This document shows, one piece after another, positions 1 to 64,000 of a stretch of DNA of 64,000 nt (position 1 is its first letter; each line of letters starts with the position of its first letter). Made by a program: the position numbers and the translations under genes. This DNA is from Clostridium sp. MB40-C1. GTDB lineage: Bacteria; Bacillota; Clostridia; Clostridiales; Clostridiaceae. The stretch covers positions 1,240,001-1,304,000 of the forward strand of contig NZ_CP133189.1 in assembly GCF_030913655.1 (NCBI RefSeq). Direction: 5' to 3'. Under the pieces are notes generated by a model that ran no database searches, was not told the origin of the DNA, and saw nothing but the letters and a program-made list of their open reading frames with translations.

Positions 1-59
1 TAGTAAAATAATTAAATTAACCATATTTCAAATTTCCAATTATCTTTTTCAATTTTCTT

Positions 60-100
60 AAATGCTCGTAAGGCTTGATTTTAGTAGCTTTCGAGCATTT
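60..100. repeat. Imperfectly spaced inverted repeat near the element end
   Basis: AAATGCTCG at 60-68 is answered by CGAGCATTT at 92-100 across a 23-base spacer. There is no clear T-run, so it may be a structural or recombinase-related sequence of the element end rather than a terminator. Confidence 0.4.
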
Positions 101-159
101 TCCCTGTAGGAAGATACTTCACATTTCCTTGCATATTACCTCATGTCTTAGCTGTCAGA

Positions 160-182
160 AGTGGTAAATAAGTAGTAAATTC
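160..182 (+). promoter_or_regulatory. Integrase arm-type repeats (int-proximal end)
   Basis: AAGTAGTAAATTC at 170-182 closely matches the DR-2 site bound by the Tn916 Int N-terminal domain (GAGTAGTAAATTC in the literature). A weaker copy, GTGGTAAAT, directly precedes it at about 161-169. The matching pair lies at 6774-6797 at the other end of the element. Confidence 0.65.
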
Positions 183-192
183 ATTTGTACTA

Positions 193-336
193 CTAAGCAG
201 CAAGACACTCCTGTTGTTTCTCTTTTTCCAAGCGTTTCATCTCTGCCATTGCAGAATCGAATGTAGCGTGTGTGTAATAGTTCAGCGTCATGTTCATATT
301 TGCATGACCCGTAATGTACTGTAATGCTTTCGCAAA
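193..336 (-). pseudogene. int: Tn916-type tyrosine integrase, C-terminal fragment
   Basis: The minus-strand frame ending at TAG 193-195 reads KALQYITGHANMNMTLNYY followed by THATFDSAMAEMK and a charged tail ending QQECLAA. This is the C-terminal end of a tyrosine recombinase: the GHA motif and the catalytic Tyr in the NYYTH segment are present. Homology stops near position 333, and the same frame reaches a stop at 379-381 with no start codon and no recognisable integrase sequence. About 90 percent of the gene, including the arm-binding domain and most catalytic residues, is missing, so it is inactive. The cargo operon begins in the next ~80 bases, so the cargo junction or deletion endpoint lies at 334-415. 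Confidence 0.85.
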
Positions 337-415
337 GGATAATAAATTTTCTTCCTGTGAATTTCTACACCAGATTAGTTACTTTGTATAACTTCCATAT
401 AAACTTCCTCCTTCA

Positions 416-1574
416 TCATTTGTTCTTTTTATTTTTTATCCAGATAAAGCAGATAATCACTCCGATTAAGGCTATCGCTCCCATGGTTATATATGGTAAT
501 TCAATATTGCTTTCATACAGATACCCAGCTAACAAAGGAGCAACAACTTTGCTAAGATTTCCGGCGGTATGGCAAATCTCATCAGTGTTCCTTTGTGCTG
601 ATTGTCAGTTTTTGAAAGGCTTACGTTTAATGTGGGTACTGTAATAGCAGAAGATACCGCGAATAAGCCGAAAACCACCAGCACACTGACAAAACCTGTC
701 GTCAATACCATAGCAAACGCTACCAATGCTTTGCAAAACATGCCTATCAGTATTAGTGGCTTCTCACCGAGTTTTTTTACTAAAGGACCGGTCAAAAAGC
801 CCTGTACTACAATCAAAACACCTGCTAGAGCCATCCAAATAACACCAACTTGCTCAGTGGAAAATCCAAACTTATCTACGACATACAGCCCCGCAATTCC
901 TTGCAAGCCTGTTTGACAGAAATGCACGACGAAAATAAGTATCAAAACCATTCCTGCTGAGCCAAAAACCATACTTTTCAGGTCTGAAAAATCAAAGGGT
1001 TTTCTTTTTTTCGTCTGTCCTGAACGCTCAATTGACTCTGGCAAAAGCGTTAGAATTAGCAGAAAGGCAATAAATGAAATGCCAGCTCCTATAAAGAATG
1101 GGAGTGCAAGCGAATAGCCTGCAAGAATGCCACCCAATAGTGGTCCCATCATTACGCCAACGCTCATTGCAGCTCCAAGTTGACTCATATTCTTGCTTCT
1201 TTCTTCCTCCGAGCTGGAATCTCCGACATATGCCAAAGACGCAACGGACGTAGCAGATGACAAAATACCTGATAAACTGCGAGTGATAAACAGCGTCCAA
1301 AAGGATGAAGCCAAACGAACAGGAACAAGCTGATGGAATATCCTATAATACCAATGCTGATAATCGGTTTTCTACCGATTCGATCGGACAGTGCCCCCCA
1401 AAAAGGCGCACATACTGTTTGTGCCAGCGCATATACGGCAGTGAGCCATCCAAACTCGCGACCGCCTGCACCTAGATTTTCCATGTAAAACGGCATGACC
1501 GGAAGAATTAGGCTATATACTAACGCAATCACAAAAGTCGCAAGCTTTAAAGCGAAAATAGGCTTTTTATCCAT
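416..1574 (-). pseudogene. MFS drug-efflux transporter with two frameshifts
   Basis: The frame begins with MDKKPIFALKLATF at 1574, overlapping the upstream enzyme gene by 8 bases. It contains the MFS motif A region (GALSDRIGRKP) after two predicted membrane segments. Near 1308-1318 one base is missing (probably one G of a GGG), and translation must change frame to continue as LASSFWTLFITRSLSGIL. Near 560-570 a second base is missing (one A). Only after that shift do the last two membrane segments and the lysine-rich tail ending at TGA 416-418 appear. With both corrections the protein is about 386 residues, usual for a 12-TM exporter. As given, the gene is broken. The partner genes suggest drug export. 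Sequencing error cannot be excluded for two single-base losses. Confidence 0.8.
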
Positions 1575-4134
1575 TAATCGTCACCGTTCCCTCCGAACCG
1601 TTCACCGTTATCATTTGTCCACTTTCAATGCTTCTCGTGGCGGTGTGTGTCGCCATAACAGCAGGGATACCATATTCCCGTGCAACAATGCTTGAATGAC
1701 TGAGAGGACCACCAATATCCGTTACAATTGCAATTGCAGAGGCAAACAAGGGTGTCCAAGCGGGAGTTGTAGTAACAGAAACCAATACACTTCCCGGCTG
1801 GAAATTTTCAAAATCTGCCGGACTATTCAGTACACAGGCGCGAGCTGTAACAACACCAGAACTAGTTCCTATACCCCTCAACACGGTTTTTCCATCTTTC
1901 TGTTTCTGTGGTGCATGTGATGTGCCTTTTGCATTCTTCTCAGGTAATTGAGCTGGCGGCACATAACCCTGGTATTTTTTTAGTTCCGTTTTTCGCGCAA
2001 GTATCGCCTTGCTTCTATTGGATAAAGGTATATTTTCGTCTAACTGTACTATGAGTTTTTCCAATTCCGATTTTGTGAGCCAGTAAATATCATCCAGATG
2101 CGAAGTAGCTCCGCCACGTATAAGGCGGGCTGAAATTTCCTGAAACATCCGGCGAATCAGCGGATGCCCCATTCCCATCAAATAAATAGCATTTTCACGC
2201 ATAGGGGCGGTTTCCTGCGCCCAATGGAGCAACTTCAAAAACAGTTTTTTGCGTGAGATACCTATATGTTGTAAAATTTTTTCTTCTGCCTGTTTCCTAC
2301 GCTTTTCAAATGTGGCTTGACGTAAAAAAGGACTTTCCCCTTTTCCTTCCACAAATGTTTTTATGGATTCAAAGGTTGGTGTAAGTGTTTCCTGCGGTGT
2401 GGAATATGCAAAATCAAATTCATAAGCCGTACGACCAAACTCTTTAAAATACTGATTGATTCGATTTTTCCATTCTATCCATACTTCCTGTGAAACTTCG
2501 TCAGGCAGAACTGAGGACATAAAATCTTCCGCTATCTTTGTTGTCGGATTGTTTTGCAGATAAAGGTTGAGGGTGCTATTTTGCTTTACCCATTCCGAGA
2601 GGCTCCACAGGTTCTTTTCCGCTTGCAGAGCAATCGTATCAAATCCAAGCAGGAAAACAGAAGTATCTGTAATACCAGTGCGGCGAGCCGCTCCCTGAAA
2701 TAATTTTGTAAATAATGTTTCGCTGATAGAGGCGGCGGGCAATGTAAGCTGAATCCTTGTGAAATAAATACACGCGGCATAAAATACAGTCTGAATCCCC
2801 TCCATTATCTGATGAGCGTTCAGCATATGCATGGGCTTTTCTTCCCATTGTTTAATCACATCCTCAAATTCTTTTCGTGCCGCTTCCCAGCGTGCAACGC
2901 TGTTCGTGAGCGCCCGGCGCAAAGAGCGGGGCGAAAGGGATTTGACAGCAATCAAAAGTGGCTTTGATTTAGCGGAAAGATAAACATATCCGTTAATAAT
3001 CGTATATGCTCCGTTTTCTGGCAGTAGCTTTTTCGCGCTTTTACCAAACATATCTACCCATAAAAGCGCCGACGCACGGTTGACGATTTCAAGGCCAAGC
3101 GTGGCGAACAAGGGCGTAACAGGATTTGGCAAGTGTTCCGCCAGACTGCCTTTTGTGTATATAACATCCTTTTCCGGTAACGTCCATTCCGGCGGCAGGA
3201 CAGTAATGGGGCGAGCCTGAACAATATACAATTTATCTTTTTCTAGTGCCCACTCAACATCCATAGGCATTTGATAATACTTCTCAATTTTCTTCCCAAG
3301 CTGTGTCAACCGCATGACTTGATTGCGGGTAAGAGCATGTTTTTTCCTCAACCGTTCAGGAACTGGGATTTCTTCCGTTCCATCTGAGGTGCGAACCGTC
3401 ATAATCTCTTTGTTTGCTACTTCATACGATACAATTCGTTCGGCGTTTTTATTTACAACGATTGTATCAGGGGTGACTAAGCTGGAAACCACCGATTCGC
3501 CAAGTCCCCACGCGGCGTTAATAATCATTTCGCTACGTCTGCCATTGATAGGGTTTAGCGTAAACATAACGCCGGACGCATCGGAAAACGCAAGCTTTTG
3601 TACTACAACAGCAAGCGCGACAATCTCCTGCTTTATATCATTCTTCACGCGGTAAGCAATAGCGCGAGCTGTCCACAGGGAAGCCCAGCACCGCTTTACA
3701 GCGGCAAGGACTTCATTTTCACCTTGTATGTTAAGATAGGTTTCCTGCTGGCCCGCAAAAGAAGCGTCGGGCAAATCCTCGGCGGTTGCGGAGGAACGGA
3801 CAGCTACCGCGATGTTCCCTAATCCGGCATAAGCGGTTTTAATTGCCGCCGACACTTCCTGCGGCATTTTTCCATTATGGAAAAGCATCCCAATCTGTGT
3901 AGAAACATCTTCAAGCTGGCTGGTATTGTTGGAATCAATACCGTCCAGCAACTTATTAATGTGAGGCTGAATACGGTTCATCTCAACAAAACTCTGGTAT
4001 GAAGCAGTCGTAACATGAAAGCCGTTTGGCACAGGGATGCCCGCTGTCATAAGTTTTGATAAAGACATACCTTTTCCGCCGACCATTTCAAGGGTTGCCT
4101 GTTTATGCGCCAAGGGTAGGATATAATAAATCAT
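1567..4134 (-). CDS. Rifampicin phosphotransferase / PEP synthase-like enzyme
   Basis: This 855-residue protein has the three-part layout of antibiotic dikinases. An ATP-grasp PPDK_N domain occupies about 1-315 (VGGKGMSLSKLM near the start, AVRSSATAEDLPDASFAGQQ, and EWALEKDKLYIVQARPI at its end). A long helical substrate domain follows, then a phosphohistidine swivel domain with GGPLSHSSIVAREYGIPAV. The predicted phosphoryl-carrying His is residue 813, 42 from the end, the same distance as His825 in the 867-residue Listeria RPH. The swivel motif (PLSHSS) is more PEP-synthase-like than the LMTHGA of classical RPH, so rifamycin as substrate is an inference. ATG has GGAGGTG 8 bases upstream and overlaps the TetR gene stop as ATGA; the stop overlaps the MFS start. 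Base use is richer in GC than the host genes, fitting transfer. Confidence 0.75.
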   Translation of the reverse strand: MIYYILPLAHKQATLEMVGGKGMSLSKLMTAGIPVPNGFHVTTASYQSFVEMNRIQPHINKLLDGIDSNNTSQLEDVSTQIGMLFHNGKMPQEVSAAIKTAYAGLGNIAVAVRSSATAEDLPDASFAGQQETYLNIQGENEVLAAVKRCWASLWTARAIAYRVKNDIKQEIVALAVVVQKLAFSDASGVMFTLNPINGRRSEMIINAAWGLGESVVSSLVTPDTIVVNKNAERIVSYEVANKEIMTVRTSDGTEEIPVPERLRKKHALTRNQVMRLTQLGKKIEKYYQMPMDVEWALEKDKLYIVQARPITVLPPEWTLPEKDVIYTKGSLAEHLPNPVTPLFATLGLEIVNRASALLWVDMFGKSAKKLLPENGAYTIINGYVYLSAKSKPLLIAVKSLSPRSLRRALTNSVARWEAARKEFEDVIKQWEEKPMHMLNAHQIMEGIQTVFYAACIYFTRIQLTLPAASISETLFTKLFQGAARRTGITDTSVFLLGFDTIALQAEKNLWSLSEWVKQNSTLNLYLQNNPTTKIAEDFMSSVLPDEVSQEVWIEWKNRINQYFKEFGRTAYEFDFAYSTPQETLTPTFESIKTFVEGKGESPFLRQATFEKRRKQAEEKILQHIGISRKKLFLKLLHWAQETAPMRENAIYLMGMGHPLIRRMFQEISARLIRGGATSHLDDIYWLTKSELEKLIVQLDENIPLSNRSKAILARKTELKKYQGYVPPAQLPEKNAKGTSHAPQKQKDGKTVLRGIGTSSGVVTARACVLNSPADFENFQPGSVLVSVTTTPAWTPLFASAIAIVTDIGGPLSHSSIVAREYGIPAVMATHTATRSIESGQMITVNGSEGTVTING

Positions 4135-4742
4135 AATAATTCACCTCCATCATTCATAATTCCGTGTAGAAATATATTCATTGTTTCATCAAGCATTTTT
4201 TCCGAACTGGCTGATGGTCGGGATGTGTAGATGATTGCTATAACGGAGTTAATTAACAAACGCGCCATAAGATCGGCATTTGTTTTACGAAAGATGCCTG
4301 CGGTCACTCCATTTTCAATCACAGATTTTATAATATCCTGATATGCGTAACGCGCAGCTTTCAGCCGCTTTCGATATTCTTCTTCTAAGTAGTCAGATTC
4401 TGTATTTAACCACATCAGCACAGTTCTATACTGCTTTGGTACTCCAAGATGATTCAGCATGATTTTTCTAAGGCACTGTTCCGGCGAAGATTCATCAGCA
4501 ATAATTCTATGAACCTTTTGAATTGTTTCTTCTATTTTTTTCTCAACTGCGTATACAATAATCTCGTCTTTCGTTTTGAAAAAATCATACAGACTGGACT
4601 TTCCCATGTTTGCTAAAACCGCGATTTCCCGCATTGATGTTTTTTGGAATCCATTTTTCTCTATGAGCCGCAAAGCAACACCGATTATTTCTTCTCGGCG
4701 CGCTGCTTGTTGTTCGGGTGTAAGCATAATTCCTTTTGGCAT
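4131..4742 (-). CDS. TetR/AcrR family repressor of the cargo operon
   Basis: The protein has about 203 residues. An N-terminal HTH (about residues 10-60: REEIIGVALRLIEKNGFQ, then TSMREIAVLANMGKSSLYDF FKTKDEI split by the usual Y-F-K pattern) matches TetR family DNA binding. The rest is a helical ligand domain I cannot assign to a drug. The start MPKGIM at 4742 is chosen because GGGAGGT lies 9 bases upstream; an in-frame ATG 27 bases earlier has no such site and would overlap an operator. It is first in a three-gene overlapping operon with the RPH-like enzyme and the MFS pump. Two palindromes in its promoter suggest autorepression of the whole operon, relieved by a drug. Confidence 0.85.
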   Translation of the reverse strand: MPKGIMLTPEQQAARREEIIGVALRLIEKNGFQKTSMREIAVLANMGKSSLYDFFKTKDEIIVYAVEKKIEETIQKVHRIIADESSPEQCLRKIMLNHLGVPKQYRTVLMWLNTESDYLEEEYRKRLKAARYAYQDIIKSVIENGVTAGIFRKTNADLMARLLINSVIAIIYTSRPSASSEKMLDETMNIFLHGIMNDGGELL

Positions 4743-4760
4743 GTGATGGTACCTCCCTGT

Positions 4761-4822
4761 AGCGACCAATGGTCGTTTCTTGTTTCGCTTTTATTATATA
4801 GCGATCGTTGGTCGCTTGTCAA
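4761..4822 (-). promoter_or_regulatory. Cargo promoter with twin TetR-type operators
   Basis: On the minus strand TTGACA (4817-4822) and TATAAT (4793-4798) are 18 bases apart. An imperfect palindrome, GCGATCGTTGGTCGC (4801-4815), fills the spacer. A perfect one, CGACCAATGGTCG (4763-4775), lies downstream of the expected start point. The two 18-base boxes, 4800-4817 and 4761-4778, align with each other, with centres 39 bases apart. This is seen in the sequence; binding by the adjacent TetR protein is inferred. Confidence 0.75.
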
Positions 4823-4911
4823 GACTAATTTTTTATAGAAGAATATCTATTAACTATCAATATTAAGTTTTCAACACACAGCATATAGTATGTGTCTTAA
4901 ATCAAAACTAA

Positions 4912-5798
4912 CTATTTTATAATCTTCCAGCTGTTACCGCTTTTTTCTAATACCAAATCGAATTGCGACACCTGTGTCGCTTTGGTCTGCTGGTCGAGAT
5001 ATTTCACTGACAGCGATACCGTAACTTGATTATCCTTGCGGTTGTAAATAGGATTTACCAGTTCCGCAAATACATAATCTTTGCCGATAGGTTTCAAGAC
5101 ACTCTCATTCACATAGTAAGACAGTTCATTCATTGTTGAAGTAGGATAGAGCTTAAAGAATGTAGTCAAAAAATCATTAATTTCATTCGTCATAATAGAA
5201 TCCACCGTTCCATCATTTTCAATCGGAACTGGCTTATAGTCGGATTTTTAATGAGCACCATATTTCCAGCTTCATCTACATAGACCGTCGCTTCATAAGC
5301 AGATTGAATGGTCTTTTTATTATCGCCCTCTGTAATGAGCTGGTCTACACTGTAAGTAACACTAAACTCATTGTCGTCAGCAGGTTCAACCGTCCATATT
5401 TGAAAACCTCTAACAGAAGACGATACAGGAACATCCTTACGGACTGTATCGACATTGAGAGCTTGAAGCTCATCTGTAAGATAGCCTTTGAGATTTTCCA
5501 TGCGGTTATCAATGGATTTATCGTTTAGCTCCCATGAATAATAGACTTTCGCAAAGTTCTCTACAAAATTTTCTACATTGTGAGTATCAACGTATTCTTT
5601 TTCTATGAGTTTCATTTCATGTACGGTGTGAATGTCTATTGCTGTAAAATGCTTGTATATCGCAAAACTAAAACTAAGTGTAAGAAGTACCCATAAGGCA
5701 ATCACAATCTTTTTACGAGGATTGACTTTATAGACACGAGGTTTCTTTTCCTTTGGTGTCTGTTTTTCTTCATTTTGACTTTTTCTAAATTTCATCAT
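4912..5798 (-). pseudogene. tcpC: TcpC (Tn916 Orf13), VirB8-like conjugation protein, frameshifted
   Basis: The N-terminal part reads as a lysine-rich cytoplasmic stretch, then one membrane segment (KIVIALWVLLTLSFSFAIY, about residues 29-47), then the extracellular domain typical of Tn916 Orf13/TcpC. Near 5230-5240 one base is lost: after KNPT the frame runs into junk and stops, while the true continuation (KPVPIENDGTVDSIMTNE and on to SGNSWKIIK) is in the next frame down to 4912. Corrected length is about 300 residues, near the family norm. TcpC is needed for efficient conjugation in related clostridial plasmids. The break, together with loss of the other transfer genes, marks the module as dead. 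Confidence 0.85.
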
Positions 5799-5813
5799 TG
5801 AATCTTCCTTTCT

Positions 5814-6638
5814 TTACTTTTTGATTCGTCCTGCTCCAACTAAATGTTGTTGCCAGTAGGAGCTAGTAAGGTCGGCATAACCGATTGGGTCACCTGCATG
5901 GTACATTTGATAATTTCCTAAATAAATTCCAACATGCGTAATATAGGAACCAGCATTATATGTGGAATGGAAAAATACGAGGTCGCCTGCTTGTGCTTAT
6001 GAAAGTGGGATATGTTGTGTCACATCATACTGTTGTTGTGCAGTTCGTGGTAGTTCAATTCCAGCTCGCATGAGAATAGTATTAAAGAGCTTTGTAATCG
6101 CTCTTTTTGACATACCATCAAAGGATGGAATCATACTTAAAATAAAGCTCACAGGTAAAAACATGGCATAGATGATAAAAAGCACCTGCGAGAAAATCAT
6201 TATCCCTGTTAAAAGGAATACGAATATTGAAATACCAATGTTGAAGACAAAGAGGAAAAAGACTGTACCCAAGCGGTTGATAGTCTTTGTGATGGTTAGA
6301 TTGGTATTGTTTCTGTCCTCAATGACGATTTTTTCTCTATCTTCACCATTATTATTGTCTGGGCTAGTTGAGAGCAGGCTTTCCACACGGTCAGTGCCAA
6401 TGGAATCAATGTCAGAATTGTTGTATTGAAGCAGTAACCATGGTTGTTGAACCTGTATTGAAAACAGGCTATCTCTGATTAAGTCCACGCTGTCTTTGCC
6501 TTTGCTGTCGGAGTTTGGCATGACTATTTTTGTACCCAGTGACAAACTGGCATTACTAATGTCTGATGAAAAGTCATTTGTTTTTTCGGTATAGTCGGGA
6601 GCATAAGCTTTCTCGGTTTTCTGTTTTCGTAGTATCAC
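5814..6638 (-). pseudogene. Fusion of Tn916 orf15 and orf14 remnants with internal stop
   Basis: One reading frame runs from GTG 6638 to TAA 5814-5816, interrupted only by TAA at 5997-5999. The first part (to about ...KLFNTILMRAGI) is an internal piece of Orf15, the polytopic VirB6-like protein, with three membrane segments. Within the phrase RAGIELPRTAQQQYD it changes into Orf14, the NlpC/P60 cell-wall hydrolase, whose C-terminus follows (QAGDLVFFHSTYNAG, THVGIYLG, GAGRIKK). The catalytic Cys part of Orf14 and both ends of Orf15 are lost. The stop replaces what is normally a Glu codon before AQAGD. A deletion by short homology around AGI followed by a nonsense change explains it. No activity is expected. 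Confidence 0.8.
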
Positions 6639-6663
6639 GTCCTTTCAAAATTGGGTAAAAAAA

Positions 6664-6689
6664 TAGACACCTCATTTTTGAAGTGTCTA
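6664..6689 (-). terminator. Hairpin with T-run upstream of the orf15 remnant
   Basis: TAGACACTTCA pairs with TGAGGTGTCTA (one mismatch) on the minus strand and is followed by TATTTTTTTACC. It would stop leftward transcripts entering from the element's left end. Confidence 0.55.
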
Positions 6690-6773
6690 CCTTTCACGTA
6701 TTCAATTTTATATTGGAAGTATCTTTGTTTCTTCATTTATCAAGGGTAAATCGTCGTATCAAAGCTCATTCAT

Positions 6774-6797
6774 AAGTAGTAAATTAGTAGTAAATTG
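6774..6797 (+). promoter_or_regulatory. Integrase arm-type repeats (left end of Tn916 type)
   Basis: AAGTAGTAAATT is followed at once by AGTAGTAAATTG, two tandem copies of the Int arm-binding motif, next to sequence resembling the Tn916 left end. They mirror the pair at 160-182. Confidence 0.65.
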
Positions 6798-6961
6798 ATT
6801 GGTTTTGCCCTTGATAAAGTGTGATAAGTCCAGTGTTTATGCGGATAACTAGATTTTCATGTTATTTTTAGGATAAATAGATTATTGGCTTTAGAGGAAT
6901 TCCTAAACTTTATCTAAAATTTAGTTAGTGAACCAAAACCTCAATAATTGTACATAAAAAG

Positions 6962-7011
6962 AATTAATAGGTTCATTTGGATAACATATTAACCAAATGA
7001 ACCTATTAATT
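6962..7011. terminator. Bidirectional terminator-like hairpin
   Basis: The arms AATTAATAGGTTCATTTGG and its complement are perfect over 19 bases. TTTTAA follows on plus and CTTTTTAT follows on minus. It has no adjacent intact gene to serve on the left side. Confidence 0.6.
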
Positions 7012-7262
7012 TTAAAAGTGAGAATATATTTTACTAAAGCTAGGTTATGTCTTTGTAAGTTGGTGACTTAGTATAATTTTAAAAATAATTATAAATAAAG
7101 AAGTTTTAAAAGAATGCTATTTTTACATTCGTTTAAAACACATCCTAAAAATAAAATTATTTGGCATAAGATGCAAGTGAAAAAGTTGGTATAATTATTG
7201 CTAAAGTATTTTATGGTGATAATACTAATAATAAATTGGCAACAAGGGAAAGGTGATAGGAT

Positions 7263-8435
7263 ATGATTTATAATTTTGATGAAGTAATTAATAGAAAAGG
7301 AACCAATTGTGCAAAATATGATGAGCGTATAAAAAAATTTGGAACAGATGATGTAATTCCATTATGGATAGCAGACATGGATTTTGCCACAGCTAAACCA
7401 ATTACTGATGCTATGAAACAAAAAGTTGAAGAAGGCATATTTGGATATGTTTCAAGGCCTGATGAATATTTTGATTCTTTATGCAAATGGCAAAAAAAGA
7501 GAAACAACTGGGAAATTGATAAAGAACTTTTAAGTTTTAGTGTTGGAGTAGTACCATCTCTTGCTGCTCTTATAAGACAGTTAAGTGAAATTGGTGATGA
7601 AATTTTAATTCAAACACCAGTATATCCTGAATTTTATGATATAGTAGAAGCTGCAGATAGAAAAGTTTTAGTAAGCCGTCTTATGGAGAAGGATGGAGTA
7701 TGGAAAATTGATTATACCGACTTTGAGAACAAATTAAAAAGACATCCAAAAGCTTTTATTCTTTGTAATCCACAAAATCCAATTGGACATCCATGGTCAA
7801 AAGAAGAACTTACAAAGATGGGTGAGTTATGTATTAAATATGGGGTAACAGTAATTTCAGATGAAATCCATGCTGATTTAATGCTATGGGGAAATAAACA
7901 TATTCCTATGGCGAGCATTTCAAAGGAATTTGCAGCCAACACTATTACTTGTACGGCTATCAGTAAAACTTTTAATTTAGCAGGATTACAGGCTTCTACT
8001 GTTATTTTTAATAATCAAGATGAAAAAGCAAAATTTGAAAAGCTATGGCATAGTTTTGAAATTCATAGAAACAACAGTTTTAGCCTTGTGGCTTCTATCG
8101 CTGCTTATAATGAGGGAGAAGAGTGGCTTGAACAGTTGATAAAATATTTAGAGGAAAACATGAAATTTATTCATGACTATTGTGAAAAATACATTTCAAA
8201 GATTAAAGCTAATATACCTGAATGTACTTATTTAGTGTGGCTTGACTGTCGTGAGTTGGGTCTTACAGATGAAGATTTAAATGAATTTATGATTAAAAAA
8301 GCTAAAGTTGGATTAAATGCTGGTAATGGGTTTGATAGAGAGTTAACAGGATTTATGAGATTGAATGCAGCATGTCCACGTTCTATTCTTGAAAAAGCTC
8401 TTAATCAGTTAAGAGATGCAGTTAATAATTTATAA
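7263..8435 (+). CDS. patB: PatB/MalY-type PLP-dependent C-S lyase (aminotransferase fold)
   Basis: The 390-residue fold-type I PLP enzyme matches the family length. The N-terminal signature (MIYNFDEVINRKGTNCAKYD, then PLWIADMDF) is diagnostic for the MalY/PatB group, which cleaves cystathionine or cysteine to pyruvate, ammonia and a thiol. The internal aldimine Lys is K235 in ISKTFNLAG, the PLP-ring Asp is D200 in ISDEIH, and NPQNPIG near 170 and the RLN...R region near the end bind phosphate and substrate carboxylate. The start has AAAGGTGAT 6-7 bases upstream. It is a single gene with a leader after the element junction. Whether it works in methionine synthesis or sulfur scavenging is not shown. 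Confidence 0.85.
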   Translation: MIYNFDEVINRKGTNCAKYDERIKKFGTDDVIPLWIADMDFATAKPITDAMKQKVEEGIFGYVSRPDEYFDSLCKWQKKRNNWEIDKELLSFSVGVVPSLAALIRQLSEIGDEILIQTPVYPEFYDIVEAADRKVLVSRLMEKDGVWKIDYTDFENKLKRHPKAFILCNPQNPIGHPWSKEELTKMGELCIKYGVTVISDEIHADLMLWGNKHIPMASISKEFAANTITCTAISKTFNLAGLQASTVIFNNQDEKAKFEKLWHSFEIHRNNSFSLVASIAAYNEGEEWLEQLIKYLEENMKFIHDYCEKYISKIKANIPECTYLVWLDCRELGLTDEDLNEFMIKKAKVGLNAGNGFDRELTGFMRLNAACPRSILEKALNQLRDAVNNL

Positions 8436-8502
8436 TAACAATAAAAGCTTTTAAAAAAATAATCAATAAATAAAATTTTTAATTAAAGAGAGGAGAAATA
8501 AA

Positions 8503-8751
8503 ATGAGTTTTATTATGTATGGAAGTGAGTTATGCGAAGATACTATGGGGGCAAAGAAATTATTTGAAGAAAATAAAATTGAATATGTTTTTAAAGACAT
8601 TACAAAAGAATTATCAAATTTAAAAGAATTTTTAGCTATAAGAGACACTAATTCTTGTTATAGTAAAATAAGAGAAGAACATGGAATTGGTATGCCATGT
8701 ATTGTAAAAGAAGATGGAAGTATAACTTTAGAGCCTAAAGATGTACTTTAA
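8503..8751 (+). CDS. Glutaredoxin-like small redox protein
   Basis: This 82-residue protein has a thioredoxin-fold pattern: beta strand, then GSELCEDT with a single reactive Cys at 11 (monothiol-like CxxT in place of CxxC), then KKLFEENKIEYVFKDI and a cis-Pro region GIGMPCI. Length and layout fit clostridial glutaredoxin-related proteins. It follows patB by 67 bases and has a GGAG site. A redox role with the C-S lyase (cysteine metabolism) is only suggested by position. A second Cys at MPC could pair with C11. Confidence 0.7.
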   Translation: MSFIMYGSELCEDTMGAKKLFEENKIEYVFKDITKELSNLKEFLAIRDTNSCYSKIREEHGIGMPCIVKEDGSITLEPKDVL

Positions 8752-8838
8752 TTTGAAATTACATGTTTTAACAAATTAATGATTTTATATAATCTAAAAA
8801 ACGATATTAAAAGCATAGTTCTAAAAAGAAATTGTTTA

Positions 8839-8872
8839 AAAAGACTGGTGGGGTAACTGCCAGTCTTTTGTT
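8839..8872 (+). terminator. Intrinsic terminator after the glutaredoxin-like gene
   Basis: AAAAGACTGG (8839-8848) pairs with CCAGTCTTTT (8860-8869), followed by GTTGT. The rest of the 8752-9119 gap shows no coding signal, only leader sequence for the next gene. Confidence 0.7.
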
Positions 8873-9119
8873 GTATATAAAATAAAATTATCACACAATA
8901 TATTTGTAAAATAATCCAAAATGGTATAATATTATGAAATAAAAATAAAATTATACAATAATTGAATTAAATACTATGAAGGAATTGACAAGAAAGAGGA
9001 GTTGATAAATGAATATTTACTATTATATTTAAAATATATTTAAAAATAAACTATAAGGAATATGTAAAATCCATCCGTGTAGCTTATACTATACGAGATA
9101 TAGAAAGGAAAGTTGTATA

Positions 9120-9956
9120 ATGGTTGGGGAAAAAGTAAAGTCTATTAACATATGGAATAAAGTTGCACATAATTTTAGTAAAGGTGGACCTGATTTTTGG
9201 AATGAATTTGGAAAGCGATTAGTGGAACTTTCTAGTATTAAAGAAGGAGCAAAAATATTAGATGTAGCAATGGGAAGAGGTGCTTCATTATTTCCTGCAA
9301 TAAAAAAGATTGGTAAAAACGGTTATGCTATAGGGATAGATATTTCAGGGAATATGGTAAATGAAACATATAATGATATAGTAAAACAAAGTATAAATAA
9401 TGCGGAAGTTAGAAAGATGAATGCATTGAATTTAAAATTTAATGATAATTTTTTTGATAATGTTATCTGTGGATTTGGTATTGGCTATATTTTACCTAGT
9501 GATATCAAATTAACCGAAATAATAAGAGTTCTTAAGAAAAATGGACAAGTTGGATTTAGTATTTGGGGAGTGCAAGAACAGAAAAAATGGTTAGTTGATA
9601 TAACTAATAAATACATAAATATGAATTCATCTAATAAAAATAGTGATGAAAAATCAAATATTATAGAATTTAATACAGTAAGAGATGTAAAAAAAATATT
9701 AGAGGAATCAGGATTAAAGAATGTCAAAGTCTATCAAGAAGAATCAGATATTATTTATAAAAGCAAAGAAGAGTGGTGGACAGAAATGAACTCCAATGAA
9801 GTAAGAATGGCTTTTGATGAGATAGAGAAGCTAGGTTCTGACAAATTGAAAGAATATAAGAAAGAGATATTTAATATTCTTGAAATATACAAAAAAGAAG
9901 ATGGATTTCATCTTAACATGCCTGTAATATATGCATTTGGAGAAAAATTTTTTTGA
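9120..9956 (+). CDS. Class I SAM-dependent methyltransferase, substrate unknown
   Basis: The 278-residue protein has motif I ILDVAMGRG at residues 46-54, an acidic residue at the end of strand 2 (AIGIDIS) and motif post-I/II positions NVICGFGIGY. This is the UbiE/BioC-like class I fold. The motif I glycine pattern (DVAMGRG) is slightly unusual but compatible with SAM binding. No substrate-specific domain is recognised; the C-terminal 100 residues are charged and helical. ATG has AAAGGAAAG about 9 bases upstream. It ends 22 bases before the EEP gene, so the two are probably cotranscribed. Confidence 0.75.
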   Translation: MVGEKVKSINIWNKVAHNFSKGGPDFWNEFGKRLVELSSIKEGAKILDVAMGRGASLFPAIKKIGKNGYAIGIDISGNMVNETYNDIVKQSINNAEVRKMNALNLKFNDNFFDNVICGFGIGYILPSDIKLTEIIRVLKKNGQVGFSIWGVQEQKKWLVDITNKYINMNSSNKNSDEKSNIIEFNTVRDVKKILEESGLKNVKVYQEESDIIYKSKEEWWTEMNSNEVRMAFDEIEKLGSDKLKEYKKEIFNILEIYKKEDGFHLNMPVIYAFGEKFF

Positions 9957-9977
9957 TGAAATTTAGGAGGATAAATT

Positions 9978-10763
9978 ATGAGAATTTTAACTTTAAATTG
10001 CCATTCTTGGCAAGAAGAAAAACAAATAGAAAAAATAAAATATTTGGCAAAGATAATACATCAGAATAATTATGATATAATTGCCCTTCAAGAAGTTAGT
10101 CAGAGCATTAATAGCAAAGTATTATTTGATAATATAAAAGAAGATAATTTTATGTTTATATTAATGAAAGAACTTGAAAGATTAGGAGAAACTAGATTTA
10201 AATTTCTGTGGGAGTTTGCCCATATAGGTTATGATAAATATGAAGAAGGTATTTCTATATTAACTAAACATCATATAAAAGCAAAAGAGTCTTTTTATGT
10301 TTCTAAAAGTAAAGATCAAAATTATTGGAAAACTAGAAAGATAATAAAATGTAAAATAGTTTACAACAATAAACCTATTTCAGTTTACTCCTGTCACTTA
10401 GGTTGGTGGGATGACAAAGAGGAAGATTTTAAATTTCAAGCAAATAAATTACTTGAACATGTGAAAGAAGATGAAACATGCATACTAATGGGTGATTTTA
10501 ACAATGATGCATTTTTAAGTAATGAAGGATATGATTATATTATAGATAAAAACATTAAGGATATATACAGTTTAGCAAAGTCAAAAGATAATGGTGTAAC
10601 TATTATTGGAAAGATTGATAGTTGGGAAGGTAATAATATGAGGTTAGACCTGATATTATCTAATAAAAATTTAAAAGTAGAATATTGTAAAGTTATATTT
10701 AATGGAATAAGAGGAGAAATAATTTCAGACCATTTTGGGGTTGAAGCAAAAATAGAATTTTAA
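9978..10763 (+). CDS. Endonuclease/exonuclease/phosphatase (EEP) family hydrolase, MapP-like
   Basis: The 261-residue protein shows the EEP active-site set: N in RILTLNCHSW, E in IIALQEVS, the CHLGWWDD His, D and N in LMGDFNNDAF, and the terminal SDHFGV pair. Its size and the LNCHSWQEE opening resemble maltose 6'-phosphate phosphatase (MapP) of lactobacilli and enterococci, and related sphingomyelinase-like phosphatases. A sugar-phosphate or phospholipid substrate is an inference. AGGAGG precedes the start. It pairs with the methyltransferase gene 22 bases upstream and is followed by a hairpin at 10774-10818. Confidence 0.75.
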   Translation: MRILTLNCHSWQEEKQIEKIKYLAKIIHQNNYDIIALQEVSQSINSKVLFDNIKEDNFMFILMKELERLGETRFKFLWEFAHIGYDKYEEGISILTKHHIKAKESFYVSKSKDQNYWKTRKIIKCKIVYNNKPISVYSCHLGWWDDKEEDFKFQANKLLEHVKEDETCILMGDFNNDAFLSNEGYDYIIDKNIKDIYSLAKSKDNGVTIIGKIDSWEGNNMRLDLILSNKNLKVEYCKVIFNGIRGEIISDHFGVEAKIEF

Positions 10764-10773
10764 AATAATTAAT

Positions 10774-10818
10774 AAATTATGATATAGTTTTTAAAGTTTA
10801 AAGACTATACCATAATTT
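10774..10818 (+). terminator. Probable terminator after the EEP gene
   Basis: AAATTATGATATAGT pairs with ACTATACCATAATTT (one mismatch plus G-T), followed by a T-rich run to 10836. Confidence 0.5.
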
Positions 10819-10908
10819 ATTTTAATTTTTTATACATTATTCTGGTATAAAGATGTCTATTAAAAAAATACAAATCCCACAAGTTAGCATTATAATAATT
10901 TTACTTAA

Positions 10909-10979
10909 TTGAGCAAATTGCATAATTACAAATTCAAAATATGGAGTTATATAATTTCCCAATTATGCAAATTCCTTAA
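10909..10979. repeat. Palindromic repeat family B (TTGCATAATTA), copy A
   Basis: TTGAGCAAATTGCATAATTA at the left end and CCAATTATGCAAATTCCTTAA, written here as two halves, at the right form ~20-base inverted ends around ~30 AT-rich bases. It is the main content of the 10764-11094 gap. Related copies are at 27421-27500 and 32307-32373. Confidence 0.7.
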
Positions 10980-11094
10980 TTTTAAAAACTTATTATAAAT
11001 AATTGTTATTTAAGAATATAATTCCAAATAATATATGATATTATAATATATGTAATAAAAGTTATGTAATTGAAATTTTCTATGGGGGAGAATT

Positions 11095-13791
11095 ATGAAA
11101 AGAATAGATACTGTATACGAAGAGCTAAAAAAAAATTGTATAAGAAATTTCAGAGAGGAAGGTAATGTTATTGGATTTTCTACCCAAAATTTAGCTGAAA
11201 GACTAAATATTCATAGAAGTAATGTATCTTGTGATTTAAATAAACTATATAAAATGGGGAGAGTCATTAAAATACAAGGGAAACCTGTCTTATATAAAAT
11301 AAAAGATAAAGAGCTGAGCGAAGCTTACTTTGAAGATATAAATACTGATGTCTTCGACAATATAATAGGTTCCAATTTAAGTTTAAAGAATTCAGTGCAG
11401 CAAGCAAGAGCAGCTATAATGTATCCGCCTAAAGGTCTTCATACTATAATTCTTGGGGAAACAGGAACAGGAAAATCTATGTTTGCAGAAAGCATGTATA
11501 ATTATGCTAAACATATAGGAAAAATTAAAGATAATGCACCATTTATAATTTTTAATTGCTCAGATTATGCCAATAATCCTCAATTGCTTATGAGTCAACT
11601 TTTTGGAGTGAAAAAGGGTGCTTATACTGGAGCTAATAAAGATAAGTCAGGGCTTATAGAAAAAGCTAATGATGGAATTCTTTTTTTAGATGAAGTTCAT
11701 AGACTACCACCAGAAGGACAAGAAATGTTATTTTATATAATAGATAAAGGAGTATATAGAAAACTTGGAGAAGTGGATATTCAACATAAAGCTAATATAT
11801 TAATAATATGTGCTACTACTGAAAATGTTGAATCTGTCCTTTTAAAAACTTTTATAAGAAGAATACCTATGATAATTAGATTGCCATCATTAAAAGACAG
11901 GACAATAGAAGAAAGATACTCGCTCATAAGTAATTTTTTCAAGGAAGAAGCAAGGTGTATAAAATCAGATATAAAAGTTACAGCAAATGCTTTAAAAGCT
12001 TTGTTGTTATATGATTGTCCTAATAATATAGGTCAATTAAAAAGCGATATAAAATTATGCTGTGCCAAAGCGTTTTTAGAGAGTATGCTAAAGAAGAGCA
12101 AGGATATATGTGTCCAGAGTGAGGACTTGCAAAAATATATAATACAAGGACTTTTATTATATAAATCTTGTAGAGAAGAAATTGATAAATTTGTAAATAT
12201 AGATATTACAAAATTTCAAGTAGAGAATAAAGATTCTTCGGAAAATAAAGATATAAAAGTTTATAATTTTTATGAATATCTGGAAGATAAAAGGAAATCA
12301 TTAGAAATTAAAGGAATTAATGAAAAAGACATAAAACTTATAATGAGTTTGGATATAGATACCTATTTTAAAAAATATATTTTAAATATTGATGAAAAAC
12401 ATTTAGATAAAATATATAAAGTGGTAGATAAAAAAATTGTAGATATAGTGGATAAATTTTTGAACTATTGTGAAGAGAAAATGTATAAAAAATTTGAAGC
12501 AAAAATATTATATGGATTGTCAATGCACGTTGCTAGTTCCATAGAAAGAATAAGAGGTGGTAAGGAAATAAAGAATCACCAATTAGAATATATAAAGAAA
12601 AATTATGTTGAAGAATTTAAGTACGCCCACTTATTAAAAGAAAAAATAGAAGAGTCATTTAATATAAAAGTACCTGAAGATGAAATTGGATTTATATGTA
12701 TGTTTTTATGTTTGAATAAAGAGACTATTGAGTCTGATGGGAAAGTTGCTATTTTAGTAGCTATGCACGGAGAAAGTAGTGCAACTTCTATAGTAGATGT
12801 AGCAAATAGACTTTTAGAAGAAAATTATGCAGTTGGATATAATATGCCCTTAGAACAAAAACCAGAGGATGCACTAGAAAATTTAATTAATATATCAAAA
12901 AAAATTAATAAAGGAAAAGGTATTTTGCTCTTAGTAGATATGGGATCATTGGTTTTTTTTGGTGATCTTATATATGAAAGAACTAAAATACCAGTTAAAA
13001 CTATAGAAATGATATGCACACCTATGGTTTTAGAAGGAACAAGAAAAGCTTTAGTTAACGCCTCTTTAGAAGAGGTATATGAGGCTTGCTTAAATTTAAG
13101 CCCTTATATAGGAAGAATATACAGAGAAAACTTTGATTTCAATCATAAGCTAAAAAAAGATGTAATTATTACAGCTTGTATTACAGGTGAAGGGACTGCA
13201 GTTAAGTTGAAATCTATAATTGAACATAAGCTTAATACGAAAAACAGGGATGTAGATGTATTATGCATTGATATACTTAGCAAAAATAAGTTTAACAAGG
13301 ATATAGAAAAAATAAAAGAAGATAAAAATGTAATAGCTGTGATAAGTGCTATAAAACCCATTGATGATTCTATATTATATATATCTACCTCTGATATATT
13401 TAATGAGGAAAAAATACTTATTTTAGATGAACGAATGAATATGCTAAAGACAATAAGCAATATGAAAAGTGTAATAGAAGAAAATATAAATATAGATTCA
13501 TCTAAATATATTGAGAGTTTTAAAAAATTTTATATGTATTTATTAAGTGAAGAAGTCCGATTAGATGAAAATTTAGTAGTTGGATTAATACTACATATAG
13601 GATGTGTATTAGAACGTGTATTAAGTAATAAAAAAATGAAACACTTAAATACAAATATACAGATTCCTAGTGGCTATGAAGAAAATATCAAATTAATCAA
13701 AAATGCAGTATTACCCATAGAACGAAAGTTTTCTGTATCTATGACTATGGAAGAATATATAAATATAACAAAAATTATATATTCTATTTAA
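11095..13791 (+). CDS. LevR-like sigma-54 activator with PRD and PTS EIIA domains (operon 1)
   Basis: The 898-residue regulator has an N-terminal winged HTH (about 15-65). The AAA+ sigma-54 interaction domain follows, with Walker A GETGTGKS at 121-128, GAYTGA (the sigma-54 contact loop, normally GAFTGA) at 175-180, and FLDEVH as Walker B. Then come a PRD domain (about 450-555), an EIIA-Man-like domain (about 565-700, VAILVAMHGESSA with its phosphorylatable His), an EIIB-Gat-like part and a second PRD. This is the LevR/ManR layout: PTS phosphorylation reports sugar supply and HPr state. It lies just upstream of a -24/-12 promoter and PTS genes that it very probably activates. ATG follows GGGGGAG. 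Confidence 0.9.
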   Translation: MKRIDTVYEELKKNCIRNFREEGNVIGFSTQNLAERLNIHRSNVSCDLNKLYKMGRVIKIQGKPVLYKIKDKELSEAYFEDINTDVFDNIIGSNLSLKNSVQQARAAIMYPPKGLHTIILGETGTGKSMFAESMYNYAKHIGKIKDNAPFIIFNCSDYANNPQLLMSQLFGVKKGAYTGANKDKSGLIEKANDGILFLDEVHRLPPEGQEMLFYIIDKGVYRKLGEVDIQHKANILIICATTENVESVLLKTFIRRIPMIIRLPSLKDRTIEERYSLISNFFKEEARCIKSDIKVTANALKALLLYDCPNNIGQLKSDIKLCCAKAFLESMLKKSKDICVQSEDLQKYIIQGLLLYKSCREEIDKFVNIDITKFQVENKDSSENKDIKVYNFYEYLEDKRKSLEIKGINEKDIKLIMSLDIDTYFKKYILNIDEKHLDKIYKVVDKKIVDIVDKFLNYCEEKMYKKFEAKILYGLSMHVASSIERIRGGKEIKNHQLEYIKKNYVEEFKYAHLLKEKIEESFNIKVPEDEIGFICMFLCLNKETIESDGKVAILVAMHGESSATSIVDVANRLLEENYAVGYNMPLEQKPEDALENLINISKKINKGKGILLLVDMGSLVFFGDLIYERTKIPVKTIEMICTPMVLEGTRKALVNASLEEVYEACLNLSPYIGRIYRENFDFNHKLKKDVIITACITGEGTAVKLKSIIEHKLNTKNRDVDVLCIDILSKNKFNKDIEKIKEDKNVIAVISAIKPIDDSILYISTSDIFNEEKILILDERMNMLKTISNMKSVIEENINIDSSKYIESFKKFYMYLLSEEVRLDENLVVGLILHIGCVLERVLSNKKMKHLNTNIQIPSGYEENIKLIKNAVLPIERKFSVSMTMEEYINITKIIYSI

Positions 13792-13811
13792 TACACACAT
13801 GTGTATTAAAT
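13788..13811. promoter_or_regulatory. Dyad TTTAATACACA/TGTGTATTAAA, candidate enhancer (UAS)
   Basis: A perfect 11-base inverted repeat with a 2-base centre overlaps the stop of the activator gene, about 65 bases upstream of the -24/-12 promoter. The core AATACACAC recurs before the second PTS operon (20365-20375). This position suits a sigma-54 activator site; binding is inferred. Confidence 0.4.
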
Positions 13812-13834
13812 AGAATAAAATAAAACACATAGCT

Positions 13835-13866
13835 TAGAAGCCCCTTATAAAGGAGCTTCTATTTTT
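13835..13866 (+). terminator. Terminator of the first activator gene
   Basis: AGAAGCCCCTTATAAAGGAGCTTCT forms a short stem (AGAAGC.CC with GG.GCTTCT) followed by ATTTTTT. It separates the regulator from the sigma-54 promoter. Confidence 0.65.
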
Positions 13867-13882
13867 TGGCACAAAATATGCT
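13866..13882 (+). promoter_or_regulatory. Sigma-54 (-24/-12) promoter of PTS operon 1
   Basis: TTGGCACAAAATATGCT has the invariant GG (13868-13869) and GC (13880-13881) with 10 bases between, as in the TGGCAC-N5-TTGC consensus. It lies 44 bases before the EIIC start and directly after the LevR-like gene, which strengthens the call. Confidence 0.85.
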
Positions 13883-13925
13883 GAAATATATGTAAGAATT
13901 ATAATTCTAATAGGAGGGGTATTTT

Positions 13926-15182
13926 ATGAATGGATTTATGGATTTTTTTCAGGAGAAAATGGTACCACCATTAGTTAAGATGGGTAATCAAAAACATTTA
14001 AAGGCTATTCGTAATGGAATTGCTGCTGTTATACCTTTTATAATTGTTGGAAGTATGTTTTTGATAATCACTAACTTACCTATACCTCATTGGCAAGATA
14101 TGCTAGGAGACTGGGTAGGAAAATTAGGAGCTGCTGTAAATGCTAGTTTTGGAGTAATAGCAATTTTAGCTACTATAGGTATAGGGTATAATCTATCTAA
14201 GGAATATAATTTAGAACCTATAAGTGGGGCTATGATATCTTTAGTAGCATTTCTTCTTACTCAAATGAATGAAAAGTATGTATTAGATACAAGTAAATTT
14301 GATTCATCAGGGCTTTTTACATCAATAGTCGTTTCTATAGTAGGAGTAGAAATTTTAAGAATATTTGTAAAAAAAGGAATTGTTATAAAATTACCAGAAG
14401 GAGTTCCGCCAGCAGTAGCAAATTCTTTTGCTTCTTTATTACCAGCAGCTGCAGTGATAGTACTTACATGGTTTATAAGAATTGTAATCGGTTTCGATAT
14501 AACGAATTTCTTAACATTAATATTTAGTCCATTAGTATTTGCTTTAAATACTTTACCTGGAATAATAGTATTTAGTATATTTGTATGTTTATTGTGGTCA
14601 GTGGGAATACATGGAGATACTATAATGGGTAGCATAGCCGAACCTATATTTCTTCAATATTTAGCAGCTAATACAAAAGCATTTGCAGCTCACCAACCTA
14701 TACCTTATATTACAGCAGCAGGTTTTTGGTCTGTATTTATATGTATAGGAGGAACAGGCGCTACTTTAGCATTAGTATTGCTTATGTTAAAATCTAAAAG
14801 TAAGGTTTTTAAATCATTAGGGAAATTAGCTTTTCCTTCATCTATATTTCAAATAAACGAACCAGTAATTTTTGGTTTCCCAATAGTTATGAATCCTACA
14901 GTACTCATACCTTTTGTATCTATACCTTTAATTTTAACAATATGTACTTATATACTAATGTATTTTAATATAATTGGAAGACCAGTGGCTATGGTACCAT
15001 GGACGACACCACCTATAATAGGTCCTTTTCTTACAACAGGAGGAGATTGGAGAGCAGCAGTATGGGCAATTTTAACAATAATAATTTCAATAGTAATTTA
15101 TATACCATTTTTTAGGATTGCAGAAAAAGAACAACTTCAGTTAGAAAAACAAGAAGCTTCAAATATAAGTGTTGAAGTTTAA
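13926..15182 (+). CDS. PTS EIIC, lactose/cellobiose family (operon 1)
   Basis: The 418-residue membrane permease of the Lac family carries the N-terminal HLKAIRNGIAAVIPFIIVGS signature and about ten hydrophobic segments. The conserved loop KLPEGVPPAVANSFASLLPA and the substrate-side region INEPVIFGFPIVMNP are present. Family members import cellobiose, chitobiose or other beta-linked disaccharides with phosphorylation by a separate EIIB. Here EIIB and EIIA genes follow at 26- and 20-base spacings, and a GH4 phospho-beta-glucosidase ends the operon. A beta-glucoside is therefore the likely substrate; the exact sugar cannot be read from sequence. AGGAGGGG precedes the start. Confidence 0.88.
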   Translation: MNGFMDFFQEKMVPPLVKMGNQKHLKAIRNGIAAVIPFIIVGSMFLIITNLPIPHWQDMLGDWVGKLGAAVNASFGVIAILATIGIGYNLSKEYNLEPISGAMISLVAFLLTQMNEKYVLDTSKFDSSGLFTSIVVSIVGVEILRIFVKKGIVIKLPEGVPPAVANSFASLLPAAAVIVLTWFIRIVIGFDITNFLTLIFSPLVFALNTLPGIIVFSIFVCLLWSVGIHGDTIMGSIAEPIFLQYLAANTKAFAAHQPIPYITAAGFWSVFICIGGTGATLALVLLMLKSKSKVFKSLGKLAFPSSIFQINEPVIFGFPIVMNPTVLIPFVSIPLILTICTYILMYFNIIGRPVAMVPWTTPPIIGPFLTTGGDWRAAVWAILTIIISIVIYIPFFRIAEKEQLQLEKQEASNISVEV

Positions 15183-15207
15183 TAGAATATTTTAGGAGTG
15201 ATTTATT

Positions 15208-15513
15208 ATGAAAATTTTATTATTATGTTCAGCGGGAATGTCAACAAGTTTATTGGTAAATAAAATGCAAAAGATTGCGAAAGAAGTGAGTTATGAAGAT
15301 ATTGAAGTATCAGCAGATACCGTAGAAAGTTTTGAAGACAAAGTGGATGAATATGATGTGTTTTTATTAGGACCGCAAATAAAATATAAAGAAAAATATG
15401 TTAAACAATTAGTTGAGGGAAAAGGCAAAAAGTGTGAATGTATCCCACCTCAAATATATGGGAGAATGGATGCTAAAAAGGTACTAGAGCTAGCTATAAA
15501 TCTTATTAAATAG
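15208..15513 (+). CDS. PTS EIIB, lactose/cellobiose family (operon 1)
   Basis: The 101-residue cytoplasmic protein begins MKILLLCSAGMSTSLLV. Cys7 is the phosphorylated residue, and the CSAGMSTS P-loop is typical of cellobiose EIIB. The later GPQIKYK segment matches the family. It accepts phosphate from the EIIA encoded next and passes it to the sugar entering through the EIIC. Size equals the usual single-domain EIIB. GGAG lies 9 bases upstream. Confidence 0.92.
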   Translation: MKILLLCSAGMSTSLLVNKMQKIAKEVSYEDIEVSADTVESFEDKVDEYDVFLLGPQIKYKEKYVKQLVEGKGKKCECIPPQIYGRMDAKKVLELAINLIK

Positions 15514-15532
15514 TTAAGGGGGACTGATAAGT

Positions 15533-15865
15533 ATGAGCACTGAAGAAATTGTATTTAATATAATAAGTCATGCAGGTGATGCACGTTCTATGTGTTTTGA
15601 AGGGTTGGATTTTGCTAGAAAGGGTGATTTTGAAAAGGCAGATGAATTAATTTACAAAGCTAAAAAAGAACTCTATGAAGTTCATAATATACAAACTAGC
15701 TTAATACAAAAAGAGGCTAAAGGAGAAGGTTGTGATGTATCACTGCTTTTAGTACATGCTCAAGACCACCTTATGACAGCAATGCTTGCTAAGGATTTAA
15801 TTATAGAACTTATAACAATGTATAAGTTGAACTTTACTGGAAAGAAAGGTGAGATTAATGAGTAA
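15533..15865 (+). CDS. PTS EIIA, lactose/cellobiose family (operon 1)
   Basis: The 110-residue helical protein has the LLLVHAQDHLM active site: His75 takes phosphate from HPr, and Asp78 is the trimer metal ligand by homology to LacF. The start ATG at 15533 follows GGGGGA. Its TAA overlaps the ATG of the next gene by 8 bases, indicating translational coupling with the GH4 enzyme. The N-terminal FNIISHAGDARS is shared with the operon 2 EIIA, so the two operons are paralogous. Confidence 0.92.
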   Translation: MSTEEIVFNIISHAGDARSMCFEGLDFARKGDFEKADELIYKAKKELYEVHNIQTSLIQKEAKGEGCDVSLLLVHAQDHLMTAMLAKDLIIELITMYKLNFTGKKGEINE

Positions 15866-17168
15866 AAATGGTATAAAAATAGCAACTATAGGAGGGGGAT
15901 CAAGTTATACTCCAGAGCTGATAGAGGGATTTATAAAGAGATATGATGAACTCCCAGTACAAGATATATATCTTGTAGATATTGAAGAAGGAAAAGAAAA
16001 ATTGAATATAGTTGGTAACCTAGCTAAAAGAATGGTTAAGAAGTCTGGTTTAGATATTAATATACATCTTACTTTAAATAGACAAGAAGCTATAAAAGAT
16101 GCTGATTTTGTTACAACTCAATTTAGAGTAGGTCTTTTGGATGCTAGAATAAGTGATGAAAAAATACCATTAAAATATAATGTTATTGGGCAAGAAACCA
16201 CAGGACCAGGTGGATTTGCAAAAGCTTTAAGAACTGTACCTATTATATTAGATATATGTAAGGATATAAAAAGATTGGCACCTAATGCATGGTTGATAAA
16301 TTTCACCAATCCTTCAGGTATTGTAACAGAAGCAGCTTTAAAGTATACAGATGTAAAAACCATTGGACTTTGTAATGTACCTATAGGAATGGTTAGTGGT
16401 GCAGCAGATATATTGAATGTAGGCATGGATAGAATTAAAATTGATTTTGCAGGACTTAATCACTTAGTTTGGGGAACAAAGATTTACTTAGATGGAGAGG
16501 ATGTTACTGAGCAATTAATAGAAAAAATAGCTGAGGGAAAGTCAATGTCTATGAAGAATATTAAGGATTTTCCATGGCAGGGTGATTTTATAAAGTCGTT
16601 AGATATGATGCCATGTCCATATCATAGATATTATTATCAAAGTGACCAGATGCTTGTAGATGAAAAGAAAGATGCGGATACTGTAGGTACAAGAGGTGAG
16701 GTAGTAAAAAAGGTAGAACAAGATTTATTTGAACTTTATAAAGATGAGAATTTAAGTGTAAAGCCTCCTCAACTAGCTAAAAGAGGAGGAGCTCATTATT
16801 CCGATGCCGCATGTTCATTGATTAATGCTATATACAATGATAAAAAAGAGATTCATACAGTAAATGTTAAAAATAATGGAACTATATTAGATTTGCCTGA
16901 CAATGTGGTAATAGAAACAAATTGTGTTATAGATAAAAATGGAGCTCATCCTATAAGCATAGGACATGTGCCTGCAAAAATAAGAGGTTTAATGCAAGTA
17001 GTTAAAGCTTATGAAGAATTAGCTATTTTATCTGCTGTAGAAAGAGATTATTATGCGGGTCTTCAAGCACTTACCATACACCCATTAGTGCCATCAGCTG
17101 AAGTAGCTAAAAATATATTAGATGATATATTAGAAAAAAATAAAAAATATCTAACTCAATTTAAATAA
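15858..17168 (+). CDS. 6-phospho-beta-glucosidase, GH4 family
   Basis: The 436-residue NAD- and metal-dependent glycosidase has an NAD-binding turn at 7-20 (KIATIGGGSSYTPE) and the GH4 metal ligands in GLCNVPIG (Cys172) and GLNHL (His202). Substrate-phosphate residues are likely in the NPSG and TTGPGG regions. It resembles LicH/ChbF/BglT enzymes that split 6-phosphorylated cellobiose-type disaccharides after PTS import, by an oxidation-elimination route. ATG 15858 is preferred over the in-frame GTG 9 bases earlier because AAAGGTGAG sits at correct distance and overlaps the EIIA stop. It is last in operon 1. Confidence 0.88.
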   Translation: MSKNGIKIATIGGGSSYTPELIEGFIKRYDELPVQDIYLVDIEEGKEKLNIVGNLAKRMVKKSGLDINIHLTLNRQEAIKDADFVTTQFRVGLLDARISDEKIPLKYNVIGQETTGPGGFAKALRTVPIILDICKDIKRLAPNAWLINFTNPSGIVTEAALKYTDVKTIGLCNVPIGMVSGAADILNVGMDRIKIDFAGLNHLVWGTKIYLDGEDVTEQLIEKIAEGKSMSMKNIKDFPWQGDFIKSLDMMPCPYHRYYYQSDQMLVDEKKDADTVGTRGEVVKKVEQDLFELYKDENLSVKPPQLAKRGGAHYSDAACSLINAIYNDKKEIHTVNVKNNGTILDLPDNVVIETNCVIDKNGAHPISIGHVPAKIRGLMQVVKAYEELAILSAVERDYYAGLQALTIHPLVPSAEVAKNILDDILEKNKKYLTQFK

Positions 17169-17173
17169 AAATT

Positions 17174-17275
17174 AAGGGTCTATCGGATTAAGAAATTTAC
17201 ATACAATATACTGTTTTGAAAATTTAAATTCAACACAATATATTGTAGAGTTTATTATTAGTGCGACATCCCCTT
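17174..17275. repeat. MITE-like element family A, copy 1
   Basis: About 100 bases with terminal inverted repeats AGGGTCTATCGGATTAA and TTAGTGCGACATCCCCTT (outer AAAATTAAGGG/CCCTTAATTTT also pair). The core contains TACAATATACTGTTTTGAAA and its partial complement ACACAATATATTGTA. A second copy, inverted, is at 32428-32526 with more regular ends (GTCGCATTAA). It has no coding capacity. Confidence 0.75.
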
Positions 17276-17321
17276 AATTTTCAATTATTGATAACTATAA
17301 ATTACTAACAGTCTGCCATTT

Positions 17322-17347
17322 TTAGCCCATTAGGGCTAATTTTTTTT
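17322..17347 (+). terminator. Terminator after PTS operon 1
   Basis: TTAGCCCATTAGGGCTAA folds into a 7-base stem followed by eight T residues. Confidence 0.8.
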
Positions 17348-17481
17348 ACTTAAGTGTAAAGTTCAGCAGCTTGACCTAATAACAATACAAGATCAACTAT
17401 AAGTTTGAATTTTTCATATTATTCTTAATTTACCATTTTTGTATAAAACTAATATGTTACAATAGAATTAAATAAGGTTCT

Positions 17482-17594
17482 GTTTTAAAAGAGGGTTGTT
17501 TTTTACACTCTTTTAAAACTTCCTTTAGTAGTCCTAAGGCTATATTTTTAAATTGTTGAGTTCATTATGAACAATTTACTAAAACATAGCCTTA
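17482..17594. repeat. Two adjacent hairpins, repeat family C, copy 1
   Basis: GTTTTAAAAGAG (17482-17493) pairs with CTCTTTTAAAAC (17508-17519). TAAGGCTATATTTTTAAATTG (from 17535) pairs imperfectly with the complement ending CATAGCCTTA at 17594. The outer ends (CTATGTTTTAGTAAATT on the minus strand, and TTTTAAAACAGA) recur at 61438-61500. It is probably a non-autonomous mobile repeat in the leader of the second activator gene. Confidence 0.5.
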
Positions 17595-17621
17595 AACATA
17601 AAAGGTAAACGGGGGATATAA

Positions 17622-20330
17622 ATGAGCAGAATTGATGAAGTGTATAAGGCTTTAATTGAACTAGAGACGGAAAGTAATGAATATGTTTCGGCTGCTAGAT
17701 TAAGTGAATATATGAATTTAGATAGGGCAAATGTAAGCAGATATCTTAATCAGTTGTTTAAAAATAATAAAATAGAAAAAATTGATGGTAGACCTGTGTT
17801 ATATCATTCTTTAAAAGATAAAAAGGAAGAGGAAAAGAAAACAGATATAGGTAATAGTTTGGACAGAATGATAGGAGCGGAGGCAAGTCTAAAAATAGCG
17901 ATACAACAAGCAAAAGCTGCTATATTCTATCCGCCTAAGGGACTTCATACTCTTATATTAGGAGAAACTGGAGTAGGAAAATCTATGTTTGCAGAACTTA
18001 TGTATCAATTTGCTAAAGAGTCAGGAATGATTGATAAAAATGCTCCATTTATAAGATTTAATTGTGCAGATTATGCTGATAATCCTCAATTAGTAGTAGG
18101 ACAAATTTTTGGAGTTAGAAAAGGTGCTTATACAGGAGCAGAAAATGATAAGGAAGGGTTATTAAAAAAGGCAAATGGAGGGATTTTGTTTTTAGATGAA
18201 ATTCATAGATTATCTCCTCAAGGACAAGAAATGCTTTTTACATATATAGATAAAGGATACTTTAGGCAATTAGGAGATACTGAAAATTTAATAAAGGTTC
18301 AAGCACAAATTATTGCAGCTACTACGGAAGACCCACAATCATACCTTTTGAAAACATTTACTAGAAGAGTACCTATGATAGTAACTCTCCCAGCATTGAG
18401 AGATCGTACAATTAAAGAACGTTATCATTTATTGCAACAATTTATAACTATGGAATCCAAAAGGTTAGAAAAAAATATTTATATAGACAAAAATGCTTTG
18501 ATATCATTTTTATTATATGATTGTCCTAACAATATAGGTCAGTTAAAAAGTGATATACAGCTATCTTGCGCAAAAGCTTTTTTAGATTATAAAACAAAAA
18601 ATTTAGATTATGTTTTTATTGAACAAATAGATTTACCTAAAAGTGTAAAAAAAGGGTTAATGAAAATTCAACAATATAGAGAAGAGGTAAATGACTTACT
18701 TAATGAAAAGCGTGATATACTAATTTTTTATTATGATAACAATATTGAGTATAATTTCTTAGAGGAATCAGACGAATGCGATAAAGATAATTATTTTTAT
18801 GATTTAATAGAAAAAAAGTTTGTAACACTAAAAAATCAAGGAATAGATGAGAAAGATATAAATGATATTCTAAATATAGATATAGAATCTCACTTTGAAA
18901 AATATATGAGTCATTTACCACAAAATTTTCGAAAAGAAGAGATAACAAAAGTAGTTGGTAAGGATATAATCAATGTTGTAGATAAAATCTTGAATTTAGC
19001 AAATAAAAAACTAAATAGGGAATTTGATGAAAAGATTTATTTTGGTTTATCACTTCATTTGCAAAGAAGTATTGAAAGAATTAGACAAGGAAGTAGTATA
19101 TATCATCCTAAACTTAATTTTATAAGATCACAATATGCCAATGAATTTATGGTTGCCATAGAGGTAGCAAAGATAATAGATAATGAATTTAATATTGAGA
19201 CACCATTGGATGAAATAGGATATTTAACTATGTTTTTAGCATCAAATCAATACGAAAATAATATAAATAGTGAGAAGAGGGTAGGAATACTTGTAATAAT
19301 GCATGGAAAATCTACAGCTAGTAGTATGGTTCAAGTATCTAATGAGTTATTAGGTGAAGCTTGTGCAAAAGCTATAGACATGCCTCTAAGTATGAAAGCA
19401 GAAGAGGTGTATGAAATTGCAAAGATTAAAGCTAGAGAATTAGATGTAGATAAAGGTGTTTTATTATTGGTAGATATGGGGTCTCTTAATAATTTTGGGC
19501 CTATGATTTCAGAAGAGACTGGAGTAGAAATAAAAACTATAGATATGGCTAGTACTCCTGTAGTAATAGAAGCATGCAGAAAGTCTCTTTTAGGAAGAGA
19601 TTTAGAATATATATATAATTCTTGTAAAGAACTGAGTAGGCTTGGAATTCAAGTAAAAGTTAAGGATAAAAACGTTAGAAAATTTTTAATAATAACAGCA
19701 TGTTTCACTGGTGAAGGGGCTGCTGAAAGATTGAAAGATATAATATCTAATTCATTGAATATAGATTCAAAGTTAGATATAGTCCCTCTTAATATATTAG
19801 ACAAAAATGATTTCTTATCTAATGTAGAAAAGCTTAGTAACAACTATAAAATTATTGCAGTAGTTGGCACTATAAATATATTTATTAAAGATGTACCATT
19901 TATATCAGCAGCAGAAATTTTAAGTGGAGATGGTATAAATTTATTAAAAGAGTTAGTCAATATAGAGGAAAATTTCTATAAAATAAGAAATTCTATTCAA
20001 AATCATATTAATTTAAAAGATTCTGATAGGTTGGTAGACCTAATAAGAGGAACTATTGAAGTTACGGAAAAAGAATTGAATATAAATCTTCCTAATGATG
20101 TAAAAATAGGAATGATACTTCATATTAGCTTTATGATAGACAAACTTAAAGATGGTGGAGTAGAAAATAATTTTGAGAACTTAAAAGATTATATAAGTAA
20201 ATATAAAAATGAATTTGAAATAATAAATAAGTGTTTTAAACAATTAGAGAAAATTTATGATGTAATTATAGGAAATAGTGAAAAAGCATATATATTAAGA
20301 ATGTTTATTGAAAACAGTGTAATTGTGTGA
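17622..20330 (+). CDS. LevR-like sigma-54 activator with PRD and PTS EIIA domains (operon 2)
   Basis: The 902-residue paralogue of the protein at 11095-13791 shares its domain order: HTH (about 15-60), AAA+ domain with Walker A GETGVGKS at 114-121, GAYTGA at 168-173 and FLDEIH, PRD1 (about 450-550), EIIA-Man-like (VGILVIMHGKSTASS), an EIIB-Gat-like stretch and a C-terminal PRD2. Strong conservation of the central domain shows duplication of the whole regulator-PTS cassette. It is followed at once by a terminator, a cre-like site and a -24/-12 promoter for the amino-sugar-type PTS operon, its likely target. ATG follows GGGGGA. Confidence 0.9.
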   Translation: MSRIDEVYKALIELETESNEYVSAARLSEYMNLDRANVSRYLNQLFKNNKIEKIDGRPVLYHSLKDKKEEEKKTDIGNSLDRMIGAEASLKIAIQQAKAAIFYPPKGLHTLILGETGVGKSMFAELMYQFAKESGMIDKNAPFIRFNCADYADNPQLVVGQIFGVRKGAYTGAENDKEGLLKKANGGILFLDEIHRLSPQGQEMLFTYIDKGYFRQLGDTENLIKVQAQIIAATTEDPQSYLLKTFTRRVPMIVTLPALRDRTIKERYHLLQQFITMESKRLEKNIYIDKNALISFLLYDCPNNIGQLKSDIQLSCAKAFLDYKTKNLDYVFIEQIDLPKSVKKGLMKIQQYREEVNDLLNEKRDILIFYYDNNIEYNFLEESDECDKDNYFYDLIEKKFVTLKNQGIDEKDINDILNIDIESHFEKYMSHLPQNFRKEEITKVVGKDIINVVDKILNLANKKLNREFDEKIYFGLSLHLQRSIERIRQGSSIYHPKLNFIRSQYANEFMVAIEVAKIIDNEFNIETPLDEIGYLTMFLASNQYENNINSEKRVGILVIMHGKSTASSMVQVSNELLGEACAKAIDMPLSMKAEEVYEIAKIKARELDVDKGVLLLVDMGSLNNFGPMISEETGVEIKTIDMASTPVVIEACRKSLLGRDLEYIYNSCKELSRLGIQVKVKDKNVRKFLIITACFTGEGAAERLKDIISNSLNIDSKLDIVPLNILDKNDFLSNVEKLSNNYKIIAVVGTINIFIKDVPFISAAEILSGDGINLLKELVNIEENFYKIRNSIQNHINLKDSDRLVDLIRGTIEVTEKELNINLPNDVKIGMILHISFMIDKLKDGGVENNFENLKDYISKYKNEFEIINKCFKQLEKIYDVIIGNSEKAYILRMFIENSVIV

Positions 20331-20347
20331 ATTAAAAACAAATTGTG

Positions 20348-20382
20348 TAAAAGTGTGTATGTTGAAATACACACTTTTTTCT
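20348..20382 (+). terminator. Terminator of the second activator gene
   Basis: AAAAGTGTGTATGTTGAAATACACACTTTTTT: a 10-base stem AAGTGTGTAT/ATACACACTT with T-run. The stem contains the AATACACAC motif also found before operon 1, so the site may double as an activator site. Confidence 0.75.
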
Positions 20383-20429
20383 TGTAAACGCTTAACTTTA
20401 CACATATAAAAAGTGGCATGCAATTTGCT
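20383..20429 (+). promoter_or_regulatory. Sigma-54 promoter of PTS operon 2 with cre-like site
   Basis: TGGCATGCAATTTGCT (20414-20429) has GG and GC 10 bases apart, a good -24/-12 element 54 bases before the EIIB start. TGTAAACGCTTAAC at 20383-20396 matches 12 of 14 cre positions, suggesting CcpA repression. The promoter is well supported; the cre call is weak. Confidence 0.8.
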
Positions 20430-20482
20430 ATAGAATATATGTAAACATTTACTAAAAACATTAAAAAAAGGAGGAATTGTAA

Positions 20483-20791
20483 ATGAAAAATATTTTATTA
20501 GTATGCACCGCAGGAATGTCTACTAGTTTATTAGTAACAAAAATGAATACGGCAGCTGTAAGGCTTGATGTAGAAGCTAAAATAAATGCTGTTTCAGAAG
20601 CAGACTTAAAAAATCATATTGATGGCGTAGATGTGATTTTGTTAGGGCCTCAAGTGAAATTCTTATTAGGTAAGATAAGGGAACAAGCAAAATCAACTGG
20701 AGCAAAGGTGGAGGTTATAAATAGCGTAGATTATGGCACTATGAATGGTGAAAAAGTTTTAAAATATGCATTAGATTTAATTAATAATTAA
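20483..20791 (+). CDS. PTS EIIB, lactose/cellobiose family (operon 2)
   Basis: The 102-residue protein starts MKNILLVCTAGMSTSLLV, with Cys8 as phosphorylation site. The GPQVKF segment is conserved with the operon 1 EIIB. Gene order in this operon is B-C-A instead of C-B-A, so the two cassettes were rearranged after duplication or come from different donors. AAGGAGG lies 8 bases upstream of ATG. Confidence 0.92.
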   Translation: MKNILLVCTAGMSTSLLVTKMNTAAVRLDVEAKINAVSEADLKNHIDGVDVILLGPQVKFLLGKIREQAKSTGAKVEVINSVDYGTMNGEKVLKYALDLINN

Positions 20792-20853
20792 TAATTAATA
20801 ATTATTAAAGGTTGTGTCAATTAATTATGAAAAAATAATAAGGAGGTATATTT

Positions 20854-22173
20854 ATGCAAAAGCTAATTGATTTTCTTGAAAAACATTTTGTACCTGTAGC
20901 AGGGAGAATAGGTGCTCAAAGGCATTTGGTAGCTATAAGAGATGGATTTGCAGTTATTATGCCATTAATTATTGCTGGATCATTAGGAGTTTTAATTAAT
21001 TCTTTTCCTATTAAAAGTTATCAAAACTTTATGATAGGTATATTTGGAAAAGGTTGGACTAATTTTGGGGGAAACCTCTCAAATGGAACAATTGGACTAA
21101 TGTCATTATTAATAGTTTGTACTGTAAGTTATAATTTAGCTAAATCGTATAATGCGGATGCATTATCATCAGCTATGGTATCTTTTGCAAGTTTGTTTAT
21201 GTTGTATGCACCTTCTTTAAAAGATCCAGATTCAATACCACGTGGATTTATGGGAGCTACAGGATTATTTGTTGCATTATTTGTTGCACTTATAACTACT
21301 GAAATTTTTGTAAGACTTATGAAAAACCCTAAGTTAGTAATAAAAATGCCAGATGGAGTTCCACCAGCAGTTAGTAGATCTTTTGCAGCTTTGTTTCCTG
21401 GAATAATAGTACTTGTAATATGGGCTATTTTCCAATGTATATTATCTGCTACTGGAGTCGAAAGTGCTCATAAACTTATATATGATGCAATACAAGCACC
21501 TTTAATGGGATTTGCAGATTCATTAGGATCAGCTATAGTGATATCACTTTTAGTTCATGTGTTATGGTTCTTTGGTCTCCATGGTACAAATATACTAGCA
21601 CCTGTATTTAATACAGTTTATCTTACAAATGCTAACCAAAATATAGAAGCATTTAAAGCTGGTCAAAAAAGTATACCACATATAGTTACTAGCCCATTCT
21701 TTGATGCTTTTGTACACTTAGGGGGAGCTGGAGCAACAATAGGTTTAGTAATAGCAATATATGTAGCTTCAAAGAGAAAAGAAAAGAGAATGGTTGCAAA
21801 TTTATCAGCAGCGCCAGGTATATTCAATATAAATGAACCAATGATGTTTGGACTACCTATTGTATTAAATGCTTGGTTAATAGTACCATTTATATTAATA
21901 CCTATAATTTTAACTATAATAACTTATTTCGCAATGGCAACGGGATTAGTCCCAAGAACGATAGCTTTAATGCCTTGGCAAACACCACCTATTATTGGAG
22001 GATTTATAGTAACAGGTTCTATAAAAGGAGCTTTACTTGCAGCTTTTAATCTTTTCATATCAGTAGCAATATATCTTCCATTTATATCTATAGGAGAAAA
22101 AATGGAAGATAAAAAGAATAGAAAGCAAGAAAAAACAGTAAAAGTACAAAACGGTATTTCTCAAAATAAATAA
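20854..22173 (+). CDS. PTS EIIC, lactose/cellobiose family (operon 2)
   Basis: The 439-residue permease has about ten membrane segments and the family marks HLVAIRDGFAVIMPLIIAGS, KMPDGVPPAVSRSFAALFPG and NINEPMMFGLPIVLN. The C-terminal tail is lysine-rich (KMEDKKNRKQEK). Family members transport beta-linked disaccharides such as chitobiose or cellobiose. The downstream MupG and sugar-kinase genes make an N-acetylated cell-wall disaccharide the most likely cargo, which is an inference. AAGGAGG precedes ATG. Compared with the operon 1 EIIC, the central loop around 110-150 differs most, as expected for another substrate. Confidence 0.88.
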   Translation: MQKLIDFLEKHFVPVAGRIGAQRHLVAIRDGFAVIMPLIIAGSLGVLINSFPIKSYQNFMIGIFGKGWTNFGGNLSNGTIGLMSLLIVCTVSYNLAKSYNADALSSAMVSFASLFMLYAPSLKDPDSIPRGFMGATGLFVALFVALITTEIFVRLMKNPKLVIKMPDGVPPAVSRSFAALFPGIIVLVIWAIFQCILSATGVESAHKLIYDAIQAPLMGFADSLGSAIVISLLVHVLWFFGLHGTNILAPVFNTVYLTNANQNIEAFKAGQKSIPHIVTSPFFDAFVHLGGAGATIGLVIAIYVASKRKEKRMVANLSAAPGIFNINEPMMFGLPIVLNAWLIVPFILIPIILTIITYFAMATGLVPRTIALMPWQTPPIIGGFIVTGSIKGALLAAFNLFISVAIYLPFISIGEKMEDKKNRKQEKTVKVQNGISQNK

Positions 22174-22194
22174 GAACAGGAGTGAATTTTCAGC

Positions 22195-22491
22195 ATGGAA
22201 GAAATGATACTTAACATTATAACACACAGTGGAGAAGCTAGAAGTTGTGCAATGGAAGCAATACAATATGCAAAAAAAGGTGAATTTGATAAAGCTAAAA
22301 AGTCTATAGAACAGTCTAATGAAGAATTAGGGTTTGCTCACAATTACCAAACGAGTTTAATTCAAGAAGAAGCTAGAGGGAATAAGGCTGAAATATCACT
22401 ATTATTAATTCATGCACAAGATCATCTGATGACTACTATGACATTAAAAGATCTTGCTAATGAATTAGTTGAAGTTTATACAAGACTATAA
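22195..22491 (+). CDS. PTS EIIA, lactose/cellobiose family (operon 2)
   Basis: The 98-residue EIIA has ILNIITHSGEARS at its start and LLLIHAQDHLM with active His73. It is 12 residues shorter at the C-terminus than the operon 1 copy but keeps the whole three-helix core. It starts 21 bases after the EIIC stop with GGAGTG upstream. It phosphorylates the EIIB encoded at 20483. Confidence 0.92.
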   Translation: MEEMILNIITHSGEARSCAMEAIQYAKKGEFDKAKKSIEQSNEELGFAHNYQTSLIQEEARGNKAEISLLLIHAQDHLMTTMTLKDLANELVEVYTRL

Positions 22492-22518
22492 GATTATAAG
22501 ATAAGGCTCTAATAAACA

Positions 22519-22600
22519 GACTTCTAAGGAGTTTTACTTCTTAGAAGTCGTTATCCATGGTCATACAATTCTTAACCCCACTTTGAAAATAAGGTGGGTA
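22519..22600. repeat. Two hairpins between EIIA and the kinase gene (possible IS200/IS605-type remnant)
   Basis: GACTTCTAAG/CTTAGAAGTC (22519-22549) is a perfect 10-base stem. CCCCACTTT/AAGGTGGG (22576-22598) is a shorter one. Subterminal hairpins of this look are common at IS200/IS605 right ends. No transposase remains, so it may equally be an intra-operon processing or attenuation site. Confidence 0.35.
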
Positions 22601-22670
22601 TTAGAAGGTTTAGACATCGGATGAAAGACAATTGTTAGAGTCTTATGATTATGTTACTGGGGGTTGAAAT

Positions 22671-23564
22671 ATGGATTATGTAATAGGCGTGGACGCAGGA
22701 GGAACAAAAACCGAAGCAATAGCTTATGACTTAAATGGTGAACAATTAACGATGGCAGTTACTGGATTTGGAAATTTAGTATTAAAAAAGGATGAAGCTA
22801 TAAATAACATACTAGAGGCTATAGAAAATTGCATAGGCAAATTAGGTAAAGCAGGATTAAAAAAAATATATGTAGGAGCAGCCGGAATGGAGGTAGGTGA
22901 TAATGCAGATATAATACACAAAAGCGTAAAAGAAAAGTTTAATAAAGATGTGCTAGTTGTAAATGATGGAGAACTGGCACTAAAGGCTGTTTTAAAGGGA
23001 GAAGATGGTATACTCACTATAGCTGGAACTGGTTCTATTTGTATAGGAATTCAAGATAATATTAAAGAGAGATGTGGTGGATGGGGACACTTATTAGGCG
23101 ATGAAGGTAGTGGATATTCTATCGCTATAAAGGCATTTAAAAAGATGATTTATGAGAAAGAATGTAATTTGGCTAAAAGCAAATTACATAAGGAAATTCT
23201 TAAAGAATTAAATATAGAAAGTGTTGATGACATTGTAGGAATTGTTTACTCCTCTACAAAGGATAAAATAGCTTCTTTGACTACTTTGATATCAAAATTA
23301 TCAGAAGAAGGAGAAGAAAATGCAGTATCTATATTAAAAGAAGAAGGAAGACTCCTTGGCATGACTACAGAAAGGGTATATAACAGGTTAAATTTTAATA
23401 GCAAATGTATTATTGGAATAAAGGGAAGTGTTATAGAAAATTCTAAGGTTTTAAGACAAGCTTTTGATGAATATTTATTAGCTAATTTAAAAGACATAAA
23501 AATAGTTAATGAAGAAATTTCATCGACTAAAGCTGCTTATTATATGTATTTTAAAGAAAGATAA
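22671..23564 (+). CDS. BadF/BadG-type sugar kinase, N-acetylglucosamine (or MurNAc) kinase-like
   Basis: The 297-residue ASKHA-fold kinase has phosphate 1 motif GVDAGGTKTEAIAYD at residues 5-19, an adenosine region around LTIAGTGSICIG, and the GGWGHLLGDEGSG segment typical of NagK-like BcrAD/BadFG proteins. Characterised relatives include eukaryotic GlcNAc kinase and, in Clostridium acetobutylicum, MurK, which phosphorylates both GlcNAc and MurNAc. It sits 180 bases after the PTS EIIA and 17 bases before mupG. Phosphorylating the free sugar released by MupG is the simplest role. ATG follows GGGGG. Confidence 0.8.
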   Translation: MDYVIGVDAGGTKTEAIAYDLNGEQLTMAVTGFGNLVLKKDEAINNILEAIENCIGKLGKAGLKKIYVGAAGMEVGDNADIIHKSVKEKFNKDVLVVNDGELALKAVLKGEDGILTIAGTGSICIGIQDNIKERCGGWGHLLGDEGSGYSIAIKAFKKMIYEKECNLAKSKLHKEILKELNIESVDDIVGIVYSSTKDKIASLTTLISKLSEEGEENAVSILKEEGRLLGMTTERVYNRLNFNSKCIIGIKGSVIENSKVLRQAFDEYLLANLKDIKIVNEEISSTKAAYYMYFKER

Positions 23565-23581
23565 GGTTTGGAGGGGATTGC

Positions 23582-24667
23582 ATGAAAAAATTAGGAATAT
23601 CTATATATCCATCAAATTCAGATAGTGAAAAAATAAAAAATTATATAGCTCTTGCAGCTAAATATGGTTTTAAAAGAATTTTTACATGTTTGATATCTTC
23701 AGAAAATATGGATATGGATGAATTGATTAGTAAATTTGAAGATATAGTTAAGTTTGCTAATGAAAATGGAATGGAAGTTGTAGCAGATGTTGAACCAAGT
23801 GTTTTTACAAGATTTAAAACTTCTTATTCAGATTTGTCTATTTTTAATGAGATAGGTCTTTATGGTATAAGATTAGATTTGGGATTTAGTGGAATTGAAG
23901 AATCTATAATGTCCTTTAATAAGTATGGAATAAAAGTAGAACTAAACATGAGTAATGGTACAAAATATATAGATAGTGTTTTATCATGTAAACCTAATTT
24001 AGAAAATATATTGGGTTGTCATAATTTTTATCCGCATATATATACAGGACTAAGTTATAAGCATTTTATGAAGTGCAGCAAACAATTTAAAGATTTAGGA
24101 ATAAGAACAGCGGCATTTGTAAATTCAAAAAATGCAGAGTATGGACCATGGCCTGTGTCAGAGGGATTATGTACTTTAGAAATGCACAGAGAATTACCTA
24201 TAGAAGTTCAAGCTAAACATTTGTTTGCTACGGGACTTATAGATGATGTTATTATTGCTAATGCATTTGCTTCAGAGGAAGAACTTAAAGCCTTAAGTAA
24301 AATTAATAAAGATATGTTAGAATTTAAAGTTAATCTTGCAGATAATATTCCAGACGTTGATAAAAAAATAGTTCTTGACGAATTCCATTTCAACAGAGGA
24401 GATGTATCTGATTATCTTGTAAGATCCACTCAAAGCAGAGTTAAATATAAAGGACATAATTTTGAAGTATTTAATGCTGTAGATATAAAAAGAGGAGATA
24501 TATTGATAGAATCTTCATTGTATAAAAGATATGCTGGAGAACTACAAATTGCTCTTAAAGATATGAAAAATTCAGGAAAAACTAATGTTGTAGGTAGAAT
24601 AGTAGATGAAGAAATATTTCTTCTTGACTATTTAGAACCTTGGATGAAATTTAGTTTTACAATATGA
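23582..24667 (+). CDS. mupG: MupG-like 6-phospho-N-acetylmuramidase (DUF871 family)
   Basis: The 361-residue protein opens with KLGISIYPSNSDSEKIKNYI and has a TIM-barrel N-terminal domain plus a C-terminal beta domain (KGHNFEVFNAVDIKRGDILI), the DUF871 layout. In the family, MupG of Staphylococcus aureus cleaves MurNAc-6-phosphate-GlcNAc into MurNAc-6-P and GlcNAc. Length fits (about 350-365). ATG follows GGAGGGG. It ends the operon of a disaccharide PTS and a sugar kinase. MurQ, NagA and NagB, which would finish breakdown, are encoded at 59.3-62.3 kb in the same window. Confidence 0.8.
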   Translation: MKKLGISIYPSNSDSEKIKNYIALAAKYGFKRIFTCLISSENMDMDELISKFEDIVKFANENGMEVVADVEPSVFTRFKTSYSDLSIFNEIGLYGIRLDLGFSGIEESIMSFNKYGIKVELNMSNGTKYIDSVLSCKPNLENILGCHNFYPHIYTGLSYKHFMKCSKQFKDLGIRTAAFVNSKNAEYGPWPVSEGLCTLEMHRELPIEVQAKHLFATGLIDDVIIANAFASEEELKALSKINKDMLEFKVNLADNIPDVDKKIVLDEFHFNRGDVSDYLVRSTQSRVKYKGHNFEVFNAVDIKRGDILIESSLYKRYAGELQIALKDMKNSGKTNVVGRIVDEEIFLLDYLEPWMKFSFTI

Positions 24668-24779
24668 GATATATTATTGATTTAATTTGTTTAAAAGTCC
24701 TACACTAATATGTAGGGAATGTGATTTAATTCAAGTATATTATAGAAATTTAATTTGATGAATTGAAAAAGATATAAAT

Positions 24780-24820
24780 AAAAGCTGAGAATTGTATTTA
24801 AATTCTCAGCTTTTATTTAT
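24780..24820 (+). terminator. Terminator after PTS operon 2
   Basis: AAAAGCTGAGAATT pairs perfectly with AATTCTCAGCTTTT, then ATTTATAT. The remainder of 24668-24971 shows no gene, only AT-rich leader with the helD ribosome site. Confidence 0.8.
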
Positions 24821-24971
24821 ATTTGATCTTTACAAAGTTATATATCAAGGATATAATTGAATTTTGTACACAATTATAGCAATTCTATCATACATCATCT
24901 ATTTACACAATAATTATATCATAACCAAATAATGATGTCAAGAATTTTAAAAAATATGGGAGAGTGGTTAG

Positions 24972-27182
24972 ATGAGTAATTTTAAAGAAAATCAGAAAGA
25001 GGAATTAATGTATCTTGAAAAAACTTTATCAATTATTGAATCCGAACTTGAAAAAGAAAAAGAGGTTTTAAATAAAAGATTGAGTAAGGTTATAGTTTCA
25101 AGAAAAGAGATGTGGGAGGAAAGTGCACACTCTTCAGAAGATTTTGATGGAATACCAGAAATGAATCAATATCTAAATGAAGTCAATATGGAAACAAGAG
25201 ATTATATAAGTACAGAAAAAAGAATTGATAGATATAATAAATTGCTTAAATCCCCTTACTTTGGAAGAGTTGATTTCATTGAAGATGGTTTTAATAAGGC
25301 AGAGAAGATTTATATTGGTTTATATAATTTAATGGACATAAAAACCGATGACATTTATGTATATGACTGGCGAGCTCCTATATCAAGTATATTTTATAGA
25401 AATGAGTTAGGAAAAGGATTTTATAGATCTCCATCAGGTGTGATTTATGGTGATGTTTTATTAAAAAGGCAGTATAAAATTAAAGACTCAAAGATTAAAT
25501 ATTTTTTTGATAGTAATATAAAAATAAATGATGAGATACTTCAGGAAGTACTGGGTAGAAACTCTTCTACTAAAATGAAAAGTATAGTTGAAACTATACA
25601 AAAAGAACAGGATGTTATCATAAGGGATATTGAGAATGATCTTTTAATTGTGCAGGGTGTTGCAGGAAGTGGAAAAACCTCTATTGCACTTCATAGAATA
25701 GCATTTTTACTTTATGAAGGTTTAAATTCAAAATTAGATATAAATAATATTATAATAATTTCTCCAAACTCTATATTTAGTAAGTATATTTCCAATGTAC
25801 TTCCAGAACTTGGTGAAGAAAATGTAGAACAACTAATTTTTGATGATTTTGTTGAAGGTGAGAAAAGGCAAGAACAGATGGAAAGCCTTATAACTCTTCA
25901 GGGAAGTAAGCAATTTAATATAAAACTAGAAAGTATAAAATTTAAGGGATCAGATGATTTTGTAGAAATACTTGATAGACTACTTAAGTATTATGAAAGA
26001 AAATTAATTCCGTTTAAGGATGTGTACTATAATGGTGAAATAATTGAAACAAGTCAGGAGCTAAAGAGCATATTTCTTGATAATAAAATTAATATGCCTA
26101 TAGTTAAAAGACTAAAGAGAATAGAAAAAATGATATTAAATAAGATTTATCCATTAAGAAAGAAAAGGCTTGAAATGATTGAGAAAGTTGTGGAGAGAAC
26201 TACAGAAACTCATATGCTTGAGATAAAATCTTTCAGTAGGCTCATATCAATTAAGGAAGCTAATAAGCTTATGGAATATATTCATAGCTTCACTGAGGTA
26301 AATTATATGAATTTATACAAATTGCTTTTTAGTAATAAAAATCTATTTTTTAGATTAGCTAAAGGTATAAAATTACCAGAAAATATAGATGAAATTATAT
26401 CTGAAACAAACCAAAAACTTAATTTAGGTTATATATCCTATGAGGATGCTGCTTCACTTTTATATATTAAGCTTAAACTAGGTAGCAGCGAAGAATATCC
26501 TGAAATTAAACAAGTAGTAATAGACGAAGCACAGGATTATTATCCAATGCATTATTATATTTTTAAGCTTTTATTTAAAAATGCAAGATATACTATAATG
26601 GGGGATTTTAATCAAACTCTTGAAAAGCATGGAGATAAAAATTTATATGATTATATAGAAGATATACTTTATAAAACAAAGTCTGTAAAGCTTACATTAA
26701 ATAAAAGTTATAGGTCTTCTTTTGAAATTAGCGCTTTTAATCAAAAATTACTTAGCAATAAACAGGAGTTTGTATCTTTTGAAAGGCATGAGGCAACTCC
26801 TAAAGTTAAATTTATGGACAATTTAAGTAAAATGAACCAATCTATTTGTGAAGATGTAATCAAATTTTACAAAATGGGCTATAAGTCAATAGGCATAATA
26901 TGTAAGAGTGAAAAAGAAGCAGAGTATATACATGATAGACTAAGTGATACTATTGATATAAAAATTTTGAACAGGGAAAGTTATGAAAATAAAAATTCGG
27001 TGCTAGTCGTACCTTCTTATTTAGCAAAAGGGTTAGAGTTTGATGTAGTGCTTGTATATAATGTCTCAAAAGAAAATTATAAAAGTGATTTTGATAAAAG
27101 GTTACTTTATGTAGCTTGTACTAGAGCATTACATCAATTAGTTTTATATCATATAGGTGAGAAAAGTGAGTTTATTAACTAA
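24972..27182 (+). CDS. helD: HelD, RNA polymerase recycling helicase-like ATPase
   Basis: The 736-residue UvrD/Rep-related SF1 protein starts with an antiparallel coiled-coil arm (about 5-95). The HelD signature DWRAPISSIFYR (about 132-143) follows, then Walker A GVAGSGKT at 229-236, a helical insertion, Walker B VVIDEAQDYYP, and motif V/VI region (GLEFDVVLVYNV, YVACTRALHQL). In Bacillus and mycobacteria HelD removes stalled RNA polymerase from DNA, its arms entering the secondary and primary channels; mycobacterial HelD also affects rifampicin tolerance. It stands alone between two terminators or repeats. GGGAGAG precedes ATG. Confidence 0.88.
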   Translation: MSNFKENQKEELMYLEKTLSIIESELEKEKEVLNKRLSKVIVSRKEMWEESAHSSEDFDGIPEMNQYLNEVNMETRDYISTEKRIDRYNKLLKSPYFGRVDFIEDGFNKAEKIYIGLYNLMDIKTDDIYVYDWRAPISSIFYRNELGKGFYRSPSGVIYGDVLLKRQYKIKDSKIKYFFDSNIKINDEILQEVLGRNSSTKMKSIVETIQKEQDVIIRDIENDLLIVQGVAGSGKTSIALHRIAFLLYEGLNSKLDINNIIIISPNSIFSKYISNVLPELGEENVEQLIFDDFVEGEKRQEQMESLITLQGSKQFNIKLESIKFKGSDDFVEILDRLLKYYERKLIPFKDVYYNGEIIETSQELKSIFLDNKINMPIVKRLKRIEKMILNKIYPLRKKRLEMIEKVVERTTETHMLEIKSFSRLISIKEANKLMEYIHSFTEVNYMNLYKLLFSNKNLFFRLAKGIKLPENIDEIISETNQKLNLGYISYEDAASLLYIKLKLGSSEEYPEIKQVVIDEAQDYYPMHYYIFKLLFKNARYTIMGDFNQTLEKHGDKNLYDYIEDILYKTKSVKLTLNKSYRSSFEISAFNQKLLSNKQEFVSFERHEATPKVKFMDNLSKMNQSICEDVIKFYKMGYKSIGIICKSEKEAEYIHDRLSDTIDIKILNRESYENKNSVLVVPSYLAKGLEFDVVLVYNVSKENYKSDFDKRLLYVACTRALHQLVLYHIGEKSEFIN

Positions 27183-27420
27183 TTTTTTAATGTAGTCTTA
27201 TAGAAACATCATTTGGATGAAGATAGACAATATAAGAATAAGAAACATTTTATTTTAGTATGTTATTATAGAATGTATAAAGTTTACATATGTCTATACG
27301 ATAACACACTATAGTAACAGTGTTTATATAAATAAGATAAAAACAACTAAAAATTTTAATAATTTAAAATACATTTTAATTGTTTTTTATAATAAATAAT
27401 TATAATATATAAAATATACA

Positions 27421-27500
27421 AGTGAGGAAATTGCATAATTAAAAATTTGAAATACGTAATGCAAGTTTTATGCTTATGGAATTATGCAATTTTCTCAAGT
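27421..27500. repeat. Palindromic repeat family B, copy B
   Basis: GAGGAAATTGCATAATTA at the left end pairs with GGAATTATGCAATTTTCTC at the right end. Inside lies TAATGCAAGTTTTATGC, shared with copy C. It is the only recognisable element of the 27183-27565 gene-free stretch apart from the leader of the next gene. Confidence 0.75.
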
Positions 27501-27565
27501 ATGTGCTTATGTAAATTCAAACAAGTAAATTTTTAGATTTTACTTAAAAAGGAGTGAGATTGAGT

Positions 27566-27961
27566 ATGACACTAGAAATTAATAATAATCTTGATTCAAC
27601 AAACGAATATTTCAAGAGCCTTTGTGAAAAATTTCCAAATATTAAATTTAATATGACTACAGATAAAGTAGGGTCTGGAACTCAATTAACTGTTAACCTT
27701 TCTCCAAAGTTAGTAGAGAAGATGTCAAAAAATCCAAAGTTAGCTGAAGATATTGAAAAAGCGCTTAGCACAGAACCAGCTACATTTGAGTGGCTTAAGA
27801 ATATGTGTAAAACTAATGGACAAGAATTGAGTACTCGTTATGTTGTATATGACGAAAATGGTGAATCTGTTTCTAGCAGTGAATTAAGAACTATTAGTAA
27901 TGACAATTTTAGTAAGATACACAAATATGATGAAAATAGGAATAAGAATATAAAAAAATAA
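27566..27961 (+). CDS. Conserved hypothetical protein (131 aa)
   Basis: The family is not recognised with confidence. The protein is soluble and charged with no signal peptide: a helical start (NEYFKSLCEKFPNIKFNMTT), a strand (GTQLTVNLSP), then KLVEKMSKNPKLAEDIEKAL and a mixed C-terminal half ending in a lysine/asparagine-rich tail. Similar small proteins in clostridia carry a DUF6033-like pattern, which I cannot confirm. ATG 27566 is chosen because GGAG lies 11 bases upstream; a GTG at 27554 overlaps that site. A strong terminator follows at 28001, so it is a single-gene unit. Confidence 0.65.
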   Translation: MTLEINNNLDSTNEYFKSLCEKFPNIKFNMTTDKVGSGTQLTVNLSPKLVEKMSKNPKLAEDIEKALSTEPATFEWLKNMCKTNGQELSTRYVVYDENGESVSSSELRTISNDNFSKIHKYDENRNKNIKK

Positions 27962-28000
27962 CAATCCTAACGTATAATACAAGAAATATGTATTATGCTA

Positions 28001-28040
28001 AAGACAAGGAATACCTATTATAATGTATTCCTTGTCTTAT
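28001..28040 (+). terminator. Terminator after the 131-aa protein gene
   Basis: AAGACAAGGAATAC pairs perfectly with GTATTCCTTGTCTT, followed by ATTTTCAT. Confidence 0.8.
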
Positions 28041-28073
28041 TTTCATATATAGGGGTATAATTTTTACTAATTA

Positions 28074-28475
28074 TTAATACCAATAGTCATACCCATAATG
28101 AGGTCTTCTACGTCTTCTACGTCTTCTACGCCTTCTACGTCTTCCCGATATTTCTCTAAGGAATAGTATTCTTATTAGGTCATCTATATCTCCTCTTCTG
28201 CCATAAGGGCGCTGTCTAGTGTGATGATTGTTATTATCATCGTCATCAAGTTCATCTAAATAATCTTTAATATTTTCATATATATCCTCACAAACATCAG
28301 CCATGTCTTTTTCTGTTGGAGAATACATCCAACCATAGGTTCTTTCCATTTTATCACAATGCATTTTAATCATAGGATAAATTCTGTGATAAATTCTAGG
28401 ATACATTTCTTCTAAATCATCATCATAATCATATATATTCATATATGACATATAAGGATAACAATAATTATACAT
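28074..28475 (-). CDS. Tyr-rich protein with a 13-residue arginine run
   Basis: The 133-residue protein of unknown function has four parts: a Tyr/Met-rich start (MYNYCYPYMSYMNIYDYDDD), a helical centre with conserved-looking KMHCDKMERTYGWMYSP, an acidic linker (LDELDDDDNNNHH), and a basic end with 13 consecutive Arg before PHYGYDYWY. The Arg run comes from tandem CGT-AGA-AGA units (28105-28142), so its length can vary by slippage. The composition resembles spore-coat or other structural proteins, but that is inference. ATG at 28475 follows GGAGG by 6 bases; an upstream in-frame ATG overlaps that site. Confidence 0.65.
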   Translation of the reverse strand: MYNYCYPYMSYMNIYDYDDDLEEMYPRIYHRIYPMIKMHCDKMERTYGWMYSPTEKDMADVCEDIYENIKDYLDELDDDDNNNHHTRQRPYGRRGDIDDLIRILFLREISGRRRRRRRRRRRRRPHYGYDYWY

Positions 28476-28747
28476 GAAAACCTCCATATAAAACTCAATC
28501 TAGTATAAAATATATGATATATGTATATGCAGTGTTACAAAACTAACTACAATAATTTATATTAATCCTAAAATTATAAAAAGTAATTAGTTATAGAGTA
28601 TATAATAATTAAAAACCAGACTACATCTCTCAGAATGTTTTTTAGTATTTTAAAGTAGTTCCTTTAATTATATGTTTCTATTAAATATATATTTTAAGAT
28701 ATGAGAAATGGTAAATTTAAATAGTTTATTGTATAATTGTATAAATG

Positions 28748-28781
28748 AAAAAGAGCCTCTTAAATAAGAGACTCTTTTTCA
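28748..28781 (-). terminator. Terminator overlapping the degV stop
   Basis: On minus, GAAAAAGAGTCTCTTA pairs with TAAGAGGCTCTTTTTC. The stem begins inside the last codons of the DegV gene. Confidence 0.75.
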
Positions 28782-29611
28782 ATAACTACACCTAGAAGTC
28801 CAGGACCTGTATGAACACCAGCAACAGGACTTATATCTCCAAAATCTGCATATGTTATATTTGGATTGTCTTTTAAATCTTCATAGAATTTTTTACATTC
28901 TTCATAAGCACCACCATGCATTACCCAAATTTTTGCTTTAGTAGTATTTAAAGTTTCTTGAACTATTTCCATTAGTCTATTTTTGGCTTGTTTTTTTCCT
29001 CTTACCTTAGTATAGGTATAATAAACGCCATCTTTATTTATAGATATTATTGGTTTAATGTCTAGTAACTGCCCAAACATACCAGAAACTTTCCCAATCC
29101 TTCCACCTTTTATTAAATATTCTAAGGTATCAACTATATAATAAACACTAATATTATCTCTAAGTAATGGGAGAGCTGAAACAATTTCATCATAGCTTCT
29201 ACCGTTCTTTATCATTTCACCACAATTTTTTACAAGAGCACCACATCCAAGAGTTAAAGATTTTGAGTCAAAAACTGTTATATTTAAATTAGGATGTTCA
29301 CTTGCTGCAAGAGTTAGTGTGTTATAAGTGCCAGATAACCCAGAACCTATAGGAATTGCAATAGCATGGGTATATCCTTCATTTTCAAGTTTCGAAAAAA
29401 GATTGTGCATATCCTCTAGAGAAGGTAAGGATGTATGAGGTACTTCTGTTTTTAAATTATCGTATACTTGCTGAGGTGTTATATCAACTCTATCAATATA
29501 TTCTCTGTCTTTATAAATTATTTTCAAGTTAAGTATTTTTATATCATAAGCGTTTATAATTTTTTCATTTAAATCACATGTGCTATCTGAAATTAAAGCT
29601 ATTTTCTCCAA
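28760..29611 (-). CDS. DegV family fatty-acid-binding protein
   Basis: The 283-residue DegV protein has the N-terminal ALISDSTCDL motif, HTSLPSLEDM (fatty acid carboxylate-binding TSxP), PIGSGLSGTYN and a GGRIGKVSG region before the C-terminal domain. In Gram-positives these proteins present fatty acids to the FakA kinase; fakA is not in this window. The start is TTG at 29611 with AAAGGAGG 8 bases upstream, the only well-placed site. It is monocistronic on the minus strand. Confidence 0.9.
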   Translation of the reverse strand: MEKIALISDSTCDLNEKIINAYDIKILNLKIIYKDREYIDRVDITPQQVYDNLKTEVPHTSLPSLEDMHNLFSKLENEGYTHAIAIPIGSGLSGTYNTLTLAASEHPNLNITVFDSKSLTLGCGALVKNCGEMIKNGRSYDEIVSALPLLRDNISVYYIVDTLEYLIKGGRIGKVSGMFGQLLDIKPIISINKDGVYYTYTKVRGKKQAKNRLMEIVQETLNTTKAKIWVMHGGAYEECKKFYEDLKDNPNITYADFGDISPVAGVHTGPGLLGVVIEKESLI

Positions 29612-29996
29612 AATTAATCCTCCTTTTATAAATTGATTAGATATGCGGTTTTGAAAACTACATATAGATACATTAATATAATATCATCTAGTAAATAACA
29701 TATCAACTAAAATATAAAATTAGTTATGTCAGGTACTGTTTGTTAAAAAACATAGTATTTTCCTGTATGTAAAATCTTTAAAACTTCTATATGGTTCTTT
29801 TAAATTATAATTGCTTATGTTTTTCAATATTTTTAATCTATATTTAATATTTTGTACTGTTGGGTTTAAAACATACTTATTAAGATAAAATCTATAAAAT
29901 AGTGATGAAAATTGTTCCAATTTTTATAATGGGTTAGTCCTATTTGATAAATTTAAAGATATAGAGTATACTATATTAAGGATATAAATTAGGTAA
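29612..29996. other. Gene-free stretch before the toxin-tail fragment
   Basis: It contains the divergent degV leader and AT-rich sequence with many stops. A short minus-strand open frame at 29729-29920 has no start signal or recognisable motif, so I do not call it. Possibly decayed sequence of a former toxin locus whose tail follows. Confidence 0.4.
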
Positions 29997-30380
29997 AGAA
30001 AGGTTAAAAGGGTTTTAAAAGCTAATGATTTTATAGAACACCAAAATTCAATAGGAAAATTAAGTAATTTAGAAGTGAGAATATGGTATAATTATCATGA
30101 CAAAAATATTATCAATAAGATAGATAAATCTCTGTCAATAAAAGAGCAAGCTATTCAAGCTCATTTTTTAAGAAATAAATATAGAACTCAAGCTAGAAAA
30201 TTAATGAGAGATAGAAAGCTTGCAAAACATTTAGATATTAATAACTATAATTTGCCCTTTGAATATTATGAAAATAAATATTTAAAACAAGGATATAGGA
30301 ATAACTCTCTTTATGAAAAAATACTAGATGCTTCAACTAGATCAAATAAAACTGTAAACAAAATATTTGGAATATTATAG
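29997..30380 (+). pseudogene. C-terminal fragment of a polymorphic-toxin-like protein
   Basis: Coding-looking sequence runs from just after a TAA at 29994 without any ATG or ribosome site: NDFIEHQNSIGKLSNLEVRIWY, here in two pieces NDFIEHQNSIGK and LSNLEVRIWY. It continues through IKEQAIQAHFLRNKYRTQAR and KLMRDRKLAKHL to STRSNKTVNKIFGIL. This pattern (EQAxxAxxLRNxxRTxAR-LM-D, then a closing RSxKxVNKxxGL) resembles the tail domain of contact-dependent or Rhs-type toxin proteins seen in Firmicutes. A GTG at 30075 could start translation but would cut into the domain. I infer a remnant left after deletion of the large toxin body. Confidence 0.5.
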
Positions 30381-30710
30381 TAACATATCTCAAAATAAAT
30401 AGGTTATTTAAGTATAAATAGTGTTGTAAATTCAACACTATTTATTGTACCCTAAGAAAAAATCTTAGGGTGTTTTTTATTTTTGTTCATTAATAATTTA
30501 TATAATTACCTAAAAAAGTACATTTTTATATTTACAGTTATTTTACTAGAATAGTTACCAAAAGAATATATTTTTTGATAATCAAACTCACAATTAATTT
30601 AAGTTAATCTGATTAAATGTAAAGTTATATTGTATTTATGATAAGTATACTTGACAAAATAAAAAGACAGGTGTACTATAAATACATATATTGAGAGGAG
30701 TTTATTAATT
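30381..30710. other. Gene-free stretch with two hairpins
   Basis: AAATAGTGTTG/CAACACTATTT (30416-30444) and CCCTAAG/CTTAGGG followed by TGTTTTTTAT (30450-30478), the latter a good terminator. The remainder to 30710 holds a promoter-like TTGACA at 30651-30656 for the next pair. Confidence 0.6.
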
Positions 30711-31031
30711 ATGAAAAAAGAAGAAATTTTAGAAAAAAGCAAACGTGAAAATTTGTGGCAAGATGAAAGAAATAAACAAATCGAAATAAAATCACATAAC
30801 TATGCAGCACTAATAGGAAATGTTATATTATTGGTAGTTATCTTTTGGAAACAAGTTCACAAAATGCCATATGATGATTTGATGGGTATCCTTGGAATTC
30901 AATTTGCGGTTTCTATTCTTTATAAGTATAAGAATAAATCAGAAAATAAGTTGTATTTAATTGCAGGCATTATGATGCTATTTGCAGGTATTGTATATTT
31001 AGTAGATTTTTTTATTAATGGAGTTAGATAA
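30711..31031 (+). CDS. Small membrane protein (DUF6442-like)
   Basis: The 106-residue protein has a charged N-terminus (KKEEILEKSKRENLWQDER) and three predicted membrane segments (IGNVILLVVIFW, LMGILGIQFAVSILY, YLIAGIMMLFAGIVYLVDFFI). Genes of this type are routinely found 2-3 bases before a small Xre/Cro repressor, as here (gap of 2 bases). Function is unknown; the pair resembles stress- or antimicrobial-responsive membrane modules. GAGAGGAG precedes ATG. Confidence 0.75.
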   Translation: MKKEEILEKSKRENLWQDERNKQIEIKSHNYAALIGNVILLVVIFWKQVHKMPYDDLMGILGIQFAVSILYKYKNKSENKLYLIAGIMMLFAGIVYLVDFFINGVR

Positions 31032-31033
31032 AT

Positions 31034-31240
31034 ATGGAGACTTTAGTATTGAAAAATAGATTAAAGGTTGCAAGAGCAGAAAAAAATTTAACACAAGGTG
31101 ATTTAGCCGAAATGGTTGGTGTTTCTAGACAAACAATAAGTTCGATAGAAACTGGGCAGTTTTGTCCTACTGCAAAGCTTGCTCTTGTTCTTTGTATTGC
31201 TTTGGATAAGAAGTTTGAAGAGTTGTTTTACTTTGAGTAA
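31034..31240 (+). CDS. Small XRE-family repressor
   Basis: The 68-residue single HTH_3 domain protein reads LKNRLKVARAEKNLTQGDLA, EMVGVSRQTISSIETGQFCP and TAKLALVLCIALDKKFEELF. It is one compact DNA-binding domain with no sensor, of the YgzD/Cro group usually paired with a small membrane protein. It lies 2 bases after that gene with GGAG inside the previous coding end, so the two are cotranslated and probably autoregulated. Confidence 0.9.
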   Translation: METLVLKNRLKVARAEKNLTQGDLAEMVGVSRQTISSIETGQFCPTAKLALVLCIALDKKFEELFYFE

Positions 31241-31347
31241 AATTAGTGGCATAGTTCTTTATAAATAAATTTTACATAAACTAAAGAGCGTGCTAAGTAA
31301 TTATGAGAATTAGTTTTAATAATCACTAAAGAGTAGGAGAAAGTACT

Positions 31348-32274
31348 ATGAAAATAAAAAAAGTTAAGGGAAGTACATTTTGTATTGATACTGGAAGAAC
31401 TTATATACCATTTTATAAAATTAATGATGAAGAAATAATTATGTTAGATTCAGGATTGGCAGAAGGAGAAAGAAAAGGAATAGACAAAATTTTAGAAGAA
31501 AACAATTTTAATGTAGCTGCTATAATATGCAGTCATGCTCATATAGACCATATAGGAAATATTAAATATTTAAAGAATAAATATAATTGTACTATTGTTA
31601 TGCCAACCTATGAGGCATTTGTGTGTAGTTCTATAATTAATCTTAAAGTTTATAGAAGTAGTAGCAATACATTACCTTATGTAAAAGAACATTTTGGACA
31701 TCTAGTTTGTAAAACAGACATTATGATTTCTGATAACCAAGATAGTATATATGTGTGTGGTATTAAGTTTGAAATTCTTCATACACCAGGACATAGTCCA
31801 GCGCATATATGTATAGTTACCCCTGATAATGTTGCATATGTAGCAGATGCTTTAATAAGTTATGAAGTTATGAAAGATGCTAAAATGCCATATGTTTTTA
31901 TGCTTAAAGAAGATTTAAAAAGTAAAGAAAAGCTTCGTTCTTTAGAACGTAGTAAATATATAGTAGCACATAAAGGAATATATGATGATATTACAAATCT
32001 TATTACAGACAATATAGCTTTCTACAAAAACATAGCGAAAAATTTATATAATCTTATAAATGATTCTATGACGATGGAGCAAATAGTAAAAGTTGCTATT
32101 AAAAACTGTAATATTAATGTAAAGAGCATATATAAATATTCTATAATGGAAACAATAGTAAAATCTTATATAGAATATCTGATTGAAATAGAAATGATTG
32201 AATCAATGGTTGAAGATGGTTCTTTAAAATATATAAAGAAATGTCCTTATAACAATATAAAAATCTCATGTTAA
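31348..32274 (+). CDS. MBL-fold metallo-hydrolase
   Basis: The 308-residue protein carries the metallo-beta-lactamase motif HxHxDH at 63-68 (SHAHIDHIGN), the later HTPGHSPAH and AHKG motifs and a C-terminal helical extension (about 215-300). The opening region (CIDTGRTYIPFY) and extension resemble clostridial MBL proteins of unassigned substrate. It is followed by an AT-rich hairpin and several repeats, so it stands alone. GGAGAA precedes ATG. Confidence 0.85.
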   Translation: MKIKKVKGSTFCIDTGRTYIPFYKINDEEIIMLDSGLAEGERKGIDKILEENNFNVAAIICSHAHIDHIGNIKYLKNKYNCTIVMPTYEAFVCSSIINLKVYRSSSNTLPYVKEHFGHLVCKTDIMISDNQDSIYVCGIKFEILHTPGHSPAHICIVTPDNVAYVADALISYEVMKDAKMPYVFMLKEDLKSKEKLRSLERSKYIVAHKGIYDDITNLITDNIAFYKNIAKNLYNLINDSMTMEQIVKVAIKNCNINVKSIYKYSIMETIVKSYIEYLIEIEMIESMVEDGSLKYIKKCPYNNIKISC

Positions 32275-32299
32275 AAAGAATGTTTTTACCTTCTTTTTA
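32273..32299 (+). terminator. Short terminator-like hairpin after the MBL gene
   Basis: AAAAAGAA pairs with TTCTTTTT around a short loop. The stem is AT-only, so strength is modest. Confidence 0.45.
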
Positions 32300-32306
32300 A
32301 ACTTAC

Positions 32307-32373
32307 TTGAGGAAAGTGCATAATTACAAAACTGTATAGTTACATGCAAGTTTAATTATGCAATTTCCTCACA
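32307..32373. repeat. Palindromic repeat family B, copy C
   Basis: TTGAGGAAAGTGCATAATTA at the left and TTAATTATGCAATTTCCTCA at the right are near-perfect inverted ends around ACATGCAAG. It is the best-preserved copy of the three. Confidence 0.8.
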
Positions 32374-32427
32374 TAAAATTTAAAGAGGGTTATTCAGATT
32401 TGTTAAATGATTTTTTTATAACAAAAA

Positions 32428-32526
32428 TGGAGTTGTCGCATTAATAATAAATTCTACAATATATTGTGTTAAATTTAAACTTTCAAAACAGTATATTGTA
32501 TATAAATTTCTTAATGCGACAGCCCT
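32428..32526. repeat. MITE-like element family A, copy 2
   Basis: GGAGTTGTCGCATTAA and TTAATGCGACAGCCCT are the inverted ends. The core (complement of TACAATATACTGTTTTGAAA) matches copy 1 at 17174-17275 in opposite orientation, with only scattered differences over about 100 bases. Confidence 0.8.
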
Positions 32527-32544
32527 ATTTTTTATAGTTTAAAG

Positions 32545-32601
32545 TTGAGATGATTGCATATAGATTACATATACATAACTACATGCAAGTTTCATTTAAT
32601 T
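32545..32601. repeat. Degenerate family B repeat fragment
   Basis: GATGATTGCATATAGATTAC and ACTACATGCAAGTTTCATTT preserve parts of copy C, but the right-hand inverted end is lost. Confidence 0.45.
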
Positions 32602-32745
32602 GAATACTAGTATATCTTTTATATACGATATACTAGATATATTGATTTTTTTAATAAAGGCTAATATAATTTACATATATTGAAAATGAAAATCATTTAA
32701 ATTAAGCGTACGGTTTTTATGGTAAATATAGGAGGTGATTTAATT

Positions 32746-33741
32746 TTGAAGATTAAAAAATGTATTTCAGATACGTATTATAAATATATTGAGGAAGAAT
32801 TAAGATGTAAAATATCAGATGAGTTGCTAGGGAAAAAATATGTTATTGATGAACAATTAGGAACGGGAAATTTTACTAGAATGAAAATAGAAGAAGGCTT
32901 AGAAGTCTCTAGACTTAAAGCTGACAAAACTGAGATTAATTTTGATAATAGAGGATTTAATGAGGATACTTTAGAAGTAGGTTATTGCTATAGTGGAAAT
33001 ATAAATATTTTAACTTTACCTGATAATACAAAATTTTCAATTAAAGCAGGAGATATTTTTATGTACAAAGTATTAAATGATGTAGAATACTTTAAGTTTG
33101 AATATAATAACTGCAAAACTATATCTATTCATATGAATTTTAGTATTATTAAAAGTGTTATAAATCCTATATGGGAAGATAAAATAATAACAGATTGGCA
33201 AGATCATATAAATACTATATTTAAAGAAAATATACTAATAATTGAAAAGGCCAGTTACAAAATAAAAAGAATAGCAGAACAAATAGAAAGTATTTCAATA
33301 GATAATATGTTAGATTATATGAAATTAAAAATTAAGACAATAGAGTTCCTAGCAACCTTTTTTCAAGAAAAATCCCATACAAAAATTCCAACAAATTCAA
33401 AAGAACAGGAAACAGAGATTATAATAAGGGCTAAGGATATAATAAATGAGAAATTCCAAAGCTCTCTATCCGTTAGGGAATTAGCTAGTAATTTAAATAT
33501 AAGTATATATAAATTACAGCAAATTTTTAAAAATAATACGGGAAATACTGTTTATGAGTATATTAAGAAGGTAAGAATTGAAAAAGCTAAATACTTATTA
33601 AAAAATACAGATATGTCAATTTTGCAGATTGTAAATGAGATAGGATATGAAAATCCAAGTAAATTTTCAAGTTTATTTAAAAGCTATAACAATATGACTC
33701 CATTACAATATAGAAAAGTAAATATGAATGTATATAAATGA
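32746..33741 (+). CDS. AraC-family transcriptional regulator
   Basis: The 331-residue protein has a C-terminal double HTH (about 235-325: SLSVRELASNLNISIYKLQQ, then EKAKYLLKNTDMSILQIVNE and GYENPSKFSSLFKSYNNMTP), the AraC signature. The N-terminal part is a cupin-like sensor related to siderophore or heme-type AraC regulators (GYCYSGNINILTLPDNTKFS); its ligand is unknown. The start is TTG 32746: AGGAGGT lies 8 bases upstream, while the in-frame ATG 27 bases earlier has no site. The transporter/peptidase pair 440 bases downstream is a possible but unproven target. Confidence 0.85.
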   Translation: MKIKKCISDTYYKYIEEELRCKISDELLGKKYVIDEQLGTGNFTRMKIEEGLEVSRLKADKTEINFDNRGFNEDTLEVGYCYSGNINILTLPDNTKFSIKAGDIFMYKVLNDVEYFKFEYNNCKTISIHMNFSIIKSVINPIWEDKIITDWQDHINTIFKENILIIEKASYKIKRIAEQIESISIDNMLDYMKLKIKTIEFLATFFQEKSHTKIPTNSKEQETEIIIRAKDIINEKFQSSLSVRELASNLNISIYKLQQIFKNNTGNTVYEYIKKVRIEKAKYLLKNTDMSILQIVNEIGYENPSKFSSLFKSYNNMTPLQYRKVNMNVYK

Positions 33742-34179
33742 GTACCTTGCATAATTTTACTTGTATTTCAAATAATGATGGATTTAAGGTTTCCTATATT
33801 ACTTACTGTAGGCACAGCAAAATAATGAAAAACATAATAAATTAGAACATCTTAAAAACAGTAGGTTACAGCAGTTTACTTACTGTTTTTTATTTTAACA
33901 TAATTTTTCAAAAAATGAAGGAAAAATTTAAAAGGTGTAGTAATATATAATACAAAGTAAAAATTATGAAAATATGGTAATGAATAAGATTGTAGTTTTA
34001 TTAAAATAAAATGATGATCAATAATATAATACATGCTATGTAAACGAATTCGTAAATTCAAAATGATTATTTATAAAAAATATAAATAAAATTTAATAAC
34101 AAGGGGATGAGATTTTAGTAGTTTAGGTAGTAATTTAAAGAGTAACTATAAGAGTCTTAAAAACGAAAGGAGATTAGTT
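33742..34179. other. Gene-free stretch after the AraC gene
   Basis: It begins with a half copy of family B (GAGTACCTTGCATAATTTTA, 33741-33775), then a terminator (AACAGTA/TACTGTT with TTTTTATTTTA, 33853-33895). The rest is AT-rich and featureless up to the GGAG of the transporter gene. Confidence 0.5.
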
Positions 34180-35370
34180 ATGAATCCTATTACTGCTTTT
34201 TTGATTGTTGCATGTATTTATTTAATTGGTGATATTATTGGAATTATTACAAAGGCTTGGATTCCCTCAGTGTTTGTAGTGGCAGTATTACTTATTACTG
34301 GCTTTTGGACAATACTTCCAAAAGATTTAATGAAGGTTGCAGGGTTAAGTATGCCAATCGCACTAATTGCTATGTATACCTGTGTTGTTCACATGGGCAG
34401 TGTTATAAGTATAAAGGAACTTACCAAGCAGTGGAAAGTAATTGTTATAACAGTAGTAGGCCTGGTTGGAATGGTTGCATTTTGTTGGCTTATAGCTGCT
34501 CCAATTGTTGGACGTGCGTATGTTGTAGCAGGTCTTCCTCCACTTACAGGTGGAATAGTTGCAGCTTTGATGATGCAACAATCAGCACTTGCTAAAGGAC
34601 TTCAAGATGCGGCTATCCTTGCAGTTGTTATGTATGTAATTCAAGGATTCGCAGGATACCCTCTAACAGCTATATGCCTAAAAAAGGAAGGGAAAAGGCT
34701 TCTTAAACAATATAGAAATGGTGAAATAGCTGCCACTTTAGGCGAAGCAATAACATCAGAGGAGGATTTAGTTTCATCAATGAAAGGAAAACTACTTCCA
34801 GCTATTCCTAAAAAATATAATACCACAAATGTTTTAATGGGAAAAATGGCACTCATAAGTTTTATAAGTTTATACCTTGCAAATCTTAGTCAGGGAAAAG
34901 TTTCAGGTTTCGTTATTTGTTTGGTTTTAAGTATCATTGGTACTGAAATTGGGTTTATTGATACAAGTATATTAAACAAGGCAAATTCTTTTGGATTTAT
35001 GATGTTTATACTTCTTTCAAATATATTTGGAGAGCTTAGCAAAGCAACTCCACAAATGATTGCAAAAATATCTGGTCCACTTATAATAATTATTATTATA
35101 GGTGTAACAGGACTTGCAATATTTTCAATGCTAATTGGAAAATTCCTTGGTATTTCAAAGGAAATGGCATTTGCAGTTTCACTTACTGCACTTTACGGAT
35201 TTCCACAAAACTATATTTTAACTGAAGAAGCATCAAAAGCACTTGCAAAAGATGATGATGAAATGAAGTTTTTAATGGATAGTATGCTTCCACAAATGAT
35301 TGTAGGTGGATTTGTAACAGTTACAATTACATCAGTTATATTAGCTGGTTTATTTGCTAATTTACTTTAA
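34180..35370 (+). CDS. Polytopic transporter, GltS-like, partner of M20 peptidase
   Basis: The 396-residue membrane protein has about ten hydrophobic segments in two related halves. Its conserved glycine-rich re-entrant region LPPLTGGIVAALMMQQSA and the second-half counterpart (LTALYGFPQNYILTEEA) recall Na+-coupled carboxylate carriers such as GltS. I cannot name the substrate. It is followed after 165 bases by an M20 amidohydrolase in the same direction, suggesting uptake of an N-acyl amino acid or dipeptide that the enzyme then cleaves. AAAGGAG lies 8 bases before ATG. Confidence 0.65.
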   Translation: MNPITAFLIVACIYLIGDIIGIITKAWIPSVFVVAVLLITGFWTILPKDLMKVAGLSMPIALIAMYTCVVHMGSVISIKELTKQWKVIVITVVGLVGMVAFCWLIAAPIVGRAYVVAGLPPLTGGIVAALMMQQSALAKGLQDAAILAVVMYVIQGFAGYPLTAICLKKEGKRLLKQYRNGEIAATLGEAITSEEDLVSSMKGKLLPAIPKKYNTTNVLMGKMALISFISLYLANLSQGKVSGFVICLVLSIIGTEIGFIDTSILNKANSFGFMMFILLSNIFGELSKATPQMIAKISGPLIIIIIIGVTGLAIFSMLIGKFLGISKEMAFAVSLTALYGFPQNYILTEEASKALAKDDDEMKFLMDSMLPQMIVGGFVTVTITSVILAGLFANLL

Positions 35371-35535
35371 TAAAGATATTTCAGAAAAATTTAAGAAATT
35401 ATATATACGTGTTTTTTAAAATTGTATATACTTTATTTAATATCTATTGCCACAAATGCTCCAAATATTATAGGTTGGAGATGATTTATGCTAAGAATTT
35501 GAATAATAGTTTCTACTTTTAAGGAGGTAGTTTAA

Positions 35536-36696
35536 ATGGATATAAAGGATTTAACAGAAAAATATGAGGATTACATTGTAAAAATGAGAAGAGAATTCCA
35601 TCAAAATCCTGAGCCAAGTTGGGGCGAAGTTTGGACAACCAAAAGAATAAAAGAAGAATTAGAATCAATGGGAATAGAAGCAAAAACTTTTGATAGAACA
35701 GGTCTTATAGGGACGTTAAAGGGCAGAAAATCAGGGAAAATGGTAGGGTTAAGAGCAGATATAGATGCTCTTTCAATTGAAGAAAATACTGATCTCTCAT
35801 TTAAATCAAATAATAAATTTATGCATGCATGTGGACATGACTGCCATATTGCTATGTTACTTGGTGCTGCAAAGATATTATGTGAAATAAAGGATGAATT
35901 AGATGGAGATGTGCGATTTATTTTTGAACCATCTGAGGAAATTGCAGAAGGTGCAAAATATATGATAAAAAATGGTGCGCTTGATGGTGTAAGTGGCATA
36001 TTAGGAATGCATATATGGGGAAACATGGAAGCACCTAAAATTAATATTGAAAAAGGTCCTAGAATGTCATCAGGAGATATATTCAAAATCAAAGTAAAAG
36101 GAGTTACTGCCCATGGTTCACAACCACACAGCGGAGTAGATGCAATTGTTACAGCATCAGCTATAGTTATGAACTTACAATCAATTGTAAGCAGAGAAAC
36201 AAATCCACTTGAACCTGTAGTTATAAGTATAGGGACAATAAAAGGTGGAGATAGATTTAACATAATTCCTGATGAAGTTGTTATGGAGGGTTCACCAAGA
36301 GTATTTAATCTTGAACTTAGAAATCAACTTGAAGAAAAAATGAGAAGAGTAATTGAAAATACTGCAGAAGTTTATAGGGCAAAGGCTGAATTAGAATATA
36401 TTTATGCAACAATCCCAACAATAAATGATGCTAATATATCTAAAATTGGTCATGACTCAGTAGAAAAATTATATGGAGAAGATGGGCTTATATCAATGGA
36501 AAAAATGACAACTTGCGATGATTTCTGTTTCTATGGTCAATATGTTCCTGCTGCTTATGCATTTATAGGAGGCGGCAACAAGGACAAAGGATTATGGTAT
36601 TCAAATCATAGCGATAAATTTGACATAGATGAAGCTGCTTTACCAAGAGGAGCCGCATTATATGCACAATTTGCAGTGGATTTTTTAAAAAGATAA
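35536..36696 (+). CDS. M20 family amidohydrolase (N-acyl-amino-acid or hippurate hydrolase type)
   Basis: The 386-residue zinc peptidase relative has metal-binding positions ADIDAL, HACGHDCH, EPSEEIAEGA, the dimerisation-domain HGSQPHSGVDA, and a terminal NHSDKFDIDEAAL. These match the M20D (HipO/AmaA/ILL) group, which removes acyl groups from amino acids. Length is usual. AAGGAGGT precedes ATG. Partnered with the upstream membrane carrier, it likely hydrolyses an imported N-acyl compound; substrate is not deducible. Confidence 0.88.
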   Translation: MDIKDLTEKYEDYIVKMRREFHQNPEPSWGEVWTTKRIKEELESMGIEAKTFDRTGLIGTLKGRKSGKMVGLRADIDALSIEENTDLSFKSNNKFMHACGHDCHIAMLLGAAKILCEIKDELDGDVRFIFEPSEEIAEGAKYMIKNGALDGVSGILGMHIWGNMEAPKINIEKGPRMSSGDIFKIKVKGVTAHGSQPHSGVDAIVTASAIVMNLQSIVSRETNPLEPVVISIGTIKGGDRFNIIPDEVVMEGSPRVFNLELRNQLEEKMRRVIENTAEVYRAKAELEYIYATIPTINDANISKIGHDSVEKLYGEDGLISMEKMTTCDDFCFYGQYVPAAYAFIGGGNKDKGLWYSNHSDKFDIDEAALPRGAALYAQFAVDFLKR

Positions 36697-37240
36697 GTTT
36701 TATTGAAGAAATGTTACAAATAAGATAATTTATATCATCATATATTATGCTAATTGAAATAAAGATATCTTTATCATGAAGGTATCTTTTTGAGTTAATA
36801 ATTTATAAGATTATTAACTCAACTATATATTTAAATATGTTATAGATATAAGTATGTTAAAAAAATACGATTCTTACTGAATTGTAAGATTTAAACTGCT
36901 GAATGTAAGAGAACAGTTATTGTTATAAGAAAGGTAAGAAAATATAATAAACATATAGAAATAAAGTTTTACATTAATGTTACACTTTTGTAAGGCTTTA
37001 CTAATACTTTTATTATAAAATAATTACTATACCCTATTAATTAAAAATAAAAAATATTTAGCTTTAATTAAAAAAATTTTTTTAAGAGAGCTGAGTTGTA
37101 TTTATATAAATTTATAGATATAATAATACATGGAAATTCATGGCTGTATTAATCTTAACAAAAAATAAAAAAGCCTTAATCTAAAAACAATTTTAGGACA
37201 AAAAATATTAAAACATACAAGAGAGAAAGGATAGTTAAAA
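36697..37240. other. Gene-free stretch with one terminator
   Basis: AAAGATATCTTTATCATGAAGGTATCTTTTT, given here as stem AAAGATA/TATCTTT at 36762-36792, ends the peptidase unit. The other ~440 bases are AT-rich with no motif I can support. Confidence 0.5.
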
Positions 37241-37828
37241 ATGAATATGGAACTTTTTAGGTTAATAAATAACCTAGCAAATAAGAATGAAGCTTTAGAT
37301 TGGATCATGATGTTCTTTTCAAAATACATGCCTTATATATTTGTTATGGTCGTAGGGGGAGTATTTATATTCGGAGTTATAAAAGGAAACTCTGACTATA
37401 GAAAAGGTGTTTTTAGTACTTTCGTTATTACTATAATAAACTTGGCTTTAAGCTTTATAATTGGTCATATATATTTTGAGGAAAGACCTTTTGCTCATAA
37501 TAAGGTGAATTTGTTGTTGCCTCATGCTGAAGATGCATCTTTTCCAAGTGATCATTCCACAGGAACAATGAGTATAGCATTAGGACTTGAAAAATATAAC
37601 AAATTGCTTAGTAGAATATTTATTATATTATCAATAATTGTGGGATTTTCAAGAGTATATGTTGGAAATCACTACCCTATGGATGTTATAGGAGCATATA
37701 TAATTGTTTTTGTAGCAAATTACATTTACAACCTAAAATTAAGAGATAAAGTTGAAAATTTATATGAAATGGTTGAAAAGAAAATAGCAATAAAATTCGG
37801 TTTGAAAAAATTATACAATGAAGCTTAA
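37241..37828 (+). CDS. PAP2-family undecaprenyl-diphosphatase (BcrC-like)
   Basis: The 195-residue integral membrane phosphatase has the three PAP2 signatures: FEERPFAHN (KX6RP-type), FPSDHSTGTMSIALG (PSGH-type) and SRVYVGNHYPMDVIGA (SRX5HX3D). About five membrane segments place the active site at the outer face. BcrC-type enzymes dephosphorylate undecaprenyl diphosphate to recycle the cell-wall lipid carrier and give bacitracin tolerance. AGAAAGGA precedes ATG. It is monocistronic with a terminator at 37837. Confidence 0.88.
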   Translation: MNMELFRLINNLANKNEALDWIMMFFSKYMPYIFVMVVGGVFIFGVIKGNSDYRKGVFSTFVITIINLALSFIIGHIYFEERPFAHNKVNLLLPHAEDASFPSDHSTGTMSIALGLEKYNKLLSRIFIILSIIVGFSRVYVGNHYPMDVIGAYIIVFVANYIYNLKLRDKVENLYEMVEKKIAIKFGLKKLYNEA

Positions 37829-37836
37829 CATCTAAA

Positions 37837-37872
37837 AAAGCATGAGCAAAAATTTAAGCTCATGTTTTTTTA
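37837..37872 (+). terminator. Terminator after the PAP2 gene
   Basis: CATGAGC pairs with GCTCATG, flanked by A-rich left sequence and TTTTTTT on the right. Confidence 0.85.
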
Positions 37873-37965
37873 CGATATATCTTTGGTTGTTATTTAAAGT
37901 ATAGTATAGATAATCTTAAATCAATTTTCTGTTTTAATTTTATTAAATGAATGGAAGGTATTATT

Positions 37966-38652
37966 ATGAAAATAAAACATAAAAAAAGATTTATAATAAT
38001 ATCAATTTTAATAGTAATATTTGCATTAAGTTATGGGATACTTTCATATCTAAGTCTGCTTCCTCAAAAGATATATAAAGCTGAAAACTTTGGTATTGAA
38101 ACAATACATAGCAAGAATGATTGTAATAAAAATGGTATTGACGATTATACAGATATATTATTAGGTGCCAGAACGGATGCAGAAAAAAAGCCAAAGTACA
38201 AAAGTCAGTATTATGTAGGGGGATATCCTCCAGATAATGAAGGGGTTTGTAGTGATGTAGTATGGAGGGCATTTAAAAATGCAGGATATTCATTAAAGGA
38301 CATGGTGGATGAAGATATAAAAAATAATTTATCTAAGTATCCAAGAATTACTGGCAAACCAGATAACAATATTGATTTTAGAAGAGTACCCAATTTGAAA
38401 GTATTTTTTGATCGTAATGCCAAATCATGTACTTTAAACCCATATAAAATTGAAGAATGGCAGCCTGGAGATATTGTTATATTTGGCAAGAACTACACCC
38501 ATATAGGAATTATATCTGACAAGCGAAATGTTCGTGGTATTCCTTTCTTGATTCATAACTCAGCCCAACCTGTACGAGAAGAAAATGTTTTAATTAGGTG
38601 GGATAAAGTAAGAGGAATTACAGGTCACTATAGGTTTGAATATACACATTAA
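37966..38652 (+). CDS. DUF1287 secreted/membrane-anchored protein
   Basis: The 228-residue protein has an N-terminal signal anchor (RFIIISILIVIFALSYGILS, about 8-27) and then the DUF1287 domain, an NlpC/P60-like papain fold. The likely catalytic Cys is in GGYPPDNEGVCSDVVWRAF, and the His is in GDIVIFGKNYTHIGIISD, with a following INSAQ-like IHNSAQPV. By fold it may act on cell-wall peptides outside the membrane. The ATG at 37966 fits GGAAGGT; an ATG 15 bases upstream overlaps it. The calcium-loop-like NDCNKNGIDDYTD (about 50-62) is noteworthy. Confidence 0.8.
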   Translation: MKIKHKKRFIIISILIVIFALSYGILSYLSLLPQKIYKAENFGIETIHSKNDCNKNGIDDYTDILLGARTDAEKKPKYKSQYYVGGYPPDNEGVCSDVVWRAFKNAGYSLKDMVDEDIKNNLSKYPRITGKPDNNIDFRRVPNLKVFFDRNAKSCTLNPYKIEEWQPGDIVIFGKNYTHIGIISDKRNVRGIPFLIHNSAQPVREENVLIRWDKVRGITGHYRFEYTH

Positions 38653-38686
38653 GTATTTTGGTTTATAATACAATTTTTAAAAACTT

Positions 38687-38724
38687 AAAGCCCTTAAGTG
38701 AATAAGGTTCACTTAAGGGCTTTT
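38687..38724 (+). terminator. Terminator after the DUF1287 gene
   Basis: AAAGCCCTTAAGTGAA pairs perfectly with TTCACTTAAGGGCTTT. The rest of 38653-38953 shows only a vague family B-like fragment near 38787-38812. Confidence 0.85.
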
Positions 38725-38953
38725 GCATTTAAAAATATATACATCCTTTTTTAGTTTACTTCGTTATATAAGTGAAAGAGGAAGGTGTATAACTATGCAA
38801 TTAGCTGATAAATATCAGACTATACAGCGTAGGCTGATATTTATCATTATATTAAGATTTATAATTAGTTGTAAGGATTAAATAAAATAAATATAGATGT
38901 TTGATGGTTTAACCATATACATGAAAAGGATATATTAAAAAATCTGTCATTCA

Positions 38954-39391
38954 CTATTCATCTAAGTAATCAAGATTTAATTGACCTAATAAATCATTAG
39001 TATCGATTAAATTTAATCTTTTGTTAATTGAAAACATTATAGCAGAATCTCTAGGGTCTTTCGGATAAAGTTGTCCAACATTTCCTAGGGTTAGAGCTTT
39101 TTGAGTTTCTTCAATATTCAATTTTGCAGCGATACATAGCTGTAAAATTTTATTTCGACTAGGTTTTTTCGTTCCATTTAATATTTGATAGGCATAAGTT
39201 CTATCAAGATTAGAAAGTTCAATAAGTTTACTCTTTTTTATATTCTTTTCTTCTAGTATGGATGTAACGTATGAACAAAAATCAAGATTACTAAATGTAG
39301 TTTTTACTTTTTTTACATATATATTTAAATTAGATGTATTGTCTATGGAATTTAGTATGTTTAAAAGTTCAGAAGTTTTTTTGTCTTTCAC
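38954..39391 (-). CDS. XRE-family protein divergent to a Ser/Thr kinase
   Basis: The 145-residue protein has an N-terminal Ser/Thr/Asn-rich region (about 1-45), a central HTH (ILEEKNIKKSKLIELSNLDR, then TYAYQILNGTKKPSRNKIL) and a C-terminal module with LYPKDPRDSAIMFSINKRLN and LIDTNDLLGQLNLDYLDE. The last module is not part of ordinary repressors and may be a target or docking part for the kinase encoded in the opposite direction 100 bases away. The start is GTG 39391 with GGAGG 9 bases upstream. The shared intergenic region suggests joint control. Confidence 0.75.
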   Translation of the reverse strand: MKDKKTSELLNILNSIDNTSNLNIYVKKVKTTFSNLDFCSYVTSILEEKNIKKSKLIELSNLDRTYAYQILNGTKKPSRNKILQLCIAAKLNIEETQKALTLGNVGQLYPKDPRDSAIMFSINKRLNLIDTNDLLGQLNLDYLDE

Positions 39392-39491
39392 TATGAAGAT
39401 CCTCCTTAAATTATGTTAGTAGAATTACATTATATATATAAATATGATATAATTTTCCTTATATAAAAGCAATGATTGAAGGGGAGTTTAA

Positions 39492-40622
39492 ATGAAGAAT
39501 TTGGTTGCAGAACATAAGTTATCACTATATAAAACATTAACTAAGCTTAGTGAAAATGAAAAAAGTGAGGTTTTTTTAGTACAGCATATTCAAACTAATA
39601 GTATTTATGTAAAAAAGATTCTTGCGAATTATAATATAGATGTTTATAAAGCTATACAAACAATTAAAAGTATGTATACTCCACATATTTATGAAATTTT
39701 AGAATTTGATAATGAATTGATATTAATAGAAGAATTTGTTAATGGTTTAACTTTAGAAGAAATTTTAAATACATCGAAATGTTTAACAGAAGTTGAAACG
39801 ATAAATTATATGATTCATCTTTGTGACATATTAGGAGAACTTCATAATATAGATCCACCTATAATTCATAGAGACATAAAACCATCTAACATAATAATAA
39901 ATAATGATGGCATTTTAAAATTAATAGATTACGATGTATCTAGAACTTATAAGACAGAAGAAAGTTGTGACACAGTTATAATGGGCACACAAGAATATGC
40001 ATCTCCCGAACAATTTGGTTTCTCACAGACAGATTGTAGAAGTGATATATATTCAATGGGAGTATTAATGAATGTTTTAACCACAGGAAATTATCCAAAG
40101 TACCATAAAAATGATGGTACATTAAAGGATATAATAAAAAAATGTACGAAGATTTTACCCGAGCATAGATATCAATCTATAAAATTATTAGAAATGGATT
40201 TGCAACTTAAATTAGAACAGATTAAAAAGAAGTCTCGGGATAATATAAATTTAATATGTGATTTAGAGGAGAAAAAAGTAACATTTAAAGATCAATTTAC
40301 AGATATAACATTAAAAAATTTTTATAAAATAATACCTGGATTTAGAAGCGGAAAGAAATGGAAAGGTATTATAGCATGTTTTTGGTATCTTGTTTTAATA
40401 ATAAGTATGATAGTGCCTAATGGAAATTCATTCTTAGATGATTTAATAATATTTTCACTATGTTTAATATTAACAATTTTGTATACAAATTTCTTAAATA
40501 TAAGAAATTATATCCCTCTATTAAAAAAGGAACAAATTCATTTTAGAATTTTAGGATATATAGTCTGCACATTTCTTTTAATTATAATAGCTGGTGCGTT
40601 TATGGAGATTGCAAAACAATAA
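39492..40622 (+). CDS. Membrane-bound Hanks-type Ser/Thr protein kinase
   Basis: The 376-residue protein has a catalytic domain at about 15-240: a lysine at YVKKIL (41-42), HRDIKPSN with D128, metal-binding DYD at 146-148 in place of DFG, and QEYASPEQFG plus DIYSMGVLM. The glycine-rich loop is poorly conserved (LSENEKSEVFLV). Three membrane segments (about 292-310, 317-335, 353-371) form the C-terminus, with no PASTA sensor, unlike PrkC. It is divergent from an XRE-type gene and followed by a small membrane protein gene. A dedicated signalling module is likely, substrate unknown. Confidence 0.85.
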   Translation: MKNLVAEHKLSLYKTLTKLSENEKSEVFLVQHIQTNSIYVKKILANYNIDVYKAIQTIKSMYTPHIYEILEFDNELILIEEFVNGLTLEEILNTSKCLTEVETINYMIHLCDILGELHNIDPPIIHRDIKPSNIIINNDGILKLIDYDVSRTYKTEESCDTVIMGTQEYASPEQFGFSQTDCRSDIYSMGVLMNVLTTGNYPKYHKNDGTLKDIIKKCTKILPEHRYQSIKLLEMDLQLKLEQIKKKSRDNINLICDLEEKKVTFKDQFTDITLKNFYKIIPGFRSGKKWKGIIACFWYLVLIISMIVPNGNSFLDDLIIFSLCLILTILYTNFLNIRNYIPLLKKEQIHFRILGYIVCTFLLIIIAGAFMEIAKQ

Positions 40623-40726
40623 TTTATAGTGTTTTGTATTTTGTATGCTGCTAGCATACCAACTAAAAAATATATATTTTATAATAATATTCGTAGCGAT
40701 AATTAACATATATAGGGGGAGTTAAT

Positions 40727-41071
40727 ATGAAAAAAAGTAAAGCATTAATTATATCATCAATACTAGGAATTATATATTCAATTTATTTAGTTATTCATTT
40801 TGGTGGTTCAGTACTTGGAGCAAATTCAGGATCTGAAGCTGTGGGGGGGGCTATAGCAACAGCATTAGTCACACCACATATGATTTGTGTAATTTTAGCT
40901 GCAATATTCAATACAATTGGAGCAATATTTAATAAATCAGGTTTTGCATTAGTAGGTGCAATACTTTATTGTGTTGGTGGAGTGTTATTTATAATGTATA
41001 TTATATTTGTTATTCCAATGATAATTTTAAGTTTTGTTGGATATGGAAGTGTTAAAAAGAGGTTAGCGTAA
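40727..41071 (+). CDS. Small membrane protein near the kinase (DUF4064-like)
   Basis: The 114-residue protein has three to four hydrophobic segments: IISSILGIIYSIYLVIHFGG, ATALVTPHMICVILAAIFNT, and GFALVGAILYCVGGVLFIMY followed by a further hydrophobic run. Small proteins of this shape are common in clostridia next to regulatory kinases; function is unknown. AGGGGGAG lies before ATG. It follows the kinase by 104 bases in the same direction and ends in a terminator. Confidence 0.65.
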   Translation: MKKSKALIISSILGIIYSIYLVIHFGGSVLGANSGSEAVGGAIATALVTPHMICVILAAIFNTIGAIFNKSGFALVGAILYCVGGVLFIMYIIFVIPMIILSFVGYGSVKKRLA

Positions 41072-41090
41072 ATAAATTTTAAATTTAGAA

Positions 41091-41140
41091 AAAAGCTATG
41101 AACTTGGATTTTAAAGCATCTAAGCTCATAGCTTTTTTAT
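41091..41140 (+). terminator. Terminator after the small membrane protein gene
   Basis: AAAAGCTATGA pairs with TCATAGCTTTT, then TTATTGTC. Nearby, TTGGAATTATGCAATTTTTT (about 41158-41177) is a half copy of repeat family B. The rest of the gap to 41379 is featureless. Confidence 0.7.
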
Positions 41141-41379
41141 TGTCTTTTAATAAAATTTTGGAATTATGCAATTTTTTAAAATAGTAGTTTATTATATAAT
41201 TATACAAAAGTGTTTTAAAGTTCATAAATAAAATGGTTTTTAGAGGTAGAACTCTTAAGGTTTTTTTGATAGAAAGAATATATAAATTTATTATAAATCA
41301 TAGTTTAAGATTAAACGTGTTATAATTTAAATTAATATTATAGAAAATTAATACAAAAATATGATAATGGAGATGAAAT

Positions 41380-42294
41380 ATGTTTGATTTAAATGCTGTT
41401 AATCAAGTTACTATACTTACAATATTAATAATAGTAGGATTTTATGCAAAAAAAAGAGGGTATATTAATGACGATGTAAATAAAGGACTTTCAGATATAT
41501 TAATAAATATAACAAACCCTTGTTTAATATTAATATCTTTTAGTTTTAAGTTTTCTAGAGAAATGCTTGGAAATATAGGTAGAGTTATTATATATTCGAC
41601 CCTTATACATATAGTATTACTTATATTAGGAAAGATAATGTACATAAAATATTATGACAATGATGAACAGAATATACTGAAATTTTTAACTTTATTCTCT
41701 AATTGTGGTTTCATAGGGTACCCTGTACTTCAAGGAGTGTATGGAAATATAGCAATATTCTATGCGTCTATTTTTAGTATACCTTATAATGTTTTATTGT
41801 GGACTTATGGTATAAGACTGTTTTCTAAAAAGAAAGGCTCTACAAACTTACTAAAACAATTGTTCAGCCCTGCACTTATATCTATCTTTATAGGACTTAT
41901 AATGTTTTTATTTTCAATTAAGTTACTATATCCAATACATAGGAGTATAGAAATAGTTGGAAATATGACAGCACCTATTGCCATGATGATAACAGGTGTT
42001 GCTTTGGCAAGTATTAAAGCTAAAGATATATTTCTAGGAATAAAGGCGTACTATCCCGTTATATCAAGACTTATAATACTACCAGCAGTAATTTATGCTA
42101 TGTTAAGTATTTTAAAGGTGGACAAGTTTCTTATGGAGATATGTGTAATCATAGAAGCTATGCCTCCAGCTTCACTTACAGTAGTATTTGCAGAAAGCTA
42201 TGAGAGCAATGTTGATTTTGCTGCAAAATGCACCTTTTTAAGTACTATAATATCAGTAATAACAATCCCGATAGTTATTTCCCTTGTTAGATAA
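41380..42294 (+). CDS. AEC-family (auxin efflux carrier-like) transporter
   Basis: The 304-residue carrier has ten predicted membrane segments in two five-segment halves. Family marks are NPCLILISF in the first half, the central LFSNCGFIGYPVL, and MPPASLTVVFAE in the second. Bacterial relatives export or import malate, malonate or other small carboxylates; the substrate here is not deducible. GGAGATG precedes ATG. There is no partner gene in the same direction, so it is probably expressed alone. Confidence 0.82.
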   Translation: MFDLNAVNQVTILTILIIVGFYAKKRGYINDDVNKGLSDILINITNPCLILISFSFKFSREMLGNIGRVIIYSTLIHIVLLILGKIMYIKYYDNDEQNILKFLTLFSNCGFIGYPVLQGVYGNIAIFYASIFSIPYNVLLWTYGIRLFSKKKGSTNLLKQLFSPALISIFIGLIMFLFSIKLLYPIHRSIEIVGNMTAPIAMMITGVALASIKAKDIFLGIKAYYPVISRLIILPAVIYAMLSILKVDKFLMEICVIIEAMPPASLTVVFAESYESNVDFAAKCTFLSTIISVITIPIVISLVR

Positions 42295-42480
42295 AAGTTT
42301 AATATCTTGTTATGAAAAGTATATAAAAGTAGATTATGGTTTAAAAAACGTTGAGTTTGTAGCTAGAATTATAGCTAATTTAACAATTTAGGTATGGCTT
42401 TTAATTATCAATAATAAAGAAATAATATATTAAAATTAAGTACAAATCACTAGTGAAGAAAGAAAAATTTTGCCATAAAG

Positions 42481-42528
42481 AATAAAGTCCATTGAATATA
42501 TATTATATTTAGTGGACTTTATTCTTTG
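42481..42528 (-). terminator. Terminator of the LPG-synthase-like gene
   Basis: AATAAAGTCCA pairs with TGGACTTTATT around an AT-rich loop; the stem overlaps the end of the minus-strand gene. Confidence 0.65.
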
Positions 42529-43525
42529 AATTTGGTTGTGATAAAGCAAATATACTACCTATAGCTATTGATGAATAATAAGTTAACAATCTCCATATAA
42601 AAATGGCTGTTATAATTGTGTCTGATTTAAAAAACAAACTATAGATTAAATAAAACCCAGCTTCTGCGCCGCCTTCTGCACCAGGAATAGGGAGAGCGGC
42701 CATGAAATTTATTAAAAAAATTTGGGCAGTGATCATGGTTAACACATCAGCCGAATTGAAACCAAAACTTCTATAAATACAATAAGGTATGATAAAAAAG
42801 ACTATCCACTGAATGAATGTAAAAAAGGAAGCATAGATACACATTTTTATATTTTTAGTTATTAAAAACGCATTTTTGTGGAAATTTTTTAATTCATCCT
42901 CCATGTTTTTATAAGCACATTCAACACTTTTTATTATTCTAAACTTTTTAAATACTTTTAAAACAAATAATAATATATTTTTAGTTGCTTTACTATTAAT
43001 TGATAATAATATGGCAAGCACCATCATTATTATATGAATAGCAAATCCTGCAATACAGAGATATATAAAGTACTTAACTTTCGAGTTAAAATAATTAAAC
43101 TTAAGCAAAAATGCTATAGCTAAGATGACTATATTTACAGCTTGATGTATTATAAATTTTATCATTAAAACAGTACCTGCTATTCCTCCTGGTATCTTAC
43201 TTTCGGCCATTGCATATAGTTGAGCAGGATGACTCCCTGATGCAAGGGGGGTTATAGCACCAAAAAATTGCCCAATCATTTCAAATTTGAATGATTTTAT
43301 CAGTAAATTATTTGTATTATAGAATGTTTTAGTTATTATATATAAGACAAGTGTTTCAAAAAACCAAAATAGAAGCATTAGGATAATAGCCAATAGTATC
43401 CATGATTTATTTAGTGTTTTAATTTCTCTAATCAAGGAGTCTAACCCTTTAGTAAAAAGAAAAAACGATAAAAAAATGCAGGTAGAAACTATTACTACAA
43501 TTGAATTGAATACTTTATTTTTCAT
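42509..43525 (-). CDS. Lysylphosphatidylglycerol synthase-like transmembrane protein (YbhN/UPF0104)
   Basis: The 338-residue protein has about eight membrane segments and matches the flippase-like domain of MprF. Marks are the early GLDSLIREIKTLNKSWILLA, FFGAITPLASGSHPAQLYAM, FIPYCIYRSFGFNSADVLTM and the conserved PIPGAEGGAEAGFYLIYSLF. The soluble aminoacyl-transfer domain of MprF is absent, so it is a stand-alone membrane part, possibly lipid-translocating. AGGAG lies upstream of ATG. It is monocistronic on the minus strand. Confidence 0.85.
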   Translation of the reverse strand: MKNKVFNSIVVIVSTCIFLSFFLFTKGLDSLIREIKTLNKSWILLAIILMLLFWFFETLVLYIITKTFYNTNNLLIKSFKFEMIGQFFGAITPLASGSHPAQLYAMAESKIPGGIAGTVLMIKFIIHQAVNIVILAIAFLLKFNYFNSKVKYFIYLCIAGFAIHIIMMVLAILLSINSKATKNILLFVLKVFKKFRIIKSVECAYKNMEDELKNFHKNAFLITKNIKMCIYASFFTFIQWIVFFIIPYCIYRSFGFNSADVLTMITAQIFLINFMAALPIPGAEGGAEAGFYLIYSLFFKSDTIITAIFIWRLLTYYSSIAIGSIFALSQPNSKNKVH

Positions 43526-43698
43526 TTATAGTACTCCTAAATTTTTAGTATGATTAATAATGTTTTATTAATATAATATGTGCTGCTAAAATACTTCCTA
43601 TACAAATAGATCATAATGGAATCAAATAGATGAACTTCATAAGATAGATGATAAGGTGATTTATGCAGTTAATTAACAGATTAAAAAGCTAAGTATAA

Positions 43699-43752
43699 AA
43701 AAGGACCCCTTAAATATATAATGAGGTGAGCATATTTAAGGGGTTATTTTTT
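43699..43752 (-). terminator. Terminator after the response regulator gene
   Basis: On minus, AACCCCTTAAATAT pairs with ATATTTAAGGGGT and is followed by CCTTTTTTATAC. Confidence 0.8.
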
Positions 43753-43757
43753 TGGAG

Positions 43758-44453
43758 TTATACTTTGATTCTATAACCAACTCCCCAAACTGTTTCAACA
43801 TATTGAGGATCTGATGGATTGAATTCAATTTTTTCTCTTATTTTTCGAATATGTACTGTAACCGTCGCACTATCTCCTAGGGAATCAAGTCCCCAAATAC
43901 TTTCAAATAATTCATCTTTGCTAAATACTATATTAGGGTGTTTAGCCATATGATAGAGTAATTCAAATTCTTTTTGTGCTAAAGTAACTTCTTTGCCATT
44001 TATAAACACTTGTCTGGAGTCTTTATTTATTTCAAGACCTCTTATAATAACTATATTATTATTCACTATATTATTGAATTTGTTTTTTAATCTCTCATAA
44101 TTTTCAATATGAGACTTAACTCTAGCAACCAATTCTCCAGGACTAAAAGGTTTTGTTATGTAGTCATCTGCGCCAAGAGTTAAACCTTTTATTTTATCAA
44201 TTTCTTCTTTTTTAGCAGAAACCACCAAGACAGGTATATCTTTATTTTCATGAATAATTTTTAATATATGAAATCCATCAATTTTAGGTAACATAATATC
44301 AAGGATTATTAAGTCATAGTCATTTTCTTTTATTGCTGTTAAGCCAGATACACCATCCTCACAAACTTGTACTTCAAATCCAGAAATCTCAAGATAATCC
44401 TTTTGTAGTTCAGCAATACTTGGATCATCTTCAATTATTAATATTTTTTTCAT
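43758..44453 (-). CDS. OmpR-family response regulator
   Basis: The 231-residue protein has an N-terminal receiver (IIEDD start, phospho-acceptor D52 in LIILDIMLPKIDGF, K in ITKPFSPGEL) and a C-terminal winged helix (about 130-231, ending VETVWGVGYRIKV). It lies downstream of its histidine kinase gene, separated by 171 bases that contain a perfect dyad (44505-44547). Its partners are the kinase and the ABC transporter genes upstream in the same direction, so it probably regulates that transporter in response to an envelope signal. GGGAGG is placed before ATG. Confidence 0.92.
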   Translation of the reverse strand: MKKILIIEDDPSIAELQKDYLEISGFEVQVCEDGVSGLTAIKENDYDLIILDIMLPKIDGFHILKIIHENKDIPVLVVSAKKEEIDKIKGLTLGADDYITKPFSPGELVARVKSHIENYERLKNKFNNIVNNNIVIIRGLEINKDSRQVFINGKEVTLAQKEFELLYHMAKHPNIVFSKDELFESIWGLDSLGDSATVTVHIRKIREKIEFNPSDPQYVETVWGVGYRIKV

Positions 44454-44504
44454 ACCTCTAAAATTCCCTCCATATTTATTTTATCCCTGTTTCATTTAAT
44501 ATAA

Positions 44505-44547
44505 TTAATGTATAAAATCTAGAACTAGGTTAAATTTTATACATTAA
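44505..44547. promoter_or_regulatory. Perfect 14-base dyad between kinase and regulator genes
   Basis: TTAATGTATAAAAT (44505-44518) and ATTTTATACATTAA (44534-44547) are exact complements with a 15-base spacer. It could be an operator, an attenuator or an mRNA processing hairpin that uncouples the regulator gene from the upstream operon. Confidence 0.45.
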
Positions 44548-44624
44548 TTTTCAATTTTTAAATGTTCCATATTTATTGCGCTAAAGCAATTATAGTCAAT
44601 ATATGAGATTAATCAACTTTTTAT

Positions 44625-46052
44625 TTAGTTAATTTTCTCAAGAGATATCATAATGCTTGTACCCTCATTACCATGACTAATTGCCCATATTGAGCCATTA
44701 TGACCTTCTACTATTTGTTTTGCGATGGCAAGCCCTAAACCACTGCCTTTTGCGCCACTTCTTGCAGCATCAGTTCTATAGAACCTATTAAATATTTTAT
44801 TTACATCTTTTTTATCTATACCAGAACCATTATCCCTTATTTCTATGATAATACTTGAAGAGGTCTTTCTTAGATTTATAGCCAGTTTGCCTTTCTCTTT
44901 ATTCATATACTTTCGAGAATTTTCTATAATATTTAAGATGACTCGTCGCATTCTTTCTACATCCAACATAACAAATGAAGAGGTCTTCAATTCATTATTT
45001 AAGCAAATTTTTATATTATCTTTTTTTAATTCATATTCACTTTCAGATACACAATAATTGAAATATTCCACAATATTTACTTTTGTAAAATTAAAAGGAA
45101 TTTGTTTTAAATCAAGTTTTGAATATAAAAGTAAATCATCAATCATATGGTCAACGTGTTCTGCCTTAGAGTAAATAGTTTTTAAATAGTGTTCTTTTTT
45201 TTGTGGAGTATTTGCAACTCCATCTAAAATACCTTCCACATAGCCTTTTATTGAGGTTATTGGTGTCTTTAAATCGTGTGAAATACTAGATACAAGTTCT
45301 TTACGATTATTATCATACTTCATTTTCATAATTATAGAATCCTTAAGTTGTACTCTCATAGCTTCAAATCCTTGGCACAATTCCTGTATTTCTTGATCTC
45401 CTTCGTCAGCAATACTACAGTTTAAATTACCATTACTAATTTCACATGTAGCTTTTTTCAAAAGTTTTATAGGTTGTATTATTCTTTTTGAAATAATATA
45501 AGACATAATTATATTAGTTATTATGAAACATATTATAAAGACCAAAATTGTAGCAATAATAAATTTATTAAAGAAGTTCACTTCTTTTTCTATAGGCGCT
45601 AACAATATTATAATTTTACTCAATTCTTCTTTTGAATTTAACTCTATAGTTTCAATTATATAAGGAGTATTATTGATTGAAATTTTTTTATCTAAGGTAT
45701 TTTCTTTTGACAACTCCATACATTTTTCTATATCAATTTTATTAATATCATAAGGATTGGAGAGAATTTTATATGGTTTTATAATAACAAATTTACCATT
45801 TATTTTTGAAAGTTGTTGTGACAAGATATCATTAAGTTTATCATCATCAATATTTTGTTTTAATATATTAGTTTTAATTGTTACAAGTTCAGATTGTAAT
45901 AACATACGTTCTTTATATATATCATAGTTTGTCTCACTTCCAGAAATTTTAAATGAAACAAATAAAATTCCCAGTATAGTTATTATTGTAATAACGATTG
46001 GGACTACAACAATTATAGTATTAGATATTATAAGTCTTCTTTTTATGTCCAT
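44625..46052 (-). CDS. Sensor histidine kinase
   Basis: The 475-residue kinase has TM1 (about 8-34), an extracellular domain of about 125 residues, TM2 (163-188), HAMP (189-245), a DHp domain with His259 in SSISHDLKTPITSIKGY, and an ATPase domain with N box (NIIENSRKYMN), G1 (IEIRDNGSGIDKKD) and G2 (GAKGSGLGLAIAKQ). The sizeable external domain differs from the tiny loop of BceS-type kinases, so direct sensing is possible. It starts 9 bases after the permease stop, in one operon with the ABC genes. Confidence 0.92.
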   Translation of the reverse strand: MDIKRRLIISNTIIVVVPIVITIITILGILFVSFKISGSETNYDIYKERMLLQSELVTIKTNILKQNIDDDKLNDILSQQLSKINGKFVIIKPYKILSNPYDINKIDIEKCMELSKENTLDKKISINNTPYIIETIELNSKEELSKIIILLAPIEKEVNFFNKFIIATILVFIICFIITNIIMSYIISKRIIQPIKLLKKATCEISNGNLNCSIADEGDQEIQELCQGFEAMRVQLKDSIIMKMKYDNNRKELVSSISHDLKTPITSIKGYVEGILDGVANTPQKKEHYLKTIYSKAEHVDHMIDDLLLYSKLDLKQIPFNFTKVNIVEYFNYCVSESEYELKKDNIKICLNNELKTSSFVMLDVERMRRVILNIIENSRKYMNKEKGKLAINLRKTSSSIIIEIRDNGSGIDKKDVNKIFNRFYRTDAARSGAKGSGLGLAIAKQIVEGHNGSIWAISHGNEGTSIMISLEKIN

Positions 46053-46060
46053 TTTTTATT

Positions 46061-46813
46061 TTAAAACTCCTTTTTATCAAATAAATAATATCCAAGTGTG
46101 AAAAACAATATACCATAACTGAACATCATCGTAAATTCACGAAAAATTTTCATAAATGGGAAACCATCTATTATCCATAAATTATACCAGTTAAACATTG
46201 ACGTAAATAGTATTCCAGAATATTTTACAAACACAATTTCCATTCCTTTGAAGACGATAAAAACAAGTACAGATAAGAAAAATACAGCTGTGCCACTTCT
46301 TAAAATATTAGCGAAAATTGTAATCATAAGAGCTAAAATCATCATGGGTAATACAGTGACTATATAACATAAAAATATTTTAAGCATTCCTTGAAAAGTA
46401 AATGAATTTGAATTAAAAATAGCTCCTGTAATAGTTGAAAGAATCATTACTAATAAGAGGTTAGTTAATATAAAAGTCATTATAGATATTAATTTAGCAG
46501 TAAAAAATTTTAATCTTGAAACAGGTCTTGTAATTACAATTTTCATGGTATTGTGAGAAAATTCACTTGAAAAGCTATCTATAGTAACAAGAGCAGTAAA
46601 TAAAGGTAAAATAGTATTTACTATTAATGAAAGTACTAGTATTGGAAACTCTAAGCTAGAAGTGCCTCTTATTCCAAAACCACTTCTCAATGCAACAATA
46701 GCGAATTGACCTAGTACAATAAAAATTAAAGATATTATTACTGAAACTAAAATTTTTTTCTTTTTATATAACTTTTCCATTTCATTAATTATAGATGCTT
46801 TAAATTCTGTCAT
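46061..46813 (-). CDS. ABC-2 type permease
   Basis: The 250-residue permease has six predicted membrane segments. A cytoplasmic start (EFKASIINEMEKLYKKKKIL) leads into the first, a large first loop contains FSSEFSHNTMKIVITRPVSR, and the ABC-2 pattern follows. It overlaps the ATPase gene by 14 bases, so the two proteins are translationally coupled and form the exporter. The pairing with a kinase and OmpR regulator resembles bacitracin or lantibiotic self-protection and detoxification systems; the substrate is not known. Confidence 0.87.
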   Translation of the reverse strand: MTEFKASIINEMEKLYKKKKILVSVIISLIFIVLGQFAIVALRSGFGIRGTSSLEFPILVLSLIVNTILPLFTALVTIDSFSSEFSHNTMKIVITRPVSRLKFFTAKLISIMTFILTNLLLVMILSTITGAIFNSNSFTFQGMLKIFLCYIVTVLPMMILALMITIFANILRSGTAVFFLSVLVFIVFKGMEIVFVKYSGILFTSMFNWYNLWIIDGFPFMKIFREFTMMFSYGILFFTLGYYLFDKKEF

Positions 46814-47525
46814 TTCGTCCCACCTCGCTTACAAAGTAATTTTCAAGTGAAGCATAATTATTTAATATATTTTTAGTAGTATCTACATTAAGAATTTTTC
46901 CACCATACAAAATTCCAATTTTGTTGCAAGTTAGTTCCACATCATGAATAAGATGACTTGATATAAAGAAGGTAGTTTTTTCTTTTTCTGCTAAATTCTT
47001 TATGATATTTCTCATGTCAATCATTCCTTCAACATCTAATCCGTTAAAGGGTTCATCTAAAATGACTACTTCAGGTTTAGACAAAATTGCTGCTGCAATT
47101 CCAAGCCTTTGTTTCATTCCAAGAGAAAATTTTCTTGTTTTTTCATTTTTAAATTTTATCATATCTGTAAGTTCTAAAACTTCTTCGATTCTTTTATCAT
47201 CAATATTTTTATAATATCTTGAAAACTGTTTAAGGTTTTCATAAGCAGTTAAGTATTGGTATGATTCTGCAGTCTCAATAATACATCCTACCTTTGACAT
47301 AGCTTTTTCAAATTCTTCTATAATACTATGTCCAAGAATTTTAACATCTCCGCTATTTGGTTTAATAAGTCCTGTCATGATTTTCATAGTTGTAGTTTTT
47401 CCAGCTCCATTAGGACCTAAAAATCCGAAAATATCACCTTTATATATTTCTAGGTTAATATCTACTATACCTCTACCATTTCTATACATTTTATTTAAAT
47501 TACTTATTTCAATAATTTTGTCCAA
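46800..47525 (-). CDS. ABC transporter ATPase (BcrA-like)
   Basis: The 241-residue ATPase has Walker A GPNGAGKT at 37-44, the signature FSLGMKQRLGIAAAI, Walker B VVILDEPFNGLD and switch His in FISSHLIHD. The GLD-VEGMIDMRNIIKNLA region is typical of BcrA/LanF-type exporters. The start is TTG 47525, preceded by GGGGGAG; the first codons read LDKIIEIS with initiator Met. It is first in the operon ATPase-permease-kinase, followed by the regulator. Confidence 0.9.
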   Translation of the reverse strand: MDKIIEISNLNKMYRNGRGIVDINLEIYKGDIFGFLGPNGAGKTTTMKIMTGLIKPNSGDVKILGHSIIEEFEKAMSKVGCIIETAESYQYLTAYENLKQFSRYYKNIDDKRIEEVLELTDMIKFKNEKTRKFSLGMKQRLGIAAAILSKPEVVILDEPFNGLDVEGMIDMRNIIKNLAEKEKTTFFISSHLIHDVELTCNKIGILYGGKILNVDTTKNILNNYASLENYFVSEVGRNDRI

Positions 47526-47567
47526 CAGAAACTCCCCCTATACAAAAACATATATTATGTAATACAC

Positions 47568-47611
47568 TTAAGCTTCAGATAAATATTAAAAATTTTATCT
47601 GAAGCTTAAGA
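47568..47611. repeat. Perfect 17-base inverted repeat upstream of the ABC operon
   Basis: CTTAAGCTTCAGATAAA and TTTATCTGAAGCTTAAG flank a 10-base AT spacer, just before the ATPase gene on the minus strand. Without a clean T-run it could be an operator for the regulator, or a terminator of the upstream secreted-protein gene. Confidence 0.55.
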
Positions 47612-47709
47612 TCTATACTTTAAATCATGTTTACCACAGTTAATACTATAACATTGATAGAGTAGATGTAAACATAGCTGTGGTTTTAAAAAAATCGAAA
47701 AACTATTTG

Positions 47710-48954
47710 TTAATCAAATATTCTAATAAAATGACTATCATATGTTTCATATGAATCTTTTGGTATATTGAAGTATATATTTGTTCCACGAATATCTATA
47801 CTTATATTGCCACCCTGAGATAAACCTTCTATTTTAAAGTCTGCATTTAAACCATTTTCTTTACTTCCGTATTTAGCATCAAATTTTATATCTGACATTT
47901 TTTCAGCATAATTTTCATAGCCCTTTAAATATTGTTCATGATATGTTCCTTTAATAGAATTAGCATCAGAATGAGTAATGGTTAATAATCTTTCGCCTAT
48001 CTTTTGGAACTTACCGTCTTTTTCTATAATTATATTATTTTTGTATTTACCTATATATTTTTCAGGGTTTGCAAATTCATCTTCATTATTTTTAATAACT
48101 TTTTTAATCTTTGATCCTGAAAGATTAGGTTTATTAACAACAGTAGAATTTATATTAGATATTTTAACAAGTAGTTCAAAAGTTAAGTTATGCTCTTTAC
48201 CCTTATCATCCTTACCATTAAGGGTTCCTATACCAAAAACATTTTGTATTAAGCCATTCTTATCTACAAGCATTTTACCTTTAACTTCTTTTAAATATAT
48301 ATCTTTAGTAATTGAAGGCATAATATTTTTTTCAGAAGGATCTCTTCGGTTAATTGATATAACTTCATTTTTTAGCATATAAGAACTTACTGCATTAATA
48401 AGAGCAGGTATTTGAGTTTGGCTAACTGAACCAGATAACTCTTTGTTTCCATCAGGTTTATTTGTAACAACAACATAATCTTTTAAATTTCCTACTAAAG
48501 CATCAGCGATTTTTTCAATATCAGATGCTCCTTCACGTTTAAAAGGATTTTCAAAAGCATATCCAGAATCAGGTACTTTAAATTCAGTTACATTATAAAC
48601 ATCTTTATCAGAATTCTTAATAATTCTAGTGTTTTTATCTGAATAACAATGGAATTTTGATTTTTTATTTCCTATAGTTTTTGTATCAGTATTTTCACTA
48701 GCATGCTTTGATACATCATATTTACCTAATGTATTTTCCGACATAATGATTTTCCCATTATCCTTTAAAGTAGTAGAGAAATCTATAGTATAATTTGAGT
48801 ATTTATTTTCAAAACTTGCTGCTGAATATTTTAAAGCATCTTTTCCTTGTTCGTAACCACTTTTAGAAGATACCTCAGCTAGAACAGTTGTAGCAAACAT
48901 CAATATACCAACAGTAAAACTTATAGCCATAGCAGTTTTCTTTTTTAGTTTCAA
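47710..48954 (-). CDS. Secreted protein of unknown family
   Basis: The 414-residue protein has a clear signal peptide (KLKKKTAMAISFTVGILMFA TTVLA read in two parts; cleavage likely after VLA near 26). The mature part is rich in beta strands, Lys and Asn, with a repeated style of segments around TLKDNGKIIMSENTLGKYDV and TFELLVKISNINSTVV. No lipobox Cys is seen. I do not recognise a domain. It sits upstream of the ABC/two-component operon in the same direction and could be a related envelope stress protein, but that rests on position only. The start is TTG 48954 with AAAGGAGTG 9 bases upstream. Confidence 0.75.
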   Translation of the reverse strand: MKLKKKTAMAISFTVGILMFATTVLAEVSSKSGYEQGKDALKYSAASFENKYSNYTIDFSTTLKDNGKIIMSENTLGKYDVSKHASENTDTKTIGNKKSKFHCYSDKNTRIIKNSDKDVYNVTEFKVPDSGYAFENPFKREGASDIEKIADALVGNLKDYVVVTNKPDGNKELSGSVSQTQIPALINAVSSYMLKNEVISINRRDPSEKNIMPSITKDIYLKEVKGKMLVDKNGLIQNVFGIGTLNGKDDKGKEHNLTFELLVKISNINSTVVNKPNLSGSKIKKVIKNNEDEFANPEKYIGKYKNNIIIEKDGKFQKIGERLLTITHSDANSIKGTYHEQYLKGYENYAEKMSDIKFDAKYGSKENGLNADFKIEGLSQGGNISIDIRGTNIYFNIPKDSYETYDSHFIRIFD

Positions 48955-49310
48955 TTTATAATCACTCCTTTATTATTTTATTTAAACATTAATAGGAAAG
49001 CTTTCCTTAATCTTATATTAAGTCAATTAGCTATAGTTTTTCTAAAGTAATTCTTAACAAATTCTAAACTTTCAATGAGAACCCTAGTACTATAATAATT
49101 TATTTTTAAAAGAATTACTACCTGGCATTAGTTAAACTATGGAAAATATGTTTGGAGTTGTTCCTAAAATAACAATTTAAAATTTTATATATTCATATTA
49201 AATAAAAAAAGTGAAGTTACTTTTAATGGAAGATATATATTTTAAACAAGAGGGGATTAGAAAAACATAAAGAATGGTTTATAGTAAGAGGAATTTTATT
49301 TAATAAATGA
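48955..49310. other. Gene-free stretch
   Basis: This is the divergent leader of the secreted-protein gene and AT-rich DNA with stops in all frames. I see no motif I can support. Confidence 0.5.
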
Positions 49311-49592
49311 TATGATATAATAAAATGCTTCTTTTTTATACCTCTTTTTAGATGGGGTGAAAAATATTATGTATTATGCAGCGGTTGCAATTCAATATAT
49401 GAAAGTCCTAAAGAAAAAGGAAAAATAATTGAGAGGGGAGAAGATATAAAAGTTACTTATGGGGATTTGAAACCTATTGAAACAGGATACAATAAAGAGG
49501 GGTATTTAGTAGAAACTAGGTGTAAATATTGTGGTGAAGTTGTAGAACCTAAATTTGAATATTGTCCTTATTGTGGCACAAAGATTAAATAG
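49311..49592 (+). pseudogene. Zinc-ribbon protein, 5'-truncated
   Basis: A frame of about 93 codons reads KCFFFIPLFRWGEKYYVLCS, then GCNSIYESPKEKGKIIERGE, and ends with two CxxC pairs (TRCKYCGEVV, YCPYCGTKIK). This matches small clostridial zinc-ribbon proteins that begin with a membrane-proximal stretch before the first Cys pair. The frame opens right after TGA 49308-49310 and contains no start codon or ribosome site, so the first ~25 codons of a normal gene are missing. It ends in the bidirectional hairpin shared with yjbQ. Confidence 0.65.
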
Positions 49593-49620
49593 AAGGATTA
49601 ATTATCCTTCTATAATTTTT
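49592..49620. terminator. Short convergent terminator
   Basis: GAAGGAT/ATCCTTC with a short TAATT loop, followed on plus by TATAATTTTT. It lies between the zinc-ribbon remnant and yjbQ. Confidence 0.5.
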
Positions 49621-50006
49621 ATATATACATTTCTATTTCTAGGTCCATCAAATTCACAAAAATAAATTCCTTGCCATGTGCCTGTAAGTAGGGTGCCTTT
49701 TTCAATTATAAGGGTAGCACTAGATCCCATATATGAAGCTTTTAAATGAGCGTGAGAATTTCCTTCAAAATGTTTGTAATTACCTTTGATTGGTATAAGT
49801 TCATCTAATGTAACAATAATATCTCTTACTACATCAGGATCTGCATTCTCGTTTATAGTTATGCCAGCAGTAGTATGAGGACAAAACACTATAACAACTC
49901 CATTTTCAATATTATTCTCTCTAACTGCTTTTTCAACAAGGTATGTTATGTTTATAAACTCTTCTGATCTTGTAGTTTTAATTTTATGTATAAGAGTGGT
50001 ATTCAC
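49602..50006 (-). CDS. yjbQ: YjbQ family protein (UPF0047)
   Basis: The 134-residue protein shows the family signatures FCPHTTAGITINENADPDV and NSHAHLKASYMGSSATL, with the conserved His and Glu cluster, and GTWQGIYFCEFDGPRNR near the end. E. coli YjbQ has reported secondary thiamine-phosphate synthase activity; the physiological role is unsettled. The length is exact for the family. The start is GTG 50006 with GAAGG upstream. Confidence 0.92.
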   Translation of the reverse strand: MNTTLIHKIKTTRSEEFINITYLVEKAVRENNIENGVVIVFCPHTTAGITINENADPDVVRDIIVTLDELIPIKGNYKHFEGNSHAHLKASYMGSSATLIIEKGTLLTGTWQGIYFCEFDGPRNRNVYIKIIEG

Positions 50007-50110
50007 AAAAAAACCTTCTTTCTATACTAAACTTTTTAAAATTCTACTACGGCTTTAATAATATCTATTAATAGAGTATTAATTAAAAAATTATAAATAA
50101 CACAGAGTAA

Positions 50111-51094
50111 TTAAAATAACTTACTAAATACTTTTATAGGAAAATATTTATTTGAAGCATTAATAGTTTTTTTATCTTCACCATCTATGTTTTGACGATG
50201 GATTTTAGAATCTTTTTCTTTAATTTTATAGTATACATAATCATCTATCATTTGGGCTTTAGAAACATTGCAGTCTGTTAACTTATTTACATTAAATGTC
50301 TCTACATTAAGCATATATAACATATTTTTCACATACTTAGCATCTATATCAGTAAAGCCTTCATAAGTGAATAACATATAATTATTAAATACTCCTAATA
50401 TATTGTTACATTGATTTGTTTCATAAATTTTTTTCCCTGTTTCTAAATTTTTTATAATTACTGAACTAGAATTTTTATTTTTATATATCATATAATTTTT
50501 ATAAAAGTATACCTCTGAATAGAAAGCTGCCACAACAGCATCTTTCATTTTGTCGTTTATATTAATTTTTTTCAAAACTTCTGATCCTCTATAAGGATAA
50601 TCTTTTCTTTTGTAATATATGTGACTATTAAAATAATATAGGTTAGAAATATATCCCACAGATTCATGCATTATAGAATTATTTCTACCATCTAATGCTA
50701 CAGATTTTATATAACTTCTGAAATTGTGATTTTCACAATAGTATATAGTTTTATTATGAATACAGTATGAAGTAGGAGAAGATAAATCTTTACATACAAT
50801 ATAAGTATCTTTTCCTTCTAGATTACATTTAATTAATGTAATTTTTTTTTGATGCTTTATAGTATAAAATATATTATCTTTTACTATTACAATATTTTCT
50901 ACTTTATAATCTACTATTAGTTCCTTTTTTTCATCATATTTGAAAATTCTATATAGCTTACAATCTTGTGAGGCATCAATATAATAAATATATTCTCCTG
51001 TTTGTATATAAACATTTATATTAACTTTATCATAAGTAGAAATTATATTATGTAAATTATTTACTGTTACACTTGCTTTATTTAAACTTTCCAT
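50111..51094 (-). CDS. DUF5050-like beta-propeller protein
   Basis: The 327-residue protein has no signal peptide. Repeating blades of the form IYYI-D-LYRI-DG-D carry Tyr pairs (GEYIYYIDASQ, NKTIYYCENHN, NSHIYYKRKDYP, DDYVYYKIKEKD) with intervening Asp-Gly turns (ALDGRNNS, NIDGEDKKT), as in YWTD/DUF5050 propellers. About six blades can be counted. Such proteins in clostridia are often surface or sugar-associated, but this one seems cytoplasmic. The function is unknown. ATG follows GAGGGA. Confidence 0.65.
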   Translation of the reverse strand: MESLNKASVTVNNLHNIISTYDKVNINVYIQTGEYIYYIDASQDCKLYRIFKYDEKKELIVDYKVENIVIVKDNIFYTIKHQKKITLIKCNLEGKDTYIVCKDLSSPTSYCIHNKTIYYCENHNFRSYIKSVALDGRNNSIMHESVGYISNLYYFNSHIYYKRKDYPYRGSEVLKKININDKMKDAVVAAFYSEVYFYKNYMIYKNKNSSSVIIKNLETGKKIYETNQCNNILGVFNNYMLFTYEGFTDIDAKYVKNMLYMLNVETFNVNKLTDCNVSKAQMIDDYVYYKIKEKDSKIHRQNIDGEDKKTINASNKYFPIKVFSKLF

Positions 51095-51514
51095 AACAAT
51101 CCCTCACATTTCCATTATTAATTAAGATATAGTAGTTATATATTATCTTAAATTTACAATTATTTTTTATTACATAAAATCAAATTTTTACAATATAGCC
51201 TAAATATTTATATTGCATTATTATATTAATCGTAAGCTTTTACAGAAAATTAAATAAAACATTAATTTTTACACTATTAACAATAATAAAAAGTGTTAAT
51301 CATATCTGACAAAATATGAGAAGTAATGGGGTTACCTTTTTAGGACACACTAAATTTTTATCCGTTGACTAAGTGTTTTTACTTAGTAACTTTATTTCGC
51401 ATTGCCATGTATAGTGTTCTCGGATTGTTTTAGACAGAGGGGAGGATTAAGAGAATTATAATATATGGTTTAGAAAAGATTATTAAGTCGCAAAATGAAA
51501 GAATTACCTATACA
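51095..51514. other. Gene-free stretch, possible IS remnant
   Basis: Around 51335-51450 the base composition is less AT-rich, and GGGTTACCTTTTTAGGACAC recalls IS3-family end sequences. No transposase frame survives. Two poly-purine/poly-T tracts flank it. I see nothing else. Confidence 0.3.
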
Positions 51515-51958
51515 CTAGTTAAATAAAAGTTTGTTTTTTAAAATTTTATAAAATATGTAGGAAGCAAGTAATGAAATAAAGTATGAAAAATATGTTGTAA
51601 CTATATTCCAATTATTGAAATAAACAACCCTATCTACTAATTTCCCACAAAGTTCGAATATTGTTAAAACCAAGCTTGCTAAGGATAAAGCAATATAAGG
51701 ACTAATATTATACTTTCGCATTATTTGAATATTAGCACATGGGAATAGACAAAATAAGCCTATATTAAAAGGAACTGCAGAAAGATTACGAAGGTAGAAT
51801 GGGTATAAATTCCAGAAAAAGTGAAAGCCTAAAGCGTTTATTATAAATGATACAACACTTGCGAAGGGAGCTATATAATATATAATTTTGCGTTCTTGAA
51901 CAATTATTAAAGTAATTATCCAAGGTATAATAAACCCTAATAAAATATTTAGAATCAT
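51515..51958 (-). CDS. CBO0543-type integral membrane protein
   Basis: The 147-residue protein has five predicted membrane segments, starting ILNILLGFIIPWIITLIIVQ. Polar turns are few (QERK, PFYLRNLS, RKYN). The layout and HFFWNLYPFYLRNLSAVPFN resemble the CBO0543 family of clostridial and bacillar membrane proteins, of unknown function. GAGGTG precedes ATG. It is isolated in direction from its neighbours. Confidence 0.7.
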   Translation of the reverse strand: MILNILLGFIIPWIITLIIVQERKIIYYIAPFASVVSFIINALGFHFFWNLYPFYLRNLSAVPFNIGLFCLFPCANIQIMRKYNISPYIALSLASLVLTIFELCGKLVDRVVYFNNWNIVTTYFSYFISLLASYIFYKILKNKLLFN

Positions 51959-52155
51959 AAAAACACCTCTATATATTTTGAACTAATATTATTATGAAAC
52001 TAATTATTACAATTATTCATCAACCTTTTAAATAAAAATAGCATTTATCTGTTGTAACCTATTTACTCTAACTCCATATATCACAAAGTATATATTACTC
52101 TAGAAGGGATAAAATATTAATGAATAGAAATATGTCTTTATAGGAGGTAATACGT

Positions 52156-52608
52156 ATGATGGGTTTATTTGATAATATTTTAGGCAATGACAATGATAAT
52201 AAGAAAAGTAAAGATGAAGGAAAACTTACACTTCATAAGGAAGAGATTGATATAAATAAAAGCAAAGTTCAAAAGGGTGAAGTTGAACTAAGTAAGGAAA
52301 TTATTGAAGAACAAAAAACAGTTGATGTTCCCGTTACTCATGAAGAAGTTGTTATTGAAAGAAGATCAGTAGATAACGAAGCTAGTGATACACCTATTAG
52401 TGATGAAGAAACCATACGTATTCCAGTCAGTGAAGAACAGGTTAACGTGGATAAACACACATTGGTAACTGGAGAGGTATCTGCCCATAAACGTGAAGTA
52501 CAGGAAACAAAGCGAGTGGATGAAAACCTAAAAAGAGAAGAAGCTCGCATAAACACAAATGGTGATACAGATATAGTTGATAACAATAAAGATGGTGGAT
52601 TACATTAA
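52156..52608 (+). CDS. YsnF/AvaK-domain (DUF2382) stress protein, soluble
   Basis: The 150-residue protein is mostly one YsnF domain: KLTLHKEEIDINKSKVQKGE, VPVTHEEVVIERRSV, EETIRIPVSEEQVNVDKHT and KREVQETKRVDENLKREEAR. A highly charged N-terminal linker (ILGNDNDNKKSKDEGK) precedes it. Bacillus YsnF is a general stress protein; the molecular role is unknown. It is the first of two tandem YsnF genes. AGGAGGT precedes the double ATG at 52156. Confidence 0.82.
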   Translation: MMGLFDNILGNDNDNKKSKDEGKLTLHKEEIDINKSKVQKGEVELSKEIIEEQKTVDVPVTHEEVVIERRSVDNEASDTPISDEETIRIPVSEEQVNVDKHTLVTGEVSAHKREVQETKRVDENLKREEARINTNGDTDIVDNNKDGGLH

Positions 52609-52628
52609 GGAATTTATAAAATAAATAA

Positions 52629-52672
52629 GAAAACACCTTCCAAATTATACATTAGATTTAGGAGGTGTTTTT
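52629..52672 (+). terminator. Hairpin between the two YsnF genes
   Basis: AAAACACCTTCC pairs with GGAGGTGTTTT (small bulge), followed by T residues and directly by the AGGAGG of the second gene. It would leave partial readthrough between the pair. Confidence 0.65.
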
Positions 52673-52685
52673 AGGAGGATAGAGC

Positions 52686-53366
52686 ATGTTAAACAAACAT
52701 GTACCTAATATAGAAAGTATTCAATATTTAGCAGGTGCTACTATTGGCGGAATAATTGGTTTTATAATTGCTATTTTGTATAAGTTCTCTATTTTAACTA
52801 TACCCGGATTTGTAACTATATTTACAATTACATCAATTGATCCAATCATAATCGGAACTATATTAGGCATTGTTGTAGGCACAATTATAGGTAGGCTAAT
52901 AATTCAGAGTAAGACATATAAGAATGATATTGAAACAATTTCAAAGAAGATTCCTGATAATTCAGATAGTGATATGAAGATGCAGCTTCGCGAAGAACAG
53001 ATGAAAATATCTAAGAATAAAATACAAACTTGTGGGGTATCCATTCACAAAGAAGTTTTAACCGAAGAAAAAAATATTACTGTACCTGTAAAACGAGAGG
53101 AACTTGTTATTGAAAAGACTGCTTTTGATCCACAATTTCATAATAAATCAGATGTTCATACTGAAACCATTCGAATTCCTATCAGTAAAGAACGTATTGA
53201 CATACACAAGCAACCAGTAACCTTAGAAGATGTTTCAGTTAGTAAGCATCAATATAAAGAGATGAAGCATATAACTGAAACATTAAAAAAGGAAATACCT
53301 CACATTAGTATTAATGGAGATGTAAAAATTGTGGATAAGGAAATCGATAAAAAATATCGAAGTTAG
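52686..53366 (+). CDS. YsnF-domain (DUF2382) membrane protein
   Basis: The 226-residue protein has two glycine-rich membrane segments at the N-terminus (YLAGATIGGIIGFIIAILYK and IDPIIIGTILGIVVGTIIGR), then a linker and a YsnF domain (about 97-220: MQLREEQMKISKNKIQTCGV, VPVKREELVIEKTAF, ETIRIPISKERIDIHKQP). It appears to be a membrane-anchored version of the preceding gene's product, so the pair offers a soluble and an anchored form. AGGAGG lies 8 bases before ATG. Confidence 0.82.
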   Translation: MLNKHVPNIESIQYLAGATIGGIIGFIIAILYKFSILTIPGFVTIFTITSIDPIIIGTILGIVVGTIIGRLIIQSKTYKNDIETISKKIPDNSDSDMKMQLREEQMKISKNKIQTCGVSIHKEVLTEEKNITVPVKREELVIEKTAFDPQFHNKSDVHTETIRIPISKERIDIHKQPVTLEDVSVSKHQYKEMKHITETLKKEIPHISINGDVKIVDKEIDKKYRS

Positions 53367-53395
53367 TTAATAGCTCTAAACACTTTCTGATTGTA

Positions 53396-53506
53396 AAATG
53401 CGAGGGTTAGGAACATTTTTGTTTAACGCCACAACTGAAAATGCACAATTTACTAAAACACTGTATTATTCAAGTTGGAATTTTATAGTGTTTTTTCGTC
53501 GCATTT
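53396..53506. repeat. MITE-like inverted-repeat element (family D)
   Basis: AAAATGCGA (53396-53404) and TCGCATTT (53499-53506) form the outer inverted ends. AAAACACT and AGTGTTTT pair inside. AATTTACTAAAACACTG shares the AATTTACTAAAACA core of family C. It accounts for part of the 53367-53950 gene-free stretch; the rest is terminators and AT-rich DNA. Confidence 0.45.
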
Positions 53507-53678
53507 CAAAGATAAAAAGACTAATATCTGTTTGGAAGAAGAATTAAGGTCAATAATATACAATGTAATATAAATATTAAAATAGCCTTGATTAGTTCAA
53601 GCTATTTTGGGTTTACAAATTAAAATTAATTGAATATTATATATAAAGCAGACCAATAATGTCTTTTTTTATTATAAA

Positions 53679-53718
53679 AATAAGAGTAATCCCTGCGTGG
53701 TCAATTACTCTTATTTAA
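53679..53718 (+). terminator. Terminator-like hairpin downstream of the YsnF genes
   Basis: AATAAGAGTAAT pairs perfectly with ATTACTCTTATT, with A-run before and TTT after. Confidence 0.7.
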
Positions 53719-53868
53719 ATTCAAGCTCAAGAAGGTCTACAAATAGCTTAAGCAAATTTTAATTTTTTATACATGGAAGTATTTAAATGGATAAAAAAAT
53801 ATTTTCAACACAATTGTTGTAGGAGCAGGTCCATTTAAGATACACGATGTAGCAGTATAGCATTAAAG

Positions 53869-53907
53869 CACTAAAGCTTCGGATATAATTTTTCCCGAAG
53901 CTTTAGT
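53869..53907 (-). terminator. Terminator of the nagE-type gene
   Basis: CTAAAGCTTCGG pairs with CCGAAGCTTTAG, with AAATT in the loop, just past the EIICB stop. Confidence 0.75.
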
Positions 53908-53950
53908 ATATTTCTTGTTAAAAGTATTATTAATATTTTTGTTTTAAACT

Positions 53951-55426
53951 TTATTTTTTCATCAATGATTTCATTTGAGATACTAAAGGATCAGCTGAAG
54001 TACCAACTACTATTTGAAAGTTTTTGTCGTCAAGTTTCATAATCCCATTAGCACCTAATTGTTTAAGCTTAGCTTCATCTATTTTGCTACCATCAAAAAC
54101 AGTAAGCCTTATTCTAGTTACACAAGCATCGATAAATTGAATGTTTTCAGAATTACCTATAGCTTCAAGTATACCTTTAGCTTTAGTTTCTAATTTGGAA
54201 CCTCCACTTTTTTTAGAACTATCAAATTTAGAACTTCCACTTTTTTTAGAACTATCAAAACTAATGTTTGAATTAATATCTGAATCCACTTCTCTTCCTG
54301 GTGTAGGCAAATTGAATTTTTTTATAAAGAATAAGAATAAGAAATAATAGATTACTGCAAATATTAAACCTAATGGAATTATAAGTATTGGTTTAGTTGA
54401 TATACCGAAGTTAAGTCCATAATCTATAAAACCTGCGGAAAAAGTAAAACCACATTTTATTCCTAAGATTGAAGTGACAGCTAGAGCTATACCAGTAAAC
54501 AAAGCATGGAATGCATAAAGTACAGGTGCGATAAACATAAATGAAAATTCTATTGGCTCAGTAATACCTGTAAGGAATGACGTAAATGCTAATCCTAATA
54601 ACATTCCTGAAACTGCCTTTTTATTTTCTTTTCTAGCAGCGCTAATCATAGCGAAACATGCTGCTGGAAGTGCAAACATCATTATTACAAAGAATCCAGT
54701 CATGTAAGTACCGGCAGTAGGGTCTCCAGCGAAAAATCTAGATATATCACCATTAGCAACTTTACCTGCTGGATTTTTAAATGTACCAAATTGAAACCAA
54801 AATATTGTATTTAGAACATGATGTAATCCAAATGGAATTAATAATCGGTTAAATAAAGCAAAGAAAAATGCGCCAATAGCACCTGCTGCTGCAACCATGT
54901 TACCAAAGTTGTTTATAACACCTTGGATTGGTGGCCATATAAAGCCAAATAAAACACCTAAAACTAAACAGGTTAAAGAAGTTATAAGTGGAACAAATCG
55001 CTCTTCTCCAAAGATTTTTAAATAATCTGGAACTTTAACATCTTTATATTTATTATATAATAATCCGGTTAATATACCCACAATTATACCAGATAGAACT
55101 CCCATATTGATTGTATCATTAAAGCTTACGGCAACTTTTACTAATATCAAGTGACCAATGGTAGCAGATAATGCAGCGATACCATTGTTTTTTTCTGATA
55201 GTCCTACAGCAATACCTATAGCGAATATAATTGCTAAGTTATCAAAAACAGCACTACCTGCTGAAGACATCCAAGGAATACCCTTTGGTAAAGTACCAAG
55301 CCAAGCCCAAACATCAGGCTGTCCTAATCTAAGAAGTAAACCAGCTGCGGGCAATACAGCTATAGGAGTCATGAGTGATTTTCCTAACTTCTGAAATTTT
55401 GATAAAATTTTACTGTTACTTGCCAT
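53951..55426 (-). CDS. nagE: PTS N-acetylglucosamine-type EIICB
   Basis: The 491-residue protein has an EIIC domain (about 1-385, ten segments) with FQKLGKSLMTPIAVLPAAGL at its start, GITEPIEFSFMFIAPVLYAF, FSAGFIDYGLNFGIS and the closing KKFNLPTPGRE, which marks the GlcNAc (NagE/NagP) branch rather than glucose. A linker carries two copies of FDSSKKSG. The EIIB domain follows with phospho-Cys435 in IDACVTRIRL. No EIIA domain is fused; a separate EIIA gene lies at 56565 on the other strand. The start at 55426 fits AGGAGGT; an ATG 21 bases earlier overlaps it. The product enters as GlcNAc-6-P, the substrate of NagA nearby. Confidence 0.87.
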   Translation of the reverse strand: MASNSKILSKFQKLGKSLMTPIAVLPAAGLLLRLGQPDVWAWLGTLPKGIPWMSSAGSAVFDNLAIIFAIGIAVGLSEKNNGIAALSATIGHLILVKVAVSFNDTINMGVLSGIIVGILTGLLYNKYKDVKVPDYLKIFGEERFVPLITSLTCLVLGVLFGFIWPPIQGVINNFGNMVAAAGAIGAFFFALFNRLLIPFGLHHVLNTIFWFQFGTFKNPAGKVANGDISRFFAGDPTAGTYMTGFFVIMMFALPAACFAMISAARKENKKAVSGMLLGLAFTSFLTGITEPIEFSFMFIAPVLYAFHALFTGIALAVTSILGIKCGFTFSAGFIDYGLNFGISTKPILIIPLGLIFAVIYYFLFLFFIKKFNLPTPGREVDSDINSNISFDSSKKSGSSKFDSSKKSGGSKLETKAKGILEAIGNSENIQFIDACVTRIRLTVFDGSKIDEAKLKQLGANGIMKLDDKNFQIVVGTSADPLVSQMKSLMKK

Positions 55427-55482
55427 GTTTATACCTCCTAAATACATTTAATAACATATTTCAATTTAACTTATATATATTT

Positions 55483-56034
55483 TTAGAAAAATACTCCAAT
55501 AGTACCTACGGCTGCAGCCATATTACCAAAATTCATTACAAGATTTTGAATTGGTGGCCATATAAATCCAAATAAAATACCCAAAATCAAACAGATTAAA
55601 GAAGTTATAATTGGAACAAAACGTTTTCCACCAAAGAAACCTAGGAAATCTGGAACTTTAATAGCTTTATACTTATTGTAAAGTAATCCAGCTAATATTC
55701 CTACAATTATACCAGGTAAAATAAACATATTAATTTTTTCATTAAAACTTAAAGCAACCTTTGTTATTACCAAGTGTCCAACAGTAGCAGATAATCCAGC
55801 AACACCATTGTTTTCTTCTGCTATTCCTATAGAAATAGCTATAGCTATTATAAGTGATAAGTTCTCAAAAACAGCGGAACTTGCGGCAGATATCCAAGGA
55901 ATACCATTTGAAGCCAAAGTATTAGGCTTGCCTAATATAAAAAGTAAGGCGGCTACTAGTAATACAGCTATAGGAGCCAAAATCATTTTGCCTAATCCTT
56001 GAAATTTTGATGAGACATTACTATTATTTGACAT
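55483..56034 (-). pseudogene. Truncated tandem copy of the nagE-type EIIC
   Basis: The 183-residue frame matches the first ~190 residues of the EIICB encoded just downstream (for example FQGLGKMILAPIAVLLVAAL, SSAVFENLSLIIAIAISIGI, and GFIWPPIQNLVMNFGNMAAA), then stops after VGTIGVFF where the full gene continues into the next membrane segment. It has its own AGGAGGT and ATG, and its leader resembles that of the intact gene, so a tandem duplication followed by deletion is likely. Half an EIIC cannot transport; it may be translated but inert, or act only as a leader for the real gene. Confidence 0.75.
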
Positions 56035-56257
56035 GTTCATACCTCCTGTACATATTTTAATAATATTTTTCCATTTAAATGGTATAGATATTTTTTACAA
56101 GAATGCACCTTTAGCATTAATTTCTATTTATTATTAAGTAAAAGTAGTGCAAAAAGAATAGAGGTTGATAAAAAATTTTTTCAATTTATAACAAAAGTGC
56201 ATTTCTTAAAAATAAATAAACTCATTAATATGGATTTAGTTAAAAAAGTGCAATAAA

Positions 56258-56353
56258 AAAAGCCGAAAAGGTATAAGTAACCTTTTCAGCTTTTGCCCAA
56301 CGTTGGTTGCACGCCGATGAGTTAATTGTAATCGATTAAAATACAAATGTCAA
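56258..56353 (-). promoter_or_regulatory. Promoter and terminator-containing leader of the EIICB genes
   Basis: On minus, TTGACA (56348-56353) and TACAAT (56325-56330) are 17 bases apart. About 25-60 bases downstream lies an intrinsic terminator (AGCTGAAAAGG/CCTTTTCGGCT then TTTTTTATT), preceded by the palindrome CCAACGTTGG (near 56299-56308). The leader to the first gene is about 280 bases, so expression must involve antitermination. The palindrome region is only loosely RAT-like. Confidence 0.7.
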
Positions 56354-56403
56354 TATTTTTTTAAAATTTTATTAATTTTTCAAAAATATACAAATATTAA
56401 TTA

Positions 56404-56500
56404 TTGACATGAGCTAATTTAAATTATATACTAATAGAAGTATCAAACGTGTAACTGTTAAATCAGGCATAAGTTAGTTATAACTTGTGCCTTTTTTTAT
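56404..56500 (+). promoter_or_regulatory. Promoter, RAT and terminator switch before the EIIA gene
   Basis: TTGACA (56404-56409) and TATACT (56427-56432) have a 17-base spacer. The transcript then carries ACGTGTAACTG-TTAAAT-CAGGCAT (56447-56471), a close match to the ribonucleic antiterminator (RAT) target of the BglG/GlcT family. It overlaps the left arm of a terminator, GGCATAAGTT/AACTTGTGCC followed by seven T (56466-56498). A phospho-controlled antiterminator gene at 57365 supplies the protein. Confidence 0.8.
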
Positions 56501-56564
56501 TTGTTTTTATAAAAATATAAATGGCACCTAAATTAGCTACTATTTATACTTAGGAGGTTTGAAA

Positions 56565-57068
56565 ATGTTTGGTTTTTTTAAAAAGGAAAATAAAAAGGAA
56601 AATAAAAAGGAAAATAAGATTGTTGCTCCAGTAGCAGGAAAAGTATTAGATTTATCAGAAGTACCAGATAAAGTATTTGCAACTAAATTGGCAGGAGATG
56701 GTGTTGCTATAGAATGTGAAGGTAATACTATTTTGGCTCCAGCAGATGGAATATTGACTTTAATATTTAAAACTAATCACGCTTTTGCTATTACTTTAGA
56801 GGATGGAACTGAACTTTTAGTTCACATTGGTATTGATACTGTTAAATTGCAAGGTGACGGATTCGAAAGAGTAGCAGAACAAGGAGATAAAGTTAAAGTA
56901 GGAGATCCTATTATTAAGATTGATGAAGAATTTATAAAATCCCAAGGATATTCTTTGATTACTCCTGTTTTAATAACAAATCCTGAAGATGTTAAAATCA
57001 TTGAATATAAAACAGGTTTTAACGCTAAGAGTGGAAAAGATACTTTACTTACGTATACGCTTAAATAA
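56565..57068 (+). CDS. PTS EIIA, glucose/GlcNAc (Crr) family
   Basis: The 167-residue single-domain EIIA has active His87 in LLVHIGIDTV and the assisting His72 in TNHAFAI, with the usual strand pattern beginning IVAPVAGKVLDLSEVPDKVF. The N-terminus bears a triple KKEN repeat (12-base tandem units from 56582) as a flexible tail. ATG 56565 is chosen because GGAGG is 7 bases upstream; a TTG six bases earlier is too close. As the EIICB at 53951 lacks EIIA, this protein is the likely phosphate donor. Transcription is controlled by the RAT/terminator switch. Confidence 0.9.
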   Translation: MFGFFKKENKKENKKENKIVAPVAGKVLDLSEVPDKVFATKLAGDGVAIECEGNTILAPADGILTLIFKTNHAFAITLEDGTELLVHIGIDTVKLQGDGFERVAEQGDKVKVGDPIIKIDEEFIKSQGYSLITPVLITNPEDVKIIEYKTGFNAKSGKDTLLTYTLK

Positions 57069-57187
57069 ACAGTATTCTTGGTATCAGGTGGAGTTTTTTA
57101 CTACATCTGAAATGGTTAGGCACAGAATAATTTAGAAAACCTTAATTTTGAAGTTTGTTTTAGTATATAAACAGAATTTTATTAAGA

Positions 57188-57228
57188 AGGCGTAATATAA
57201 CCATTTGTAGAGATGGTTATATTACGCC
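57188..57228 (+). terminator. Terminator after the EIIA gene
   Basis: GGCGTAATATAACCAT pairs perfectly with ATGGTTATATTACGCC, followed by TATTATT. The stretch to 57364 has nothing else. Confidence 0.75.
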
Positions 57229-57364
57229 TATTATTATAAGAGGAGTTTTTATTGTTTAATTTATATTTTAAAATTATACCAGAATAAATAATTTGTAATA
57301 TAGCATTAGTATTAAGTATATTAATAATTAACTGTTTAAAAAGTCCAAAAAATTTATTAGAAAT

Positions 57365-58222
57365 TTAATTTTTCTTAGGAGCATTTCTAAATTTTTCTAT
57401 GTGGATAGCAATGTAGGCTGTTTCGTCCTCAACAACGTTTAAGAAAAGCTCATTTTCTATTATTTCACTTACTCTTTCAGCTAAATTATATGAAACTTTA
57501 TATTGTTTTTTGATAGCATCTATAAGGTCATTTTTTATTGGATTATTGTTTAAAATTCTTTCTATGGCAAATCTTATATGAGTTAAAAATCTAGCATAAT
57601 CTAAAGATTGTTTGTCTATTTCTATATTAAGTTCATCTTCAAGAAATTCTATAATTGTATTTGATAGAAAAGCGTATTTTATTGTATTAGATAGTTTTCC
57701 TTCATTTCTTGCAGAGTGGATGTGTAGAGTTATAAAGCCCACCTCTTCATCAGGAATCATTATATTAAGTCTTTCTTCTAACATCATTACTGCCTTTTTT
57801 GCTATAGAAAATTCTCTTTTATATAGAGTTTCTGTTTCTACTAAAAATGGATTTTCTATAATGTTATTCTCCATAAGGCGTTTTATAGTATAAGATATAT
57901 GATCAGTTAAAGATACATGTATTTTTTCATTTAATGGTTCTTTTAACTCATCAGAAATCATGGAAATTACTTCTTCACATAAACCAATAATATTACTGTC
58001 CACACTTGAAATTAAATTTTTAAAGCTATTAAAGTTATTTTGGTTTTGCATAGTAAATACTTTATCAGCTTTTGTGTCAGAAGGAAGCATGTCTCCTTGA
58101 TGTTTTCCAAAACCAATTCCTTTACTAAACAGAATCTTTTCTTCTCCGTTTTGATGTACTAATAAAACATTATTATTAAATACTTTTATAACATGATAGC
58201 AATCTGTTTGTAAGTTATTCAT
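57365..58222 (-). CDS. BglG-family antiterminator (GlcT-like)
   Basis: The 285-residue protein has an RNA-binding CAT domain (about 1-60, IKVFNNNVLLVHQNGEEKIL, FSKGIGFGKHQGDML) and two PRDs (about 70-170 and 180-280), each with conserved His such as LTDHISY and TLHIHSARNEG in PRD1, and LTHIRFAIERI and YIAIHIEKFRN in PRD2. Phosphorylation by EIIB (inhibiting) and HPr (activating) is the family rule. It lies between the EIIA and GntR genes, close to two leader terminators, and probably controls both EIIA and EIICB. GGAGG precedes ATG. Confidence 0.87.
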   Translation of the reverse strand: MNNLQTDCYHVIKVFNNNVLLVHQNGEEKILFSKGIGFGKHQGDMLPSDTKADKVFTMQNQNNFNSFKNLISSVDSNIIGLCEEVISMISDELKEPLNEKIHVSLTDHISYTIKRLMENNIIENPFLVETETLYKREFSIAKKAVMMLEERLNIMIPDEEVGFITLHIHSARNEGKLSNTIKYAFLSNTIIEFLEDELNIEIDKQSLDYARFLTHIRFAIERILNNNPIKNDLIDAIKKQYKVSYNLAERVSEIIENELFLNVVEDETAYIAIHIEKFRNAPKKN

Positions 58223-58281
58223 TGAAATTCCTCCAAAATATACGATTTTTTTAATTTAAAAACGATAAAATATTATAGTGT

Positions 58282-58361
58282 TGTTAACGTTTAAAAACCT
58301 CTTTATAGTATAGTATAAAATCAACCAAAGTATTTTTCAAGAAAAATTGGTATATACAACA
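58282..58361. promoter_or_regulatory. cre-like and NagR (dre)-like sites in the divergent region
   Basis: ATTGGTATATACAACA at 58346-58361 closely resembles the dre operator of YvoA/NagR regulators (ATTGGTATAGACAACT type, from memory). TGTTAACGTTTAAA at 58282-58295 is a partial cre. They lie between the antiterminator gene (minus) and the GntR gene (plus), placing this regulator's likely operator at its own promoter. Nothing else is evident in 58223-58554. Confidence 0.5.
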
Positions 58362-58554
58362 TAACAACATAATGATATAATATTGTCAAGAATAGAAGTG
58401 AAAGTTATATTTATTATTAAGTTTAAGCTTTTGCAAATAAAGCTATATTCTAATAAAATACCCATTTAAATTTAAAAATAAAACAAAATTTTTATATTAA
58501 AAATATAAAAACTAAAGATATAGGTCTTATATAAATCAAGAAGGGATTAGTGAT

Positions 58555-59289
58555 ATGATGAAAACTGTTTCAAAAAAAAGTCCGATACCTCTCCATTATC
58601 AAATTAAAGAAATACTACAAGAGATGATAGAAAATGAAGAATTGAAGCCTGGAGATGCTGTTCCTACAGAAAGAGAACTTTGTGAAATTCAAGGTGTTAG
58701 TAGAATGACAGTAAATAAGGCAATGATGTCTTTGGTTAATGAAGGACTATTATATAGGGAACAGGGTAAGGGCACTTTTGTAGCTAAACCTAAAAAAAGT
58801 AAAGAGATATTAGGTTTAAAAAGTTTTACCGAGGAAATGCAAGAAAAGGGATTAAAAACAGAAACTAAAATTTTGTCTTTTCAAATAAAAGAAGCTACAA
58901 AGAGAATAAAAGCTATTTTGGAAATGCCAAACGATGAGAATAAAGTTATTGAAATCAATAGACTTAGGATGAGTGAAGATGAGCCTGTAGCTATAGAAGC
59001 TGTATGGATACCACATAACTTGTGTAAAGATATGGATAGAGGAACTATAGAAGGTAGGTCTTTATATGAAACTTTCAAAAAAAAATACAACTATTTTCCT
59101 GAAAAAGCAAAACAAACTATAGAACCTATAATTTTAAATGAAGATGAGTGTAAACTTTTAAATCAAAATGAAAATGCTTTGGCATTAATGTTTAGAAGAA
59201 TAACTTATATACAAGATGAAGTTCCAATAGAATATACAAAGTCAATATATAGAAGTGATATATATAAATATGAGTTGATTTTAAAGTAA
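58555..59289 (+). CDS. GntR/HutC-family regulator of amino-sugar genes (NagR-like)
   Basis: The 244-residue repressor has an N-terminal GntR winged helix (about 10-78, PLHYQIKEILQEMIENEELK, SRMTVNKAMMSLVNEG, REQGKGTFV) and a C-terminal UTRA ligand domain (EMQEKGLKTETKILSFQIKE, VWIPHNLCKD, EYTKSIYRSDIYKYELIL). YvoA/NagR relatives sense glucosamine-6-P or GlcNAc-6-P. It opens an operon with murQ and nagA (59- and 25-base gaps), and nagB follows, supporting that role. Two adjacent ATG codons are possible; AAGGGA fits the first. Confidence 0.87.
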   Translation: MMKTVSKKSPIPLHYQIKEILQEMIENEELKPGDAVPTERELCEIQGVSRMTVNKAMMSLVNEGLLYREQGKGTFVAKPKKSKEILGLKSFTEEMQEKGLKTETKILSFQIKEATKRIKAILEMPNDENKVIEINRLRMSEDEPVAIEAVWIPHNLCKDMDRGTIEGRSLYETFKKKYNYFPEKAKQTIEPIILNEDECKLLNQNENALALMFRRITYIQDEVPIEYTKSIYRSDIYKYELILK

Positions 59290-59347
59290 TTAGTTAATAT
59301 TAATTAAACATGAATTATCCTAACCTTAAGGGAAAGAGGGGGAACTT

Positions 59348-60220
59348 ATGAGTGAAAGAAATATAAATACTATTGATCTAGATACTTTAAGTACTTTGGA
59401 AATAATAAGAAAAATAAATGAAGAAGATGAAAAAATAGCAAAAGCTATAAAAGAAGAAGAAGAGAATATAGCTACTGCTATAAATATTATTGTTAAAACC
59501 TTAAAAGAAGGGGGGAAAATGTTCTATATAGGTAGTGGAACTAGTGGAAAGCTTGGAGTTATAGATGCTTCAGATTGTCCTCCAACTTTTGGTGTTGAGG
59601 ATTCTTTAGTACAAGGCATTATATCAGGTGGAGATGCAGCTGTAAGTGGGTGGCTTGAACATACTGAAGATGATAAGGAATTGGCTATAGAGGACCTAAA
59701 GGCAAGAAAAATAACCAATAAAGACGTTTTAATTGGAATAACTGCTAGCGGTAATACTCCTTATGTAAATAGTGCTATAAAATATGCAAATGAGTTGGGA
59801 TGTAGAACTATAGGCATTATGTGTAGTAAAAGTGGATCTATTAGAAACATATGTGATTTAACTATAGCTGTAGATGTTGGAGCAGAAGTTATAATGGGTT
59901 CCACAAGAATGAAAGCTGGAACTGCACAAAAAATGATTTTAAATATGTTAAGTACTACCGCCATGATTAAGCTGGGAAAAACTTATTCTAATCTTATGGT
60001 TAATGTAAAACCTATAAATGATAAGCTAAAAGAGAGAGTTAAAGAGATAGTTATGTTGGCAACAGGTAAAAATTTAGCAGTGGTGGAGAAAATTCTTATG
60101 GAATGCAACTATGACCCTAAAACTGCTATAGTTATGATTAAAACAGGAATTTCAGTTAAGGAAGCACATGAAAAGCTAAAATTACATAATGGTAGAGTTT
60201 ACGATGCTTTAAAAGGCTGA
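59348..60220 (+). CDS. murQ: N-acetylmuramic acid 6-phosphate etherase
   Basis: The 290-residue SIS-domain lyase has the strongly conserved FYIGSGTSGKLGVIDASDCP, PTFG, GGDAAVSGWLEHTEDD and ITASGNTPYV motifs, with catalytic Glu in the EHTEDD region. It converts MurNAc-6-P to GlcNAc-6-P and D-lactate. The C-terminal helical part (NLAVVEKILMECNYDPKTAI) is complete. It is cotranscribed with the GntR regulator and NagA. Its substrate could come from MupG cleavage of imported MurNAc-6-P-GlcNAc, encoded in operon 2. Confidence 0.95.
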   Translation: MSERNINTIDLDTLSTLEIIRKINEEDEKIAKAIKEEEENIATAINIIVKTLKEGGKMFYIGSGTSGKLGVIDASDCPPTFGVEDSLVQGIISGGDAAVSGWLEHTEDDKELAIEDLKARKITNKDVLIGITASGNTPYVNSAIKYANELGCRTIGIMCSKSGSIRNICDLTIAVDVGAEVIMGSTRMKAGTAQKMILNMLSTTAMIKLGKTYSNLMVNVKPINDKLKERVKEIVMLATGKNLAVVEKILMECNYDPKTAIVMIKTGISVKEAHEKLKLHNGRVYDALKG

Positions 60221-60244
60221 TATTTTAGATATGGGGGGATTAAT

Positions 60245-61387
60245 ATGAAGGCTATAATTAATGGAAAAATTATAATAGAAAATAAGATTTTAGAAGATAA
60301 AGTTTTATTTTTTGATGAAAAAATAGTTGACATATTGAATGTAGATGATGCTCATTTAGAGAAAGCTAATAAGGTGATTGATGCTAAGGGACGATATATT
60401 TCACCAGGGTTTATAGATGTTCACATACATGGTGCCGGTGGAAAAGATACTATGGATGGAGAGTTAGAGGCTATAAAAGTTATAAGTAATACTATAGCTA
60501 AGACTGGAGTAACATCATTCTTGCCGACTACCATGACTATGGATAGAAAAGAGATATATACTGCTTTGGACATTATAAAACAGGCTATGAATATGGATTT
60601 AGGTGGTGCTAAGGTTTTAGGAGCACATTTAGAAGGACCTTTTATTAATCCTAAATATAAAGGTGCTCAAAATGAAGAGTTTATGATAAAGCCAAGCCTT
60701 GATTTTATTAAGGGCTATGAAGATATAATTAAAATTATTACCTTTGCACCAGAAAGAGACGAGGACTTTAAGTTTTTAAAGGATGTTAAGAAAAGCACAA
60801 ATATAGCTTTGTCTATAGGCCATTCAGATGCTACATATGAACAAGCAATAAAAGCTATAGAAAACGGAGTAAGTCGTGCTACCCATACTTTTAATGCTAT
60901 GACTCCGTTACACCATAGAAAGCCAGGAATAATAGGTGCTATTCTAAATACTGATATATCTTGTGAACTGATAGCTGATAATATACATGTTCATAAAGGT
61001 GCTATAAATCTTCTTGTTAGCGGTAAGAGTACAGATAAGGTTATATTAATTACAGATTCTATGAGAGCAGGATGTATGAAAGATGGTATTTGGGAACTAG
61101 GTGGTTATAAGGTTATTGTAAAGAATGGTTCTGCCAGACTAGAAGATAATACTTTAGCAGGAAGTATTTTAACTTTGGATAATGCTATTAAGAATATGAG
61201 GGAGAATATAAGTGCTCCTTTGTATGAAATCGTGTCGATGGCAACAGTTAACCCTGCTAAAGATATAAATATATATGATAGAAAAGGAAGTATTGAAAAA
61301 GGAAAAGATGCTGACATTGTTATTTTTGACGAAGATGTTAATGTTAGTATGACAATTGTTGAAGGAAATATTGTCTATGAAAAATAG
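60245..61387 (+). CDS. nagA: N-acetylglucosamine-6-phosphate deacetylase
   Basis: The 380-residue amidohydrolase-superfamily enzyme has metal/His motif FIDVHIHGAGG (H60, H62), GAHLEGPFI, SIGHSDATYEQA and ATHTFNAMTPLHHR for substrate and metal, the catalytic Asp in LITDSMRAG, and the closing GKDADIVIFDEDVNV. It deacetylates GlcNAc-6-P to GlcN-6-P. GGGGGGA precedes ATG, 25 bases after murQ. It supplies NagB, encoded 157 bases later after a small repeat. Confidence 0.95.
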   Translation: MKAIINGKIIIENKILEDKVLFFDEKIVDILNVDDAHLEKANKVIDAKGRYISPGFIDVHIHGAGGKDTMDGELEAIKVISNTIAKTGVTSFLPTTMTMDRKEIYTALDIIKQAMNMDLGGAKVLGAHLEGPFINPKYKGAQNEEFMIKPSLDFIKGYEDIIKIITFAPERDEDFKFLKDVKKSTNIALSIGHSDATYEQAIKAIENGVSRATHTFNAMTPLHHRKPGIIGAILNTDISCELIADNIHVHKGAINLLVSGKSTDKVILITDSMRAGCMKDGIWELGGYKVIVKNGSARLEDNTLAGSILTLDNAIKNMRENISAPLYEIVSMATVNPAKDINIYDRKGSIEKGKDADIVIFDEDVNVSMTIVEGNIVYEK

Positions 61388-61437
61388 ATATTATTGATTT
61401 GAATTACTAGATATAATTTGTTATTAAATTAATAAAA

Positions 61438-61500
61438 GGGCTATGTTTTAGTAAATTCTTGATTTTGTATAATTTCAAAAACAACATTTTTTAAAACAGA
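61438..61500. repeat. Repeat family C, copy 2 (between nagA and nagB)
   Basis: GGGCTATGTTTTAGTAAATT (61438-61457) and TTTTTTAAAACAGA (61487-61500) match the two outer ends of the 17482-17594 copy in inverted order, with a shorter interior of unrelated AT-rich sequence. Confidence 0.5.
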
Positions 61501-61544
61501 GTCTCATAAAAAAGAAAAATTTAATTTTAATGAGGTGTATTTTG

Positions 61545-62279
61545 ATGAGAATTATAGTAGTAGATGGTTATGAAGAAATGAGTAAAAAAGCAGCAAATAT
61601 GGTAGTGAGTCAAGTTATTTTAAAACCAGATAGTGTTCTTGGATTAGCAACTGGAGATACTCCTATAGGAATGTATGAGGAAATTATAAGTCTTTATAAA
61701 AACGAGGAAGTAGATTTTTCTAAGGTTAAAACTTTTAATTTAGATGAATACTATGGTTTAAGTAAAGAAAATCCACAAAGTTATCATTATTATATGATAA
61801 ATCACTTATTTAATCATGTAAATATTTATGAAAATAATATTAATATTCCTAATGGAATGGCTCAAAATATAGAATCAGAGTGTAAAAATTATGATAAAAA
61901 AATAGTGGAAGTTGGAGGGATTGACTTACAAGTTCTTGGCATTGGAGTTAATGGACACATTGGATTTAATGAGCCTGATATAAGTTTTGAATCAGAAACT
62001 CATTTAGTTAATTTAGATGAAAAGACTATAGAGTCCAATTCAAGATTCTTTAATTCAAAAGAAGAGGTTCCAACAAAAGCTATAAGTATGGGAATTAAGA
62101 CTATAATGCATTCAAAAAAAATAATTTTATTGGCTTGCGGTAGTTCAAAAGCTAATGCTATTTTTGAAACTATAAATGGGAAAATCAATCCTAATATGCC
62201 AGCGTCTATTCTTCAATTGCACAGAGATGTTGTTGTTATTGTAGATAAAGAAGCTGCTAGTAAATTAAATTTAGATTAA
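61545..62279 (+). CDS. nagB: Glucosamine-6-phosphate deaminase
   Basis: The 244-residue isomerase-deaminase has GLATGDTPIGMYEEI, VKTFNLDEYYGL (catalytic Asp/Glu pair), GIGVNGHIGFNEP (active-site His, with GHIGFNEP the family signature) and KAISMGIKTIM. It converts GlcN-6-P to fructose-6-P and ammonia. ATG 61545 is preferred because GAGGTG lies 8-9 bases upstream; the in-frame ATG at 61530 covers that site. It ends the amino-sugar pathway of this locus; a terminator follows at 62326. Confidence 0.95.
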   Translation: MRIIVVDGYEEMSKKAANMVVSQVILKPDSVLGLATGDTPIGMYEEIISLYKNEEVDFSKVKTFNLDEYYGLSKENPQSYHYYMINHLFNHVNIYENNINIPNGMAQNIESECKNYDKKIVEVGGIDLQVLGIGVNGHIGFNEPDISFESETHLVNLDEKTIESNSRFFNSKEEVPTKAISMGIKTIMHSKKIILLACGSSKANAIFETINGKINPNMPASILQLHRDVVVIVDKEAASKLNLD

Positions 62280-62325
62280 ATGTAATTTCAATACTTTAAT
62301 ATATGAAAAGTAAAATTACCAATAA

Positions 62326-62365
62326 AAAAACAAATCAGTAATAGCCCTACTGATTTGTTTTTTTA
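62326..62365. terminator. Convergent terminator nagB / yjdF
   Basis: AAAACAAATCAGTA pairs with TACTGATTTGTTTT, flanked by A- and T-runs. It can work for both strands. Confidence 0.8.
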
Positions 62366-62412
62366 TAAGGTTTTAATTATGTCACTAATATGAAGTTAAT
62401 ATTTGTCTAAAA

Positions 62413-62829
62413 TTAATGACCTCTGTGTTTCTGTTTTTTCTTTTGTTGTTTTAGTTGAAATTGTTTTTCTTTTTCTTGATATTTTTGTTCTTTTAATTTC
62501 TTTCTTCTCTCTATTTTATTTGTTTCCTGTTGTAGTTTCATAGCTAGTTGTGATTTAGTTCCAACTTCCTTATTTTTAGTCTCTTTTTTTATATTTTTTT
62601 GAAGTCTTTTAGGATTTAATTTTATTTTCTTAGATTCTTCATTGAGTATAGGGTTACTAAATTTTAGATTAGAAAATTCTTTTAATAAGAATTCATATAC
62701 CTCACAATCCTTTGGTTCTGAGCCAAAAACTACTTTACAAACAGATAAAAGATCATCTTCATATCGTTCGAAAACACCTACCCAAAATGGCTTTTCAAAA
62801 AATACAGTTAATTTAACACTTGTATACAT
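62413..62829 (-). CDS. yjdF: YjdF family protein (DUF2992)
   Basis: The 138-residue protein begins MYTSVKLTVFFEKPFWVGVF, the conserved start of DUF2992, and ends in a long basic coiled tail rich in Lys, Gln and Glu (KQEKQFQL-type). Function is unknown; expression in relatives is switched by the yjdF riboswitch for azaaromatic compounds. That motif is seen upstream at 62862-62952. AGGAGG precedes ATG by 9 bases. Confidence 0.9.
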   Translation of the reverse strand: MYTSVKLTVFFEKPFWVGVFERYEDDLLSVCKVVFGSEPKDCEVYEFLLKEFSNLKFSNPILNEESKKIKLNPKRLQKNIKKETKNKEVGTKSQLAMKLQQETNKIERRKKLKEQKYQEKEKQFQLKQQKKKQKHRGH

Positions 62830-62861
62830 ATTTGTTTCCTCCTGTTTTGTAAAAATATAAA

Positions 62862-62952
62862 TGAAGAACGGACGACCCCAGGAGGGAAGGTTACTGCTAT
62901 TTATAAAAATAGATAGGTTCGGACTACCAACCGAAACTGTGTTTTTATCTTC
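62862..62952 (-). ncRNA. yjdF-motif riboswitch
   Basis: Read on minus, the leader begins TGAAGATAAAAACACAGTTT and ends CCTGGGGTCGTCCGTTCTTC, with a P1 helix TGAAGA/TTCTTCA closing it. In between are CGGTTGGTAGTCCG and a variable AT hairpin before AGTAACCTTCCCTCC. This is the conserved pattern of yjdF RNAs, and it lies directly before yjdF and its ribosome site. In other Firmicutes it senses azaaromatics and turns the gene on at the translation step. Confidence 0.88.
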
Positions 62953-63147
62953 ATTATGTATTATACATAAAAAAATGACATTTGTATAATACCTTGTAAG
63001 GTATAAAATAAGATAAATTCAAAATTATATTGATGTATAAAAGTTTTATTAGTTAATATTAAAAAATTCTTTTCTAGAGAAAGATGGTGAAATTAAAATT
63101 TATATAAACAAACTATGAGGTAAATACAAAATATTGAAATAATTGTA

Positions 63148-63204
63148 TTGACATGAAGTGGCAATTTTAGTATATTATAAGTGTACTATATGGAATAGTA
63201 CACT
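63148..63204 (+). promoter_or_regulatory. Promoter with exact YtrA-type operator
   Basis: TTGACA (63148-63153) and TATATT (63171-63176) are 17 bases apart. AGTGTA (63180-63185) and TACACT (63199-63204) follow with exactly 13 bases between, the operator reported for Bacillus YtrA. It overlaps the expected transcription start. The regulator gene begins at 63409, leaving a 200-base leader with no other motif seen in 62953-63408. Confidence 0.82.
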
Positions 63205-63408
63205 TGATACACGTAATACGCATTTATTTTTATCTAAGAATACAGTGACATTTATCTCTAATCTATTGAAGATTTAGTATTATTGAAGATGGACACAATA
63301 CAAAGTTAAAAAGTATTAGTAAATATTTTTACATGAATCTAAAACCTATAGTTATATCAATCAAAGACAAGGTTAATTACTAAAAACTCTAAAAAAGGTG
63401 GTGAAAAA

Positions 63409-63789
63409 ATGATAAATATAGATAGTAGAAGTAGCAAGCCAATATATGAGCAAATAATAGATGGAATAAAAGAAAATGTTATAAGAGGAATATTAAAGCC
63501 TGGAGATAAATTGCCATCTGTAAGGGAATTAGCAGTGATGCTAACTACAAATCCTAATACAGTTAGTAAAGCATATAAAGAATTGGAAAGAGCAAGAGTT
63601 ATAGAAGTTTTAAGGGGGAAGGGAACTTATATATCAGATTTTAGCCCTAGAAAGGATGAGGAAAAGATGAACTTTTTAAAGAAGGAATTAAAGCAACTCT
63701 TGATAGAAGCACAGTATATGGGAGTAGACAAAGAAAATTTTATAAAATTAATAGATGAGATTTATGAAGATTTAGATGGGAAGAGGTGA
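63409..63789 (+). CDS. YtrA-type GntR repressor
   Basis: The 126-residue protein has a GntR winged helix (about 10-75, PIYEQIIDGIKENVIRGILK, DKLPSVRELAVMLTTNPNTV, GKGTYIS) and a short helical tail (80-126) in place of a full ligand domain, the YtrA layout. In Bacillus, YtrA controls an ABC transporter operon induced by lipid II-binding antibiotics. The operator found 205 bases upstream matches its known site. It ends 5 bases before an ABC ATPase gene. GGTGGTG precedes ATG. Confidence 0.92.
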   Translation: MINIDSRSSKPIYEQIIDGIKENVIRGILKPGDKLPSVRELAVMLTTNPNTVSKAYKELERARVIEVLRGKGTYISDFSPRKDEEKMNFLKKELKQLLIEAQYMGVDKENFIKLIDEIYEDLDGKR

Positions 63790-63794
63790 TTTAT

Positions 63795-64000
63795 GTGATA
63801 ACTATAAAGAATGTTTCAAAAATATTAGGAAATAAAAAAATTTTAAATAATATCAATATAGACATAGAAAAAGGTAGTATATTTGGTGTTATAGGAGAAA
63901 ACGGGGTAGGAAAAACTACACTTATAAAATGTATGTTAGGTATATACAAACAAGATGAAGGAGAAATAACAGTGGATGGACAATCTATTTTTGAAAATCC
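63795..64000 (+). CDS. ABC transporter ATPase, N-terminal part (window edge)
   Basis: The 68 codons in view read ITIKNVSKILGNKKILNNIN, then GVIGENGVGKTTLIKCMLGI with Walker A GENGVGKT. The end lies beyond base 64000. The start is GTG 63795 with AAGAGGTG about 8 bases upstream, inside the end of the repressor gene, so the two are coupled. By context it is a YtrB-like ATPase of an antibiotic-responsive exporter. Confidence 0.88.
   Translation, partial: MITIKNVSKILGNKKILNNINIDIEKGSIFGVIGENGVGKTTLIKCMLGIYKQDEGEITVDGQSIFEN

What the first reader, a model, noticed from the sequence alone, without database searches (positions are those of the whole stretch)
20414..24667. PTS operon built to import and split a MurNAc-GlcNAc-type disaccharide, under a sigma-54 activator
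Seen: -24/-12 promoter, Lac-family EIIB-EIIC-EIIA, a BadF-type kinase and a MupG-like hydrolase in one unit, with the LevR-like activator gene directly upstream. Known: MupG of S. aureus cuts MurNAc-6-P-GlcNAc, but there it works with a MurP-type (sucrose-family) EIIBC; C. acetobutylicum MurK phosphorylates MurNAc and GlcNAc. Inferred: here a lactose/chitobiose-family PTS replaces MurP, and the kinase rescues the GlcNAc released by MupG. MurQ, NagA and NagB at 59-62 kb would complete the path to fructose-6-P. I know of no described example of this regulator-transporter-enzyme combination, but I could not search.
Basis: partly seen in the sequence, partly recalled or inferred. Interest (0 to 1): 0.75.

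Follow-up and report, generated by a model that had tools for sequence, protein, structure and literature searches.

The report
Probable chitin-sugar uptake and splitting operon
A Clostridium carries a sigma-54-controlled operon that probably imports a two-sugar fragment of chitin and splits it with an enzyme whose family is known from cell-wall recycling; a sister operon elsewhere in the same genome is a better candidate for the cell-wall version.

Summary
In detail: sigma-54 activator, -24/-12 site, Lac-family EIIB-EIIC-EIIA, BadF-type kinase and GH170 (MupG/DUF871) hydrolase form one unit (17622-24667). The MurNAc-GlcNAc reading is not supported. Among 192 GH170 proteins, S. aureus MupG and kin sit with MurP and MurQ and in 0 of 68 cases near a BadF kinase; the window enzyme (26% identical to MupG) is in another clade, linked to Lac-family PTS, kinase and sometimes AnmK. 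AnmK needs anhydroMurNAc, a reducing end without free O6, so in those operons the PTS must phosphorylate GlcNAc. I infer that this clade cuts GlcNAc-6-P-X. For the window, X is most likely GlcNAc (N,N'-diacetylchitobiose): no AnmK in its subclade, an EIIC motif shared with B. burgdorferi ChbC (whose neighbour BBB07 is a GH170 of this clade), and two chitinase-like genes 40 and 60 kb away. A second operon at 1.70 Mb, with AnmK and MurQ, is the better peptidoglycan candidate. GH170 with a Lac-type PTS for chitobiose was published for L. paracasei in January 2026: a new variant of a known kind. No activity was measured; every substrate is inference.

The parts
17622..20330 (+). LevR/DagR-like sigma-54 activator (AAA, PRD, EIIA-man, PRD)
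   Evidence: Pfam; NCBIfam DagR 522 bits, below its cut-off of 1400
20349..20378 (+). terminator-like hairpin after the activator gene
20414..20429 (+). -24/-12 (sigma-54) promoter site TGGCATGCAATTTGCT
20483..20791 (+). Lac-family EIIB
20854..22173 (+). Lac-family EIIC, motif WFFGLHGTN
22195..22491 (+). Lac-family EIIA
22492..22670 (+). structured dispersed repeat between EIIA and kinase genes; not thought to be part of the pathway
22671..23564 (+). BadF-type sugar kinase (MurK/NagK-like)
   Evidence: Pfam; MurNAc/GlcNAc kinase structure 8zo3, E 2.9e-38
23582..24667 (+). GH170 (MupG-family) 6-phospho-glycosidase, Lac-PTS clade
   Evidence: Pfam; 1x7f E 3e-124; tree and context
58555..62279 (+). 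GntR regulator, MurQ, NagA, NagB: probable shared downstream steps

Best explanation
A chitobiose operon. The activator, presumably set by PTS phosphorylation of its PRD/EIIA domains, opens a sigma-54 promoter. EIIA-EIIB-EIIC import N,N'-diacetylchitobiose and phosphorylate O6 of the non-reducing GlcNAc. The GH170 enzyme cuts GlcNAc-6-P-GlcNAc, without prior deacetylation, into GlcNAc-6-P and GlcNAc; the BadF-type kinase turns the GlcNAc into GlcNAc-6-P; NagA and NagB carry both to fructose-6-P. Shown by sequence: gene content, promoter, clade, linkage. Inferred: every substrate and reaction.
For: GH170 tree of 192 non-redundant proteins. In the 120 of them from whole-genome sampling, window's clade versus rest: Lac EIIC 44/57 vs 2/63, MurP 2/57 vs 56/63, BadF kinase 22/57 vs 0/63, AnmK 10/57 vs 0/63. 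Window GH170: 18-row group, SH-aLRT 96, 0/18 AnmK; another 17-row group (93), 0/17 AnmK, 11/17 with NagA/NagB. Window kinase: 7-row group (99), 0/7 AnmK-linked. B. burgdorferi cp26: a GH170 47.5% identical to the window's follows the EIIA and EIIB genes beside a divergent EIIC gene, by their coordinates chbA, chbB, BBB07 and chbC (PMC2229028, passages); chbC mutants do not use or import chitobiose (PMC4331090, PMC8612929, passages), and a mutant lacking both bb0002 and bb0620 still used it (PMC2845121, passages and a legend). EIIC residue three after the conserved His: N in the window, B. burgdorferi ChbC and 12/12 NagAB-linked; S or A in 30/30 AnmK-linked. Two GH18 genes with ChitinaseA_N or ChiC domains about 40 and 60 kb upstream. 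L. paracasei chbC and chbE mutants fail on chitobiose (PMC12791066).
Against: The 1.70-Mb paralogue, 67% identical, sits with AnmK and MurQ, so the enzyme alone does not give the substrate. Whole EIIC does not discriminate: 337, 329 and 288 bits to 3qnq for the window, 1.70-Mb and window PTS-1 EIIC; 37% identity to B. burgdorferi ChbC for the first two. 3qnq, by recall a chitobiose transporter, has T and B. nietonii has A where the window has N. 17 of 49 rows without AnmK also lack the N, and on independent pairs the AnmK-residue link is not significant (6 pairs). NagA linkage does not differ between the clades (3/57 vs 6/63). The clade boundary was the split that best separated EIIC from MurP; its own support is low (11), though a nested 118-row set has 100 and keeps 97 of 100 Lac-only and 1 of 61 MurP-only rows. 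L. paracasei ChbE itself was not in hand. Whether this host grows on chitin is unknown.
Confidence: 0.6

Rival explanations
1. The operon takes up GlcNAc-MurNAc (lysozyme-type peptidoglycan disaccharide), phosphorylates the GlcNAc, GH170 frees MurNAc, the kinase makes MurNAc-6-P and MurQ at 59 kb finishes.
For: Kinase resembles a MurNAc/GlcNAc kinase; the close paralogue sits with AnmK and MurQ; MurQ is 35 kb away.
Against: No MurQ or AnmK in the unit; 0/18 of its GH170 group have AnmK and 1/18 has MurQ nearby, there in a divergent MurP cluster; EIIC motif unlike the AnmK-linked ones; the genome already has such a set at 1.70 Mb.
Confidence: 0.18
2. One reading: MurNAc-GlcNAc is imported, GH170 acts as MupG, the kinase rescues GlcNAc.
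For: Same Pfam family as MupG; the genome has no full MurP-type match (two partial ones, best 38% over query residues 5-103), so something could replace it.
Against: 26% identity to MupG, different clade, different partners. Does not explain AnmK in sister operons.
Confidence: 0.09
3. Cellobiose or another beta-glucoside: GH170 as a 6-phospho-beta-glucosidase, one of the possibilities its authors raised for B. coagulans CELO2.
For: NCBIfam lactose/cellobiose-family IIC; a B. coagulans strain with CELO2 besides CELO1 used cellobiose faster than one with CELO1 alone (PMC6271610, passages).
Against: A complete Lac PTS with a GH4 enzyme lies just upstream (13926-17168); a MurNAc/GlcNAc-type kinase in the unit and NagA/NagB beside many relatives (11/17 in one group) point to amino sugars.
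Confidence: 0.08

Closest known systems
L. paracasei chb cluster (ChbRCDE/ChbBA; GH170 ChbE)
   Same: cellobiose-type PTS plus GH170 enzyme, NagA needed downstream; chbC and chbE mutants fail on chitobiose (PMC12791066)
   Different: GntR repressor, DUF3284 protein ChbD and no kinase there; here sigma-54 activator, kinase, and no DUF3284 gene found within 7 kb of the GH170
B. burgdorferi chbA-chbB-BBB07 / chbC (cp26)
   Same: Lac-family PTS next to a GH170 of the same clade, 47.5% identical
   Different: no kinase or LevR-like gene in the annotated 10.8-kb stretch; BBB07 is annotated as an alpha3-beta1 integrin-binding protein
S. aureus mupG-murQ-murP-murR
   Same: GH170 family, 6-phospho-disaccharide logic (PMC6262408, passages)
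   Different: MurP transporter, MurQ in operon, MurR/RpiR regulator, GH170 only 26% identical, no kinase gene in the stretch
B. coagulans CELO2
   Same: regulator, Lac-type PTS and DUF871 gene in one operon (PMC6271610, passages)
   Different: assigned to cellobiose; five genes celR, celB, celA, celX, celC, no kinase among them
E. coli chb operon
   Same: chitobiose PTS that phosphorylates the non-reducing GlcNAc (PMC12791066 text)
   Different: ChbG deacetylase, then a GH4 enzyme; here GH170 and no ChbG-like gene among the unit's five

Membership tests
GH170 / MupG family (fold) | MupG_N and MupG_C domains over full length | tested here: met
   321 and 134 bits
MupG proper (6-phospho-N-acetylmuramidase) | groups with S. 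aureus MupG and MurP-linked proteins | tested here: not met
   26% identity; other clade
MupG proper (6-phospho-N-acetylmuramidase) | MurP and MurQ as neighbours | tested here: not met
MupG proper (6-phospho-N-acetylmuramidase) | cuts MurNAc-6-P-GlcNAc | not testable with these tools
   needs enzyme assay
Lac-family PTS | separate Lac-type EIIA, EIIB and EIIC | tested here: met
Chitobiose PTS | imports and phosphorylates N,N'-diacetylchitobiose | not testable with these tools
   motif LHGTN shared with B. burgdorferi ChbC is only a hint
L. paracasei-type chb cluster | DUF3284 protein (ChbD) with the GH170 gene | tested here: not met
   HMM of 30 DUF3284 proteins finds none near the window GH170
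MurK/NagK-type kinase | BadF/BcrAD family | tested here: met
   NagK_SO3507 93 bits, below its cut-off of 370
MurK/NagK-type kinase | substrate GlcNAc and/or MurNAc | not testable with these tools
   needs assay
LevR/DagR-type sigma-54 activator | sigma-54 AAA plus PRD plus EIIA-man domains, -24/-12 site at the target | tested here: met
DagR equivalog (NCBIfam) | score above the curated cut-off | tested here: not met
   522 against 1400 bits

The most novel reading that the evidence does not exclude
The Lac-PTS-linked GH170 clade is a family of 6-phospho-beta-N-acetylglucosaminidases acting on GlcNAc-6-P-X, with X = GlcNAc, MurNAc or anhydroMurNAc. With AnmK, a MurK-like kinase and MurQ it forms a PTS route in Firmicutes for peptidoglycan disaccharides, a counterpart of the AmpG-NagZ-AnmK route of Gram-negatives; without them it is a chitobiose route, and Borrelia BBB07, annotated as an integrin-binding protein, is the missing chitobiose-6-phosphate hydrolase.
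Probability: 0.5. Interest if true: 0.72.

Novelty: new variant of a known kind. Interest (0 to 1): 0.5.

Why it matters
It suggests a transport route for anhydro sugars in Gram-positive bacteria (AnmK beside 33 of those 124), and it offers an enzyme for the chitobiose-6-P step of the Lyme spirochaete, which the papers I saw in passages leave open.

Tried and rejected
MurNAc-GlcNAc substrate (clade, partners and the AnmK argument speak against it). Whole-EIIC similarity as a substrate test: not discriminating. A regular expression for the EIIC motif missed many rows and was replaced by an alignment. AnmK versus EIIC residue on independent pairs: too few events. Search for chbD-chbE loci through DUF3284 in 295 Lactobacillales genomes: 132 have a match, none of the 30 loci returned (1.5 kb flanks) holds a GH170; five GH170 loci already fetched have DUF3284 nearby. 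Search for papers on the bcChbC binding residues: none. Rfam: nothing at gathering score in 10000-28000. Only BadF-type kinases were looked for beside GH170, not ROK or other kinases. No structure was predicted. Signal peptides of the chitinase-like proteins were judged by eye.
Full report
What is there. The unit is real. An activator gene (17622-20330; sigma-54 AAA, PRD, EIIA-man) is followed by a terminator-like hairpin (20349-20378) and an exact -24/-12 site at 20414, then EIIB, EIIC, EIIA, a BadF-type kinase and a GH170 (MupG/DUF871) gene, with terminator-like hairpins after it. The site is not chance: with at most one mismatch, 31 of 33 activator-to-PTS gaps carry it, against 0.47 expected; 6 of the 33 rows are second copies of one locus. 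The genome has one RpoN match. Just upstream (11095-17168) lies a second activator with a Lac-type PTS and a GH4 enzyme.

A second copy tells more. The genome (3.89 Mb, one contig; nearest named relative for the GH170 gene Clostridium brassicae, 97%) has one other GH170, at 1.70 Mb, 67% identical. Its order is EIIB-EIIC-GH4-EIIA-small gene-activator-BadF kinase-AnmK-GH170-MurQ, with a -24/-12 site before EIIB. So there are two Lac-PTS/GH170 operons, one with AnmK and MurQ and one, the window's, without. No full MurP-type EIIBC was found in the genome (two partial matches, best 38% over query residues 5-103).

GH170 falls into two groups. I gathered 80 named loci close to the query (the best 80 of 188, so biased to the window's kin), 4 plasmid anchors, 5 regions of congeners, and 140 regions: 31 from a search of 391 Clostridia genomes (31 with a hit), 105 from 398 Bacilli genomes (122 with a hit) and 4. 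Of the places listed I left out fragments, places already in hand and part of the large 226-245-bit group of Bacilli. 233 proteins gave 192 at 90% identity. The split that best separates Lac-type EIIC from MurP gives 124 and 68 proteins. Within 7 kb, over all 192: Lac EIIC 103/124 vs 2/68, MurP 5/124 vs 61/68, BadF kinase 60/124 vs 0/68, AnmK 33/124 vs 1/68, MurQ 29/124 vs 60/68. In the 120 from the 140 regions alone: 44/57 vs 2/63, 2/57 vs 56/63, 22/57 vs 0/63, 10/57 vs 0/63, 10/57 vs 56/63; NagA does not differ (3/57 vs 6/63). EIIC and MurP were used to choose the split, kinase and AnmK were not. The one AnmK in the rest lies in a neighbouring Lac operon (L053). The split's own support is 11; a nested set of 118 has 100. 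Three proteins at its edge (L115, L116, L118) have MurQ, two of them with kinase and AnmK, and no labelled PTS gene nearby. S. aureus MupG is in the rest, B. burgdorferi BBB07 in the window's clade. Rows are related, so the counts are not independent events.

Why GlcNAc and not MurNAc would carry the phosphate. This is inference from chemistry (recalled): anhydroMurNAc occurs only at the reducing end, its O6 is tied up in the 1,6-anhydro bond, and AnmK acts on the unphosphorylated sugar. A PTS that delivers a disaccharide to AnmK must therefore have phosphorylated the other sugar, GlcNAc, and the hydrolase beside it must cut GlcNAc-6-P from the rest. The MurNAc-GlcNAc model leaves AnmK unexplained. 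The same reading fits L. paracasei, where a cellobiose-type PTS and GH170 ChbE are needed for growth on N,N'-diacetylchitobiose and the authors propose GlcNAc-6-P plus GlcNAc as products, with an unknown kinase (PMC12791066, parts 1, 3, 4, 5 of 8). ChbE itself was not available. In my set, all five GH170 genes with a DUF3284 gene within 7 kb, as in that cluster, are in the window's clade, at 40-41% identity to the window and 25-26% to MupG; the paper gives 26% between ChbE and MupG.

Why chitobiose for the window. (a) In a tree of 94 GH170 proteins the window is in an 18-row group (SH-aLRT 96) with no AnmK; another 17-row group (93) has none and 11 of 17 have NagA/NagB; a 52-row group (83) holds all 30 AnmK-linked rows and the 1.70-Mb copy; the two Borrelia rows stand apart. 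(b) The kinase tree agrees: 7-row group (99), none AnmK-linked. (c) After the conserved EIIC histidine the motif is HGTN in the window and in B. burgdorferi ChbC; N in 12 of 12 NagAB-linked rows, 31 of 57 with neither AnmK, MurQ nor NagAB (the window and B. burgdorferi among them), 1 of 3 with MurQ only, 0 of 30 AnmK-linked. Against this: few changes on the tree, no significance on independent pairs, 17 of 49 rows without AnmK also lack the N, B. nietonii has A, and 3qnq has T. (d) The host encodes two proteins with GH18 and chitinase accessory domains, N-terminal signal-like stretches by eye, about 40 and 60 kb upstream of the operon; two further GH18 genes look by eye like other functions (LysM-like or fibronectin-like parts). 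(e) In B. burgdorferi chbC mutants do not use or import chitobiose (PMC4331090, PMC8612929, passages), a double mutant in two annotated candidate hydrolases still used it (PMC2845121, passages and a legend), and a GH170 gene directly follows the EIIA and EIIB genes, BBB07 by its coordinates (PMC2229028, passages). I saw no paper that gives BBB07 this role (listings; passages of PMC4331090, PMC2229028, PMC8612929, in the last of which the name does not occur); most of the listed papers I did not open.

What is known and what is new. GH170 plus Lac-type PTS is in print in two papers seen (PMC12791066; PMC6271610, passages). MupG and its clades are published (PMC6262408, passages), with the warning that paralogues may have other substrates. 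New here as far as I could search: the two-way split by transporter and kinase, the AnmK argument, the pair of operons in one genome, and the recurring sigma-54 control. Searches for a PTS route with AnmK listed 6 and 12 papers; of these I opened passages of PMC5061867, PMC13391275 and PMC6262408 only, and none describes it. The term phospho-beta-N-acetylglucosaminidase occurs in one held paper. Subscription papers are mostly not held.

Class-specific residues. Among 121 of the clade (the three edge proteins left out) and 68 others, the clade carries a two-residue insert (P189-W190, 95%; gap in 100% of the rest), S182 (93%; G 90%) and N227 (96%; D 97%); E200 and R203 are among the residues shared by both. 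Borrelia has a longer but different loop there. 1x7f shows GPW and 2p0o does not, so each group seems to have a solved structure.

Noticed in passing
window 22492-22670: A strongly structured element (fold -59.1 kcal/mol, z -5.7) lies between EIIA and kinase genes. Best Rfam match RAGATH-9 at 19.5 bits, far below its cut-off of 75.2.
   Followed up: partly
L003 6826-17596 (own genome near 1.70-1.71 Mb): Second operon EIIB-EIIC-GH4-EIIA-activator-kinase-AnmK-GH170-MurQ, candidate for uptake of GlcNAc-(anhydro)MurNAc.
   Followed up: yes
L097 4767-5864 (B. burgdorferi cp26): BBB07, annotated as alpha3-beta1 integrin-binding protein, is a GH170 beside the chitobiose PTS genes.
   Followed up: partly
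window 53951-56040: Glucose-family EIICB gene next to a shortened EIIC copy (185 aa), 79% and 72% DNA identity in two pieces. In L015 a like cluster holds MurP and a MupG-type GH170, absent here.
   Followed up: partly
window 11095-17168: Second sigma-54 activator with Lac-type PTS and GH4 enzyme, -24/-12-like site with one mismatch.
   Followed up: no
window 529-4134: PPDK_N/PEP-utiliser protein (rifampin phosphotransferase-like by recall) next to MFS pieces in two frames; described only.
   Followed up: no
L242 6963-9065: 700-aa protein with a chitinase-type N-terminal domain, convergent with the chitinase-like gene.
   Followed up: no
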